From Pseudovirgaria hyperparasitica (lineage: Eukaryota; Ascomycota; Dothideomycetes; Acrospermales; Acrospermaceae), in contig NW_022985573.1 in the NCBI RefSeq assembly GCF_010093815.1, positions 63,685-127,684 on the forward strand: 64,000 bases of DNA, written 5' to 3'. Position numbers and translations under genes: made by a program. Shown piece after piece: positions 1 through 64,000 of this stretch; position 1 is the first letter of the stretch, and every line of letters begins with the position of its first letter. A model generated the notes under the pieces. It did no database searches. It saw nothing but the letters and a program-made list of their open reading frames with translations, and had not been told where the DNA came from.

Positions 1-1548
1 TATAGCGCCCGTTCGGGCTTAGATAAGTATAGATGCTTAGGCTTTCGTTAGCCCTTTATATATCTATTTACTCGGTTCCTTCTATAGCCCTCGAATCTAC
101 TCTAGGTACCTATTCTACTAGGAGGTCTAGTAGGCACGGAGTGCCTCTTTCTACTTATCTTAAGTCCACGACCGCATGTTTTTCACGAGTTCTTAAAGGC
201 TCTACCGGTCTAGGAGAGCGTCCGGGTTATCTCGGACTTCTTATACTACTTAGCTAGAGTCGGCTTCTATTAAGCACCTGTACCGTATTCGATTCCGGCC
301 TATATATAGGAGTGCGCGGTAATATATGCTGATTTATGCGCGTAGCGCGGCGAAAGTGTATTCTACGTTTCCTATACGTTTCTATACTTATTATTTAGTA
401 AAGTATACCACCCTCTATGTCTAGTAGAAGTTATATATACTTATAACGTCTGTCTCGCGTCGTAGTAGCACCGTGTTAGTAGCTTTATATGCGCCTAATA
501 TAAGACGGAGTATACGGTTCTATATGGATTCGAGCTTTATTCGCCTAGTCTATATAAGGGCCGTGTACTAGCACTCGTGTCTATACGTAAAGGCGGGTCG
601 TGCTATAGATATATATAGCTAGCGTACCTTATCCCGGGCGGTTCCCTATATGGAGACTATAATCTATCGTATGGCGGCTTCTACCCGGAGGGCCCTAGAG
701 ACGGTGTATACTACTTATGGTCCCCATTTAAGCTTGCTATCTAGTATAACTCCGAGCGCGTGTATACTTTATACTAGTAGTTCGTTAAATGCGTCGATTC
801 GGGGGCGTCGTTCGCCTTCCCTAGTTATCTATTTCCCTTAACGATTGATAAAGTGTATAAGCTAGTATTTCTCCGGGGCGAACTTTGCTCCGTGGCGTTT
901 TACCTACTAGAGGCACCTCTTATAGTCCTATTCTAGTCTTCTACACGTTCGGTTAGTATTATTATCGATAGCTAGGAGGTATGTATTATCAGCGTATCCA
1001 ACTACCTCTATATACTTCATTCCTTAAAGAAGGTCTACCATAAAGAAGAGGAATAGGATTAGAGAGATGGTGCTCCCTTATAGGATGCCGTATACCGTCT
1101 CTTTATATTCGCTTTGGTATCTAGGGATATATATCTAAGTTGTTCTTCCTATGAGGAATGACTATATAAAGCGTGTAATCTATTCTAGTATTCGTCTTAT
1201 CCGGAGGTTATGAATAAGTCTTATATGGTTTACCTTATTAAACGCTCCGGCCATATCGAGGGAGAGGAGCGATACTACCCGTCTCTACTTCTATGCGGCC
1301 TAGACGACTTCGATAATATATTAGATAGCTATTATTAGGGAGCTATCTACCTTTACCTTCTAGTTCGGAGGGAGGAGATTATGTTTCTATGTCGCGGTGC
1401 TTATCTTCTTCGCTATTATAGTCTCTAGTATCTTACCTAGGTAGAAGAGAAGGGCGATTAGTCTCCATCCCTTTAGGGAGTTAGGGCTCTTTCCTAGTTT
1501 CGGGAGCATAATAGTATGGGCGACTCGGAAGTACTAGGGGTAGTACCC

Positions 1549-1779
1549 CTACGTGACGCATGCTTGGAATATACGAGTAATAAGCGGTAGGGTCGCCTTT
1601 ATAGTTCTTTTTAGGCATCGATTTAGAATTCCATCTGGTCCGGGTGCTTTGTTATTTAGGAGTATCTTAATAATGTTAAGTATATCCTCCTCCGTAACTT
1701 CTTCGGGGATATCTACTATATATAGGTATTCGGCGTCGTGAACGTCTAATAGGTCTACTAGTTCTAGGAGAGGGAACAT
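1549..1779 (-). pseudogene. LINE reverse transcriptase fragment (finger/palm start)
   Basis: This is the longest sense-strand open piece of LINE copy A, 76 codons. It carries the non-LTR RT motif NNKAPGPDGI followed by LNRCLKRTI, the conserved start of the RT domain. The same stretch in copies B (about 16,600) and C (about 55,370) is less open. It is a relic of the element's ORF2, not an independent gene. Confidence 0.8.
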
Positions 1780-4423
1780 GGCCTCCTGTAGGGCCTTAGT
1801 TTTCTTAAGGCTCGTGGAGTATGTTCTCCCCTAATATATTAGGGGAGGTATAAGTGGCGGGGGTGTCGGAGTATCTACGCCCTTGGCCCATTTCGCTATA
1901 CGCTATAGCCCTATTACGTGTCGTGTCTATTAACTAGTAATTATACGCTACTATTTACGCCTTTTGTTACGGAGGACTTTATCGCGTTATCGTATCGCTT
2001 CCTTCTATTCTTCCTACGACTCGAGTGTTCTCATACGGTATATACGTCTATATAGCCTTCGGGCGTCTTATCTACTTTCCTATACTTAAGGAATCCCCTT
2101 TACTTCCGGGGGCTAGTATATTTGGTATAGTACGTGTTTATTTCTCGCATTCTAGTATATTTATAGGAGTGTCTATACGGCCTGGTCTATGGCTAGGTTA
2201 TTAGATACATCGACTATAGAGGGATCTAAGATCGCTGATTCTAGGTCCTTTAGGTACTTTTCCTAGTCGGTGTCCTTCTATATCCATCGTCCCCGTTATT
2301 TATTCGGGGTATATACGTTTATTACGGTTTCCATATATTCGTGGTCGGAATCCGTCTATACCTAGCCTAGGCGGTAGTATTAGATCCGGTGACTAATGTA
2401 CTCCGTGGCGAAGGTAAGGTTAAGCGTAGACCCGTCTTCGTCCTATTTATGTTTTTTCTATATAACTTATTCTATAGGTGTAAGTAGGTATAGGAAGTCG
2501 TGGTAGCGGGTGTGTAGTTCCCTTACTCTAAGTTCTTCCCTAACTACGGCTAGGCCTCCCTACTATCGGTAGTAGAGGTTAAAGTCTCCTAGGAGGATGT
2601 GTTACCCTGGTTCCGTGGTACCCTCGAGCATCTCGTCTAGTATAAGTATACGTTATTAGTTATATATATTATATATATATAGGGGGCCTATATCTATTTA
2701 TAGGTGTAGTATTATCCTAAGGTTATCGCGCTCGGTGTACGACCATAATAAGAGTGGTATTGATCTATGAATATGGAAGAGGACTTGTCTTTCTAGTCCT
2801 AGAGGGTATATAGTATGGTATCCGGGGTGTGTGGTTGGTTTACTCGTCTAGTAGTATTTATAGGGTTCCTAGATAGCGAGTATTATGGCCCTAGTCTCTT
2901 TAAGGAGCGTCGCCTAGTTCTCTCTTTTATATTATACGTTTATCTATATAATTTAGAGTATATTCTAGTCCCTTATTAGGTACTAGGGAGTATATATACC
3001 TATATACTTATTTCTCGGAGGCGCGACTATCCTCGCGCGGCAGCGGCTTTAACTATGCCTTTTAGTCGTCCTATCGTCTTCGGGATAATCTACTATCCCG
3101 CCTAACTACCTTCCGGAGGGGAGGTTAGGGGTGTTATAAAGGAAGGGCCCGAGGTAGGTGTTATATTCTATAACTATCTCGCGCCTCTCGCTTTTATCGT
3201 ACGAATATATTCTATAACCTATTTATGTTTTATACACGTTAACGACTATAACGGGTATTTCCCGTCGTAGTTTAAATACTATACTATGTCCCTGTTTCTT
3301 AGCCCTTCTCCTCGCGGTTTATAAGGGCACTCCTAGGTGGCGTGGTCCCCACGGCACTATCCGCACTTAGTCTTCTATAAGTACCTTTGTGTAGTATATC
3401 CATACCCTTAATAGTTAAAGTACTATATTATTGCCCATGCCCTATCCCATGGCTCGGCCATAAGGAGCTCTCCTTCTACTAGGAATCCCTCCTATATAAT
3501 ATGTTATGCGAGGGCGGGGTCTCGGAGCTCTATAATTATAGTAGAGTGTTTTTTCGCCGTCGTCTTAATCGCCTATAGATTCTTCTACCACGCTTTTACG
3601 ATCTTAATCCCTAGGTATTTTCGCGCGTTAGATTATTCTATACGCGTAATATCCTCCGCTCCGATAGCCTATCCCTACACGGGTACTAAGTGTATCTATA
3701 TCGGGTATATGGCCGCCCTAATAGAGGCGCCTAGGAAGATGCTACTAATCGCGTTCGGATCGCGCGAGATAGTCTACTACGCGATATTTGTTATCGTGGT
3801 AAGTACTACTCCTCCTAGCGTGAGTTTAGCGGCAACGATATTTAACTATATTCCCTTTTATTTATTAATCTTACTTACTATGTCCTTTGGGGATGCTCGC
3901 TGGACCTATACTAGGGTATCCTTATCCTAGATTACGACGCGTATACTACACGCCGCGTCGCTAGTCCGGGGGGCCCGTGGTATAGCTTCCGGTGTTACTA
4001 CTATTTATACCCATGTACTAGGGCGCTTACCTTAAGTGAGTTCCTCCTGGATTCTATATAGGCTGGCCTCTATTTGGTCGAGCCTACCCTCCGGTCCTCC
4101 TGGTTATGTCTTCTTCTCCTCCTCTATAATTCCCCTTAGGTTCCGGATAAGGTTCTAGAATATATATAGGAGGGTCTTCTGGCCCTCTCCGGCTTCCTTC
4201 TCTATACGTGCTACCTAGTAGTTAATATAATCTAGGAGGGTTTCCCCTCTCGGGGTCCCCTTTATTCCGCCTATCTATAGCGGCGTGCGCCTTTAGGTGT
4301 GTTCTACGTTTTAGATAGGTGTATAGCTACCCTTAGTAATATCGCTATATGGCCTTTTCTATCGTACCGGTAGGGGTATATCCGGTATATACCGGGGTAT
4401 GTCGGTGCCTAAGGCCGCTATAT

Positions 4424-4454
4424 TTATTAGTTAAGGGCTGCCCTTAACTAATAA
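4424..4454. repeat. 31-bp perfect palindrome near the 5' end of LINE copy A
   Basis: Two 15-bp arms (TTATTAGTTAAGGGC and its reverse complement) flank one central base. In element orientation this copy has A in the centre, while the equivalent palindrome in copies B and C derives from T. The arms have stayed perfect in otherwise RIP-mutated DNA. Confidence 0.9.
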
Positions 4455-4690
4455 AAGGGGGTCGGCGTGTCGGCGTTCTAGTAGCGTGGTCCGTGCCTCT
4501 ATCTCCGTAAGGATTTTAAGAGGGTGTGTATGTATCTTTACACGGCGATAACGTCTTGGTTTCGACGCTGCACGTACGTGCGTGTGGTAGTAGTTAGTGT
4601 ACTCGGTATACTCTATTAATTGAGGTGTGTATCTCGCTATATTACCCCGAATGGACCAAGTTAGCCTCTTGCGTTCGGGTTTATCGAATT

Positions 4691-5425
4691 TATCTAGCTT
4701 CTATATATAGGGAGTTTAGGGAGCGCTATAAGCTCTTTCTAGAGGTTATTAAAGTATAAGTTTAGAAACCGTTAATTATTATTAACCTTAGCTTATAATT
4801 TTTAGTTACTACGAGATTCCTAGTACTTAGACTATCTATTCTAGAGAGTTAGTTTTAGCTACTAAGGCCGCGGAAGAGATTTATACTATTTCTTTCTATC
4901 CGCCTTATACTACTAACGGATCTTATAAGAGATCTACTAGTTCTTCTTCTAAGTTACCTTATAAGAGAGTATATATTCTATTCTAGATTATTCTAGACCG
5001 TGTTAGCTAACTTTAGATCTAGTTACTCCGCTCTAGCGCTTAGTCGTTATCTTACTAGGCTCTAACTAAGCACGTAGTTACTCTAGAGGATAAGGTCTCT
5101 AACCTCTATTACTCTATTACTTAGTTAGTTCGTTTACTATACTCTAAGAGTAATAATAAGATAGAGAAGTAGCTCTATAGCTCTGTTTACTAGGGTTTCT
5201 ATATAGTATATATTAGCTCTATCTACCTAGTTTCTATCCGTTTTAATCCTTTTTAGACTATTTAGATATCTATCTACTAGTTTTCTAGTAATTTAATTCT
5301 TAACTTAATAATATTATATATATTCTTATTTATTCTATAACTATTAAATTCTAGGTTCTAATTTCCTTTAAGTTACTTAAGTATAGATATTATATATAAA
5401 TTAATTTATCTCTCTAAATTATATT
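4691..5425. other. RIP-degraded sequence of unknown origin
   Basis: AT-rich, CpA-depleted DNA between LINE copy A and the tRNA-like hairpin. The plus strand shows stretches with few stops other than TAG between about 4850 and 5350, as if an old plus-strand coding region lay here. No family was recognised. It could be the part of an older element into which the neighbouring Gypsy element inserted. Confidence 0.4.
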
Positions 5426-5525
5426 AGAGTACCTAAACTAGTAGCCTAGTAGTTATTAGTTTAGGTACTCTAACCTTTTATATTATATATCACGAGTTTA
5501 ATTCCGTAGTAGGGTACCTTTTTAG
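5426..5525 (+). repeat. tRNA-like head with a perfect 14-bp inverted repeat (possible SINE relic)
   Basis: AGAGTACCTAAACT (5426-5439) is repeated as a perfect inverse at 5458-5471, around an 18-nt loop. The loop carries an A-box-like TAGCCTAGTAGTT (5442-5454). A B-box-like AGTTTAATTCC follows at 5495-5505, and a T-run at 5518-5522 could be a pol III stop. A RIP-reversed B box would match GGTTCGATTCC. No clean cloverleaf acceptor stem was found, so a functional tRNA is unlikely; a tRNA-derived SINE or tRNA relic fits better. Confidence 0.4.
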
Positions 5526-5649
5526 TTTCTTAGTTCTATATTCTTCTTATATATAATAGTCTATATTAGTTTATTCTAGACTTCTCTATATTATTCTATT
5601 ATAATATATTATATTATATATCTATAACGGTTATTTATATTTTCTTCGT

Positions 5650-8600
5650 GTTTAGTAACTATACGTCGCTTGAATTATAGGGCTACCCTATAGAGTTTTC
5701 CTAGTATACGTTTAGAATTTATAATTCGATACTTCGTTCTCTATGGTATCCTTCTTCTTTTTATAACGGCCCCGATAGCGCTAGGTTTATAGTAGTAATA
5801 TATTATTCTATAACCTCTATTTATATATAGCTATTACGGTACTTAAGATATATACCGTAGGTTTCTAGGTATTCTTATCCTTAGTATAGTTCTTCTAATA
5901 GATTTAATACTTTTAGATACTATTCTTATCGAGCCTATATTTAATAATATAGTCTACTTTATATACGTCTAGTCTATCTTAGAGTATAATAGAGTATAAT
6001 TATACGTTTATACGTTTATATATATTAGATTAAAACCTTTTAAGTAATAAGACGTGGAATATATTATAGACTTTTATATTATTTTCTAGGTTAAGCTTAT
6101 AGACTCTTATACTAATATAACGTTTAATTTAGAAGGGACCAGCTATTTTATAATTAAGCTTTTTATTTACTCGCGATATTTATATATTATAGATATTAAG
6201 GAGGACTTTATCTCCCTTCTTATACGCTTAATCTTTAACTAATCTATTATAGTACTTTATATATAACTTATTTACTTACTAGATTATTATGTAATAGTTA
6301 CGTATAGTTTTAAAGATTTTAATTACTAGTTCCTATATATAGATATTAATATCTATTATTTAGTTGAACTAGACTATATAAGGTTTAAAACCTATTCTTA
6401 GACTATATTCTAGGTTTGTCTAGAAGGGTGTGACATCTATTATACTATAATAACTATTATTATATATAAATTCTACTATACTTAGTAGAGAGGCCTAGTT
6501 ATCTTATTCGAAATTATAGAATATACGAAGGTAGGCCTTAAGCGTTTAGTTCTATCGCTCTATCTAACTATCTATTTATAGATAAAATACTATTAATATA
6601 TTTCTATTTATACTAGCTATTTCATAGAATAACGTCTAGAATTTAGATATAAATATACTCCCTCGGTCTATAACGATCCTTTTTAGTATACTATAGACCT
6701 TAATAATCTTATTCTAGAATACTTATGCTAGTTCTTTTAATATAATTATCTTCTATATAGGGATATATCTAGATATCTTTATAAGTCGATCTATAATAAT
6801 AAGAATTAAATTATAACTTATTCTAAGTATCTCGCTTAGAGGTAAGTTAACTATAAAATCTATAGTAATATCTTTCTATATAAAGAGGGGGACTAGTAGA
6901 GGCTATAAATTCCTATATAGCTTATACCTAGGTACCTTTATTCTTTAATAAATTAGATAAATAGCTATCTATTCTTCGATATACTTAGGTATATCTTTCT
7001 AAAAGTAGTACTAATAAATCGAGCTTAGAGTACGTATATACCCGAAATGTCCTACTAGGTTAGTATTATAGTATTAGCTAACTATAGTAAATCGTGTATT
7101 ATCTATTAGTATATAGTACTTTCTATTATAGTAGAGTAAGCCGTCTATAAAGGTCTACTTATAGTCTACTTTAGTCTATAATAACCTATTTTACTATATT
7201 TTATATAACTTTAAAACTATTAGGTCTATCTTTTATAGATCCACGATTAACTAGATAAGGTCTACTTAATATATACGCTAGGTACCATCGCCCTCTCTAA
7301 TAGCGCTAATAAATAGCTCGCTAGGGACTTCGGTACTACGTCTTTAGTTACCGGCTTTAGTCTTATAAATTTAATTACTAGCATTAGTATTAGTATCTTA
7401 CTAATTATTAGATAACTTATTATCTAATCTTATTCTTAAGAGTTAGGCCTATAGCTACTCTAGGACCCTATAGCTACTATAATCCTAGGCGCCTTCTTTA
7501 TAGTTAGGTCTTCTTAATATTCTATTAGCTAGATTTATACTTCTAGATTAATAGTAGATTATAAAGTAGAAATTTATAAGCTACTTAGCCTATCAAACCT
7601 ATTAACGATTTAAAACCATTATACTTATAAACCCCTTTAAGTTATAGTAATTAGTTAGTAACTTAATATTATATATAGTACCTTTAAGATAATATCGCTA
7701 CTACTTAAACGACTCTACTATTACTAGTAGCTCTTAGTTATAAATAGTATATCTAGTCTTAATATTAGCTATCTTACGCGAGAAGAACGTAACTAGATAC
7801 TATTAGATCTTTTTAGACTCTATTAGTCTAGGCTAGAAGAGTATACCTAAGATTATAAATTCTAATATATTAGTTTTAACGTAAATAGATTTAGTTAGAT
7901 TAAAGTATACTAGTAATAGAGCGGTTATAAATGTCTCTTTGATTTTCTTAAAGGATATTCTTTCGACCTCTATTAATTTAATAGATTATAACTTAATATT
8001 ATACTATTTCTATCTACTATAGACCGTAATAGACGAATTAGTAGTAGTAGTATATATATTAAGTAGTGCGGCTAGATAGGAGAAGTATTTAATAAATTTT
8101 CGGTAGTAGTTAGTGAAGCTAATAAAGACACGTATATCTTAAATAGATTTTAGTTTAGGCTAGTCTATAATAGTAGTAACTCTATCTCTCTCTATAGTTA
8201 TACTTTAATTAGTAATAATAAAGCTAAGAAAGTTAATATAGTTCTAATAGAACTTATATTTAGATAGCTTAATATATAGCTTATACTTTTCTAGTCTATC
8301 TAGAACTATATATACGTACTAGATATACTCCTCCTTATTATCTAAGAAGATAAGAATATTATCTAGATACACGATATATATTATATCGAGTAGACCTACT
8401 AGCGCGTTATTAATATATACTTAGAAGGTATCTAGTACGTTAGTTAGTCTAAAAGGGACCACGGTATACTTAAAGTATCTATAATAGGTCCTAAAAGCCG
8501 TTTTCTATTCGTCGCCCTCCTTAATATAAAGGCGATAGTAGGTGTTATATAGATTAAGCTTAGTAAAGATCTTTATATATTCTAGTCTATTAATAGACTT

Positions 8601-10900
8601 AGAGATAAGAGGTAGTAGATAGTAATTCTTTCGCGTAATATTATTTAGGCTATAGTAGTTAATATATAGATAGAGGCTTCTATTCTTCTTCTTTATAAAG
8701 AGGATTAGAGCTCTAGCTAGAGATATACTAGGCCTAATCTATCCTCGCGTAAGGTTCTTTTTAATATATTCTTAAAGGACTTATAATTTAGGTTCTAAAA
8801 GAGAATAGATAGGTCTATATAGAGGTTACTAGCCGTCTTTAAGATTAATAGTAAGGTTAGTAGATTAGTATTAAGGTAGTTTAGAGGAATCGATCGCTAA
8901 TATAATATATTAGTATATTTTATACTAATATAGTAGGTTTTTATCTACTTTAATACTAAGCTCGCTATTTTATATAAGTAAGAGTATATAGATAGTAGAG
9001 ATTGCCTTCTTATAATCTTTCTAGAATTATTTATCGTTAATAAGCTATACTAGTTCCTATTAAGGTAGGTTTATATACTAGCTAGCTATCTTCTTAAGGA
9101 AGTCTAGTTTTAGATTATATTTCTTAAGCTATAGTATATCTAGAATTATATTAAAGGGACTATCTACCACGATAAAGGTTAAGTAGTAGAGTTTCTATTT
9201 CCCTCCGCTATTCTAGATACTATATTTAATAGTATAGGTACTATATAACTTAATAGGACCGTCAATACTATAGAATATAGTATCTATTAGAGCTTAGATA
9301 TTAACATTAAGTTCTTATACTTATTAGATCAATATAACATTAGTAGCCAAACTACTATTAAGTATTATAGTCTAATATTATCTATAAGGGACCTTAATAG
9401 GTCTAGCCTATAGTTTAATATACTATTTAGTAGATTACCCCTCTATTATAATCGCGTCTATAAGTCGCGAGGGTTTCTTATAGACTATTAGTTTTTTATA
9501 TTCTATACTAGATAGTTAGGCGCGATATGTCCTAGCTACTAGTACTTATAGTATATAACTAGTTAGTTAGTTATATTAGTACTTAGTAGCTTCTCTAAAT
9601 AGTACTCGGGTACTATATAGTCTATTCTACTATAGGTATAGTAAGTAACTTTAGGTCGTTTATACGAGTCGGTCCTTATATCTTAATATATTAATTAGTA
9701 GAGAGATCTATAATATAATCCTTATAGTTTTAAATTTAAGGCGTAGTAGTAGTCTTATAATATTCCGTAAGATCTATTACTAAATCGGTTTTAGTTAGAT
9801 AATTTTATATTAGATTAGATTATTAGAGATAGTTATATACTAGCGCGGTATTAATTATTTATTATATACTAGTATTACTCCGCGAGGTTTATAAGAGCTT
9901 AGAGATCTATAGAGATTATCGTTATAAGATTAAGATAGTCCTTTATATTTAGAGTAAGGGACCGTTTAAAGTCGTCGTACTATTAAATTATATAATCTTC
10001 TTCGGCTTCTCTCTAGAGAGGCCGAAGGTATTTAAGAAGTTATAACGGTAACTAATTATCTTATTATCGAGTCTTAAAGATATAGCCCTAGGCCTAGTCG
10101 TGTTATTTAGCCCTATTACTAAAATATTAGAGGAGAAATTTAGTAAACGTGTTCTAGTTATAGATATCCTTAGAATATTTAATTTAGTATACTATCTAAC
10201 GTTCTAAAGGTATTAGATTAAGGTAGTTCTAGGCGAATCTAATTTTATTACTATCGTTCGTAAATAGATAGAAGAATCGGCTATATTAGTAAGTCTATAT
10301 ATAGAAACTCTTTCTACTTTTACTATTAAAGTAAGGTAGTTTCTTAGGTTAGGGTAATTAGGATAGTAGTAGACTAGAATAGACCGTTTTAGTTAGTATA
10401 GGTCTATATAAATATAGATTAGTTATTACTAGAACTAAAGTATATAATATAGCTTTAAGTCTTATAGTACGTCCTTAAGCTTTATTAAGTTTATATAGTT
10501 ATTACTTAAGTTAAATCTATTATTATCTCTCTTCGTATAGTCTAGTATACACGTTATTATAAGATATAGTTAATATTAGATAATTCTAATAGATTAACTC
10601 GCTAACGTTAATAAGGTCTAGCCTTATATTAAGGTTAGGTCTAGTATAGTTTAAACTAGACTAAGATAGAGTATAATAGACTCTATCCTCGTATTCTATA
10701 ATATCTTCTATAGTTATATAGAATATCGTATAAGTTATTAGTATAATAGTCTATAAGGTATAGTTATTAGTAGAGGTAGTTATAGATAGACTATTCTCCT
10801 TATTTAGATTAGGAGAAGGTCTACTATAAGAGGCGGTACTATAAGTATTATAATAAGTAGTTAGAGCTATTTCTATAAACTACCGTCGTGCTATATAAAG
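5650..10900 (-). mobile_element. Gypsy-type LTR retrotransposon fossil, chromodomain (chromovirus) clade
   Basis: Read on the minus strand, the parts lie in Gypsy order. A low-complexity gag start sits near 10.7-10.9 kb and a gag zinc-knuckle region near 9.51-9.55 kb. The RT catalytic motif region is at about 8.34-8.39 kb, the integrase core near 6.4 kb, the integrase C-terminal GPF/Y-like region at about 6.12-6.24 kb, and a chromodomain at about 5.83-5.96 kb. The element is heavily RIP-mutated with very many breaks and looks old. LTRs and target duplication could not be delineated, so both ends are approximate. Confidence 0.8.
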
Positions 10901-13558
10901 AGAAATTAAAATATAAGAATTATAGACGTAGAATAGTAGTCTAATAGGTTATAGAAGGATTTAGAAATATATTTAAAAGGGTAGTCTACTCTTATAATAA
11001 GATTAATTTCTAAAGAGTAGAAATTAAGTATATACGGTCTACTTATATAGTAGTCTCGCTTAATCTAGCTAACTTAACCTAGGTCCACCTATCACGGACC
11101 GTACTAGACTATAGTAGTCTAGTTAAGTCTATTCTAGTGTCAGCCCTAATACTAGTATAGTTTCTACTAGTCTAGTATTATTATCTATAGATCTAAACCT
11201 TAAGGGATACTTAAAACAGCTATTTAAATTATAGAAGAAGTAAAGATAGCAAGGCCGTAACTAAGGAGTTATTATTAATAATATTTAGAGTAAGCTCTAG
11301 TATAGTAAGACGATATATATAAACTACTAAGGTTAGTACTATAAGATTATATTATCTAATAGAATACTCTACTATAAGGTAGATAAGACTATCTTAGAGC
11401 TATAGACTAATAATATTATTAATAGCGTTTAAGGGGTAACTAAGAATAAGCTATTAATAGACTTATTCTATAAGATTATTACTTAATTGTACCTAAGAAA
11501 GTCTTGAACTACTAGTAGAACTAGTACCTCGTTAACCGCCGTTAATAGAAGTACTACTTCTATACTTAAGCGCCTTGAAATAAAGAGATTACGATATAAA
11601 GAGACTAAGTTAGATTATAAGAAGTAGAATATAAGGCTTTAAGATAAGTAGATAAGATAGATAATAATTAAGCGTAAGAAGATAATAACGAGATATTATT
11701 AAGATAATAAAGATAAGCTCGTATATACTTAACTACTCTATTAGATAGAATTATAGCATTATAGATTTAATCTTATAATATCTATATAGATACCTACGTT
11801 TCCTTAACCTTAACCTTAATCTTATTCTCTATCTACTTATAGTTTGAATTATTTACTAACTTATAAGACTTATTATAAAACACCCCCTTAGACACGAGTT
11901 ATAGAAACCTTTAGTAGTCTAGTATAACTAGGGCGTTACTAGGCGAATATAGTACTATTAGCTCTTAAATAGCGTAAGAAGATAGAGACTTATAATAAGA
12001 CGAGGGCTAGGATACGTAAATTAAGACTATATATAGATAATAACTACTATACTTACTACTATATTAAGAAAATAACTCGGTCTAGAACTACTTATTATAA
12101 AGCCGTAAAGATAGTAGGTATTCTACTTAGTATTCTACTAGATATATATCTATACCTTCGTAAGTATAAGGAGTAACTTAAGGTAAGTAAGATAGCGTCC
12201 TTACTCTAGGCGTTTACTATAACTAGTATAACTAGTATTTAGATAGGGATGGTATAGTATTTCTTAGAGTGTATTTAGGAGTATATATTTATATATTAAG
12301 ACTATTTACTTAATGAATAGTATCTAAAACGGATATATATATAGACTATTACTAGCTAGCTAAGCGACTTACTCGTTAGTAAGTTAATAACGAGTAAGTT
12401 ACTTAATAAGTTCATAGAAAAGTCTCCTAATCTCCTTAACTTTAGTAACCTCTCTACTATCTCTATCTTATCTAAACCTCTCTAAATTAGTAACTACCTT
12501 CTACTAGAGCGTCTTATTAATATAATATCTATCTATAGTATATTTAAAGAAGCGTAGAGCCTACTAATTAGTATAGCTATATATAAATATAATATAGAGA
12601 AAGTCCTTAAAAGTTTAAGATTACTAATATATCTAGATATACTATCTATAAATCCATGCCTTTATTACCGTCTATATAAGCTTAATAGAATTAAAGTTAG
12701 ATAAGTATAGTAGCGTATACTATATAATATAGCTAGCGCTAAGTATAAGTAGCTTAATCTATTAGTTTATATAAAGTGCGAGATTATCTATAATAATTAT
12801 TATTATACGCCTAGGGTATTTTACCTTAAGGGTAGGTAATAGATATACTTATAGCTAGGTATAGAACTTATCCATTAAGAAATAACCTTCCTTTATCTAA
12901 TAGTAGATAAAACCATTAGCTATAATAGCTCTATATACACTATACATAGATCCTCAATTAAGAGTACTAATCTTAGTTAGAGTCTATCCTTTTAGTACTC
13001 TAGCTCAACACCTCTATCTAATTTTCTTATTAAAAATAACCTTATCTAAGAAGACATATAAGTCTACTAGTAGCTCCATAATATCCTTAAGATATAAAGT
13101 ATATACTATCTCTAAGCGCGTACTACTAATATATTTTAATAGCTTATAATTCTACCCTTACTTAGATAACTCTTTAGATAGAAGCTATTTAGATATAGTA
13201 AGATTAAACTCTTTATATATCTATCTAGCTATCTTATTAAGGTATAGCTAGCCCTTATAAAGTAGTCTCTTAAGTAGTTATTATATTATATAATTACTTA
13301 GTTAACGAGGTAGACCATAATATATTAACTATAGTTTATTCCTCTATCTATACGTCTTAAGATTAAACCTTATTCTATATACTATATTCTTACTAACTTT
13401 AGTAATAGCGATAATCTTATTAATAGGTATATTATATTATAGAAGGAAGTCAATTTATCCGTATATAGAATCGGGATAGATAACGCCCTAGGGTACTATA
13501 TATACACGCGTTAGTAAGTTAAAAACACTAAATATTATATATATTAACTCTTATATAC
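10901..13558. other. RIP-degraded sequence of unknown origin, target of LINE copy B
   Basis: AT-rich, CpA-poor DNA between the Gypsy fossil and LINE copy B. It probably holds the Gypsy 5' LTR somewhere in its first few hundred bases, but no matching second LTR was found. The plus strand between about 11.55 and 12.9 kb has long stretches interrupted mainly by TAG, with lysine- and leucine-rich readings, which hints at an old plus-strand coding element. No motif allows a family call. Confidence 0.4.
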
Positions 13559-13573
13559 TATAGTATATAGTTA
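13559..13573. repeat. Target-site duplication, left copy (LINE B)
   Basis: TATAGTATATAGTTA is identical to 18895-18909. It marks the 5' insertion border of LINE copy B, and 15 bp is usual for LINE target-primed reverse transcription. Confidence 0.9.
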
Positions 13574-13806
13574 AAACTTCTCATACCCTAACGGACTAAA
13601 CTAGTTAATTCGGGGTAAAACAGCGATTTATATACATTAAACGATAGAGCATACCGAGTATAACAACCTCCGACACACGTATATACGTATAGCGTATAAT
13701 ACGCGACGATACCGACGTATAGAGATACTATATATATACGCTTAAAGACTCTTTAATAATATAAGCATAGACTATATCTAATAAATACTAACACGCCGAC
13801 CCCCTT

Positions 13807-13837
13807 TTATTAGTTAAGGGCTGCCCTTAACTAATAA
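13807..13837. repeat. 31-bp perfect palindrome, 5' region of LINE B
   Basis: Same 15-bp arms as at 4424-4454, with T as the central base. It lies about 235 bp from the element's 5' end. Confidence 0.9.
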
Positions 13838-16800
13838 CTATAGCGGCCTTAGGCATTATAATACCCCGGTATACGCCGGATATACCCCTACTAGTACGGT
13901 AGAAACGGCCATATAGCGATATTAATATAGATAGCTAGATACCTATCTAAAATATAGGAACTAACTAAGGGTACGAAGCGCTATAGATAATCTAGACTAA
14001 GGGGACCCTAAGAGGGGAGACCCTTCTAGATAAAATTAAATACTAGGTAATACGTATAGAGAGGGACGCCGAGAAGGGAAAGAAGACTCTCCTTTATATA
14101 TTCCGGGACCTTATCTAGAACCTAAGAGGAATTATAGAGGAAGAAAGGAAGTTACTATAAGAGGAACCTAGTAGTAGGCTCGACCGAATAGAAGCTAGTC
14201 TACGGAGAATCTAGGAAGAGCTATTCTAAGGTAAGCGCCCTAATACGTGGGCTTAGATTATAGTAACACCCGGAGCCACCGTACTAAGGACTACTAGAAC
14301 CATAGATAGAGTATATAGTATACGTATTATAATCTAGGATAAGGACACGCTAGCGTAGGTCTAATAGGCATCCCTAAAGGAAATTATAAATAAGATTAAC
14401 GAATAGAAAGAAATATAGTTAAGTATCATAGCTACTAAAGTTATACTAGGTGGGATAGTACTTACTACTATAATAAATACTATATAGTAAAACATCTTAC
14501 GAGATCCGAACGCGATAGGTAGTATCTTCCCTAGCGCGTCCATTAGGGTAGCTATATACCCGATTATAGTATACGTAGTACCTATATAGGGATAGGCTAT
14601 CGAAGCGGAGGATATTACGCGTATAGAATAATCTAATACGCGAAAATACCTAGGGATTAAAATCGTGAAAGCGTGGTAGAAGAACCTATAGGCGATTAAG
14701 ACGACGGCGAAAAAACACTCTACTATAATTATAGAGCTCCGAGACCCCGCCCTTATATAATATATTATATAGGAGGGATTCCTAATAGAAGGAGAGCTCC
14801 TTATGGCCGAGCTATAGGATAGGGCATAGGTAATAATATAGTACTTTAACTATTAAGGGTATAGATACACTATATAAAGGTACTTATAGAAGACTAAGTA
14901 CGGATAGTACCGTAGGGACCATGCCATCTAGAAGTACCCTTATAAACCGCGAGGAGACGGACTAAGAAATAGGGATATAGTATAGTATTTAAACTACGAC
15001 GGGAAATACCCGTTATGGTCGTTAACGTGTATAAAACGTAAATAGGTTATAGAATATATTCGCATGATAAAAGTAAGAGGCGCGAGATAGTTATAGAATA
15101 TAACACCTACTACGAGCCCTTCCTTTATAATACCCCTAACCTCCCCTCTAGAAGGTAGTTAGGCGGGATAGTAGACTATTCTAAAGACGATAGAATAACT
15201 AAAAGGCATAGTTAAAGCCGCTACCGCGTAAGGATAGTCGCGCCTCCGAGAAATAAGTATATAGATATATATACTCTCTAGTACCTAATAAGGGACTAGA
15301 ATATACTCCGAATTATATAGGTAAACGTATAATATAAAAGAGAGAACTAGGCGACGCTCCTCGAAGAGACTAGGGCTATAATACTCGCTATCTAGGAACC
15401 CTATAAACACTACCAGACGAGTAAACCAACTATATACCCTGGATACTATACTATACACCCTCTAGAACTAGAAAGACGAGTCCTCTTCTACATTTATAGG
15501 TTAATACCACTCTTATTATAGTTATATACCGAGCGCGATAACCTTAGGATAACACTACACCTATAAATAGATATAGGCCCCCTATATATATATAATATAT
15601 ATAATTAATAATATATACTTATACTAGACGAGATGCTCGAGGGTACTATAGAACTAGGGTAACATATCCTTCTAGGAGACTTTAACCTCTACCACTAATA
15701 GTAGGGAGGCCTAGCCATAGTTAGGGAAGAACTTAGAGTAAGGGAACTACGTACCCGCTATCACGACTTTCTATACCTACTTATACCTATAGAATAAGTT
15801 ATATAGAAAAAATATAAATAGGACGAAGACGGGTCTATACTTAACCTTACCTTCGCTACGGAGTACATTAGTTACCCGATCTAATACTACCGCCTAGGCT
15901 AGGTATAGACGGATTCCGACCACGAATATATAGAAACCGTAATAAACGTATATACCCCGAATAAATAACGGGGATAATAGATATAGAAGGATACTAACTA
16001 GGAAAAGTACCTAAAGGACCTAGAATCGGCGATTCTAGATCCCTCTATAGTCGATATATCTAACGACCTAGCTATAGACTAGGCCATATAGACACTCCTA
16101 TAAATATACTAGAATGCGAGAAATAAACACGTACTATACTAAATATACCGGCCCCCGGAAGTAAAGGGGATTCCTTAAGTACGGGAAAGTAGATAAGACG
16201 CCTAAAGGCTATATAGACGCGTATACTATACGAGAATACCTAAGTCATAGAAAGAATAGAAGGAAGTAATATAATAACGTGATAAAGTCCTCTATAACGA
16301 AAGGCGTAAATAGTAGCGTATAATTACTAGTTAATAGATATAATACGTAATAGGGCTATGGCGCATAGCGAAATGGGCTAAGGGCGTAGACACTCCGACA
16401 CCCCCGCTACTTATACCTCCCCTAATATATTAGGGGAGAACATACTCCACGGGCCTTAAGAAAACTAAGGCCCTACGGGAGGCTATATTCCCTCTCCTAG
16501 AACTAGTAGACCTATTAGACGTTTACGGCGCCGAATATCTACACGCGGTAGATATCCCTAAAGAAGTTATAGAGGAGGATATACTTAATATTATTAAGAT
16601 ACTCCTAAATAATAAAGTACCCGGACTAGATTAAATTCTAAATCGATGCCTAAAAAGCACTATAAAAGCGACCCTACTACTTATTACTCGTATATTCTAA
16701 GCATACGTCACGTAGGGGTACCACCTCTAGAGCTTCCGAGTCGCCTATACTATTATACTTCCGAAACTAGAAAAGAGCCCTAACTCCCTAAAGGGATAGA

Positions 16801-18583
16801 GACTAATCGCCCTTCTCTTCTATCTAGGTAAGATACTAGAGACCACGATAGCGAAGAAGATAAGTACCGTAGTATAGAAATATAATCTTCTCCCTCCGAA
16901 CTAGAAGGTAAAGATAGATAGCTCTCTAATAATAGCTATCTAATATATTATTAAAGTCGTCTAGGCCGTATAGAAATAGGGACGGGTAGTATCGCTCCTC
17001 TCCCTCGATATAGCCGGAGCGTTTAATAAGGTAAACCATATAAGACTTATTTATAACCTCCGGATAAGATAAATACTAGAATAGATTATACGCTTTATAT
17101 AGTTATTCCTTATAGGAAGAATAACTTAGATATATATCTCTAGGTACTAGAGTAAATATAAAGAGACGGCATGCGGCATCCTATAAGGGAGCACTATCTC
17201 TCCGATTCTATTCCTCTTCTTTATAGTAGACCTTCTTTAAGGAATAAAGTATATAGAGGTAGTCGGATACGCCGATAATATATACCTTCTAGCTATTAAT
17301 AATAATACTAACCGAACGTGTAGATAACTAGAATAGGACCACGAGAGGTGTCTCTAGTAGGTAAAACGCTATAGAGTAAAGTTCGCCCCGGAGAAATACT
17401 AGCTTATATACTTTATTAATTATTAAGGGAAATAGGTAACTAGGGAAGGTAAATAACGCCCCCGAATCGACGTATTTAACGAACTACTAGTATAAAGCAT
17501 GCGCGTGCTCGGAGTTATACTAGATAGTAAGCTTAAATAGGGACTATAAGTAGTATACGCTATCTCTAGGGCCCTCTAGGTAGAGACCGCTATACGATAG
17601 ATTATAGCCTCTATATAGAGAACCGCCCGGGATAAGGCACGCTAGCTATATATATCTATAGCACGACCCGCCTTTATATACGGACACGAGTGCTAGTATA
17701 CAGCCCTTATATAGACTAGGCGAATAAAGCTTAAATCTATATAGAACCGTATACTCCGTCTTATATTAGGCGTATATAAAGCTACTAATATAGTACTACT
17801 ATAACGCGAGATAGACGTTATAAGTATATATAACTTCTACTAGATATAGAGGGTAGTATACTTTACTAAATAATAAGTATAGGAATATATAGGAAACGTA
17901 GAATATACTTTCGCCGCGCTATATATATAAATTAGTATATATTACCGCGTACTCCTATATATAGGCCGGAATTAAATATAGTATAGGTACTTAATAGAAG
18001 CTAACTCTAGCTAAGTAGTATAAGAAGTCCGAGATAACCCGGACGCTCTTCTAGACTAGTAGAGCCTTTAAGAACTCGTAAAAAATATATAGTCGTAGAC
18101 TTAAGATAAGTAGAAAGAGACACTCTATGCCTACTAGACCTCCTAGTAGAATAGGTACCTAGAGTAGATTTAAGGGCTATAGAAGAAACTAAGTAAATAG
18201 ATATATAAAGGGCTAACGAAAGTCTAAGTATCTATACTCATCTAAGCCCGAACGGGCGCTATAGAACTTCTATACTATATCTATAAGAGAGGCGTTTCTA
18301 ATACCTCCCTATAGTATAAGACGTACGGCCGGAGAGGTATAATACGCCACTATCTAGCTATATACCCTAACCTCTATATATAACGGTAATAGCTTATCTA
18401 TATTATAAAGACTTTAGATATTATATAATAGCTTAATAAGTACCCTAAGGACGTCTCCCGATAGATACTTATATATCTACTACTCCTCTAGTACTAGTAG
18501 ACCCAGAAATATATACCAGAAGAGACCCGGTATACGCCAGTAGTAACCCGATATATACCAGAAGAACCCCAGGAGAACCCCGA

Positions 18584-18614
18584 TTATTAGTCGAGGGCAG
18601 CCCTTAACTAATAA
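18584..18614. repeat. Palindrome near the 3' end of LINE B (slightly eroded)
   Basis: Same palindrome as in the 5' leader but with A in the centre. Two bases of the left arm differ from perfect symmetry. It lies about 310 bp from the 3' end. Confidence 0.85.
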
Positions 18615-18785
18615 CCTCCGCACCTACACGTACTACCTAAGGGTAAAATAATAGTAATATAGGCTATAGGCTAATAGGCGTACCCTATAGCTATATACTT
18701 AAGACGAAATAGAGGTTTAACAAGATATAGTTATAGATATAAGGAAGTTTTTCTCTATAGGGTTTCTTCTTATATAGTAGCTTAG

Positions 18786-18811
18786 ACTAGAGGAGGCATA
18801 GGCCTATAGAG
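18786..18811 (+). repeat. LINE 3'-end block shared with the SINE-like element at 48.7 kb
   Basis: This 26-bp block begins ACTAGAGGAGGC and ends CCTATAGAG. It matches 48697-48722 (minus strand) with three mismatches. It sits just before the CCTAGTTA-plus-TTA tail in both elements. Confidence 0.85.
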
Positions 18812-18832
18812 TACTACTCTACCTAGTTATAT

Positions 18833-18834
18833 AA

Positions 18835-18898
<64 letters not shown>
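18833..18898 (+). repeat. (TTA)n tail of LINE B
   Basis: About twenty TTA units close the LINE. Copy C has the same tail with about seven units, and the SINE-like element at 48.6 kb ends in the same repeat. Confidence 0.95.
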
Positions 18899-18909
18899 GT
18901 ATATAGTTA
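18895..18909. repeat. Target-site duplication, right copy (LINE B)
   Basis: TATAGTATATAGTTA, identical to 13559-13573. Confidence 0.9.
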
Positions 18910-18915
18910 TAGACT

Positions 18916-21900
18916 CTATATACGCGTGGTGCGGCGACGATGTCGTAAAATGTCAATTACATACAAAAACGCGTGTTGGTGACACAGACGTGCATCGGGC
19001 GCCAAGCTTTCCCATGTAACTATGGACAAACGGATGGTCTGGGGCTGCTTGCGAGCTGTCTCTGTGACGAGGTCATGCAAGCATCGGTGTTTAGCTTCTG
19101 GAACGGCCGCATTCCAGCTCCATATATCAATGTGGTCTTGCTCATATAGCATGTTAAGCCTCGACAGAGATTTGCTCGCATTGCTTGGTGTACACAGCTG
19201 CTGAATGACGTGCTCGAGCTGCATTGCTAATCGTTGGACTCGGTCGGTGTCGAGCACACTCGCGTCATGTGCCGCTCGCAATCGCACTCCGTGCCTCTGA
19301 AGATCACATTCAAGTGTCAGAGCGTGTGTATCAGCCACTGTAACATGTGTATCGTCTGAGCCATTTTCATCTCGCTGACTAACAAACCAGCGGCTGCTTG
19401 TACATTGATGTCGCGCTTCGTTCGCCTCGACAGCGTGCACAACCAGCAAGGTCTGGAATTGGCATGCTCTTTCACCCTCTGGACTTGTACGTCGGATGTT
19501 CTGTAGGCCCATCTGCTCAAATGCAATCATGTTTGCTGATTGTGCCTGAACCTGCCGCAGCAGCTGTTCGACAGTCATCTGAGACCAGTCAAGAGTTATT
19601 CGTACAGGAACAGTAGCTATGGTTGGCCCGATCATCCGCTCAACATCTGTCACAGCAGCCTGTCGTCCGGCTACGGTGACTCTAAAAATAACTTCAGAGC
19701 TATCGGTATACTTTGAAGCCAATAGAGACCATGCTGTTCGCAATATACTGGACGGTGTGATTCCTGTGTCCGGCCAGTGCGGCACATGAAGGTTTCGCTT
19801 AATGAAGGCCTTACAGAGTGGCTGATAATTGTTTGAGGGTAGTTGAGGAAAATTCTGAGCTTCTAAGCCTTGGAACTGCTTCTCCCAGTACTTTGCTGTA
19901 GCGCCAATATCGATCTCAGTAATGTGTTTAACGAATCTCTGAAAGGGTGGCGGGGGAAGCCGAGGAGCTATAGAGCCTTCCAGTCGTTCCAAAATCAGAG
20001 GAATCGACCAGCTATCATAGAGAGCATGATGTATGGTCCACACAAAGTACCAACTGCCGTCCTCAGAAGTCCGCAACACTGTATACCGTGTCAATGGGGT
20101 GCCTAGACCAGTGACGAGCTCGCAGTCTGCCTTTAGATAGGTGTGAAGAGTCATCGTGTCGTCCCAGCGGGCCCATTTAGCCTGCTGATTGAGGATAGTC
20201 TGTACAAGACCATGACCCGAAAGTTCGACGACACGAGTACGCAATATGGGTGTCTCTTTAACGACTACCTCCCAAGCTTGCATGAACTGCTGGATATTCA
20301 CAGTTGGTTGAAGTAGGTAGACGAACTGTGCGACGTAATCTCCGGAACGCCTACTCGTAAGTGCGAGCAACCCTTCTTGTAATGGTGTACAGGGAAAGGC
20401 ATCTTCCACATGAGAAGCCTCTACATCATCAAAATGGCTCGCAATCTGCTGTCTCAAATACTCAACAGTGCTATCTTCCTTCAGAATTAGCGTGAAAGGC
20501 GCAAAACGCTCTGGTATATGATTGCTCTCAAGGGTCTGAGCGGCAAGGGCCATTTCGCTCAAGACTGGGTGCTGAAAAACCTCTGCAACCGACAAGACAA
20601 TAGCGTTCTTACGAGCAGCAGCGACAAGTCTCATGGCTGATATGGAGTCGCGGCCAATGCGCAAAAAATTGTCGGCCGTATTGATGTCCTTAGCTTCTAG
20701 ACCCAGCACAGCTGCCCACAAGCTTTGCAGACATATTTCGACATCTGTTGAAGGCCGTTTTTTTTCTGAAGTCAGTAGATTAGAATTTCTGGCCGCTACT
20801 CCTTGGAAGCTCAATTGTTGAGCAACAGTCTGGAGTTTGCGCCGATTGGTCTTGCCACTAGGCGTAGTTGGAATACAGTCCAGCGGAATGTATGCCGAAG
20901 GAATCATATAAGCGGGCACTCGAGCTCTGAGTCTGCTATGAAGAACGTCCGTGACTTTCTCGAAGACGGCATCAAAGGCCATGTCATCGAACGAAGACAG
21001 CCTGGGAACTTTCAGAAAGGCAACGAGCACTTCCTTATTGCTTGCCTGCGGCTGTGCGACTGTGGCGACAACGTCGAGATCCTCCTTACTGTACTCCAGA
21101 CATGCCTTGATGTGGTGCTCTATGTCACCCAATTCGACCCGCTGGCCATTTAGTTTCACTTGAGAGTCCTTCCGCCCGAGAAACTCTAAGGTGCCATCGA
21201 TGTTGTACCTTGCGAGGTCTCCAGTCTTGTACAATCGGCTGCGACGACCTTTGGCACCAATATTTGTGGGACTTTCGAGAAGCCAATTTAAGCCGTTGAC
21301 GAAGACAGTTACAGTGGCTGCAGCTTTACTAAGATATCCAGCTGCGACAAGTGGACCTTCAAGCAGGAGCTCTGCAATACAGCCTCTTGGCACAAGCTTG
21401 GAGTCATCGGACGGGTCCACCAGCCATGTGTTCAGACCAAGACCTTTACCAATGCTGATGCGCTTGAACGAAGTTTTATCGACCACCTGAGCTGTACTGA
21501 ATGTTGTACACTCAGTAGGGCCGTATAAGTTTGTGACCACGGTATTAGGTGGCAGGCCAACACAGCTACTCATGGACAGTGGCTCTCCAATAAAAAACAC
21601 ATAGCTTAGGTTCTCGAGTGCCTTCATGTTAAGGCCACGAGCAACAGACAGTATTAGGATAGCTATGTTGACTAAGAGCCTGATTGCTGCGCCCACAATA
21701 TCGTTATGTCGGTCGTCGTTGCTCGGGATATAGATGCAAGCTCCGGCTGATAGTCCCTGGATCAGATTGCACCACACGACGTCGAACATGTAGGATGCGA
21801 AGTCGAAGATGCGTGACTTGCTGCTGAACCCGAGGCATCCTCTCTGGTGAACGATCGCATTGGTCATGTTTACATGGGTGATAACAACACCCTTAGGCTC

Positions 21901-23790
21901 GCCAGTGCTGCCAGACGTGAAGACAAGATTGAGCATATCAGAGGGCAGTACCTGCGGTAGTGTGCGCCATGTGTTTAGAGTGGATTTATCCGTCAGTGGC
22001 TCATCCATAATTGCAACCCGCCCAGTAGTCAAGCGATGGGCGAGGCTTTCGTTAGCTTCTGAGGTTAGTATAAGGACCGGACTTATTTGCCTTATAATGC
22101 TAAGGAGTCTATGCTCCGGTTGAGCAGAATCAAGGACGATCGATGCACCGCCAGCTTTCATAACCGCAAGCATGGCTACAGGCATCCATTTCGACTTCTC
22201 AATACACAGTGGTACGATTACTCCGGGCTTTACTCCTTGATCCATAATCTGGTGGGCCAAACAGGTGGACAGCTCGTCGAGCTCAAGATAGGTCCATTCG
22301 CCGTCCCATGCACAAATAGCCTGAGCCCCTGGTTGAGACCTCCTGGTTGAGACCTCGTTGTTTCGGCGATCAAACTATGTACGACGGAGCTCTCCGCATC
22401 AAATGGCACATTCTGGTTCCAGCGCCAAATCTGTTCGAGGTCCTATTGCGACACAAAGTCCAAGTTTTCGAGTCTTGTTTGGGTAAATCGGACATCGCAC
22501 AGCTGATGCACGATAGGTCCTAGCTATTGAATGAGAAGTACCACTTGGTCGGCATCTAGCACGACAGAGTCGAATCGGACCGATGGATATCTCTACACTA
22601 TCGTCATTTAGTTAGCACTCCAAGGACAGCGTGTACGTGCGGAACTCCGCCACTTCATCCTTAAACCGCGCCCGATACTGACTGTCAGTCTTAAAAAGAC
22701 TATCCAGGACATCTTTGTCCTCTCTTTCTATGCTAGGTTGAATTACAAGTAGAGAGTTAAAGTCGCATGCTCTTGCAGCCTGCGGGCTGACACGGCGGAT
22801 TGTTTAAAGTCCAGTATGTTCGTATTCGATCATGCTAACAGCCTAATACTAAATTTAAAGAAGAAGGTCTTACATACTCATAGCTGGATCCATAATAATT
22901 CTTAAAGGTACTGTAGCGATGGTCGGTCCGGTAAGCTGTTGTACGCCGGGAAAGGCTATCTATCTATCGCTCACAGTGACACCAAACAGAGTATCCTTTG
23001 AGTTAGTGTATTTCGAGCTTAGAATGCTCCATGCAGCACGAAGGACGACACTCGGTGCCACACCGGCTTGGCTTGGCCATTCTAATCCGTTAATAGCGAC
23101 CGTTTTTGCCTCATTAGACCTCAGCTGATAATCTGGCGAAGGTAACAGAGGAAATAGTTCTGCCTTAAGATTCTCAAACTAAGAGGACCAAAACCTGGTT
23201 AGTTCATCCTCCGGTAGAGCTTTAATATGCTTTACGAAAGCCTGAAATTGAGGTGGTACCGCATGAGGCAATCCTTTGCTCGGGTCCTGTGCTAAATGAT
23301 AGGCCGTGGCAAGTTGTTCAAAGAGAATGGTCTTCGACCAACCATCGTACACTGCATGGTGGAGTGTCTAAATAAAAAAGCTCTGCGACAGCTCCGCATC
23401 TGCGTGAGTTTCTTGCAAGACAGCAGATCGCACGAGTGGCAGTCCCAGACCCGTAAGTGCTGAGCGATCCAAGTCAAGATACTCAACAAGTATCATGTTT
23501 ACAGTTTGGCAGGCGTGCAGTGTTGAATGTTTCGTGACCACCACTTGAACCAGTCCTCGTGTCGGGATATCAATAATTCGTGTGCGAAGTATCGGATTTT
23601 CTGCTACTACTCGAATCCATGTGACCCGTAGACATTGAATGTCAATTATAGGTAACAATCGAAATGCATAGCGGGCGACGTAATCTCCTGGATGCTTTGC
23701 CGTAAGCGCAAGGAAATACATCTTCGATATCGGCAGCTTCGACCCTATAAGCGGTAATTACTACTAATTCCAAAGGAATCATAAAAAGAT
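18916..23790 (-). pseudogene. Nonribosomal peptide synthetase remnant (C-A-T-C plus start of next A)
   Basis: On the minus strand an upstream condensation-domain remnant (about 23.79-22.4 kb, with HHAVYDGWS) leads into a large open block of 1,114 codons (22260-18916). That block has an adenylation domain with LVFTSGSTGEPKG, NLYGPTE, YKTGDLARY and PSGKTNRRK motifs. A thiolation domain around DSISAMRL follows, then a second condensation domain with HHALYDSWS, then the first residues of another adenylation domain. No terminal thioesterase or reductase is present. Reading frames are broken at several places, and the 3' part is lost next to the transposon block. The original enzyme would have been multimodular; its product cannot be told from this piece. 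Treated as a fossil gene. Confidence 0.88.
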
Positions 23791-24523
23791 GCAATGTTTT
23801 CTCTAGCTCCCGCTAATTAGCGCCCTCACCAAAATCACGTCGAAAAAACCACCTTTTGCGATATATTAAATTAACCACGCCCTTAATTAAAAGTTTAACC
23901 GACACGTCTATAGAGCTTTCTACGCCGTGTAATTCTATATACTTTTTACTATCTGCAGCCGCGTCGTCGCGGACGAGTAGGCTTTTTAAGCCTCGAGTAT
24001 CGCGTTTGGTAGCAGGTTGAAAATTCGCACGTTAGCCGTGGATTTTCCGGTGTGCCTTAGTGCCTTAGTGTGCTAGTGTCTTAGTGCCTTAGTGCCTTAG
24101 TGTCTTAGTGCCTTAGTGCCTTAGTGCCTTAAATTAAGACTGCACGCAGTCTGCCGGCCGCAGGCCACCCTAGTAGTAACTAATATTATATGCTTAGTAC
24201 AAGAGAAATACTTCGCGTTAGGTTTGATATTACAATCGCGTACTTTAATAGGCCATAGAAAGGTCAAAAGCTACGATAGAAAGAGTTAGAAACAGCGCCA
24301 TAAAACACCGCGATGTTCAGTTATTCTGCTGCCGCCACTCCCTCCTACGGTCCTACCAGGTGTCTTGCATTTAAGAGCTTCTTCGTATTGAGTTTAATAG
24401 TACCGGAATGATTTTAATCTATGAATGTGCTAGTAGCGCAGAGCTGTCAGGTCCTGCTGCCAACGTACGGATAGTAACATGCCTATTACCGCTTTGGAAA
24501 CTGGCGTGTTCACCGAGCAGGAT
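23791..24523. other. Non-coding spacer with tandem repeat and short hairpins
   Basis: Mixed-composition DNA between the NRPS remnant and the kinase-like gene. It contains the decamer repeat at 24,051-24,131 and a small palindromic segment at about 24,147-24,175 (AGACTGC and its inverse, then GCCGGCCGC). The left part may be the edge of a degraded DNA element, but no terminal repeats were confirmed. No gene seen. Confidence 0.5.
24051..24131 (+). repeat. Minisatellite, 10-bp unit TGCCTTAGTG, about 8 copies
   Basis: Direct reading shows TGCCTTAGTG-like units with single changes (TGTCTTAGTG, TGTGCTAGTG). Confidence 0.9.
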
Positions 24524-25729
24524 CTAGTTCTTAGCCGTGTCTCTATTGTATCTATCTAAGTCCTTCTGAAGCTCCCGCTTAGCATCGTCTCCCAGGGAGA
24601 ACATCGAGTGGTTAATGATTTCGTCCCAATCTTCTTGATCGATTGGCCATAATCTTTCTAGGCCCCGTTGTAAGCAGAGACGTAGAGTTTTTTTTTTTTG
24701 CTCGGCATTCATCGTACGCAGCCAGTGATAGTATCGAACTGATAGGAGGGGGTTCTGATATGGCAACTCCCATGCGATGATGTTAGCGTGCGACAAATTA
24801 ACGACTACTACTTTGTTACACTCAGTTACTTCGATGTACTTTCTGCCAATCTGAAGGCCCTTATGTAGCGCCTGTAGCTTCTTCCACCGTGCCACTGTGG
24901 CGGACGACTTGCTGGGCATAATAATGTGATCCTCCTGCATGCTGCTATCGTCCACGCCCGTTTGCTGGAAGAGCTGATTCAAAAACATGGCCTGCGCTGA
25001 GAGCTCTGGCACAAACTCACTAGCTCCCAGGTCCGCAAGCGATTTGCCGTCAATATACTCTCTGACAAGAGCAAAGATCCTGTAATTCGGCGCCGCATCA
25101 TACCGTCGCGGCATAAGGAAGTGAGGATGGGAGTCCGTGCAGCTGGCGACCATGTACGAGCCGTATAGCTCTGGGATCAATAGACCCTGAAACCGCTGGA
25201 GTAATGTGTAGGCCTGAACTTCAGTAAAGTAGCTTTCCAGACGTACTTCAGGTTTCGTTGGGCCGAATACTTCTTTATCCGCATACCATAATTTGATAAC
25301 CACCGGTCTTTCCCCTTGAATGTCCCCCAATTCATAGCCTCGAAAAATTGTGCACGGTTCGGTGTGTTGCTCGGGTAGATTAGCTTTGAGATGGTACCTC
25401 TTAGGAGGACCAGAGGTGGCGGCGGGCTTTGGGTCATATGGCCAGATTGTGCGATCATCGGGGATGAGTTCGATGATAGAATCGTGCTTGATACTGTACT
25501 AAAGCTTGGTAGTTAGTTTCCAAGCGCGATCCGAAGTGAAGGGATGGTTTCTTACATCATGAGGCCACTGCTGTGACGACTCGGTTACGGAATAGTTGGC
25601 TTGAGTAGGTGCATCGCACCCTGATCCTTCGGTCTTGAACTGCTGGGACTCTTCGTAAGTCAAGTGCGACGGCCGAGACTTGGCTAGGTCTACTACCAAG
25701 CTACTCGTGGGGAGTTGATACTGAGACAT
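24524..25729 (-). pseudogene. Protein kinase-like (APH/PKL fold) protein, one in-frame TAG
   Basis: Two open blocks, 76 codons (25729-25502) and 324 codons (25498-24524), lie in the same frame and are separated only by a TAG at 25499-25501. They read as one gene of about 400 residues. Kinase N-lobe features are visible: VVIKLWY (VAIK-like lysine), an alpha-C-like FTEVQAYTLLQ, and the hinge-like LVREYIDGKSL. Further on, VVVVNLSHANI resembles a DFG-region DLSHA with Asp changed to Asn, and no clear HGD/HRD motif remains, so activity is doubtful. CAG-to-TAG is the change RIP would make. A small intron removing the stop is possible but no good splice sites were seen. An alternative start in the 324-codon part would give a shortened protein. 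Confidence 0.6.
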
Positions 25730-26624
25730 CTTTGTTAGTCAAGCTTCAATGACAAATATCATTTCCTACAGGATTGAGGTCCCCTCCATGACAGGGTACA
25801 CTTCTCCTCTTATCGTCGTCGTGGATTATTTGGTCCTTCAATGTCAACCTCTATGCTACTAGCTGTGGTAATATCCGAGTGGATGGTCGTAGAGCTGCTA
25901 GCCTTCGAATTGTGGGACATGTTGCTCGCAAAGCTGTCTTCTTGCATTATCCCCCGCAAGGTTGTGTTGCTACTATTATCCTGTGCCGTGTCCATTTTGT
26001 CGCGGAGAAAAGGCTTAGTATTAGTATGGGAGCCGGGAGGCTGTCTATTTAAAGACCCGACCGACATCGGCGATTATGTGAAGAGATTGTGGTCCGAGAA
26101 GTAGAAGGAAAAAGAAAAATACAGACATGCGGAGTGAATAAAGTACTACCGGAAGGACAAGCAAGATTGGTTTGCTTGTTGCGAGTTGCACAAAGTGGGG
26201 CGGCATCCGCCTTCAGTTACGTCTTTCCTAAGCTAGAATGAATAAAGCCAACGGTTGTGACTTGAGACCAAACACGAAACGCAATATGGCTAAAAAGAAC
26301 GTAACAGATTTGTTGAAAACATGTATTTATCATGTTCTTCTATCTTTATCAGTTCTTTAAAATAATGCAATAGGTTTGTCTTTGTAAAGCATGTTGCAGC
26401 TTGGCTGTTTGATGTCAGGTATACCACAAGAAACGATGGTACAAGTGTCGTAAGCAAGCCGAGATCTTGAAACAATATCTACCGGACAAACAAATAACGC
26501 TGACAGATACGACCGTCAGACTGTATTCTAGGCCATGTAGCAATAATAGATAAGAATAGATCTCACGGACGTCTTGGGTCCATTGTAGGTGAAGAAAGAG
26601 GTTAACTTCAAGACCAGGCTCGTC
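25730..26624. other. Intergenic region between two divergent genes
   Basis: Presumably holds both promoters. An 85-codon minus-strand ORF at 25810-26067 begins MSVGSLNRQPPG, is Ser/Thr-rich and ends in RRR. It has no recognisable domain and a competing plus-strand ORF, so it is not called as a gene. Confidence 0.4.
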
Positions 26625-27469
26625 ATGGATGATCGTGAAGACAGCTTCATTTCTCTCTATGATCGGGTAGAGCACGGCCCCCCCATTATTATACCACGAC
26701 TAGCCCCTGGGCTGAAAGACAAAAAGCATCATACCCACAAAACAACAGCACAACACTATGGGGCGCAATTCGCACCTTTATCGTGGTCGAGGGCTGATTA
26801 CAGCTGGAAGTCTAGCTACCAAGACGAGAAGATGAAATATGTCTCGGTGGCAGGCAAAATTGAACAGCCACTCTACAACGAAAGCGACGTCGTTTTTGCA
26901 GGAGCCCTTTACATCGTCCATCCTGTAGTTCAGGCCCTGAACCTCATCTACCCCAAGGCGACTTTTACCGTCATGTCAGACTACGATCTAAGCCACTACT
27001 TCGTCGACGTCATGCTCGCGTATATAGATAGTAGTGGCGAATCTAAGCTGTTCGCTTTGCTTGAATCAAAACGACATGGTTCAATCGACGTAGAGGAATG
27101 GTTGGATGCCATGGATAATAGGCCGAACCAACCGATACCACCGCAACGAAAGCGCCAAAGACGACACCCACAAGGAAGTACTCCACCGTCAAGAAACAGA
27201 AGTCTATTCGGGTCAAATTCCAGCAAAATCATTAACCAGCTGACAGGTATGCGAAACTCTTCGGTCTACCCCGTGTCTATGTTGGCGTGACGGATTGGAC
27301 AAACGCGTGGATTGGACAGCTGCACATTGCTGATGATGAACCTTCCAAGGCACGTGGTACTCTTATGTCTACCAGAAGTGGTGGAAAGGAAAGGGCTATA
27401 AAGACTGTACTTGCATGGGCGATAGAGGCATATGAACATGTGAACAAGGAGAACGGACAGCGAAAGTAA
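26625..27469 (+). CDS. Fungal protein with possible PD-(D/E)XK-like nuclease fold, split over two frames
   Basis: The first frame (ATG at 26625; open to 27290) encodes a core ending FVDVMLAYID...LFALLESKR. This spacing of Asp and E-x-K on adjacent strands is typical of PD-(D/E)XK folds. The second frame (about 27130-27469) continues with KSIRVKF, DRYAKLFGLPRVYVGVTDW and NAWIGQL, and ends GQRK. Both halves look coding, so the gene either has a frameshift in the low-complexity stretch at about 27,110-27,200 or an intron not recognised here. A TAA at about 27,232 also interrupts the second frame. The nuclease assignment is inference from motif spacing only. The gene is divergent from the kinase-like gene upstream. 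Confidence 0.45.
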
Positions 27470-28601
27470 TGTTACCACTAACGTTTGAATCCTTCCTATC
27501 ATAGAGGCATATAGTGATATCAATAGATAAAATCGTAATAATGAGATATTAAGCTACATAGAGGAATGTGGCATTTGACTCAAGGAGACTATTGTTGTCT
27601 GAAGTGGAGAGCACTCTACGGAGAGGGTAATGGGTGCAGTGGTGAATTCGCCGTATAGACTTGTACTAGATACATGACATACTTGTGTGGTTAGACAACG
27701 GTAGGTGGCGATAGTCGAAGATGGAACAAGACTCATCCCCATGTTCACCCTCAGCACAAGGAGAGAACGCTTATTATGAATCTTCTACCCTTCCATACCC
27801 ATAATCATATGCACATGGCATTCATACCCACACATCTCTTCTTAGCCTTAAACTTCTTTTCGCATTTTAAGAATTGCAAGCCCATGTCTCTACCTTCCGA
27901 TATTGTATGATGGCAAAAGGGAGAGATTAAAAGGAAAGAAGATGTCTTGGAGCAGATTGTAAACTATTGTGTGTTGGTCCCAAGCTTCTCGTAAAGACGA
28001 TATTTCACATGGCGTCTATCATAGTGTCTGGTGCGCCAAGCTATCACACGGCACCTTCGGCTGTGGTTTGTGACGATAATCTATAACACACTGTTGACGA
28101 GCAGTTCGGAACCTTTCTTGGCAGGTCATAATCAATCACTATGTGCTATAACACACCAGTGAAATGTCGTCCGGCCGTAGGCGTTCGACAGTGACAAGCC
28201 GTGTGGAGGTTCATCTCTGCTCACGCTCTTGACGAAATTTACAATTAGATCAGCTAGCATGGTACCGCCCTAGCCTGCGAATCATGTCATATGTATACTC
28301 GGCCAATGGGAGAGGGGCATATAGTAGACGCCTTGTTCTTGAATAGTATAAAAGAATCGTACCATTTGTCCTGCTAGGAATAGTCCGCTTACATAATATA
28401 CCTAGCCTCGGACCCACGTGACGCGGGCTCTCCCTCCGCAGCCTACAGGATGGATGCTTACCGCTAGGTAAGTCGACGAGCAACGACAAAACCGCACTTC
28501 CACACCAACCCAACGATCATAGCAGCCTGTACCACTATAGACAGCTGTGAAATAATCTTTGAATATCCTACAATCACGCTGCGGCGTCACAGCTTTACTT
28601 G
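27470..28601. other. Intergenic region, no gene seen
   Basis: About 1.1 kb of normal-composition DNA with no ORF of convincing coding character and no clear repeat. It includes the upstream region of the DUF7924-type gene. Confidence 0.5.
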
Positions 28602-30095
28602 ATGGTTAAGAAGCGTACCTTAGACGAGAGTACCAGCGCGCCAGAGGAGCTTGATCCTCCTGTACTCAAGAAACAAAAGAAGGATTCATCACAGTATGGT
28701 ATCGAATGCCGACTTCAAAACGCAAAAGCTCATGATGATAGATTCTGCGCCGCAGCTTTTCAGCAATCTCTTGCAACACCACACTTCCCTTCGCCCAACA
28801 GCCCGAACGAACTCTACCCATCTCTCGATTGCGATAACATCTCCGTCGAATCATCCGCGCCTCTACCTATAACGCGCAATAACCTTGAACGGCTGCACAA
28901 AGAGCTGGAAGAAGGTAGACCTATGTCGGCTTTACCATCGAAAGAGTCAGCGTCGGATACCATGTCAAGCAAGAGTTCGCCTAACGTCTCAGATAACCTG
29001 GCGAAGCTCTCGGCATATGGTATTCTTGTCTGCCACAAGGCCACAATTCCCGCGGATGTGGCGGCGCTTATCAAGTCATTCGAGGAACAGATCCAAGGTC
29101 TCGGGAAGAACACACCGGAAAAGGTGGCAGAGGTCTACCAGCAGGCATACTATTCCAAAAACGAAGACGAGGGAATAAGTTACCTAGCGAAACTTCTACT
29201 CCCTCGAGGGGAAATCGCACACAAGAAAAAAGGGACGTCACTAATTACGACTAAGCCGGAACTCAACCTCAAGGAGACCTGGGTACCCATTACAGGTAGT
29301 AAGACTATCAAGACATACTTTGGATCATTATTCCGACCGAAGCCTGACCACGCTGCCGGATATGTGTCCGCTAGCGACGCAGAACGGGTATCGGTTGCAG
29401 CTCCATTCACTGGCGAGGAGGAGGCTTTGCTAAATCGGTACGTACGACTTGGAATGCATTAATCTAGGAGACCTAATTTTGATAGCATGAAATTGGCCGA
29501 CCAAATACATTTTCCATTCTTCACGGCGCAGTGGAAATCACAAGGCGGAGCCGAATCACACCTACATGCGCGCGTCCAAGGCGCTCGCGATGGCGCTACG
29601 ATCATCAACCACATGAACAAATTCTTCGTTGCGGCTGCTCATAATACTAAGCCGGTTGATACCTGTCACTTTAGCATGACGTGCGATATGGATTCGGTAC
29701 AACTATACGTCCACTGGCGAGATATTAGCAGTGAAGGCTTGGAGCGATATCACATGGAGCTCATTAAAAGAACGTGGCTGGAGGAACCTACCGAAGTGAA
29801 GGACTATAAACGAGTGCTGCGAAACATTGTACATTGGGCAACAACTACTCGGCTCGAAAACATACGGTGCGCGCTTGTAAAGCTGCGCAATGTCAACGCG
29901 AGCCGGCTCCGAAGCACGAGCAACTCCCCAATGAAAAATATGCCTTCAGTCACAGCCTCATCCCCATCATCATCGTCATCCCGAATCCCACCTGTACCCG
30001 CACCAGGTCTCGGAACGTTGCCCACATTTCACCAGCTGAGTCCGCCGTTATCGATCGACGTTGGCGTAAAGAAGAGAAGAATGGATGAGGGCTGA
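28602..30095 (+). CDS. DUF7924-type fungal protein, two exons
   Basis: Exons 28602-29437 and 29486-30095 are joined by a 48-nt intron (GTACGT donor, CTAAT near the 3' end, TAG acceptor), giving 481 residues. The N-terminal half is polar with a basic KKQKK patch that could be a nuclear signal. Exon 2 carries the features I associate with fungal DUF7924: KLADQIHFPFFTAQWKS, then DTCHFSMTCDMDSVQLYVHW, then VKDYKRVLRNIVHWA. Removing the intron joins LLNR to MKLADQ in frame and eliminates the TAA at 29460-29462. The C-terminus is Ser/Pro-rich, ending in KKRRMDEG. The molecular function is unknown. The gene looks intact. A TTG three bases upstream is not a credible start. Confidence 0.75.
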
Positions 30096-31773
30096 TGAAG
30101 AACTGAAGACCCGGTCAGTCTCCGATAGACGTGGGACCAGGCTCTCAATGCTTTTGCATCAGTCATGTTTTTGTCACCATAATAGCGAAGGCATATGCAC
30201 CGCACAGCCCATTATCCAACATGATCGCATCTTGACAGCGTCATGTTAAAGGAGTTCATTCTGGTAGCTCTAGTGCAGTCTAGCCTACAAGTGAAAGAAC
30301 ACGAGGGGACTTTGATAGTGACGGGCCTATCTTTCGCGGAGACCCTACATATTGTCAATCACGCAGATCCGCACCGACACTAGCTAGCCTCTATTAAGAG
30401 TAGGAATTGAGTGATATTATTACATCCTCCGATAATCACAGCCATCCATCCAATTACCATTTCGCCATCATCACGAGATCCAGGCCTACCTCAGGTGAAG
30501 CCATCTGCGATACCTGATGCATTGTCAATTGATCCAAGTACAGGCAGGTAGAATGTTACATTTGATGGACAGGTTCTTGAATCGCTATAGACCACATATT
30601 TTCCAGCCATGCATGCTTTTGTCATAATCTAGATGATGTGCACCCATGGCTAGCATTGCATCCGCTGTTGGTCAAGGACATCCTCGTATGTTTGTACTCC
30701 TCATCGCGTGTCCACCAGGCACCGCCGCCACAGGAGTCCTCAACGAATGGTCTGGAAGCACTGTCATCAATTATAAAGAGGTCTTGTTCACGTTGCGTCG
30801 CATTCTCGCCACGAATCATTCAACCACTTTCGTTCGACCAACTACTCTACGCACCCATCCTTCATGTGCTGATGATGCCCCTGACCATGAAACCTAAGGT
30901 TGGTGCCAGGGCTTGCGCTTCTTTCGCCGCAGGCAACGACGCGCTGAATTCTTCGCGAACGAAGCCAACAGCAGGTTCCGACGGGACAGACGCTTCGACT
31001 TTATCGTGCATCCGGATGAGCATGCGTCTACAGTAGAAATTAGTAAGTCGTGCACTTCCAGCCGAAACGGCTTAACCGTGGGCCCGGTTCGCGTGGGCAC
31101 TGTTGAACTGCTGAATCGCTTCATACAGGCGTCCTGACTCTCCGGCGTGCATGAATACGGAACCGCACACAGACCCAGGGATGAATGCATTGGCCAGCCG
31201 CGTGTCACCAGGTAGAACCCACATACTGACATGATGCGCTTTGACGATTCTTTATTGACTACTTTGGTACCTGGACAGGAACGTGTGCAAGAGTGTACTT
31301 GCTTTGTTGTTTAAGTGCAGATTGGTCTATGACCATCTATGGTACCAGGGAACAACTATTCGATACACATCACGTCGGGGCGTCCACTCATGATGCGTGT
31401 TGTCGCGCCATAGCCATGAGATGCTGGAACGTATTAGGCACTAGCCATGCAGGCAGAGTCTTTTGACATGGATGGGAGCGAGATCCATGGATTGGGTCCG
31501 GAGAAACGTTCACCGGTAACCAGTCTGTCAACGCAAACGTTGCGCGTCGCGATTGTAGACTCCCAGACGCGGTACGACGCGGCAAGCTGGGAACCTGAGG
31601 TGGAAACTTTTGTTTATCATTCATTGTCATTCACTGTTGTTAGCTCCATTCATTTTGCGTTTGTGTCTCTCATTGATCATATCATCACATTCCATCTATC
31701 ATCCCGTCTCTTCCATGTCTATCTTCCATTTCATCTTCCATCTTTCATGTTCCATCTCTTCTATTTTACCATC
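30096..31773. other. Intergenic region with weak ORFs
   Basis: A plus-strand frame from the ATG at 30646 to 31137 (interrupted once by TAA near 30895) encodes a basic polypeptide with RFFRRRQRRAEFF and RFDFIVHPDEHAS. It could be a decayed small gene, but opposing ORFs of similar length exist and no domain is recognised. Otherwise nothing seen. Confidence 0.35.
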
Positions 31774-32014
31774 TTCATCTTCTATCTTCTATCTTCTATC
31801 TTCTATCTTCTATCTTCTATCTTCTATCTTCTATCTTCTATCTTCTATCTTCTATCTTCTATCTTCTATCTNNNNNNNNNNNNNNNNNNNNNNNNNNNNN
31901 NNNNNNNNNNNNNNNNATCTTCTATCTTCTATCTTCTATCTTCTATCTTCTATCTTCTATCTTCTATCTTCTATCTTCTATCTTCTATCTTCTATCTTCT
32001 ATCTTCTATCTTCT
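31774..32014 (+). repeat. Heptanucleotide microsatellite (TATCTTC)n with an assembly gap
   Basis: A nearly uninterrupted array of TATCTTC units, with 45 Ns at 31872-31916 inside it, so its true length is unknown. It creates a long false ORF in all plus-strand frames, because 7 bp is not a multiple of 3 and the unit contains no stop. Confidence 0.97.
31872..31916. other. Assembly gap (45 N)
   Basis: Run of N inside the heptamer repeat, probably collapsed or unresolved repeat copies. Confidence 0.99.
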
Positions 32015-32518
32015 GTCTCTTCCTTCATGCTCATTGTGACCATCGTGCCTTTTTCTTGCCTCCCGTTCTGCTCTTGTCATGCTCGACCTGGTTGGTCGGT
32101 GTCCACGATGCTTACCTTCATCGTTACCACAGCGCATGGCTCACGGGTAGCAGCAGCAACAGCAGCAGCAAGTTGCCTACCGTCCTGCAAACCCAGCTTC
32201 ACCCTGTTTGTCAACGGCCTGCGGAAGTTTGCGACAGGCGCATGGTTCATGATTCATGGTTCATGGTCTATACGCGTCGCATGCGTTATTCGCAGTATGT
32301 AGCTGATCCGGCCGGCTCTGAAGCGTCGTCTCGCCATCCATGCTGCTTTATCTAAACATGCTTCCGCTCACGCTCCGTCAAGACTCTTTTCCACAATCTG
32401 TCTTCCATTACAACCAGTCTGCGCCTTACTGCCTCTCCTCTTGTTTTCCTCCAGGTGCGGCATCACACACACATACACAGCATAGTGCCTCTGCCTGCTT
32501 GTGCACTACTGGACCGTC

Positions 32519-33791
32519 ATGTCCCACTCGGTTCATTTCCCTTCCCCTTCCCCTTCAATGACTCCCATATCAAATGCAGGAGGTGGCGATGAGGTGGTAA
32601 TTGTGGGAGAATTGGAAGGAGCCACTGGACAATCAGTCTTGTCTCCCATTATAAAAGCATTCGACGCCGCCGGTATGCAACCTCAGCTTAGTGCTGTCGT
32701 CTCAGAAGCACCAGCTGTCAACACTGTAGACGCCAGTTCCAATACTCAGAGTGACGCACAAACGGCACCAGAGCTCGCATCCAGGCGTATGTCTGCTTCA
32801 AGTCCCGTATCTGTGGGCCTTCAATTGCTAATCCCCCATACCATCTCAGCCCTTTCACCAAACCCAATAGTCGCCAAAGCAACCGCTCTCCTCAAAACAT
32901 ATCGCGGCCCAGCCGTGCAACCTCAGACATCGCATCACGGCATCAACCAGTCCTTGCCACAACCTCCCTCTATGAGTAATACAGGTACGTCATCCGCTAT
33001 GCCCGTCCATTATCTGCCAGCTATCTGATTCTCTTCAAGACGCCTGTCCTACGACCCAGCCGGATGCGAACGAGCTAGAGCGGACGTTACAGAACATGCA
33101 GCATTTAGAAGCAGTCATTCAGGAGAAAGAGAAGTTGATTGAATCATTGCAAGCACGGCTCGACGCTAAGTATGCTACCATGTCGCATCCGGATGGCACC
33201 TCGCACCAGCCCACGGAGTCCGACGATCCAGTTCTTCTGGACATGTCCACTGTCGGTGATATCGCTCAAATACCATGGATGCCGTCTCATTATAGCAAAC
33301 CTGAATGCTCTGTGCAAACACTGTATGCTCCAAATTATATTCTCGTCGACGATCTGCAACGGTCTGATGTGAAAGAGTATTTGCGAAGTCATGCCAAGGA
33401 AATCCACCCCCCGGAACTAGGGTCAGATGGGCGTCTAAAGCAAAAGGTCGTATGGAAGGCGCTAAGAGAGGACGTCAAAGACATGCAAGAGCATGTCCGT
33501 GATAAGATCCTGAGGGAATTGCCTGCCCTATTCACTGCCCGCGACACCTCCGATGGTACCAACATCAGGCTTGGCTGGACCGGTAGTGAGATGCTAGACA
33601 AAAACCAGAGGCGCAAGATCGCGGAGGCGCTCAAAGAGCGACTAGGAAAGAAAGTACAACATGCAGCAACGAAAAAGTTGTCGGCGGTCAACTCGAAGAT
33701 CACAAAGGTAGTCGATTCGAAGATCACAAAGGCAGTGACGAACAAGATGTCGGCAGTTAAGCAGAAGCACAAATCCAGCTACAGCTCGTAG
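32519..33791 (+). CDS. Orphan protein with central coiled-coil segment, two exons
   Basis: Exons 32519-32984 and 33040-33791 are joined by a 55-nt intron (GTACGT donor, CTGAT branch-like site, CAAG acceptor), giving 405 residues. The N-terminal half is Ser/Pro/Ala-rich and probably disordered. The start of exon 2 (ELERTLQNMQHLEAVIQEKE and on through LIESLQARL) is a clear heptad-type coiled coil. Then comes a compact region with DDLQRSDVKEYLRSHAKEIHPPELG, VVWKALREDVKDMQ and IRLGWTGSEMLDKNQR. The C-terminus is lysine-rich with a repeated SKITK-V motif (NSKITKVVDSKITKAV). I recognise no family. A GTG 18 bases upstream is less likely as a start. No sign of decay. Confidence 0.7.
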
Positions 33792-34320
33792 AAAGGGAAA
33801 GGTATGTCGCCGACCGATCATCTTGACCGCTGCCGCTGCCGCACTTCATCTCTTACACTCCATACCACTCCCCTACAGTATCTATCCCATAGCGTCCCAT
33901 ATCATAATCTCGGTACTTTGTCCTAGGCAGGAGGCACTCACGCCTAAGTAGCTCATACTTGAACAATACACTCTGCTAACCCATTCCCTCTTCTAACCGC
34001 ACTCTACTCTACTTCCCATGTACTAGTCTTTCACATCGCCCTCTAGCCTAAGACACTCACGTCAACTACATTAGCCATCTACCCAATTATATGAGCTCTC
34101 ACCCCGCTACCTGTGTCTGAATTGCCCCAGTCATACTCCGTGTCATTCACATGTTAAAAGTCTCGCCTCTATCCAGAGCGAAGTCTCGGTGCGAGATGGC
34201 GCGCACTCGACGAGGCCATCCCGAGAAACAATTATCTAACAATCAACTCAGATCCTATATGTACCTTCGCTCCTCTCCAATCACCCAACCAGTTATCTCT
34301 CTACCACCAAAACCCTCAAG
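33792..34320. other. Intergenic region, no gene seen
   Basis: Pyrimidine-rich, CACTC/CTCCC-type sequence, probably the 3' flank of the coiled-coil gene and the promoter of the next locus. Confidence 0.5.
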
Positions 34321-34855
34321 ATGGAACCTGCTTTGGCTAATATCATCCCGCTTCCGCCTCTGCCTAAAGTCGTACAATGGTTGCAGTCCACGGTGGCTCT
34401 CACCTACTTGGCTTCCGCCTATCCAAAACCAGGTCTTCTAAACTTTCTTGCTATCGGCATTTGGTTCTTAACCTCTATGATAACCTCGTGAGTCGGCGTG
34501 CTTCAAGTCGCGTACTATATTAGGTAACAGCTGCTCTAGGAAAGTCTATAAGATCCTACGACTTGCGGGCGTCATCAACTTCTTGGCTTCGTAGTAGCCC
34601 TCTCGCCTCCGAAGTAAAGCCTACAAGGGGCTTCGTATCGGCCTTAACAGTCTCCACTTAATACTTGTTTTGCTATTCTTCATCCTGCGGTTGGTCCTAG
34701 AACAAACGCGACATGAAACGCAATCATTCTGCAGCCTTGCTTCTGTCATACGTCAGAACGACATGTGGTACAACAGAAGAATACGGACAAACATGGAGTT
34801 ATGTTCATCCTTCAACTTCGCTTTCACATCATTCAATACCAGCATCATCTCATAG
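34321..34855 (+). pseudogene. Small two-exon membrane protein gene with tandem TAG stops
   Basis: The ATG at 34321 follows CCCTCAAG. Exon 1 (34321-34487) starts MEPALANIIPLPPLPKVVQW and contains one hydrophobic segment (LLNFLAIGIWFLTSMI). A 43-nt intron (GTGAGT at 34488, CAG at 34530) leads in frame to SRKVYKILRLAGVINFLAS, then two consecutive TAG codons at 34592-34597. Beyond them the same frame stays open to 34855 and holds a second membrane-like segment (LHLILVLLFFILRLVL). Either the gene ends at the first TAG (about 76 residues) or it was longer and has been cut by RIP-type changes. The segment around SRKVYKIL loosely resembles SRNVQNLV in the gene at 44.2 kb. Function unknown. Confidence 0.45.
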
Positions 34856-35029
34856 CCTGAGTTACCATCCAACGCTCCAGCTGTACCATCGCATTTCCAA
34901 TGTTATTATGACCTTCTAGCTCTCATACCCTGATTTCATATCCCTTTGACCCTCGTCAGGAGTCTTGAGCTCTCAGACTTTACATTTGCATTGAAATCAA
35001 CCTATCCGCATTCACAAACACCATTAACC

Positions 35030-36970
35030 ATGCCAAAAGGTTCTCCTACTCATCTTCCTTACATCCATAATGGGTATCACTCTACCAATCCCGATCAAGG
35101 CTCTACGGACGATTTCTTCGATGACCACTTACCTCCACCTCCCATTGTCAAACGTCGACGTACAATACGCAGGCCCGACTCATGGGAGAAAAAGTGCGCG
35201 TACAAGACTGGTATGGATGTCGAAGATATGCACAAGAAATCAGGAGCTCCAAGCTCAGCGACACTTGAGCGCGAAGTCATGGCCAATACCGAAGATGATA
35301 GGTCCGAAGGCGAGACTTCACAGCAACCCTCATTGACGTTTAAGCGTATGGCGACTCTCTTGTCTTCTCTACGCTTCGTTGCACGCTTGAAACTAGTACA
35401 GAACGACCGATGGCCAACTAAGTGGACCATACTTGTGACTCTCGCCCTTTACACCCTCTTACTTTCTGCCGTTTTTGAGACTGCTTTTGCATTACTGCCT
35501 CATATGTGCCTTTGGTTGGGACCGGAATGGTCTTGGTGCGCTTGGTACGAGATCTCGGATTTGTCTAGACATTTGCTTCTAATTTTGACTTGGCCAGCAT
35601 GCTGGGTGACTGGGGGTTACTCATCAGCCGCATATTACATCGGGCACGCAGACCGTGAACCTTGGTATCCTTTCACGCCTCAAGCTCTTTTTCCGGGTCG
35701 CGCTCTGTTTGATGCCCAAGCAGCTCTCCATAATGTGTCATGCTATATTCCGTTTGAGTCACGACCAGAGGACCTCGTCCAAGACTGTATCGATAAATAT
35801 CAAGACTTGTATCGACGTCCAGATCTTGAGCTACAAATTGGACGAATCGACCACGTAATGCGCTTACCAGACTGCCGGAACGGTCATCTCATGATTGTAC
35901 TCAGCGCCTTAGAGATGCTGGCTCCGCTACGAGACTCATGGAACGAAACAGGGGCATGTGCTCGTGAAGCCAGCCGTCGTATCACCACCTCCCAGCAGGA
36001 CTTCGGCATATCGAATAATCGAGAAGACCTGGATGTTGAAGTTAAACACTTTCTGTCTCGCCTGCTCCAAAGGCCTTACTCCGTTGCAACTATCATTCAG
36101 GAAGTCTGGCGGCTTCAAAATGTCCTGCGTCAGCAACGGCCCTGCTCGGGCGCTAATATAGGACAGCTTGTTCACCTCACAGATCGACTCCTGGTCCAGG
36201 AGTCTATCGACTTTGGACGGGCTCACAAAATTATAGATACATACCTCTCTAGTCTGCGAGAGCAGCGCGAAATGCTTTCACAGAATCCTAATGCGTCTGG
36301 AGCATGCGATTCTACAATCGTGAACAACCTCATTGCCCATCGAAACCAGTTCTTGCATGACCTAACGTCGCTAGAGCGCATTAATCTGCACATAGGGCTC
36401 TATGACACAGATACAGACTCTGCTCGTGCGACTGTGAGCTCTCCGTCGGCCGCCAAACACGAACCTCGAGTAGGTGATCATGCATTGAAGAACGACAGAA
36501 CGCCGCTTCTACGTACTATCACACCGATGTTAGATCATGGAACCTCTCTAAATCAGAAGCCACACACTTCCACCGTGCCACGCGAGAGGTCGAACGAAGA
36601 CAAGTTACGAAGCGACATCATACCGCTCTCAAAACAATCAGCATTTCATAGTGATGACTGTAATCAGGTCTACAACCAACTTCAAGATTCAAGCATACTT
36701 CGTTCTCAAACGGCTTTATCAGCGAACGACCTACCAGAGTGAGTTCCCAAGACTATCCCTTTGAACTATGATCTGATCAGACCTCCAAGCACTCCCTTTT
36801 CGATGGCGAATACAGAACAGCAAGGTCTGAAAGACTTTGGTGCGCCAGCCACTCGATATCCGTCTCAATCCCGAGCTACAAATACGTTGGACGATCTGCT
36901 TTGCGTAGATGAGGATGCGCCTGGAATTGAACTAAAGACGGCCGACACAAGTAGAGAGTATACAGGTTAG
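35030..36970 (+). CDS. Orphan two-pass membrane protein with ALHN-x-C motif; possibly 5' half of a larger gene
   Basis: The ATG at 35030 (ACCATGCC context) is preferred to an ATG-less upstream extension. Exon 1 runs to 36738. A 42-nt intron (GTGAGT to CAG, 36739-36780) joins exon 2, which is open to 36970. Residues 1-115 are polar with a KRRRTIRR patch. Hydrophobic segments lie at about 131-152 (WTILVTLALYTLLLSAVF) and 180-203. The motif ALHNVSCYI is at 232-240, followed by a long helical, probably soluble domain with VLSALEMLAPL and NNLIAHRNQFLHDL. The minus-strand protein at 41.2-42.7 kb has the same order of features, including ALHNQTCFI. The next ORF begins 80 bp downstream, too close for a separate fungal promoter. 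A GTTAGT donor at 36966 and CAG acceptor at 37108 would fuse both in frame. Function unknown. Confidence 0.65.
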
Positions 36971-37050
36971 TTCGCCTTTCGCCTTTCGCCATACAGCCTA
37001 GTCACAAGTCATCACTGCATACATCCACGCAGGTACCAGATGCTTAGTTT

Positions 37051-40000
37051 ATGTTTTCCGTGGCCACCCATCATGCATCTCCGTCCTCCATGCTAATACC
37101 AGACCCAGCCTCCCCGTATCTAGCCTTGTCTAAACTTTGGCATCATTCGCTCTTCGTCATCATTCTAAGAGTCCTCTTATTAATCACAGTTGACAGCCAT
37201 TGTTTCATAAAATGGGCCGGGATGAAGCTGGCCATGATAATCTGTATCTTTGGGCTCTGTTTTGTATTATTGCTTCTGAAGCGAAAGCAAGGCGCTGAGC
37301 GCGATGGACAAGATGACGGCGATATGAACGAAGAAACATTGCTGGAGCGGAATGAGTCACGACCAGGACAAATGGCGAGAGCAGAGCTAGAAGTACTTCT
37401 AGCCCAGTCAAGCAGGATGGCAAGATCATCACTGGAAGTCGTGTCCCCGACTGAGCCACAGGATAAGGAACAGACATCACACGAGAAGAGCGTGAAAAGG
37501 CGATTGGGCCATAACACCCAGAAGATCCCAGCCTATAGCGACACCGTTAGAGACGCAGGCCAGGGGAAGGAGAAGAGAACGCATGAGGAGTCCATGGATT
37601 CGCCACCATTTCAAAACCACGAGACCCCACCGAGTGGATATCTCGCAAAGGCTCGTGTTTGGTTCTCAAAACGTGCCGCTATGAGGCAAATGAATGCTCA
37701 TCTTTCCGAGAACCAGAGCGCAGCGTCTGTCAGCACCACAACTCCAGACATACCACCAACGTCAACGGAAGCACCTATAGAGACACGAGACCTTGAGCTG
37801 ATCGAGGATCAGAACGTAGCTACGGACACATCACTGATACAAATGAGTCCAATTACAAAGGATGCCGAAGATCAGTCAAGGATTTCCCAGAACTCAACAT
37901 CTGTCAGTACCAGGCCTAGTCCCCCAGCGATAGCATCGTCAAAAACATCTACAGATACTCTAAGACCCTGCAAGTCGCCCTCACCAGACTCACTCTCAAT
38001 AACAGCCGAAGCCAACGGTGCAAAAAACAAGCTTCCAATATCCCTCGCATCCCCTGACATACAACTAGCATTTAACGAACTACAAGAGCCGAACTCACCC
38101 CCTCGGCCATGGGCAAGCTCACGATCAAAATACTCTTCACCAGCATTAACACAAACGACTCCAGAGCCTGTATTGCCTAGCAGGTCCTCTCTGCCACACC
38201 CACCGTCTACACCAAGCACAAACCCCGACCCCGATGATTGGGACATCGTACCGGAGCACCTCCCATCGCTCTCAGATAGATCTACAGCATCTGGTGCACT
38301 GCAGGGGAGAGATATGTATCCTCAATTACGTGTGATTGCCCAGAAAAGCACGCCTAAGGTGGCTGACGCCTCATTATCTACACATGAGACAGTAGAAGGT
38401 TTACAGAGTATCTCTATCGTCTTAAAAGAGGGTGAGCAGGACAAGATCATTACGGAAGATTGTCTTGACACTGTCGCTGTGGATGATGATGTGCAAGACC
38501 AGATCGGAATATGTAGAGTGGTAAGTGGGACTGCATCAGGGGACAAATTATCCATGGCCACCTCGAATATTGCTCAGAAAGAGCCGAAGTTCGATCCGGT
38601 TGGAGAACCATCTACCAAAACTCGTAATAAAATCGTATCACGCAGTTATACTCCAAAACCTTATTCTCCCGCCTCCCAATATTCGTCGAGATTCCTAACA
38701 GACGATAAAACGAGCCCAACCATAGACGTTTTTGACGAAGCTATCCGTTCCACGACTCTCGAACCAACAGTAATATCTGACCCAAGTCCTGATTCCCCTG
38801 ACTGTCGCTTCTCGTCGCCGAAACAACTAGTCCATGAGCATAGTCCGACCGCAAATATTCTTGCCGAGCTCAAATATTCGCTTCCCGAATCAACAGGCAT
38901 ATCTACTACGCCAACGCCTAGATCCACGATCTCCCGGATATCTTCACCAACCCAGCCAGATAACGCGCCCGCTAGTCCGATCGCACTTGTCCTAAATGAT
39001 GCTGTCCAATCTACTTTCCTCGAACATCATCAGCTCGATGACACATCATCCTCTACTTCATTCACAACACCTTTGAACGAGCCTCAACAGGGTTTGTACA
39101 AGCCTAAGCCTGGCTTAGTCGCATCAATGGGTATGTCTACTCCATTGTCTAGTCCCCTACCTGTTGGCTTATATCACTAATTCAAATAGGTAATGCACCC
39201 AGTCTGTCTACTTTAAGGCCCAGTCTCCTCCCTACTCCATTCCTACCACCAATCCAAATAGCTAATAGGCCCAACCCAGCCAGAGAAGTCCCTGCTTATG
39301 TCCAGCCTCCTGTTCAGGAACTGTCTGAAATCGAAGAGGCCTCGTCTTCTGCTGGGACTGCAACAAGGGAGTCCCAACAGCAAGTTCCGGACACCGCAAC
39401 GCCAACTACCTCGCACCCTCAGCCCTCCTCACATCCACGAATAGATGACCCGCCTAATCGCGACCCAGACACCCCTGATAGTGTCCTATCTAACGTCGTT
39501 GAACATCATCAGCCTGAAAATGCCTCAAATTCCACCAAAGCAGGCTGGAAAAAGTCACACTGCACCCGACACAGCCTTCCACCTATTCATACACCAAACG
39601 AGCAAGACAGTCAAGACATACCCTCTCAACACACCCCAACCGCTGCCTCATTCCCTAGGTCTGTCCAAGACCCCACTATCTCGGAACACAAAGGACATAG
39701 CTCGGCCGACGTCCCAGCCTGTCCGCAAGTCACATGTAGTTTTGTTCATGACCACGAACAGCATGAAGGGGGCGCTGATTCAATAACAGATAAAAACCCA
39801 TATGCCAGCATACCTGACGGGAAGCGTCTGTATATGGCCGAGGACGGGTATAGTCAGTGTAGGAGGCGATGTAGAGGTGAGACTGAGGGTTCAGAAAATA
39901 TGGACTTGGATAATGACCAGAAAGGGGCTAGACAGCTACAGAGTATGCAAGGTCTCGAGATCGACGATGCTAAACAATATGACCACACGGGTCATTCATC

Positions 40001-40160
40001 TACTGCTGCTGCTGCTGCGGGGCAAGAGCAAGTCCGGCCCAGCAACTCTCCACCGTTCAGTCCTTCAAAAAAACCGCACTGGCGTGGTGACCACCTAGTC
40101 GGCTATCAAGGTAACATGGCAGGGAGGCCACGATGGCGGTATCCTGGACCGAGTCCTTGA
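37051..40160 (+). CDS. Long Ser/Pro/Thr-rich orphan protein with N-terminal membrane hairpin, spliced
   Basis: Exons 37051-39130 and 39190-40160 are joined by a 59-nt intron (GTATGT donor, CACTAAT branch site, ATAG acceptor), giving 1,016 codons without a stop. Two hydrophobic segments lie at residues about 32-47 (LFVIILRVLLLITV) and 59-76 (AMIICIFGLCFVLLLL), followed by KRK, so the remaining 930 residues should face one side. The tail is low-complexity, rich in S, P, T and acidic residues, with no catalytic domain recognised. It ends WRGDHLVGYQGNMAGRPRWR. If spliced to the upstream gene (acceptor at 37108) the first 19 codons would be lost and the joint product would have 1,628 residues. The large clean frame argues for a living gene. 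Confidence 0.65.
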
Positions 40161-41169
40161 ATCTATTAAGCTATATCTTTAGAGTATTTATAAAGCTATT
40201 GTAATATGTTAGAGATCTATATAGTCTATATATATTCTAATTATTAAAATATAGATTAGAGTAGAGTATAAGATAGAATTCATCTTACCTCTTATACTAT
40301 TGATATTATACTACAAAGATAGCACTTGAAAAGACTTCTTCATACTTTCTAAGAGACTAACTATAAGAATAGAGTAGAAATAGTCCTCTAAGAATCGTTT
40401 CTATAATATAAGTTACTCGAAAACAGCCATTTAAGACACGATCTGTCCCTAACGGATGAACGGTTAGGTTAGCTAGATTTCGGACTCAACTCGCAGAGAA
40501 ATCGACAATCAGTACATTCATACTTCTATTACTACACCTAGATAGAACGGGGCTCTCGCGTAAAGAACGCCGAAAATATGACCAATTCGCAGCCCATGCC
40601 CCTTTATTCTAGACGTGTTGAAGATATTAAGAGTAGGAATAGTAAATGCTTCCTGGTCTATCTTTTTGTAACATTTTTTTGTTGCATGTTGTGTTGATTG
40701 GATTCCCGATTTGCTTCGGGCGACTTGTGCGAGGTGATATTTCATCTGCTTCCCTGACTAGAATGCTTCCGAAGCAGAATGAAGACAGTAAATACACGAA
40801 AGCATACATACTAGAAACCAGGGGTTAGAGGCCCGAATCTACGTGTGTGAAAGCATAACGTGAACGCATAATGTGAACGCATAACTATGAAAGCAGCAAA
40901 CCAAGAAACCATGACCGTGAAAGCAGCAAAACATGAAAGCATAAAAGTGAACGCTTAAACATGAAAGCATAAACGAGAAACCATGAATGTGAAGTAGAAC
41001 TATGAAGTAGGGGCTAGCGAGCAGAAGCATATGCTAATACAAGGCATGGTAAGGATTAATGGATGATAGAGGCGTTACATACCAGACCGTAGCCGGAAAA
41101 TGTTCATCTTTATATGCACTACAAAGCAGACATGTTCTCATCACATCTATGGCCACCTCCAGTATCCAA
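40161..41169. other. Intergenic region: short AT-rich RIP-like patch and minisatellite
   Basis: 40165-40450 is AT-rich with frequent TAG/CTA and few CA, like the degraded transposons, and may be a small repeat relic. 40847-41008 is a degenerate tandem repeat. No gene seen. The region lies between the convergent 3' ends of the two paralogous loci. Confidence 0.5.
40847..41008 (+). repeat. Degenerate minisatellite, unit about 13-16 bp (GTGAAAGCATAAA type)
   Basis: Units such as GTGAAAGCATAAC, GTGAACGCATAAT, TGAAAGCAGCAAA and TGAAAGCATAAAC succeed one another about twelve times with changing length. Confidence 0.75.
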
Positions 41170-42696
41170 CTAACCCACGAAATTTTGCAGTCCATACCCT
41201 TTCTCATGATTGAACCTGTCGAACGGCCGAAACAACATCTCGACCTCAACCTTCTTGCATTGCTTTTCTGGCCCGCTTCTTTGGATTATAGCCCCTAGAT
41301 CTTCTCGAACCTTCTTCAAGTCCGCCACCCATTGCATATGCGCCGCGCGAACAGTCGTAAGCTTTGTGACTGCAGGCTGAAGGGTACCGTTGAGTGACTT
41401 AAGGATAGGGGCAGCATGGCTAGGAGAGCAGGCTGGGAACCCAGTGCGTCGCATGGGCCGGCCCCAACGGGCGAGTCTTTGGCGAAGTAGTGGCCAGATA
41501 GTGTATGTGGGCATGAACGGCCAGGAGCTCACAGTGGTAGCCTGCATAGGGTACGGCAGGGTATACAAGTTGGAGGCGCGTGTGATACACGCCTCGGCGC
41601 TACGAAGTAAGGCCGTGTATGCATCAACGCTGGGCGATGTTTGCTGTTCGGGGTCGTATCTTAGTAAACCGTGGTTTAGTCTGTAAAGCAGGCTGTGCTG
41701 CGGTTCAAGCTTGTCTAGCATATTAAGCGCGTCGTTGAACCTGCCTATAGTGCAAGCTGGGGTGGAAGCGATTTGATTGACAGCGACTCGGAGATCTTCG
41801 CGGATGATATGCATTTGGGCCGTATGCACACGTTCGAAAAGTGCTACGCACTCTCTAAGAACGCGGTCCGGCTCGGGGTCAAGATCTATGAAGCATGTTT
41901 GATTATGGAGTGCCTTGAGGGATTCTCGGAGCGGGTGTAGAGGGGCCCAAGTCTGGATGAAATGGGTGTTTCGCTCAGCACCAACGCAAGGCGAGGGTGT
42001 GTTAATGAGGAAGCTTGCTGGGAGGTTGAGAGTGTCGAGGAGGGAGATGTATGAGGTGCTGCGGATCATGTAGCCACATTTTCTATCCCCAATGCAGTGT
42101 GAGTGCCTATCGACCCCGATAAAGGTGCAGAAAGCGCGTAATGTAAGTGAGGCGAAGAGGATATAGGCCGCGAAGCGTATCGTAGTTAGGAAAATCACAG
42201 GCGCAGAGTGAAGTGCCGAGACGGTTAGTTGAAGTGTGGCGACAATGGTGTCTGAAATGCCTACAAAGATGCCGGATGGGTGGTCTTCCTGAAGATGGCG
42301 ATCATGGTCTGCGGGAAGATGGCGATCATGTCCGTCGCTCTGTGTATGGTCGTTGTTACCATCTCTGAATCTTAACCGTGTTTCTTTCGTATGACGTGAA
42401 CTCTTGAGTGGAGGCGAATGCAATCTGGATGGGCGCGACTTCGCACGAGGTGTCTGTTCGTCAAAGTCGGAGCCACTACGTATATAACCCCGGATTCTCG
42501 AAATTCTCTCGGCGTCTAGACCACCCGGGATAACACCTCTTACTTTTGATGATCTCTGGATTATAGGATCCATAGTTGGCGATGGAGGAGAAAGTGGAGG
42601 GGTGCGTTCGCCGCTCGAGCTACCGGAGTCATCGCTGAAGGCTCGAGGTACTGATGCTCTTCCGGTGCGTTCTGGTCTTGCTATCTGATCAGACAT
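41170..42696 (-). CDS. Orphan membrane protein, diverged paralogue of the 35-kb gene
   Basis: Single open frame of 508 residues on the minus strand, starting MSDQIARPERTGR. Residues 1-140 are polar, Ser/Pro/Arg-rich, with a short duplicated HDRHLPAD/HDRHLQED unit (123-138). Hydrophobic segments lie at about 145-165 and 166-188 (VIFLTTIRFAAYILFASLTL). ALHNQTCFI is at 262-270, followed by an alpha-helical domain with CVALFERV, RFNDALNMLDKLEP and HMQWVADLKKVREDLGAII. The protein at 35.0 kb shows the same architecture, with ALHNVSCYI and VLSALEMLAPL at matching places. Function unknown; a surface or organelle membrane protein with a helical domain is an inference. No decay visible. A 45-bp tandem repeat lies upstream. 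Confidence 0.72.
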   Translation of the reverse strand: MSDQIARPERTGRASVPRAFSDDSGSSSGERTPPLSPPSPTMDPIIQRSSKVRGVIPGGLDAERISRIRGYIRSGSDFDEQTPRAKSRPSRLHSPPLKSSRHTKETRLRFRDGNNDHTQSDGHDRHLPADHDRHLQEDHPSGIFVGISDTIVATLQLTVSALHSAPVIFLTTIRFAAYILFASLTLRAFCTFIGVDRHSHCIGDRKCGYMIRSTSYISLLDTLNLPASFLINTPSPCVGAERNTHFIQTWAPLHPLRESLKALHNQTCFIDLDPEPDRVLRECVALFERVHTAQMHIIREDLRVAVNQIASTPACTIGRFNDALNMLDKLEPQHSLLYRLNHGLLRYDPEQQTSPSVDAYTALLRSAEACITRASNLYTLPYPMQATTVSSWPFMPTYTIWPLLRQRLARWGRPMRRTGFPACSPSHAAPILKSLNGTLQPAVTKLTTVRAAHMQWVADLKKVREDLGAIIQRSGPEKQCKKVEVEMLFRPFDRFNHEKGYGLQNFVG

Positions 42697-42789
42697 AACT
42701 TAGCATACAGGGGCCAAAGTAAAGGGTTGGACGGGTCTGCACAGCGCGACAACGGTGTCATTTAATGAACCGGCTATTTTGAAGGAATG

Positions 42790-42890
42790 GTGTGAGATGT
42801 AGAGTTAGGAGAATGCTCAGCTGATGTAAATTAGGTGTGAGATGCAGAGTTGGGAATATGCGCGGCTGATATAGATCAAGTGTGAGCGAG
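42790..42890 (+). repeat. 45-bp tandem repeat, about 2.2 copies, upstream of the 42.7-kb gene
   Basis: Units start GTGTGAGATG at 42790 and 42835; a third, truncated unit starts GTGTGAGCGA at 42880. It lies 95-195 bp upstream of the start codon of the minus-strand gene, so it may sit in that promoter. Confidence 0.75.
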
Positions 42891-42975
42891 CGTTGAGAAG
42901 GTAGATCGCGTGAAGGGGTTTTCAGCTTGTCCTTTGTGTGATCTAGAAAGAGGCTGCATGCAGTTTGTGCTGTGC

Positions 42976-42986
42976 GACGTCACGTC
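42976..42986. promoter_or_regulatory. CRE/bZIP-like site
   Basis: GACGTCACGTC contains the GACGTCA core of bZIP (CREB/ATF-type) binding sites, about 280 bp upstream of the 42.7-kb start codon. Single short match; may be chance. Confidence 0.2.
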
Positions 42987-43290
42987 TATGCGGCACAGCA
43001 CCGACATGGATAGACTCTACGTCCGTTGTAAGGTAGGAGGATACAAAGACGACGACAATGAGGATTACAGGGTAAGATATATGGGATGAAGGAACGCAGT
43101 ACTTGAAGAATTGAAGACGAGACGCGACGATCTATTGTTAATGTATAGTTACTTTGAAGGTTATTACTGTTATTGCCGAATCCGGATAAACGGTCCTCTG
43201 TTATAATACGCCTGAAGTTTGAACGGTTACGACCTACTACAAGATACAAGATACAATACATGTCCCGAACAATCCACTTTACTTTGATGT

Positions 43291-43788
43291 CTACTCTTCC
43301 GCCATCCATTGAGCCGTTGCTACAAATCCGGCAATGAAGGTGTTTGTTCTCACCGACAGATATAATCCATTCTGTCTCGCCACGTATGCCAGTCCAGTGA
43401 GTAAGCTTGCCGGCTGCCACGGGGCCCAGATCACTCTGTCATGTTTCTCATCGCCTATAATCGTTGCGAGTATATTCTCCCGGATCTGCACTACCATCAG
43501 ACAGGTATGCCAGGTGAGTAAGGCGGCTTCATCCAATTCGAGGCAGAAGAGGTTGAGTGCGACGAAGCCAAAAAACTTCCATGGAAGGGCGGTGACAAGG
43601 AAGATGAGGGCGCGGATTGGCGGGAGAATGATCGCGAATATGGGCTGGAGTTCGATGGTAATGTACTTAAGTGAGTAATAGATGAGCATGGAGAGGACGG
43701 TCATCCAGAGCACGAGTTCGAAGTCTGACATGGTGGACATGTTGAAACGAGAGATTGAAAGCGTATATTGGCTTCTTGTACGCGGCAT
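43291..43788 (-). CDS. Small orphan multi-pass membrane protein
   Basis: 165 codons, minus strand, starting MPRTRSQYTL; ATGs at codons 17 and 20 (MSTMSDFELV) are alternatives. Hydrophobic segments at about 24-45, 48-69 and 71-84 fill the middle of the protein. The rest is short and polar and ends TAQWMAEE. No family recognised. It is divergently arranged with the gene at 44.2 kb, across 411 bp that must contain both promoters. It belongs to the run of orphan membrane-protein genes at 34.3-45.4 kb. An overlapping minus-strand ORF at 42986-43420 is considered a shadow. Confidence 0.6.
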   Translation of the reverse strand: MPRTRSQYTLSISRFNMSTMSDFELVLWMTVLSMLIYYSLKYITIELQPIFAIILPPIRALIFLVTALPWKFFGFVALNLFCLELDEAALLTWHTCLMVVQIRENILATIIGDEKHDRVIWAPWQPASLLTGLAYVARQNGLYLSVRTNTFIAGFVATAQWMAEE

Positions 43789-44199
43789 GTATGAGGGTGA
43801 TGGTGAGGGAGAGAGGAAAGGTGACGGGCGATGGTTAGAAGAGGAGGTGAGTCAAAGACAAAGAGCCATCATGTCGTACAATATCTCCGTTTGCGGTCGC
43901 GGTCACGGCTCCCTCGTTTCCTGTCAATCCGTCCAGCGCTCTGGAATGTGTTTGTTGTACCATGTCTGACCGTAGTAATCGAATACGGATACGCTGGATT
44001 GCGTAGCCAATTCACCCTATGCAGTCATGCCGCTTGTTGATCACTGCGAAACAGCGTATTTGAGTATAAATAACCGAGATGAAAATCCCAACTACCAACC
44101 CGAAAGTAAACTCCTCTCAGATCGAGCGTCCGCAACGAGGCAACTTCTCATCTACTCCTTGCAAACACGGTTCAGGCTGCGGTACATCCATCTGTCGTC
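43789..44199. promoter_or_regulatory. Divergent promoter region
   Basis: 411 bp between two head-to-head genes. Purine-rich near the minus-strand gene (GGTGATGGTGAGGGAGAG) and containing TATAAATA-like GAGTATAAATAACC at about 44,061-44,074, some 125 bp before the plus-strand ATG. Confidence 0.45.
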
Positions 44200-45417
44200 A
44201 TGGACTCTAATATGGTCTTCGATCCCACGTCGTGGTTCGTCAACGAAGAGCCCACACAGGCGTTTGCATCAACTCTTAGCACAACCACTCCCACTGCGAC
44301 ATTGGTACCGGCAGCTACCCCCTCTGCTTTCCTTGATATCATTGAGCGTACGGCCGTAAGTTATTTTGGTCCCAAATGGGACCTCATGTACGCCAAGATC
44401 GACACAGTCATCCTGTTCGGACAGGAGACAGCCCGGGCGCTCGCAGCCGCGAGGGACAATATAAAGGATAGCATTTGTGAGCTTCCCACCACGTGGTTGG
44501 ACGCGGCAACGTGGAGGGCGTGGGCAATGGTGAGACAATCGGCGGTCAACTTGTCACTTGAGGCGCAGATCTTCTACGGCTCGCTTCTGCTATACTCCTT
44601 ATATAGACGCAGCCGGAACGTGCAGAACCTGGTTGGGAATCTAGGAGCGGTGACTGGGAACGCAATTAGGTTGGTCGTCTTCGCAAGAGAAGATGTGCAA
44701 GTTCCCGTAGTGGAAGATGGTATGTTTACCCTGCCTGGAACAATGACCACTCAAGGATTGCAGACTAACCCTTATATGGCGCCTATGGAAGGAGTAACAT
44801 CACCAGCAATAACAGCTTCGCCAGTTTCACCAGTGACAGTCGCCGTGAAAACAGAAAGGGATGTTATCGGGCATGAAGAAGTCATGATGTTCAACCGAAC
44901 TTTCACGGTACAAAAGCTGGTAAATGGACAGGTCCTGATCGGAATACAAATCGAACAAGACGACATCGTGGCGAGTCCATCTCTTCGGTCAGTATCCAAG
45001 TCGGTAAGCCCTCAGGGCGGTTCTTTGGAACATCTTTCAGACCATATTTCCAACCATGCCAGTGACCTGCAAGGTTTCAAAGAGTCCCTTGTGGAATGGG
45101 ATGGACAGTCCAGGCGACGTGCGTCGCGACGTTTAGCAGGCAAGGATCCAGAGGTTGATCCCGCCTTCAGCAACCTCCAACCTCTCGGCTCTCAGCGTAA
45201 GCGAAAGAACAGTGAAGTTGATGGCGATGAACAAATAGCCCGTCCTGCAGGCGATGAACAAATAGCTCGTCCTACAGATGGCACACAGTCCAAAAGACCA
45301 AAAGGATCAGCCAGTAAGGATTTTGACAGGGCCTCCGGCATCGCTCCGCCAACTCTTCAGCAATACAAGCAATACAAGCAACGCAAGCAGCGCAAGCAAC
45401 GTCTACGAAGGAAATAG
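44200..45417 (+). CDS. Orphan protein with one short hydrophobic segment and basic C-terminal tail
   Basis: 405 codons in one frame, ATG at 44200 in CGTCATGGAC context. The N-terminus is Thr/Ala/Pro-rich and residues 41-120 are helical. A short hydrophobic stretch (FYGSLLLYSLY, about 125-135) is followed by RRSRNVQNLVGNLGAVTGN. Residues 210-270 contain a compact segment with EVMMFNRTFTVQKLVNGQVLIGIQIEQDD. The tail is basic, with RRRASRRL and QRKRK patches, a duplicated GDEQIARP unit and a YKQ/RKQ repeat ending RLRRK. The patches could be nuclear signals or inner-face membrane anchors. No family recognised and no sign of decay. Confidence 0.65.
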   Translation: MDSNMVFDPTSWFVNEEPTQAFASTLSTTTPTATLVPAATPSAFLDIIERTAVSYFGPKWDLMYAKIDTVILFGQETARALAAARDNIKDSICELPTTWLDAATWRAWAMVRQSAVNLSLEAQIFYGSLLLYSLYRRSRNVQNLVGNLGAVTGNAIRLVVFAREDVQVPVVEDGMFTLPGTMTTQGLQTNPYMAPMEGVTSPAITASPVSPVTVAVKTERDVIGHEEVMMFNRTFTVQKLVNGQVLIGIQIEQDDIVASPSLRSVSKSVSPQGGSLEHLSDHISNHASDLQGFKESLVEWDGQSRRRASRRLAGKDPEVDPAFSNLQPLGSQRKRKNSEVDGDEQIARPAGDEQIARPTDGTQSKRPKGSASKDFDRASGIAPPTLQQYKQYKQRKQRKQRLRRK

Positions 45418-48102
45418 GAGGTGCGACACTATAAAAACAGTGAGCCAGTCTGTTAAGACAAGTTAGTGCATAGTGTTTTCTTGATGGAATAGATCCCATA
45501 TTGTAGCTTTTACAGTCGTTGGAAACGATTGGAATGGAACGTACGAGGACGGAATACACTTGTGATGTTTCTAGTTTACATTGAGCCCTGGCGCTTCTGT
45601 ACGTGTAAGCCAATAATAGGTTATAGGTATTTTCGCGGAGCTAGGGCTCTGTCTTACAATGAATGGCGTCTCTTTATCCCCCTCTCGTACATATCTAGGT
45701 GAATTCCATCTCGAGACTGGCGTATGACCCCCGCAAACGCAAGTCAAGGATACATTAGACTTATCACATGGTTAGCGATACAACGACTTATTAGAGCAAA
45801 AATCCGTGGGCCATCCTGTCTTCATGGGAAAGGGGAGGCGACCCGGCGAAGGCGCAGGCACGCACTGAAGGAATGCCATAACTTTTAGAATCCTCCTATT
45901 GCAGCTGAAATCTCTAACCGAAAAGATTGGCCTCCGTCTGAAGTCGTTGTAAGCGTACGTTTCATGTGCGCGCAAGCGTTCAGTCCTTGGCCATTGAAAT
46001 GAGGACTTATCTCATTGGTGGCTACAACGTGCCGTTGATCACCCACATCTGCGGCCCAGATGGCAAAGCTTTGAAAATTGCTCGTCTGGTAGGCGGAAAA
46101 GAAGCTGTGCCTGATGCGAATACACTACGAATATAGGTATGCACATGGATATGGAGGAGCCAGTATTGTGTTGAACCAAGACAACCGACAGACCTGTGTG
46201 AATAAGACGGAAAGGGCAAGGCAAATTTATAGTAGCACCGTGTGATGCTTCTTGAGATTGTACTGCGGGTCGAATGCTCTTGATTTATCGGAGAGTGACC
46301 GGTTGATCGCCTCTGGCTGTCTACTTATCCAGTTTCTGGATATATGGCAACTGAATGTGGAGGAGGAGGCCGTCAGTGGCTTCTCTTTAACAGCATCCAA
46401 TTCTGCGAAGCAACTGACGTTCGTTTGTTCGAGGTCTTATGTACTAACGTAGAGAGGACCATACCTATTGGAAGATAATGATGGACTGCCAGGAATTCTC
46501 AGCCTGGATGGATCTCAGTAGCCATTCGCACTCCAGTCTGCGGTGTCCAGTCTGAGCTTGCCATCCCTTCCAGGTGTTCGACATGCGTGTTATGCTATTA
46601 GCGCTACCTAAAAATGATAACGGATGCCCATCCATATACCCTCCTTCACGACTAGCAACGTCTGCCTCCCACGACATTTAGGATTCCAGGCAGATGACGC
46701 GCTGCTGCAAACCGGAGGACGCCGTTAACCTTGCTTGAGACCTCGGCGTTACGAGCATGCAGCGCTGCGGTTCCTTTGTGTAGTAATCTATCGGCCTCTG
46801 TGGTGGCGTATAACTGCTAGGCTGGTTATCCTAGTCAAAGATGGGTTGGGTTCCTCTCGCTAGAAACTGTTAAGCTGCGTATGCAATGCGCGGTATACGG
46901 ATGCGATGTTTTATCGCCGTACATGGCTGCGGCGATGTTGTCGTGACGAGGGAGTGAGTCTACTGGCGGGCACCGCGACTATCCATCCATCCATGGATTC
47001 AAATTTGCATCCATCCATCTTCATAGCCACCCCGGAGTTCTTCAAACAGCTTCCCGCACCAGGTAAGATAGCATGCCATTCATCACAATTACTCTCTGTC
47101 TCTGAGGCTGAATGTAGGCAAAGGTTGAGCATAATGTATTGTGCGCCCTTATCATTGTCAACGCCAGCGTGTCTCCGCGAAATCTCGAGCCCATGGCGCA
47201 CCCGAGCAGCACCAGGTGTCCTAGATGCATCTCTACGAACTGCCATGCGATCTATTAGGCCTTCTTCGATCGTATCGTAGATAACGCGAATGACGCTGCG
47301 AGCAATATTCGGACAGCTGCGCGTCGATAGCACCGTTTTCACGGCTACTTGAACGAGCCTTGCTGCTTCATCCGCCGGGTACAAGACGATATCCTACATC
47401 TTCGAGCACATTCCTATGGTGGGACAATTAGCAGATACTTACACCATGATAGCACGAGACGGTGATGCATGTGACGATGCATGTGGCCTCGTACGGGCAG
47501 CATCTTTGCTCTGGTGCTGACTGAGGACTAATTATGATCATCTAGAGGCCCACCATTCACGAAAGACCCATCCTACGTCCTACCATTCGAATCGGTCTCG
47601 TAGTAACCGTCCCGTGTCAGCTACATATGAATGATTATAAGAAGAGTCTAGGCTTCATGGATGATTAAGTGAACAAGTGTTCTCGGAAGGGATTGGATTA
47701 GCAGAGCTACAAAGGCGCTGGCAGACTACCCTCGTACGTATGCCCGACAAAACTTCTGACGTGCTCATTCGCCATCTTCTATTCTCGCGGCCTCGATAAC
47801 ATGGGCTACGTATATGTGCAACCCTCTCACGCGCCTACGATGTGTAAATAGCATTAGTTGAGGGCAAAAATGCGTGGACCATCAACGAGACCTTGTGGAT
47901 TTGAGACAATCTCCATGGAACAAGTCAAAGGACAGCGCGTCGTAGTTTTAGCTTAGTCGACTGCTTCCAACTGATGCCACTCGGAATGTGACAAGGCAGG
48001 CTACGCAAGGGGAGCCGTGAAGAGACGGAAACAAGACACAAGGAGATCATATTAGCGTACGGCGTGGACTGGACATGGGATTGAACCGAGAGTGAAGAGC
48101 TT
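45418..48102. other. Gene-poor region before the Copia element
   Basis: 2.7 kb of ordinary composition. The best ORF is 46911-47384 on the minus strand (157 codons, MYPADEAARLVQVAVKTVL...), but a 124-codon plus-strand ORF overlaps it and neither has a recognisable domain. No tRNA or long repeat was seen. The region after 47.6 kb is the pre-insertion flank of the Copia element. Confidence 0.4.
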
Positions 48103-48107
48103 ACGGA
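48103..48107. repeat. Target-site duplication ACGGA, left (Copia)
   Basis: ACGGA directly abuts the left LTR and recurs at 59420-59424. Confidence 0.9.
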
Positions 48108-48269
48108 TATTATTAGTAGAAAGTAGACGTGATTGAGGTCATTGAATGTATTCTGTAATTGTGTGTAGAGAACTAAGTTCTGGGAGACAGAGTCGAAGCT
48201 ATTTAACCGTTTAGACACTAGTCCCGTTTAGGAAGTAGTATCTCTTACTTAAAGTACCTTCCGATAACA
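48108..48269 (-). repeat. Copia LTR (3' LTR of the minus-strand element)
   Basis: 162 bp. On the minus strand it starts TGTTATCGGAAGG and ends CTACTAATAATA. It pairs with 59258-59419. Confidence 0.93.
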
Positions 48270-48279
48270 CTCCCCCATA
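48270..48279 (-). other. Polypurine tract of the Copia element
   Basis: Minus strand TATGGGGGAG lies immediately before the 3' LTR, the expected place for plus-strand DNA priming. Confidence 0.75.
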
Positions 48280-48622
48280 CTAAGTATATATATATATACT
48301 TAGTAATATTAGAATAAAGGAAAGCTTAAAGTAAGTAATAGTAAGAGATAGTACTAAAAGAATAAAGGAAAGAGTAGTACAAGTAAGATAACTCTACTAT
48401 AAACTAATTATCGTCTTTATTTAATTTAGTAGTAGTAAGGGTAGTTCTTTTATTCCTATATTAGTAATATTATTATAACTTATAATATACTAAATAGATA
48501 TAACTCTATTAGTAAATAATTCTTAAACCGCGTAATAGTATATCGCGATATATTTAGACCGTACTATGATTTACTAGTTTCGGATAAGGGCTATTATAGC
48601 TTAATTATCCGTAAGAAGATAG

Positions 48623-48634
48623 AGAACTAGAATA
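48623..48634. repeat. Target-site duplication, left (SINE-like element)
   Basis: AGAACTAGAATA, identical to 49580-49591, adjoining the TTA-type tail. Confidence 0.8.
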
Positions 48635-49579
48635 ATAATAATAATATTAATATTAGTGTTTAACTAGGAAGAACTATATATATAGCCATATATATGCTCC
48701 ATAGGCTTAGGCCTCCTCTAGTATTGGCTGCTATATATATAAGAAAACCTCCTATGATTAGCTCCCTAACTAGACCCTATTACTAACCTAACCTAGCCTA
48801 GTCTAAGTCCTCGAATCCTATTAGGTGATAAACTTACTTCTTATCCTTATATTAGGCTTTTATTACTATATTAGTACCGGCTCTTAATAACGCCCTAACT
48901 AACTATAGTAGGTATTACCTTTCTTATGATTAGGTAGGTCGCTAGGCTAGGCCTAGTCTTTTATTCCTATATTACCGTGTTTTTTCCTATCCATGGGAAT
49001 ATAGCTTTACGCCGGGTAGTAGTTATTAATTAAGATGACTAATGCCGGAGGGGGTATATATCTAATAGGTCCATGCCTTAGCACTAACCCTAGCTAGGCC
49101 GAATTCGGAAATTATTCTTCGGGGCTATATAATCGTCTATAGATAGGCGGGATACTTAATTAGGTATTACTATCTATTTCGTGGTTACCGAGCCGGAGTA
49201 AGCGCGAGCTAAGCCGGATTAGGGTGGACAAGGCCCTAGTATATAGTGAAAATTCTATGATTCGAGCTAAGCTAGTTATGGGTCTAGCTACTCTAGGCGT
49301 CGCTCTACCACTTAAGGTGGCTTAGTAGGTGGCTATATTAGGTAATTCTCATTATATAATAACGGTATAGTCATTTTCATATTACCTAATGGTCGCTTAG
49401 GACTAAGTAGTTATATAACGGTAACCTTCACGTCACGTGCTCGCTTAGCCCCGTATACTTTTTAATAGAGTGTGCGAAAACTAGTACATAAAAAGGTGGC
49501 CGTTATAGGATTCAAACCCACGACGTTGGATAACAAACGCTTCTAGTAACGTAGTACACTACCACTACGCCACCTGGCT
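48635..49579 (-). mobile_element. SINE-like element: tRNA-derived head, LINE-homologous 3' end, (TTA)n-type tail
   Basis: Bounded by a 12-bp duplication. Read on the minus strand, it opens with a tRNA-like segment (49579 to about 49497): A box TGGCGTAGTGG (49572-49562), B box GGTTTGAATCC (49518-49508), then CGGCCACC and a T-run. The acceptor stem does not pair fully, so this is not a working tRNA gene. The last 100 bp match the 3' end of the LINE family here. The 26 bp at 48722-48697 match LINE B 18786-18811 with three mismatches, followed in both by CCTAGTTA and TTA repeats. About 740 bp of unknown body lies between, making it long for a SINE. Inserted into the Copia fossil, so younger than it. 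Confidence 0.75.
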
Positions 49580-49591
49580 AGAACTAGAATA
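49580..49591. repeat. Target-site duplication, right (SINE-like element)
   Basis: AGAACTAGAATA, identical to 48623-48634, adjoining the tRNA-like head. Confidence 0.8.
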
Positions 49592-52317
49592 TTATAATTT
49601 ATAAAGATCTCTTTTATATCTAGTAGAGCCTACTATAAGTAACTTATAGCCTTTAAGTAGGCTATATACTCTACTTTATATATCGACTTAGTAATATATA
49701 ATTACCTCTTACTATTCTAGGCTACTAAGCTTCTATTTAATTAAAGAATATATATAGAGATAGACTTAGCGGTATTAGAATCTAAACCCTAAGAAGTATC
49801 TAAGAATATATTAATTTCTATTACGCCTTTAGACTTCTTTAGTATAAGATATTAGTCAATAGTATACTTAATATATTATAATATACTAAAGGCTATTTAA
49901 GTATATTACTCTAATAGATTCATATTAAAAGTAGCATATATTCTAACTATAAAGGCAAGATCTAGACGCGTACTAGTAACGAGATAATTAAGTAACCTAA
50001 TTAGTTATATATATATAAGCTAGCGTTCTTAATTAATAATTTCTTCCGATCTTATTAGAAAGGTATTTATATTAACTAGAGTCTTTCTACTATTATAATC
50101 TATTATACTAAACCTTTTTAGAATACGTTAAGAGTAAGCCTTTTAAGAAAGCTTAATTTAGTCTTCTTAAGATTAATTAATCTTAATATCTAATATTAAG
50201 CGCGCTTCTCTAAGATCTTTATATTTTATATATTCTATAATCTATTACTTAAAGTATTGAATATAAGGTTTCTCCCCTATAAGTAGTAGGTTATTAATAT
50301 AGATAGTAATAATAATATATCTAATAAAGATATATAGATTAAACTATAACTATTAGAATTTAAGAGATTAAAGGAGGTTACGTAAGGTATAAAACTATTT
50401 CTAACTAGATTATTTTAATCTATAAATTACCTTTTAGAGCTTAAGAATCTTACCTGGTTTTTTAAAGCCTAGCGGGTATCGTATATAGATATTTTTAGAT
50501 AGACTACTATTTAGATAGATAGTATTAAAATCGATCTAGTAAACATGCTTATTAAATTATACGGCCTATTAGAGTATAATATAAAGAGAATTATATTTAA
50601 TAATAGATATAAAAGTTTTATTATAATTAAGACCGTATTTCTATGTAAAGCCCTATATAATAAGACGTACCTTATAAACTTTAGTATTATCCGTAGTAGT
50701 CTTAATATTAAATATCTATCTAGAGCTAACTATTATAGAGACATTTATAGTAAGCGGAGCTTCCTACTATAATTAATTAATCTTATAACTTCTTAGCTCT
50801 TTTTTAATAGCTATTTATAACCAATACTAATTAGAAGAATTCCTAGTCTCTTTTAGGTTCGAAGGAACGTCTATATTTAAGGTAGTATTAACTAATAGGG
50901 TATAGATTATTTCCTTCTCTTCTATATCTACTAAATTTATAGAGTTATTAAAATAAATTATATACTTGCGTTTCCTCCTAAAACAAGATATATTAGAAGG
51001 TAATCTTAATAAATATAGATTTTCGTGTAGTAGGTTATAGCTAGAGAAAGATTCGAATTTTAGTTAATTTACCCTAGGTATAGTAGAAGGCGTCCTACTA
51101 TAAGAAAGGGTAGATAATCTTCGTTAGGATATCTTAGTAAGACTTATTATATCTTCTATATAGAGCTAGAGGTTCTATATATTTTAGACTACGACTAGTA
51201 TATTATAAGATACTCCTCTATTATCCGACTCTTCTTTAGAGCTATCTCTTTCTATAATAAATAAGGAAAGAGGTTACTATAGAAGTAGTCTCGGACTAAA
51301 GGGTACGAAAGTAACATCTTATAACTTAATAATAACCTTACGGTTAGGAATATAGTACTTATAGATTTTATCTAATTTACTATAGCTAACTAGAATACCT
51401 TTCTCTAATCTATAGAGGAGCTTACTATCTAGCTTTTATACTTCTTTTAGGATATATATATACTCTAAATAGATATAAGTTTTAGATAGAAGGCTTCTTA
51501 CTAAAGAGAGTATAATATAGCATGTTAACTATTAGAAGAGAGGTATATAGTATAATATTCTTAATAAACGTTATTATATAAATTACTTTAGCCTAGAATT
51601 TTAACTTAGTATTAGAAGAGAGAATAGATCTTACTAATGTCTAAACTATACGGTTAAACCTTTCGGCTATTCCGTTTAACTTATAAGAGTAGATAGAAGA
51701 GGTAATATATATAGTACTAGTCTTATAAAAGAAGTCTTAAAGACTTTTAGTAATATACTTACCGCCTCGATTAGATACGAATTCTTTAATATCTATATTA
51801 AACTACTTCTTAATATATACGAAGAACTATATAATAATATTAGGAGCTTCTAACTTATACTTTATAAAGCGGACCTATATAAAGCGAGTTAATTCTTTAA
51901 TAAAGGAGATATAGTACTATAACCTATTTAGAGACTTATACGGTATTTTACTAGAGAGGTCGCTATAAACTCTACTAAACCGTGTCTTATATTACCTATT
52001 CGAGCTTAAAGGTTTCTTATATATAGATTTAGATATACTATAACTCTTATAGTAGAAGTTACTTAGCCGCTTAGGAATTATATTAAAATCTTTATAAAGT
52101 CTTTTAGAATTTATAATATAATAATAATCTATAGTATAATAGAATTCTTTATATAATATAAAGTATACTATAGTATATAATAGAAGTAGAGAAGATATAT
52201 AGCGTAGGTAAATCTTCATAAGGCCCTTATAGAATTTTACCTATATTACTTTAGATCCGTAGTAGTTATATAAGAAGAGGTTATTCCCTTTTACTCTTAA
52301 ACTATACCCTTAATTTC

Positions 52318-52332
52318 TAATATATAACTAGG
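52318..52332. repeat. Target-site duplication, left (LINE C)
   Basis: TAATATATAACTAGG, identical to 57613-57627. Confidence 0.92.
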
Positions 52333-52567
52333 GAAACTTCTCACACCCTAACGGACTAAACTAGTTAATTCGGGGTAAAACAGCGATTTACATACATTAA
52401 ACGATAGAGTATACCGAGTATAATAACCTCCGATACACGTGTATATATATAGTATATAATACGCGACGATACCGACGTATAGAGATACTATATATATACG
52501 CTCGAAGACTCTTCGATAACACGAGTATAGACTATATCTAATAAACGCCGACACGCTAACCCCCTTT

Positions 52568-52598
52568 TATTAGTTAAGGGCTACCCTTAACTAATAAC
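52568..52598. repeat. Palindrome in the 5' leader of LINE C (one mismatch)
   Basis: Same 31-bp palindrome with one base changed near the centre (GGGCTACCC). Confidence 0.88.
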
Positions 52599-55500
52599 TA
52601 TAGCGGCCTTAGGCATTATAATACCCCGGTAGACGCCGGATATACCCCTACTAGTATAGTAGAAACGGCTATATAGCGATATTAATATAGATAGCCAGAC
52701 ACCTATCTAAAATATAGGTACTAACTAAGGGTGCGAAGCGCTATAGATAACCTAGACCGAGGGGACCCCGAGAGGGGAGACCCTCCTAGATAAAATTAAA
52801 TACTAGGTAATACGTGTAGAGAGGGACGCCGAGGAGGGAAAGAAGACCCTCCTTTATATATTCCGGGACCTTATCCGGAACCTAAGAGGAATCATAGAGA
52901 AAGAAAGGAAGTCACCACGAGAGGAACCTAGTAGTAGACTCGACCGAATAGAAGCCAGCCTACAGAGAATCTAGAAAGAGCTATCCTAAGGTAAGCGCCC
53001 TAACACGTGGGCTTAGATTATAGTAATACCCGGAGCTACTATACTAAGGACCACTAGGACTATAGATAGAGTATATAGTATACGTATTATAATCTAGGAT
53101 AAGAACACGCTGGCGTAGGTCTAATAGGCATCCCTAAAGGAAATTATAAATAAGATTAATAAATAGAAAGGAATGTAGTCGAGCGTCGTAGCTACTAAAG
53201 TTACGCTAGGTAGGGTAGTACTTACTACTATAATAAATACTACGTAGTAAAACATCTCGCGAGATCCGAACGCGATAGGTAGTATCTTCCCTAGCGCGTC
53301 TATTAGGGTAGCTATATACCCGATTATAGTATACGTAGTATCTATACGGGGATAGGCTATCGGAGCGGAGGATATTACGCGTATAGAATAATCCAACACG
53401 CGAAAATACCTAGGGATTAAGATCGTAAAAGCGTGGTAGAAGAACCCATAGGCGATTAAGACGACGGTAAAAAAACACTCTACTATAATTATGGAGCTCC
53501 GAGACCCCGCCCTCGCATAATATATTATATAGGAGGGATTCCTAGTAGAAGGAGAGCTCCTCATGGCCGAGCCATAGGATAGGGCATAGATAATAATATA
53601 GTACTTTAACTATTAAGGGTATAGATACACTATATAAAGGTACTTATAGAAGACTAAGTGCGGATAGTGCCGTAGAGACCACGCTACCTAGGAGTACCCT
53701 TATAAACCGCGAGGAGACGGACTAAGAAATAGGGATATAGTATAGTATTTAAACTACGACGGGAAACACCCGTCGTAGTCGTTAATATATATAAAATGTA
53801 AATAGATTATAGAATACATTCGCACGATAAAAGCGAGAGGCGCGAGATAGTTATAGAATATAATACCTACCACGGGCTCTTCCTTTATAATACCCCTAAC
53901 CTCCCCTCCGGAAGGTAGTTAGGCGGGATAGTAGACTATTCCGAAGATAATAGGACGACTAAAAGGCATAGTTAAAGCCGCTACCGCGCGAGGATAGTCG
54001 CGCCTCTAAGGAATAAGTATATAGGTATATATACTCCCTAGTACCTAATAAGGGACTAGAATATACTCCGAATTATATAGGTAAATATATAATATAAAAG
54101 AGAGAACTAGACGACACTCCTCGAAGAGACCAGGGCCATAATACTCGCTATCTAGGAACCCTATAAATACTACTAGACGAGTAAACCAACCATACACCCC
54201 GGATACTATACTATACACCCTCTAGGACTAGAAAGACGAGTCCTCTTCTATATTTATAGGTTAATACTACTCTTATTATGGTCGTATACTAAGCGCGATA
54301 ACCTTAGGATAACACTATACCTATAAATAGATATAGGCCCCCTATATATATATAATATATATAACTAATAACGTGTACTTATACTAGACGAGATGCTCGA
54401 GGGTACCACGGAACTAGGGTAATATATCCTTCTAGAAGACTTTAACCTCTACTACTAATAGTAGGGAGGCCTAGCCGTAGTAAGGGAAGAACTTAGAGTA
54501 AGGGAACTACGCACCCGCTACCACGACTTTCTATACCTACTTACACCTATAGAATAAGTTATATAGAAAAAACATAAATAGGACGAAGACGGGTCCACGC
54601 TTAACCTTACCTTCGCCACGGAGTATATTAGTTACCGGATCTAATACTACCGCCTAAGCTAGGTATAGACGGATTCCGACTATGAATGTATAGAAACCGT
54701 AATAAACGTATATACCCCGAATAAATAACGGGGACGATAGATATAGAAGGATACCGACTAGGAAAAGTACCTGAAGGACCTGGAATCGGCGATCCTAGAT
54801 CCCTCTATAGTCGATATATCTAATAACCTAGCTATAGACCAGGCCGTATAGACACTCCTATAAACATACTAGAATACGAGAAATAAACACGTACTATACT
54901 AAATATACCGGCCCCCGGAAGTAAAGGGGATTCCTTAAGTATAGGAAAGTAGATAAGACGCCCGAAGGCTATATAGACGCGTACACCGTACGAGAATACC
55001 CGAGTTATAGAAAGAATAGAAGGAAGTAATATAATAACGCGATAAAGTCCTCCGTAATAAAAGGCGTAAATAGTAGCGTATAATTACTAGTTAATAGACA
55101 TGATATATAATAGGGCTATAGCGCATGGCGAAATAGGCTAAGGGCGTAGACACTCCGACACCCCCGCTACTTATACCTCCCCTAATATATTAGGGAAGAA
55201 TATACTCCATAGGCCTTAAGAAAACTAAGGCCCTACGGGAGGCTATATTCCCTCTCCCGGAACTAGTAGACCTATTAGACGTTTACGGCGCTAAATATCT
55301 ATATACGGTAGATATCCCTAAAGAAGTTACGGAGAAGGATATACTTAATATTATTAAGATACTCCTAAATGATAAAGCACCTAGACTAGATGGAATTCTA
55401 AATTAATGCCTAAAAAGTACTATAAAAGTAACCCTACCGCTTATTACTTATATATTCTAAGCATGCGTCATGTAGGGGTACCACCCCTAGAGCTTCCGAG

Positions 55501-57343
55501 TCGCCTATACTATTATACTCCCGAAGCTAGGAAAGAGCCCTAACTCCCTAAAGGGATAGAGACTAATCGCCCTTCTCTTCTACCTAGGTAAGATACTAGA
55601 GGCTATAGTAGTGAAGAAGATAAGTACCGCGGTATAGGAATATAATCTCCTCCCTCCGAACCAGAAGGTAAAGATAGATAGCTCTCTAATAATAGCTATC
55701 TAATATATTATTAAAGTCGTCTAGGCCGTATAGAAATAGGGACGGGTAGTATCGCTCCTCTCCCTCGATATGGCCGGAGCGTTTAATAAGGTAAACTATA
55801 TAAGACTTATTTATAACCTCCGGATAAGACGAATACTAGAATAGATTATACGCTTTATATAGTTATTCCTTATAGGAAGAATAACTTAGATATATATCCC
55901 TAGGTACTAGAGCGAATATAAAGAGACGGTATACGGTATCCTATAAGGGAGCACTATCTCTCTAATCCTATTCCTCTTTTTTATGGTAGACCTTCTTTAA
56001 GAAATAAAGTATATAGAGGTAGTCGGATACGCCGATAATATATATCTTCTAGCTATTAATAATAATACTAACCGAATGTATAGACGACTAGAATAGGACC
56101 ACGAGAGGTGCCTCTAGTAGGTAAAACGCTACGGAGTAAAGTTTGCCCCGGAGAAATACTAGCTCATGCACTTTATTAACCGTTAAGGGAAATAGATAAC
56201 TAGGGAAGGCGAATAACGCCCCCGAATTAACGTATTTAACGAACTACTAGTATAAAGCATACGCGCGCTCGGAGTTATACTAGATAGTAAGCTTAAATAG
56301 GGACCATAAGTAGTATACGCCGTCTCTAGAGCCCTCTAGATAGAAGCCGCTATATAATGGATTATAGCCTCCACGTAGGGAACCGCCCGGGATAAGGCAC
56401 GCTAGCTATATATATCTATAGTACGACCCGCCTTCACGTACGGACACGAGTACTAGTATATAGCCCTTATATAGACTAGGCGAATGAAGCTCGAATCCAT
56501 ATAGAACCGTATACTCTATCTTATATTAGGCGTATATAAAGCTACTAACACGGTGCTACTACGACGCGAGATAGACGTTATAAGTATATATAACTTCTAC
56601 TAGATATAGAGAGTAGTATACTTTACTAAATAATAAGTATAGAAATATATAGGAAACGTAGAATATACTTTCGCCGCGCTACGTGTACGAATTAGTATAT
56701 ATTACTATATACTTCTATATATAGGCCGGAATTAAATACGGTATAGGTGCTTAATAGAAGCCGACTCTAGCTAAGTAGTATAAGAAGTCCGAGATAACCC
56801 GGACGCTCTTCTAGACTAGTAGAGCCTTTAAGAACTCGTAAAAAATATACGGTCGTGGACTTAAGATAAGTAGAAAGAGGCACTCCGTGCCTACTAGACC
56901 TTCTAGTAGAATAGGTACCTAGAGTAGATTCGAGGGCCATAGAAGGAACTAAGTAAATAGATATATAAAGGGCTAATAAAAGCCTAAGCATCTATACTTA
57001 TCTAAGCCCGAACGGGCGCTATAGGACTCCTATACTATATCTATAAGAGAGGCGTTCCTAATATCTCCCTATAATATAAGGCGTACGGCCGGAGAGGTAT
57101 AATATACCACTATCTAGCTATATACCCTAACCTCTATATATAACGGTAATGGCTTATCCACGTTACGAAGACTTTAGATATTATATAATAGCTTAATAAG
57201 TACCCTAAGGATGTCTCCCGATAGATACTTATATATCTACTACTCCTCTAGTACTAGTAGACCCGGAAATATATACCGGAAGAGACCCGGTATATACTAG
57301 TAGTAACCCGATATATACCGGAAGAACCCCGGGAGAACCCCGA

Positions 57344-57374
57344 TTATTAGTTAAGGGCAGCCCTTAACTAATAA
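57344..57374. repeat. 31-bp perfect palindrome near the 3' end of LINE C
   Basis: Central base A, perfect arms, about 240 bp from the 3' end. It is the exact reverse complement of the 5' palindrome of copy B. Confidence 0.9.
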
Positions 57375-57612
57375 CCTCCGCACCTATACGTGCTACCTAA
57401 GGGTAAAATAACGGTAATATAGGTTATAGGCTAATAGGTGTACCCTATAGCTATATACTTAAGACGAAATAGAGGTTTAACGAGATGTAGTTATAGATAT
57501 AAGGAAGTTTTTCCCTATGGGGTTTCTTCTTATATAGTGGCTTAGACTAGAGAAGGTATAGGCCTATAGAGTACTACTCTACCTAGTTATATAATATTAT
57601 TATTATTATTAT

Positions 57613-57627
57613 TAATATATAACTAGG
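57613..57627. repeat. Target-site duplication, right (LINE C)
   Basis: TAATATATAACTAGG, identical to 52318-52332. Confidence 0.92.
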
Positions 57628-59240
57628 AGAAAAGGTATATAGAATTTAGTTACTTACTAAAGAGGATATTAGTAAGTTTAACCTTTTTTATAGAACCGTC
57701 TAAGAGAATATAATCTAGGAAAACTATTCTAATACTATTAATAGGAATCTTCTAATAATTTATAATTAATATATTACTAGAGGTGCGTGGTTCTAGTAAG
57801 GTAAAGTTATCTATATAACCCGATATATATCGTAATACACCTAAATCGAAGATCTAGTTATATACGTCTACGGTTACATTAGAATTCGTAAGAAGTCTAA
57901 TAGCTTTAATACTTAGATCCGAAAATATTACTAAAATAAGAGGCTAACTTACTACTCGAGATCGCTTACTATTTATATTAGCTTTAGTTACGAAGAAACT
58001 AACGACGTTATTATTAGAGTTAGATTCGGAATCTAAAATTTCGATAACTTTAGCCTTATTAGCTTTTTATCGCTTGCTTAAGAAGTCCTTTTTAGAAGAC
58101 TTCTTATCTAACTTATTTTTAGACTTATTATTATTCTTAGAAGCCTTAAGCTTACGGTAGTTCTAATACTTATAGCCTTTAGAAGAGAAGCCGCGTTTCT
58201 TATACTAGGTGCATTTAATATTAGAGATAGAAGCGGAGGTAGAGAAGGAGTTAGACTTCTTTAACTTAGAAGGCTAACTAGACTTACCCTTATAGCTTAC
58301 CTTATAGCTAGTAGTATCGGATTTAATACTATATTTCTTAGCTAGATTAAGTATCTTTAGCTCGATGTCTTAAAATTATAATATATCTTAAGTTAATAAA
58401 TTATTAATAATATAGTCTATAGTATTAGGTAATAAGATAAGAAAGAATAAACCCTTAACCTCTTTAGACTTAAAAATTAGACGTATTACTTTTATGACTA
58501 TATAAGATAAAGTAGCGTATCTTTTTACTATTTGTATCTAGGTATAATAGAAATTATTAATATATTTATAGATATCTTCTCTGTCTTTATAGCGGAGGTT
58601 AGCGAGTAATCTAAATAGATATATTAAAGAATTACCTATATCACGGTCGAAACGTAATAATAGATAACTCTATATAGCTACTACTATATTATAGAAAGTA
58701 AGATCTATAATAAGATCTTAATATATTAACGAGAGTAATATAATTATTATCTTATTATTCTTTATATTTTAATCTATTATATCTATATATAAATCCGTGA
58801 CTCTAGTACTAAAGGGTCTAATAACCCTACTAGAGACTATTATCTATAATTATATATATTTAAATATAATTATCTAAGCTAATCTCTACTCGGGGAAATT
58901 CTCTCCTCTTAAAGATAGCTTAGATAGAGAGAAAGGGTCGAGTTTGAAATTAATAGACATGGTTATTAACAAGTTTCTCGGGTTCCTTCTCTTTCTTTAT
59001 ATAGGACTTATTCTAACTCTTTCTATTTATTACGTATTCGTAAGAAAGATAGTAAAGGTAAAAGAGATAGGAGGACGGTATAGAGGACGATATAGAGGCC
59101 GGGAGTTAATAAGGTAGTAGAATTAAAGTAAAACTTTAATAAGATTAATAAGACAACTAAGTTTTAGAGAAGGGACTTGCTTTTATTAAAATATAATAGT
59201 TTTTATTAATAAAGAGGTGTTTTAAGGCTTTTATAGTAAA

Positions 59241-59257
59241 GCGCCGGGCTTATAACC
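59241..59257 (-). other. Copia primer-binding site
   Basis: Minus strand GGTTATAAGCCCGGCGC directly follows the 5' LTR. It resembles the GGTTATGGGCCC site used by Copia elements with an internal initiator-tRNA(Met) fragment as primer. Confidence 0.65.
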
Positions 59258-59419
59258 TATTATTAGTAGAAAGTAGACGTGATTAAGGTTATTAAATATA
59301 TTCTATAATTATGTGTAGAGAACTAAGTTCTAGGAGACAGAGTCGAAGCTATTTAACCGTTTAGACACTAGTCCCGTTTAGGAAGCAGTGTCTCTCACTC
59401 AAAGTACCTTCCGACAACA
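59258..59419 (-). repeat. Copia LTR (5' LTR of the minus-strand element)
   Basis: 162 bp, starting TGTTGTCGGAAGG on the minus strand. It differs from the left LTR by about 12 transitions and no indels. Confidence 0.93.
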
Positions 59420-59424
59420 ACGGA
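59420..59424. repeat. Target-site duplication ACGGA, right (Copia)
   Basis: Matches 48103-48107. Confidence 0.9.
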
Positions 59425-59966
59425 CATTAGTTGGCGACCTATAGCTGCCCGCGCATTACGAACACATTTCCGTCCATAAATAATATCTTCATCCTCAACC
59501 ATATAGCATAACGTGTACACACAGCGAGCACTGCTCTACCTAAGTCTTTATAATTAATTGGGCATTCCATGAGCGAAGAACCGGTCGTCGCCGCATCGCA
59601 TCTCTCGTAGCTTAGGCCCCCCTCCAGAATCAAGAGACAAGTCTATGCTGAGAAGCAGTCCACCAACGACCCAGCGACGTCGTAATATATCCCAAACTCA
59701 GCTACGAGCGATTGTCATGCTTAAATAGACAAAGACACCTAAGGATATTGTAATGGATCTCACTTGCAAGACGATAAAGATAACTGGATGCTTTCTGCGC
59801 AGAAAGATAACGAATCCGCAAGTGAGCACATTTCATTTCGAGATTCAAGCTGTCTCCTTATTTTCGCAAATATTGGCCCCAAATTTAACACCATCCTGGT
59901 ATTCCCAACATGTTCTGAGAGCGTCTCGATCATGTCGAAATCGGAACGGTTAGTCAAGTATGGCTC
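59425..59966. other. Intergenic region, 3' flank of the AT-hook gene
   Basis: Normal-composition host DNA between the Copia element and the gene end. No gene seen; ORFs here are short and overlap on opposite strands. Confidence 0.5.
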
Positions 59967-61595
59967 TCACTTCTTTCGCGGAGTGCTTGCCCTCCATCCA
60001 ATCATCTTCTTTACAAGGCCCGACATCAGTCCGTTTTCAGACTCATCAACTCGCGAAGAATTGTCTGCGTCGAAGACTTCTGACCCGTCTCGGTCGTCGA
60101 GGTCCCCTTCATCTCCCTCGTCTCCCTCGTCTCCATCGCTGTACTTAGAGTCACCTATATCTTCCTCCTCGTTGTTTTCCTCCTCGTCATCCACCCGTCC
60201 CTCTAGATCTTCTTCCTCTATGGACGATGCCGAGTCTTCGTTATTAAAATCGTCGACCTGGGATCTCATCTTTGACAGTGCGAAGTGAAGCAACCGGTTG
60301 GCAAAATCATTTAAACCGGATACCTTGCAGAGCTGTGCAAGACCTGCTTGTGTGAAGTGGTCCTGGGCTTGTGGCCACCACTTTGTTCCGGAAAACGGGA
60401 CCTCTCTCCAGAATCTATGGCTTATTAGTATGAAGATATCATGGAATTTCATAGTGGTACGTGCTTCTTCAAGCTCAACTCGTCCTGGTGTCGGTTCAAA
60501 TCGGCCTGTGCAAATATAAACAAGCAACCAGGACCCCAGATTGAAACGAAGTGGCCCATACGCTTTCCAAAAGCTACGCTTTCATCAATCTTCTCCAGCG
60601 TCCTGAGCCGAAACCGAGGATCGTTCGGCCACAGCGACTCCAGGAAGTCAGCAATGGCATCTCGGGTAGCCTTTATCGGCTTCCTTGCGGCGGCACCCTG
60701 GCGAGAATTCGACACCGGGAAGAGCTTAAGAAACTCGTGGTATACCAGCCAGCAATAGTAGATACATGCTCGGACATGGACTGTCTGGTCTGTCAAGGAG
60801 TCGAGGAAGAAGATGATTTCGCCAATGTTCGGGCCTACCGACAGCTTTCGAGTTCCTAAATCAAAAAATCGCTCGGGGGAGCCATTACACTTCCGCAGCA
60901 AGTTCTCAAGGGCGTCATTTACTCCAGTCTCTCGCTTTAGTATGGTCCATGGATCATAAGCTGGACGTACAATCGGTGTAAATACCAATGAATTGCGTGA
61001 CACACCAGAAGGTGAGCGGCCAGCAGAGTCTTCTACTTGCTTTGGCACCCTGCGTGGAGCCGTTGTGTTCTTTGCCATGGAGAATCTTTGGTAAAGGAAT
61101 TTCAAGTTCTTCTGGACCACAGCCGGAAGAATGATGTCAGATTCGAAGATCATCCTAACGGCCTGATTGTTGTCAGCCGACCCTCCTATTACGCTGTTCG
61201 TAGAGTTGTCTGTAGAACACTCGTACCTCGTTGTCTGAGAGTAGCCGAATGAACGTCTCAGTGAATGAAGGAGCGTCATACGCGCCACTGTTTGGTTCAT
61301 GGGCGTCACTCTCTGGTATGACGTCTTCGCACTCATCGTCGGATGGGCTTACACTTGGAGTTGGCTGTAGAGCAGCAGGTTCCTGCGTTGAAGGCTTTGG
61401 CGTTTGAGCTCGCTTTGGCGGTCGCCCACGCCTCGCTGGTGGAATAGGCTCTTGAGGTACTTGTGACTTTTCTGGCTCTACGGGCTGTGGTAGGGGAACC
61501 CTTGCTGGCTGCGAGGTACCATTAGCGTTAGCACTATTGTCGACACTTCGCTTGTTAATGCGCGTTAACCTAGAATTACCAGCCCGTGGAGGCAT
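59967..61595 (-). CDS. Orphan three-exon protein with N-terminal AT-hook and acidic C-terminus
   Basis: Minus strand, exons 61595-61227, 61162-60562 and 60505-59967; the total of 1,509 nt gives 502 residues without a stop. Intron 1 is 64 nt (GTACGA, CTGAC branch site, CAG) and intron 2 is 56 nt (GTATGG ... CAG, weaker branch site). Start MPPRAGNSRLTR chosen; an in-frame ATG 66 bp upstream (MRFSPFD) is an alternative. Residues about 48-60 read PARRGRPPKRAQT, a good AT-hook, suggesting binding to AT-rich DNA. The middle contains YDPWTILKRETGVNDALENLL and IIFFLDSLTDQTVHVRACIYY. Exon 3 has FWREVPFSGTKWWPQ, then an acidic stretch of E/D repeats, then a basic end. Nuclear location is inferred. It survives 0.5 kb from the Copia insertion with no visible damage. 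Confidence 0.68.
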
Positions 61596-64000
61596 TTTGA
61601 CCGTCCACACAAATGGAGGTAGAAAATTCTGCGCAGAAATGGTGTCAAAGGGAGAGAATCTCATTAGGAAAGCGAACGAAAGATAGAAACCGCGCCAAAT
61701 TTTAAGCAAACAATCCATGTGGCATGGGCCAATGATCTACGTTACACAGTTGAAGTAATAATATATATTAAATCCGCCTAAGGAACTAGCAAGCTTACCG
61801 GGAGTACACATGCTCTAAAAAGTTTCAAGAGTTAAGAGGGTTTCTGTAGCGAAGTCTAACATAGAATAACTAATAATATCTTCTATTATTAAGCCGACGA
61901 AGGGCCTCTTGGCCGTATTAAAGCCCTAGTACTATATATGACAAGGAGGCCAATAACGTGGATTCAGGCGTTAGTCTTAGCTAGATGCAACAGCCATCAC
62001 ATCGAACTTCATGACCTCTTCATCCTACGAGCTCTACCTTACGCATTTAATAATGCTTTTATAGTAGAGGTCATTGGCTTCTGCCGTTAATTACTATCGT
62101 TGCGCCCCCATTGACTAGACTCTTCTCTCTTACTAGAACTTAAGTATATACATGTATACATATTCTAAGCGTACTTGAATTCGCAAAGGGTTTAATCGAA
62201 AGGACTATAATTGGTAAATCTCGGTTACTCTAGGCTCTGATTATAACAAGGAAAATAATTTGTAACTTCTTGAAGTTTACTATTACTGAAACTCGGAGAC
62301 TCCGGGCTACGATTTTTGGAATAGAGTACGGTATAATGCTAGCTATTATCGAAACTCGGAGACTCCGGGCCACGATATTAGACTATAACATAGTATAATA
62401 CTTAGATACTAGACTATTAGACCTAGAGAGAGTAAAATAGAAATCCCTAGATTTCTTAAGATATACTTTTAGATATATATTATTGAACTCCGGAGTATAA
62501 TAGATAGTAATATAGAATAGTAGTTACTACTTAATATAATCGATGGCGTTAAACCGCTAGACTTATATAATCTGTTAGCGGTATTATTGGGACTTAACTA
62601 AGGTTAGGAGCTAGTAAACTTATATCTAAACGGGACTATCATAAAACTAAGAAGCTACTATGTCTAGCTCCAAGTACGATTAACATAATATTAGCGCTAT
62701 CAAGACCTTAGAACAAACCACTCATTGCTAAGATTATTGCTAGAATGCTTTGGCTCAAAGATATCTTCTCACAGCGGTGGCGATACTCAGTCCCACAGCA
62801 TCGATAAAAACGATTTTTGGCATATAATTATGAATCTTACAGATAAAAACTACCCTGTATAACGGTTCTTCTTTGCTTTTCCATCGAATACCATAATACC
62901 ATGCGTGCCACCGAACAGCAGAATAACATGCGAGTGATACATGCGATGAGTAACCCGTTTATTGCAATGCCCATAAAGTATGCTAAAAGGTCGAACTGTG
63001 CGAAGATGTCTAGCCACTCTTGATTTTGGAACGCGTTGCGACTCTGTTCGCGTTAAACATACGATCGCGAACAGACACTATTATCGGTAGATAAGGTCTT
63101 CCGTGATGCTGGTTAAAGACCAACTATTTTTTCGAAATTTCCCGAGAACTAATCACCGTTCATGCTGTTTCCCTTTCCGTTACACGGGTAAAACTCCATC
63201 CATAGGAGATGAGGACTTCCCTAGATTGGTATGTACTTCAAAACGCAAAACTAGCATAGATTTGTGCTACCGCCTCTGATACCTAGTAGTGCAGTCGACA
63301 CTGCTAAGTGATGTAGTGCTCTCTATGCTGTTAGGAAGGTGATTAGTGATTATCTCTAATGTGCCACAATCAATGAACAGCACTCCCACGCTTAGCTTTC
63401 GTCATAGTCCTTGCTTCTGGTCCCGAATCTAGAAATCCACTAGTCCAAGTGCGTATGTAAGCAAACAAGTTTTCGCGAAGGGTCCATATCAATCATGCTG
63501 TATTCAAGCCCTCGTGGATCTCGGCATGTGTTAGTATAAGTAATATCAAGCAACCTACCAATTGTGCGTGAGATAGGCACCAAGGTTTGAAAAATATCTA
63601 AGTACATATACAAAAGAAGCGACGAGAGTCCGTATGGGCTTTTGGACGTCAAATGTAGATAAAGAAGAGTACCTAGAATATTACTATGATCTAGTCATCA
63701 ACCTCTATATAGAATAAGACTTGGATAGAAACGAAGTGGTGAGGTAATGCTTCTGTTATAGATAGCCATGCTCATACCCTAGTCTAGCGAATACGACTTT
63801 GGCCGCAGCCATGGGGCCACCAGTCATAAGAGCAAGAAGGTGTGCGACTCCAGACACAAAGGAATTGTATAAGAGAAGCCGTGGATAGTAGAAACTATGT
63901 TACCAACCTGGCATTCGTGCCAAGCGGTTCATGTCCATTGAACATCAAAAAGAGTAAGCCGAGCCAAATTGATTTACAGATTCTTCGACTTCGACACTTT
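61596..64000. other. Non-coding right end of the window, partly RIP-like
   Basis: Upstream region of the AT-hook gene, then AT-rich, TAG-rich patches at about 61.75-61.93 and 62.3-62.7 kb that look like small degraded repeats. Beyond 62.7 kb the composition is normal, but only ORFs of 70 codons or fewer are present. No gene supported. Confidence 0.45.
62216..62375 (+). repeat. Tandem/dispersed repeat with core GAAACTCGGAGACTCCGGGC
   Basis: Two nearly identical cores at 62288 and 62351 (63-bp spacing) and a third, eroded one near 62216 (AAATCTCGGTTACTCTAGGC). Confidence 0.65.

Follow-up and report, generated by a model that had tools for sequence, protein, structure and literature searches.

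A probable tRNA-headed SINE with a LINE-like 3' end, inserted in a Copia element of a fungal genome

Results

Nested retroelements at the locus

The 64-kb window, i.e., the whole stretch of DNA analysed, contains a nested retroelement cluster at positions 48108-59419, in which a Copia element encloses a SINE and a LINE copy (LINE C) and the order of events is readable. The Copia element (48108..59419, minus strand) is degenerate, with an RVT_2 match at E 1.3e-34. Its two 162-bp LTRs, at 48108-48269 and 59258-59419, are 93% alike, and the 5-bp duplications ACGGA on its two sides (48103-48107 and 59420-59424) are intact. Elsewhere in the window, a RIP-degraded Gypsy-type LTR element occupies 4750-9200 on the minus strand, with RVT_1, RT_RNaseH_2, RT_RNaseH and Tf2-1-like SH3 domains and an integrase zinc domain below the cut-off. 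At 31777-32011 there is a 7-bp tandem array (ATCTTCT), broken by an N run that is probably an assembly gap.

The SINE is 945 bp long and lies on the minus strand at 48635..49579, exactly the coordinates proposed in an earlier note on this DNA, with a perfect 12-bp target duplication, also claimed there, abutting both ends. The duplication reads TATTCTAGTTCT on the 5' side (49580..49591, minus) and is identical on the 3' side (48623..48634, minus). When two 12-mers were drawn at random from the Copia host DNA, identical pairs occurred 2 times in 200000, and 8 times in 200000 given a slack of 8 bp. The first bases of the duplications of the SINE, LINE B and LINE C could belong to the tails, and the true lengths may be a few bases shorter.

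Upon removal of the SINE and one copy of the duplication, one Copia frame runs through the join, with RIP stops read as residues. Since the frame is continuous without the SINE, the SINE came as one piece. By its motifs, the joined frame seems to resemble the RNase H part of pol; searches gave no confirmation of this name, with one weak DUF match in Pfam (E 0.0064, below the cut-off) and, among PDB sequences, an unrelated best match at E 0.48. No Copia copy without the SINE was found elsewhere in the window. Given the single 12-bp duplication that encloses the whole and the Copia frame that is continuous without it, 48635-49579 is one retroposed unit and not a tRNA relic beside a LINE scrap.

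The SINE shows no protein-coding capacity, the longest stop-free stretch in six frames being 53 codons, although stops due to RIP could hide a former frame. Within the 64-kb window, no second copy of it was found. The body of about 740 bp between the head and the 3' block gave only short matches elsewhere in the window: SINE nt 606-623 are identical to 48446-48463 of the Copia part (18/18, E 0.004), and nt 704-723 match Copia 48447-48466 at 95% of 20 positions (E 0.014). These two matches may reflect chance in AT-rich DNA or a common motif. Scans of non-fungal collections yielded 0 loci, both for the 3' core (viral_contigs) and for the head (viral_contigs and genome_contigs), a result of little weight given the nature of these collections. 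A D-arm-like string in the body (about 49255-49315) was suspected of marking a second tRNA-like unit; Rfam gave one chance-level, non-tRNA match there, and the candidate was rejected.

The tRNA-like head

The pol III A and B boxes that the earlier note placed at the head were found at SINE nt 8 and nt 62. The A box TGGCGTAGTGG (49562..49572, minus; SINE nt 8-18) has 0 mismatches to TRGYNNARNGG, and the B box GGTTTGAATCC (49508..49518, minus; SINE nt 62-72) has 1 mismatch to GGTTCRANTCC, this single mismatch being a change of RIP type. On both strands of the window, the SINE head is the sole A/B pair with 0 mismatches in the A box and at most 1 in the B box; one other place (36991, minus) carries an A box and a B box with 1 mismatch each. 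A pair of that quality appeared in 0 of 3000 dinucleotide shuffles of the SINE. In tRNAs, the A box begins at position 8, and the positions of the SINE boxes, counted from the 5' end as set by the duplication, are tRNA-like. The B box sits within a T-arm-like structure of a 5-bp stem and a 7-nt loop, and three acceptor-type pairs form. The fold of the head has a z of -1.65, with 10 of 200 shuffles doing as well; the first of its hairpins does not form a D arm.

ARAGORN called no tRNA gene in the window, and Rfam at gathering scores found no tRNA there either. None of the three relaxed-threshold Rfam matches on 1051 bases was a tRNA, and on 93 bases, with the best of the clan alone reported, Rfam gave tRNA-Sec at 12.3 bits (E 3.8), which is chance level. 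Permissive ARAGORN runs were tried and set aside: they returned 5, 3 and 7 scattered and mutually inconsistent calls, and on the strand of the head none spans the head without an intron. As no tRNA gene was called, the term tRNA head leans on the boxes, their position and the T arm, by which the head is judged to be tRNA-like.

Behind the head there is a run of five T (T5; 49490..49494, minus; SINE nt 86-90), the only run of at least five T on the SINE strand, where 0.54 are expected. We take this run to be a possible Pol III terminator, which could stop Pol III at about 90 nt. Because it follows the head, full-length transcription of the SINE by Pol III appears doubtful. The fifth T, which is followed by an A, may be a product of RIP, and this would soften the objection.

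LINE copies in the window

Three LINE copies were recognized. LINE B (13574..18894, plus) and LINE C (52333..57612, plus) are degenerate and are flanked by 15-bp duplications, at 13559-13573 and 18895-18909 for LINE B and at 52318-52332 and 57613-57627 for LINE C, which adjoin the TTA tail. LINE A (1..4740, minus; 5' border approximate) is cut by the left end of the window. In Pfam searches with stops read as residues, RVT_1 was matched in all three copies (E 7.1e-21, 5.6e-21 and 2.2e-19 for A, B and C, respectively), and Exo_endo_phos_2 in two of the three at 22.1 bits, below the Pfam cut-off of 27.4 bits. There is no reading frame of at least 150 aa within the three copies, so none can encode a full enzyme as it stands. 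Scans with the LINE protein alignment gave 590 pattern hits in genome_contigs and 79 in viral_contigs (both non-fungal), of which 0 were confirmed in either collection.

Between LINE B and C, 3948 aligned bases contain 307 transitions and 3 transversions; for the last 500 bp the counts are 31 transitions, 0 transversions and a single gap of 5 columns. LINE A and B differ by 381 transitions and 20 transversions over 3947 aligned bases. In its 5' part (3983-4477), LINE A is 79% complementary to B and C, versus 90% over the main 4 kb, and this divergence hints at LINE subfamilies. A few bases beyond the right duplication of LINE B (18895-18909) lies a large frame on the minus strand (18916-22260), which has AMP-binding, PP-binding and Condensation domains and is nonribosomal peptide synthetase-like.

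A 3' end in common between the SINE and the LINEs

LINE A runs off position 1, and only LINE B and C have their 3' ends inside the window. Thus, the 3'-end comparison rests on two LINE copies. Aligning the SINE 3' end to the LINE 3' ends, the check proposed in the earlier note, revealed a 54-bp block in common (48697..48750, minus; SINE nt 830-883), the best local match of which lies at 18759..18811 (plus) in LINE B. The alignment has 54 columns with 44 identities, 9 mismatches and 1 gap, i.e., 44 of 53 paired bases are identical. For the 3' stretches without tails the score was 56, and none of 2000 dinucleotide shuffles reached it (mean 23.8, maximum 40). When nearly all of LINE B (13574-18829) was compared, this block again gave the best match, at 56, with scores of at most 44 in 60 shuffles, and the other strand of the SINE scored 31. 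With the tail included, BLAST of the SINE against the 3' end of LINE B gave an E of 4e-9. The block is weaker in LINE C, with a score of 39 (the shuffles apply to the LINE B comparison alone) and a BLAST E of 0.05; CCTAGTTA plus the tail matched LINE C at E 3e-5.

The order of the parts is the same in the SINE and in the LINE: the block is followed by a differing segment, about 18 nt longer in the SINE, then by CCTAGTTA and by TTA repeats. In the SINE, CCTAGTTA and the TTA-type tail occupy 48635..48668 (minus), and LINE B and C have them in the same order. A consensus of the block core, built from the SINE and LINE B, was found in the 64 kb only in those two and in LINE C (2 mismatches), where 0 are expected. 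The earlier note had described a match of 26 bp with three mismatches, followed by CCTAGTTA and TTA repeats; the parts are real, and the length of the match is in fact 54 columns. Folding of two LINE 3' ends and one SINE 3' end for a conserved stem-loop, as in the stringent type of SINE/LINE pair, gave values not above those of shuffles (z 0.85, 1.02 and -0.87). Homology of the SINE 3' end to the LINE 3' end at the corresponding place is well supported by these comparisons of sequence.

In the 3'-end alignment of the SINE with LINE B, 60 columns match, 6 are transitions and 7 transversions, and 20 are gap columns, spread over 5 gaps; with LINE C, 56 columns match, 10 are transitions and 7 transversions, and the gap columns again number 20, in 5 gaps. 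RIP accounts for transitions only, and the transversions and gap columns therefore call for another source: the SINE 3' end would either represent an old lineage of its own or belong to a related LINE subfamily absent from the window. LINE copies A-C appear to be relatives of the driver of the SINE and may not be the driver itself. The earlier note had named copies A, B and C as the driver, which sits poorly with these differences, given that LINE B and C have 0 transversions between them in their last 500 bp.

RIP and relative age

The SINE shows the indices of RIP, with a TA/AT ratio of 1.69, a (CA+TG)/(AC+GT) ratio of 0.44 and a composite of 1.25. The second ratio, (CA+TG)/(AC+GT), is 0.08, 0.09 and 0.14 in three internal stretches of the Copia element. 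For comparison, composites of -0.53 and -0.42 were obtained for two gene stretches. The RIP signal ends abruptly where the Copia element ends: to the left of it the composite is down to -0.54, and to the right it is first 0.30, in a step that still includes 70 bp of LTR, and then -0.63. RIP of the SINE together with this confinement accords with the SINE being a repeat in its own right. As RIP is weaker in the SINE, the data suggest that the SINE was inserted into an already older Copia element. RIP acts on repeated DNA, and RIP of the SINE body hence suggests further copies elsewhere; leakage from the flanking Copia DNA is an alternative. RIP, together with the types of retrotransposon present, points to a filamentous fungus.

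Discussion

We propose that the locus holds a tRNA-headed SINE with a LINE-like 3' end, which was mobilised in trans by enzymes of the LINE family into the Copia pol gene and then mutated by RIP. We assign this reading a probability of roughly 0.83. It builds on one unit within one duplication, a promoter-like head, a 3' end in common with the LINE, LINE B and C with the same tail and similar duplications, and an interrupted Copia frame, all of which are observed in the window. The core of the earlier note, a tRNA-headed SINE with a LINE-like 3' end, is well supported, with the boxes, the enclosing duplication and the LINE B match all present.

In the putative model, the SINE would be transcribed from its internal promoter, yielding an RNA whose 3' end, composed of the 54-nt block, CCTAGTTA and TTA repeats, would resemble that of the LINE family of the window. 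A reverse transcriptase of this family, or of a close sister, would recognise that 3' end in trans. The LINE reverse transcriptase and endonuclease would then copy the SINE RNA by target-primed reverse transcription into the Copia pol gene, and the insertion would leave the 12-bp duplication. Afterwards, the inserted SINE would be mutated by RIP. Further copies of the SINE would be expected elsewhere in the genome. Given the T5 run behind the head, a variant of the model is conceivable, which we regard as rather unlikely. In this variant, a complete tRNA gene was captured together with its own Pol III terminator, and the head makes only a short tRNA-like RNA. The retroposed 945-nt RNA would then stem from read-through or from Pol II, and the LINE partner would belong to a divergent subfamily not seen in the window, whose 3' end the SINE would have continued to match.

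A one-off chimera, made when the reverse transcriptase left its LINE template for a cellular RNA that begins like a tRNA, with no SINE family behind it, seems very unlikely to us. Such retrocopies with target duplications are described in Magnaporthe in the excerpted text of PMC2104539, the SINE is a single copy in the window, and a long Pol III RNA is questionable given the T5 run behind the head. However, a new jump from the LINEs of the window should resemble them, which disfavours a fresh template-switch chimera: the 3' end of the SINE is set apart from that of LINE B by 7 transversions, 6 transitions and 20 gap columns, whereas between LINE B and C the last 500 bp show transitions and a single gap but no transversions, and even LINE A and B, with 20 transversions in 3947 aligned bases, have far fewer. 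The 3' part of the SINE is less like the LINE than the LINE copies are like one another, although it could still derive from a LINE subfamily not seen here. Moreover, the body of the SINE is RIP-mutated as a repeat would be.

About as unlikely, in our view, is a non-autonomous element that owes its mobility to the LINE and its RNA to Pol II, the polymerase reported to make Eg-R1 of Blumeria; the A and B boxes would then be a relic. The length of 945 nt and the T5 run behind the head would fit such an element, and Eg-R1, classified as a SINE, is said in the excerpts of PMC6022598 to be transcribed by Pol II and to contain internal poly(T). Against this, the A box of the SINE is perfect and the change in its B box is of RIP type, while Eg-R1 is said in the same excerpts to lack both boxes; furthermore, the fifth T precedes an A and could be a RIP change. 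Finally, two separate things in adjacency, a tRNA relic and a 5'-truncated LINE fragment, are scarcely credible: the head and the 3' block are likely of separate origin, but both lie inside one 12-bp duplication, the Copia frame runs on once the whole unit is removed, and the intervening 740 bp or so have no match in the window beyond short ones, so that the refuting case named in the earlier note, a LINE fragment beside a tRNA relic, is contradicted by the enclosing duplication and the Copia frame.

Our preferred reading, the SINE mobilised by LINE-family enzymes, has counterparts in other fungi. The earlier note knew of no described fungal example; pairs are in fact reported in Magnaporthe and Blumeria (excerpts of PMC3747384) and in Aspergillus fumigatus (excerpts of PMC5063351). 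The excerpts of PMC3747384 give two fungal SINE/LINE pairs, Mg-SINE with MgL/MGR583 and SINE2-1_BG with Tad1-24_BG, and distinguish stringent and relaxed types of SINE/LINE 3'-end recognition. Mg-SINE of Magnaporthe is, like the SINE of the window, of tRNA type with a 3' end that resembles a LINE of the same genome, MGL/MGR583, its 3' end being similar to that of MGL (PMC3747384 and PMC2104539, as excerpted). It measures 472 bp versus 945 bp here, a comparison by description only (PMC5063351, as excerpted). SINE2-1_BG of Blumeria is likewise of tRNA type with a tail that pairs with its LINE, Tad1-24_BG, again by description (PMC3747384, in part). AfuSINE2-1a of Aspergillus fumigatus has a 3' part like I-1_AF and ends in ACT repeats; paired with I-1_AF / I-4_AO, it has in common with our SINE a tRNA relation, an end like a LINE 3' UTR and a trinucleotide repeat, whereas AfuSINE2 has ACT repeats and 140-493 bp and the SINE of the window TTA repeats and 945 bp (PMC5063351, in the sections consulted).

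The earlier note also called a length of about 945 bp unusual. The excerpts of PMC5063351 list fungal SINEs of 700 bp (Egr1), 800 bp (mgsr1) and 900 bp (egh1, EGH24), and mgsr1 and egh1 come near our SINE, a likeness by length alone. Eg-R1 of Blumeria resembles it in being classified as a SINE and in having internal poly(T) stretches, comparable to the T5 run, and differs in being reported as a Pol II product without A and B boxes, both of which the SINE of the window has (PMC6022598, as excerpted). The MINE chimeras of Magnaporthe (WEIRD-MGL) likewise combine a LINE 3' end with target duplications; their 5' part is a non-coding RNA of unknown function, template-jumped onto true LINE sequence (PMC2104539, as excerpted), unlike the 3' part of our SINE, which has diverged from the LINE. 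A TTA tail was not met among the fungal pairs in the excerpts of PMC3747384 and PMC5063351. Among the literature matches listed, with Repbase and most subscription papers outside the search, no TTA-tailed element matching the SINE of the window was recognised, and its family may already be catalogued.

In summary, SINE/LINE 3'-end pairing is known in fungi, and the SINE described here is a good new example, not a new kind; the known picture is unchanged, such pairs having been reported in three fungi. It offers a clean fungal case of a SINE parasitising a LINE via a common 3' end, in which partner-type LINEs, the host element, the target duplications and the frame of the empty site are all readable in one window. 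With 44 of 53 bases conserved next to a freely changed segment, the block is a candidate recognition region for the LINE reverse transcriptase.
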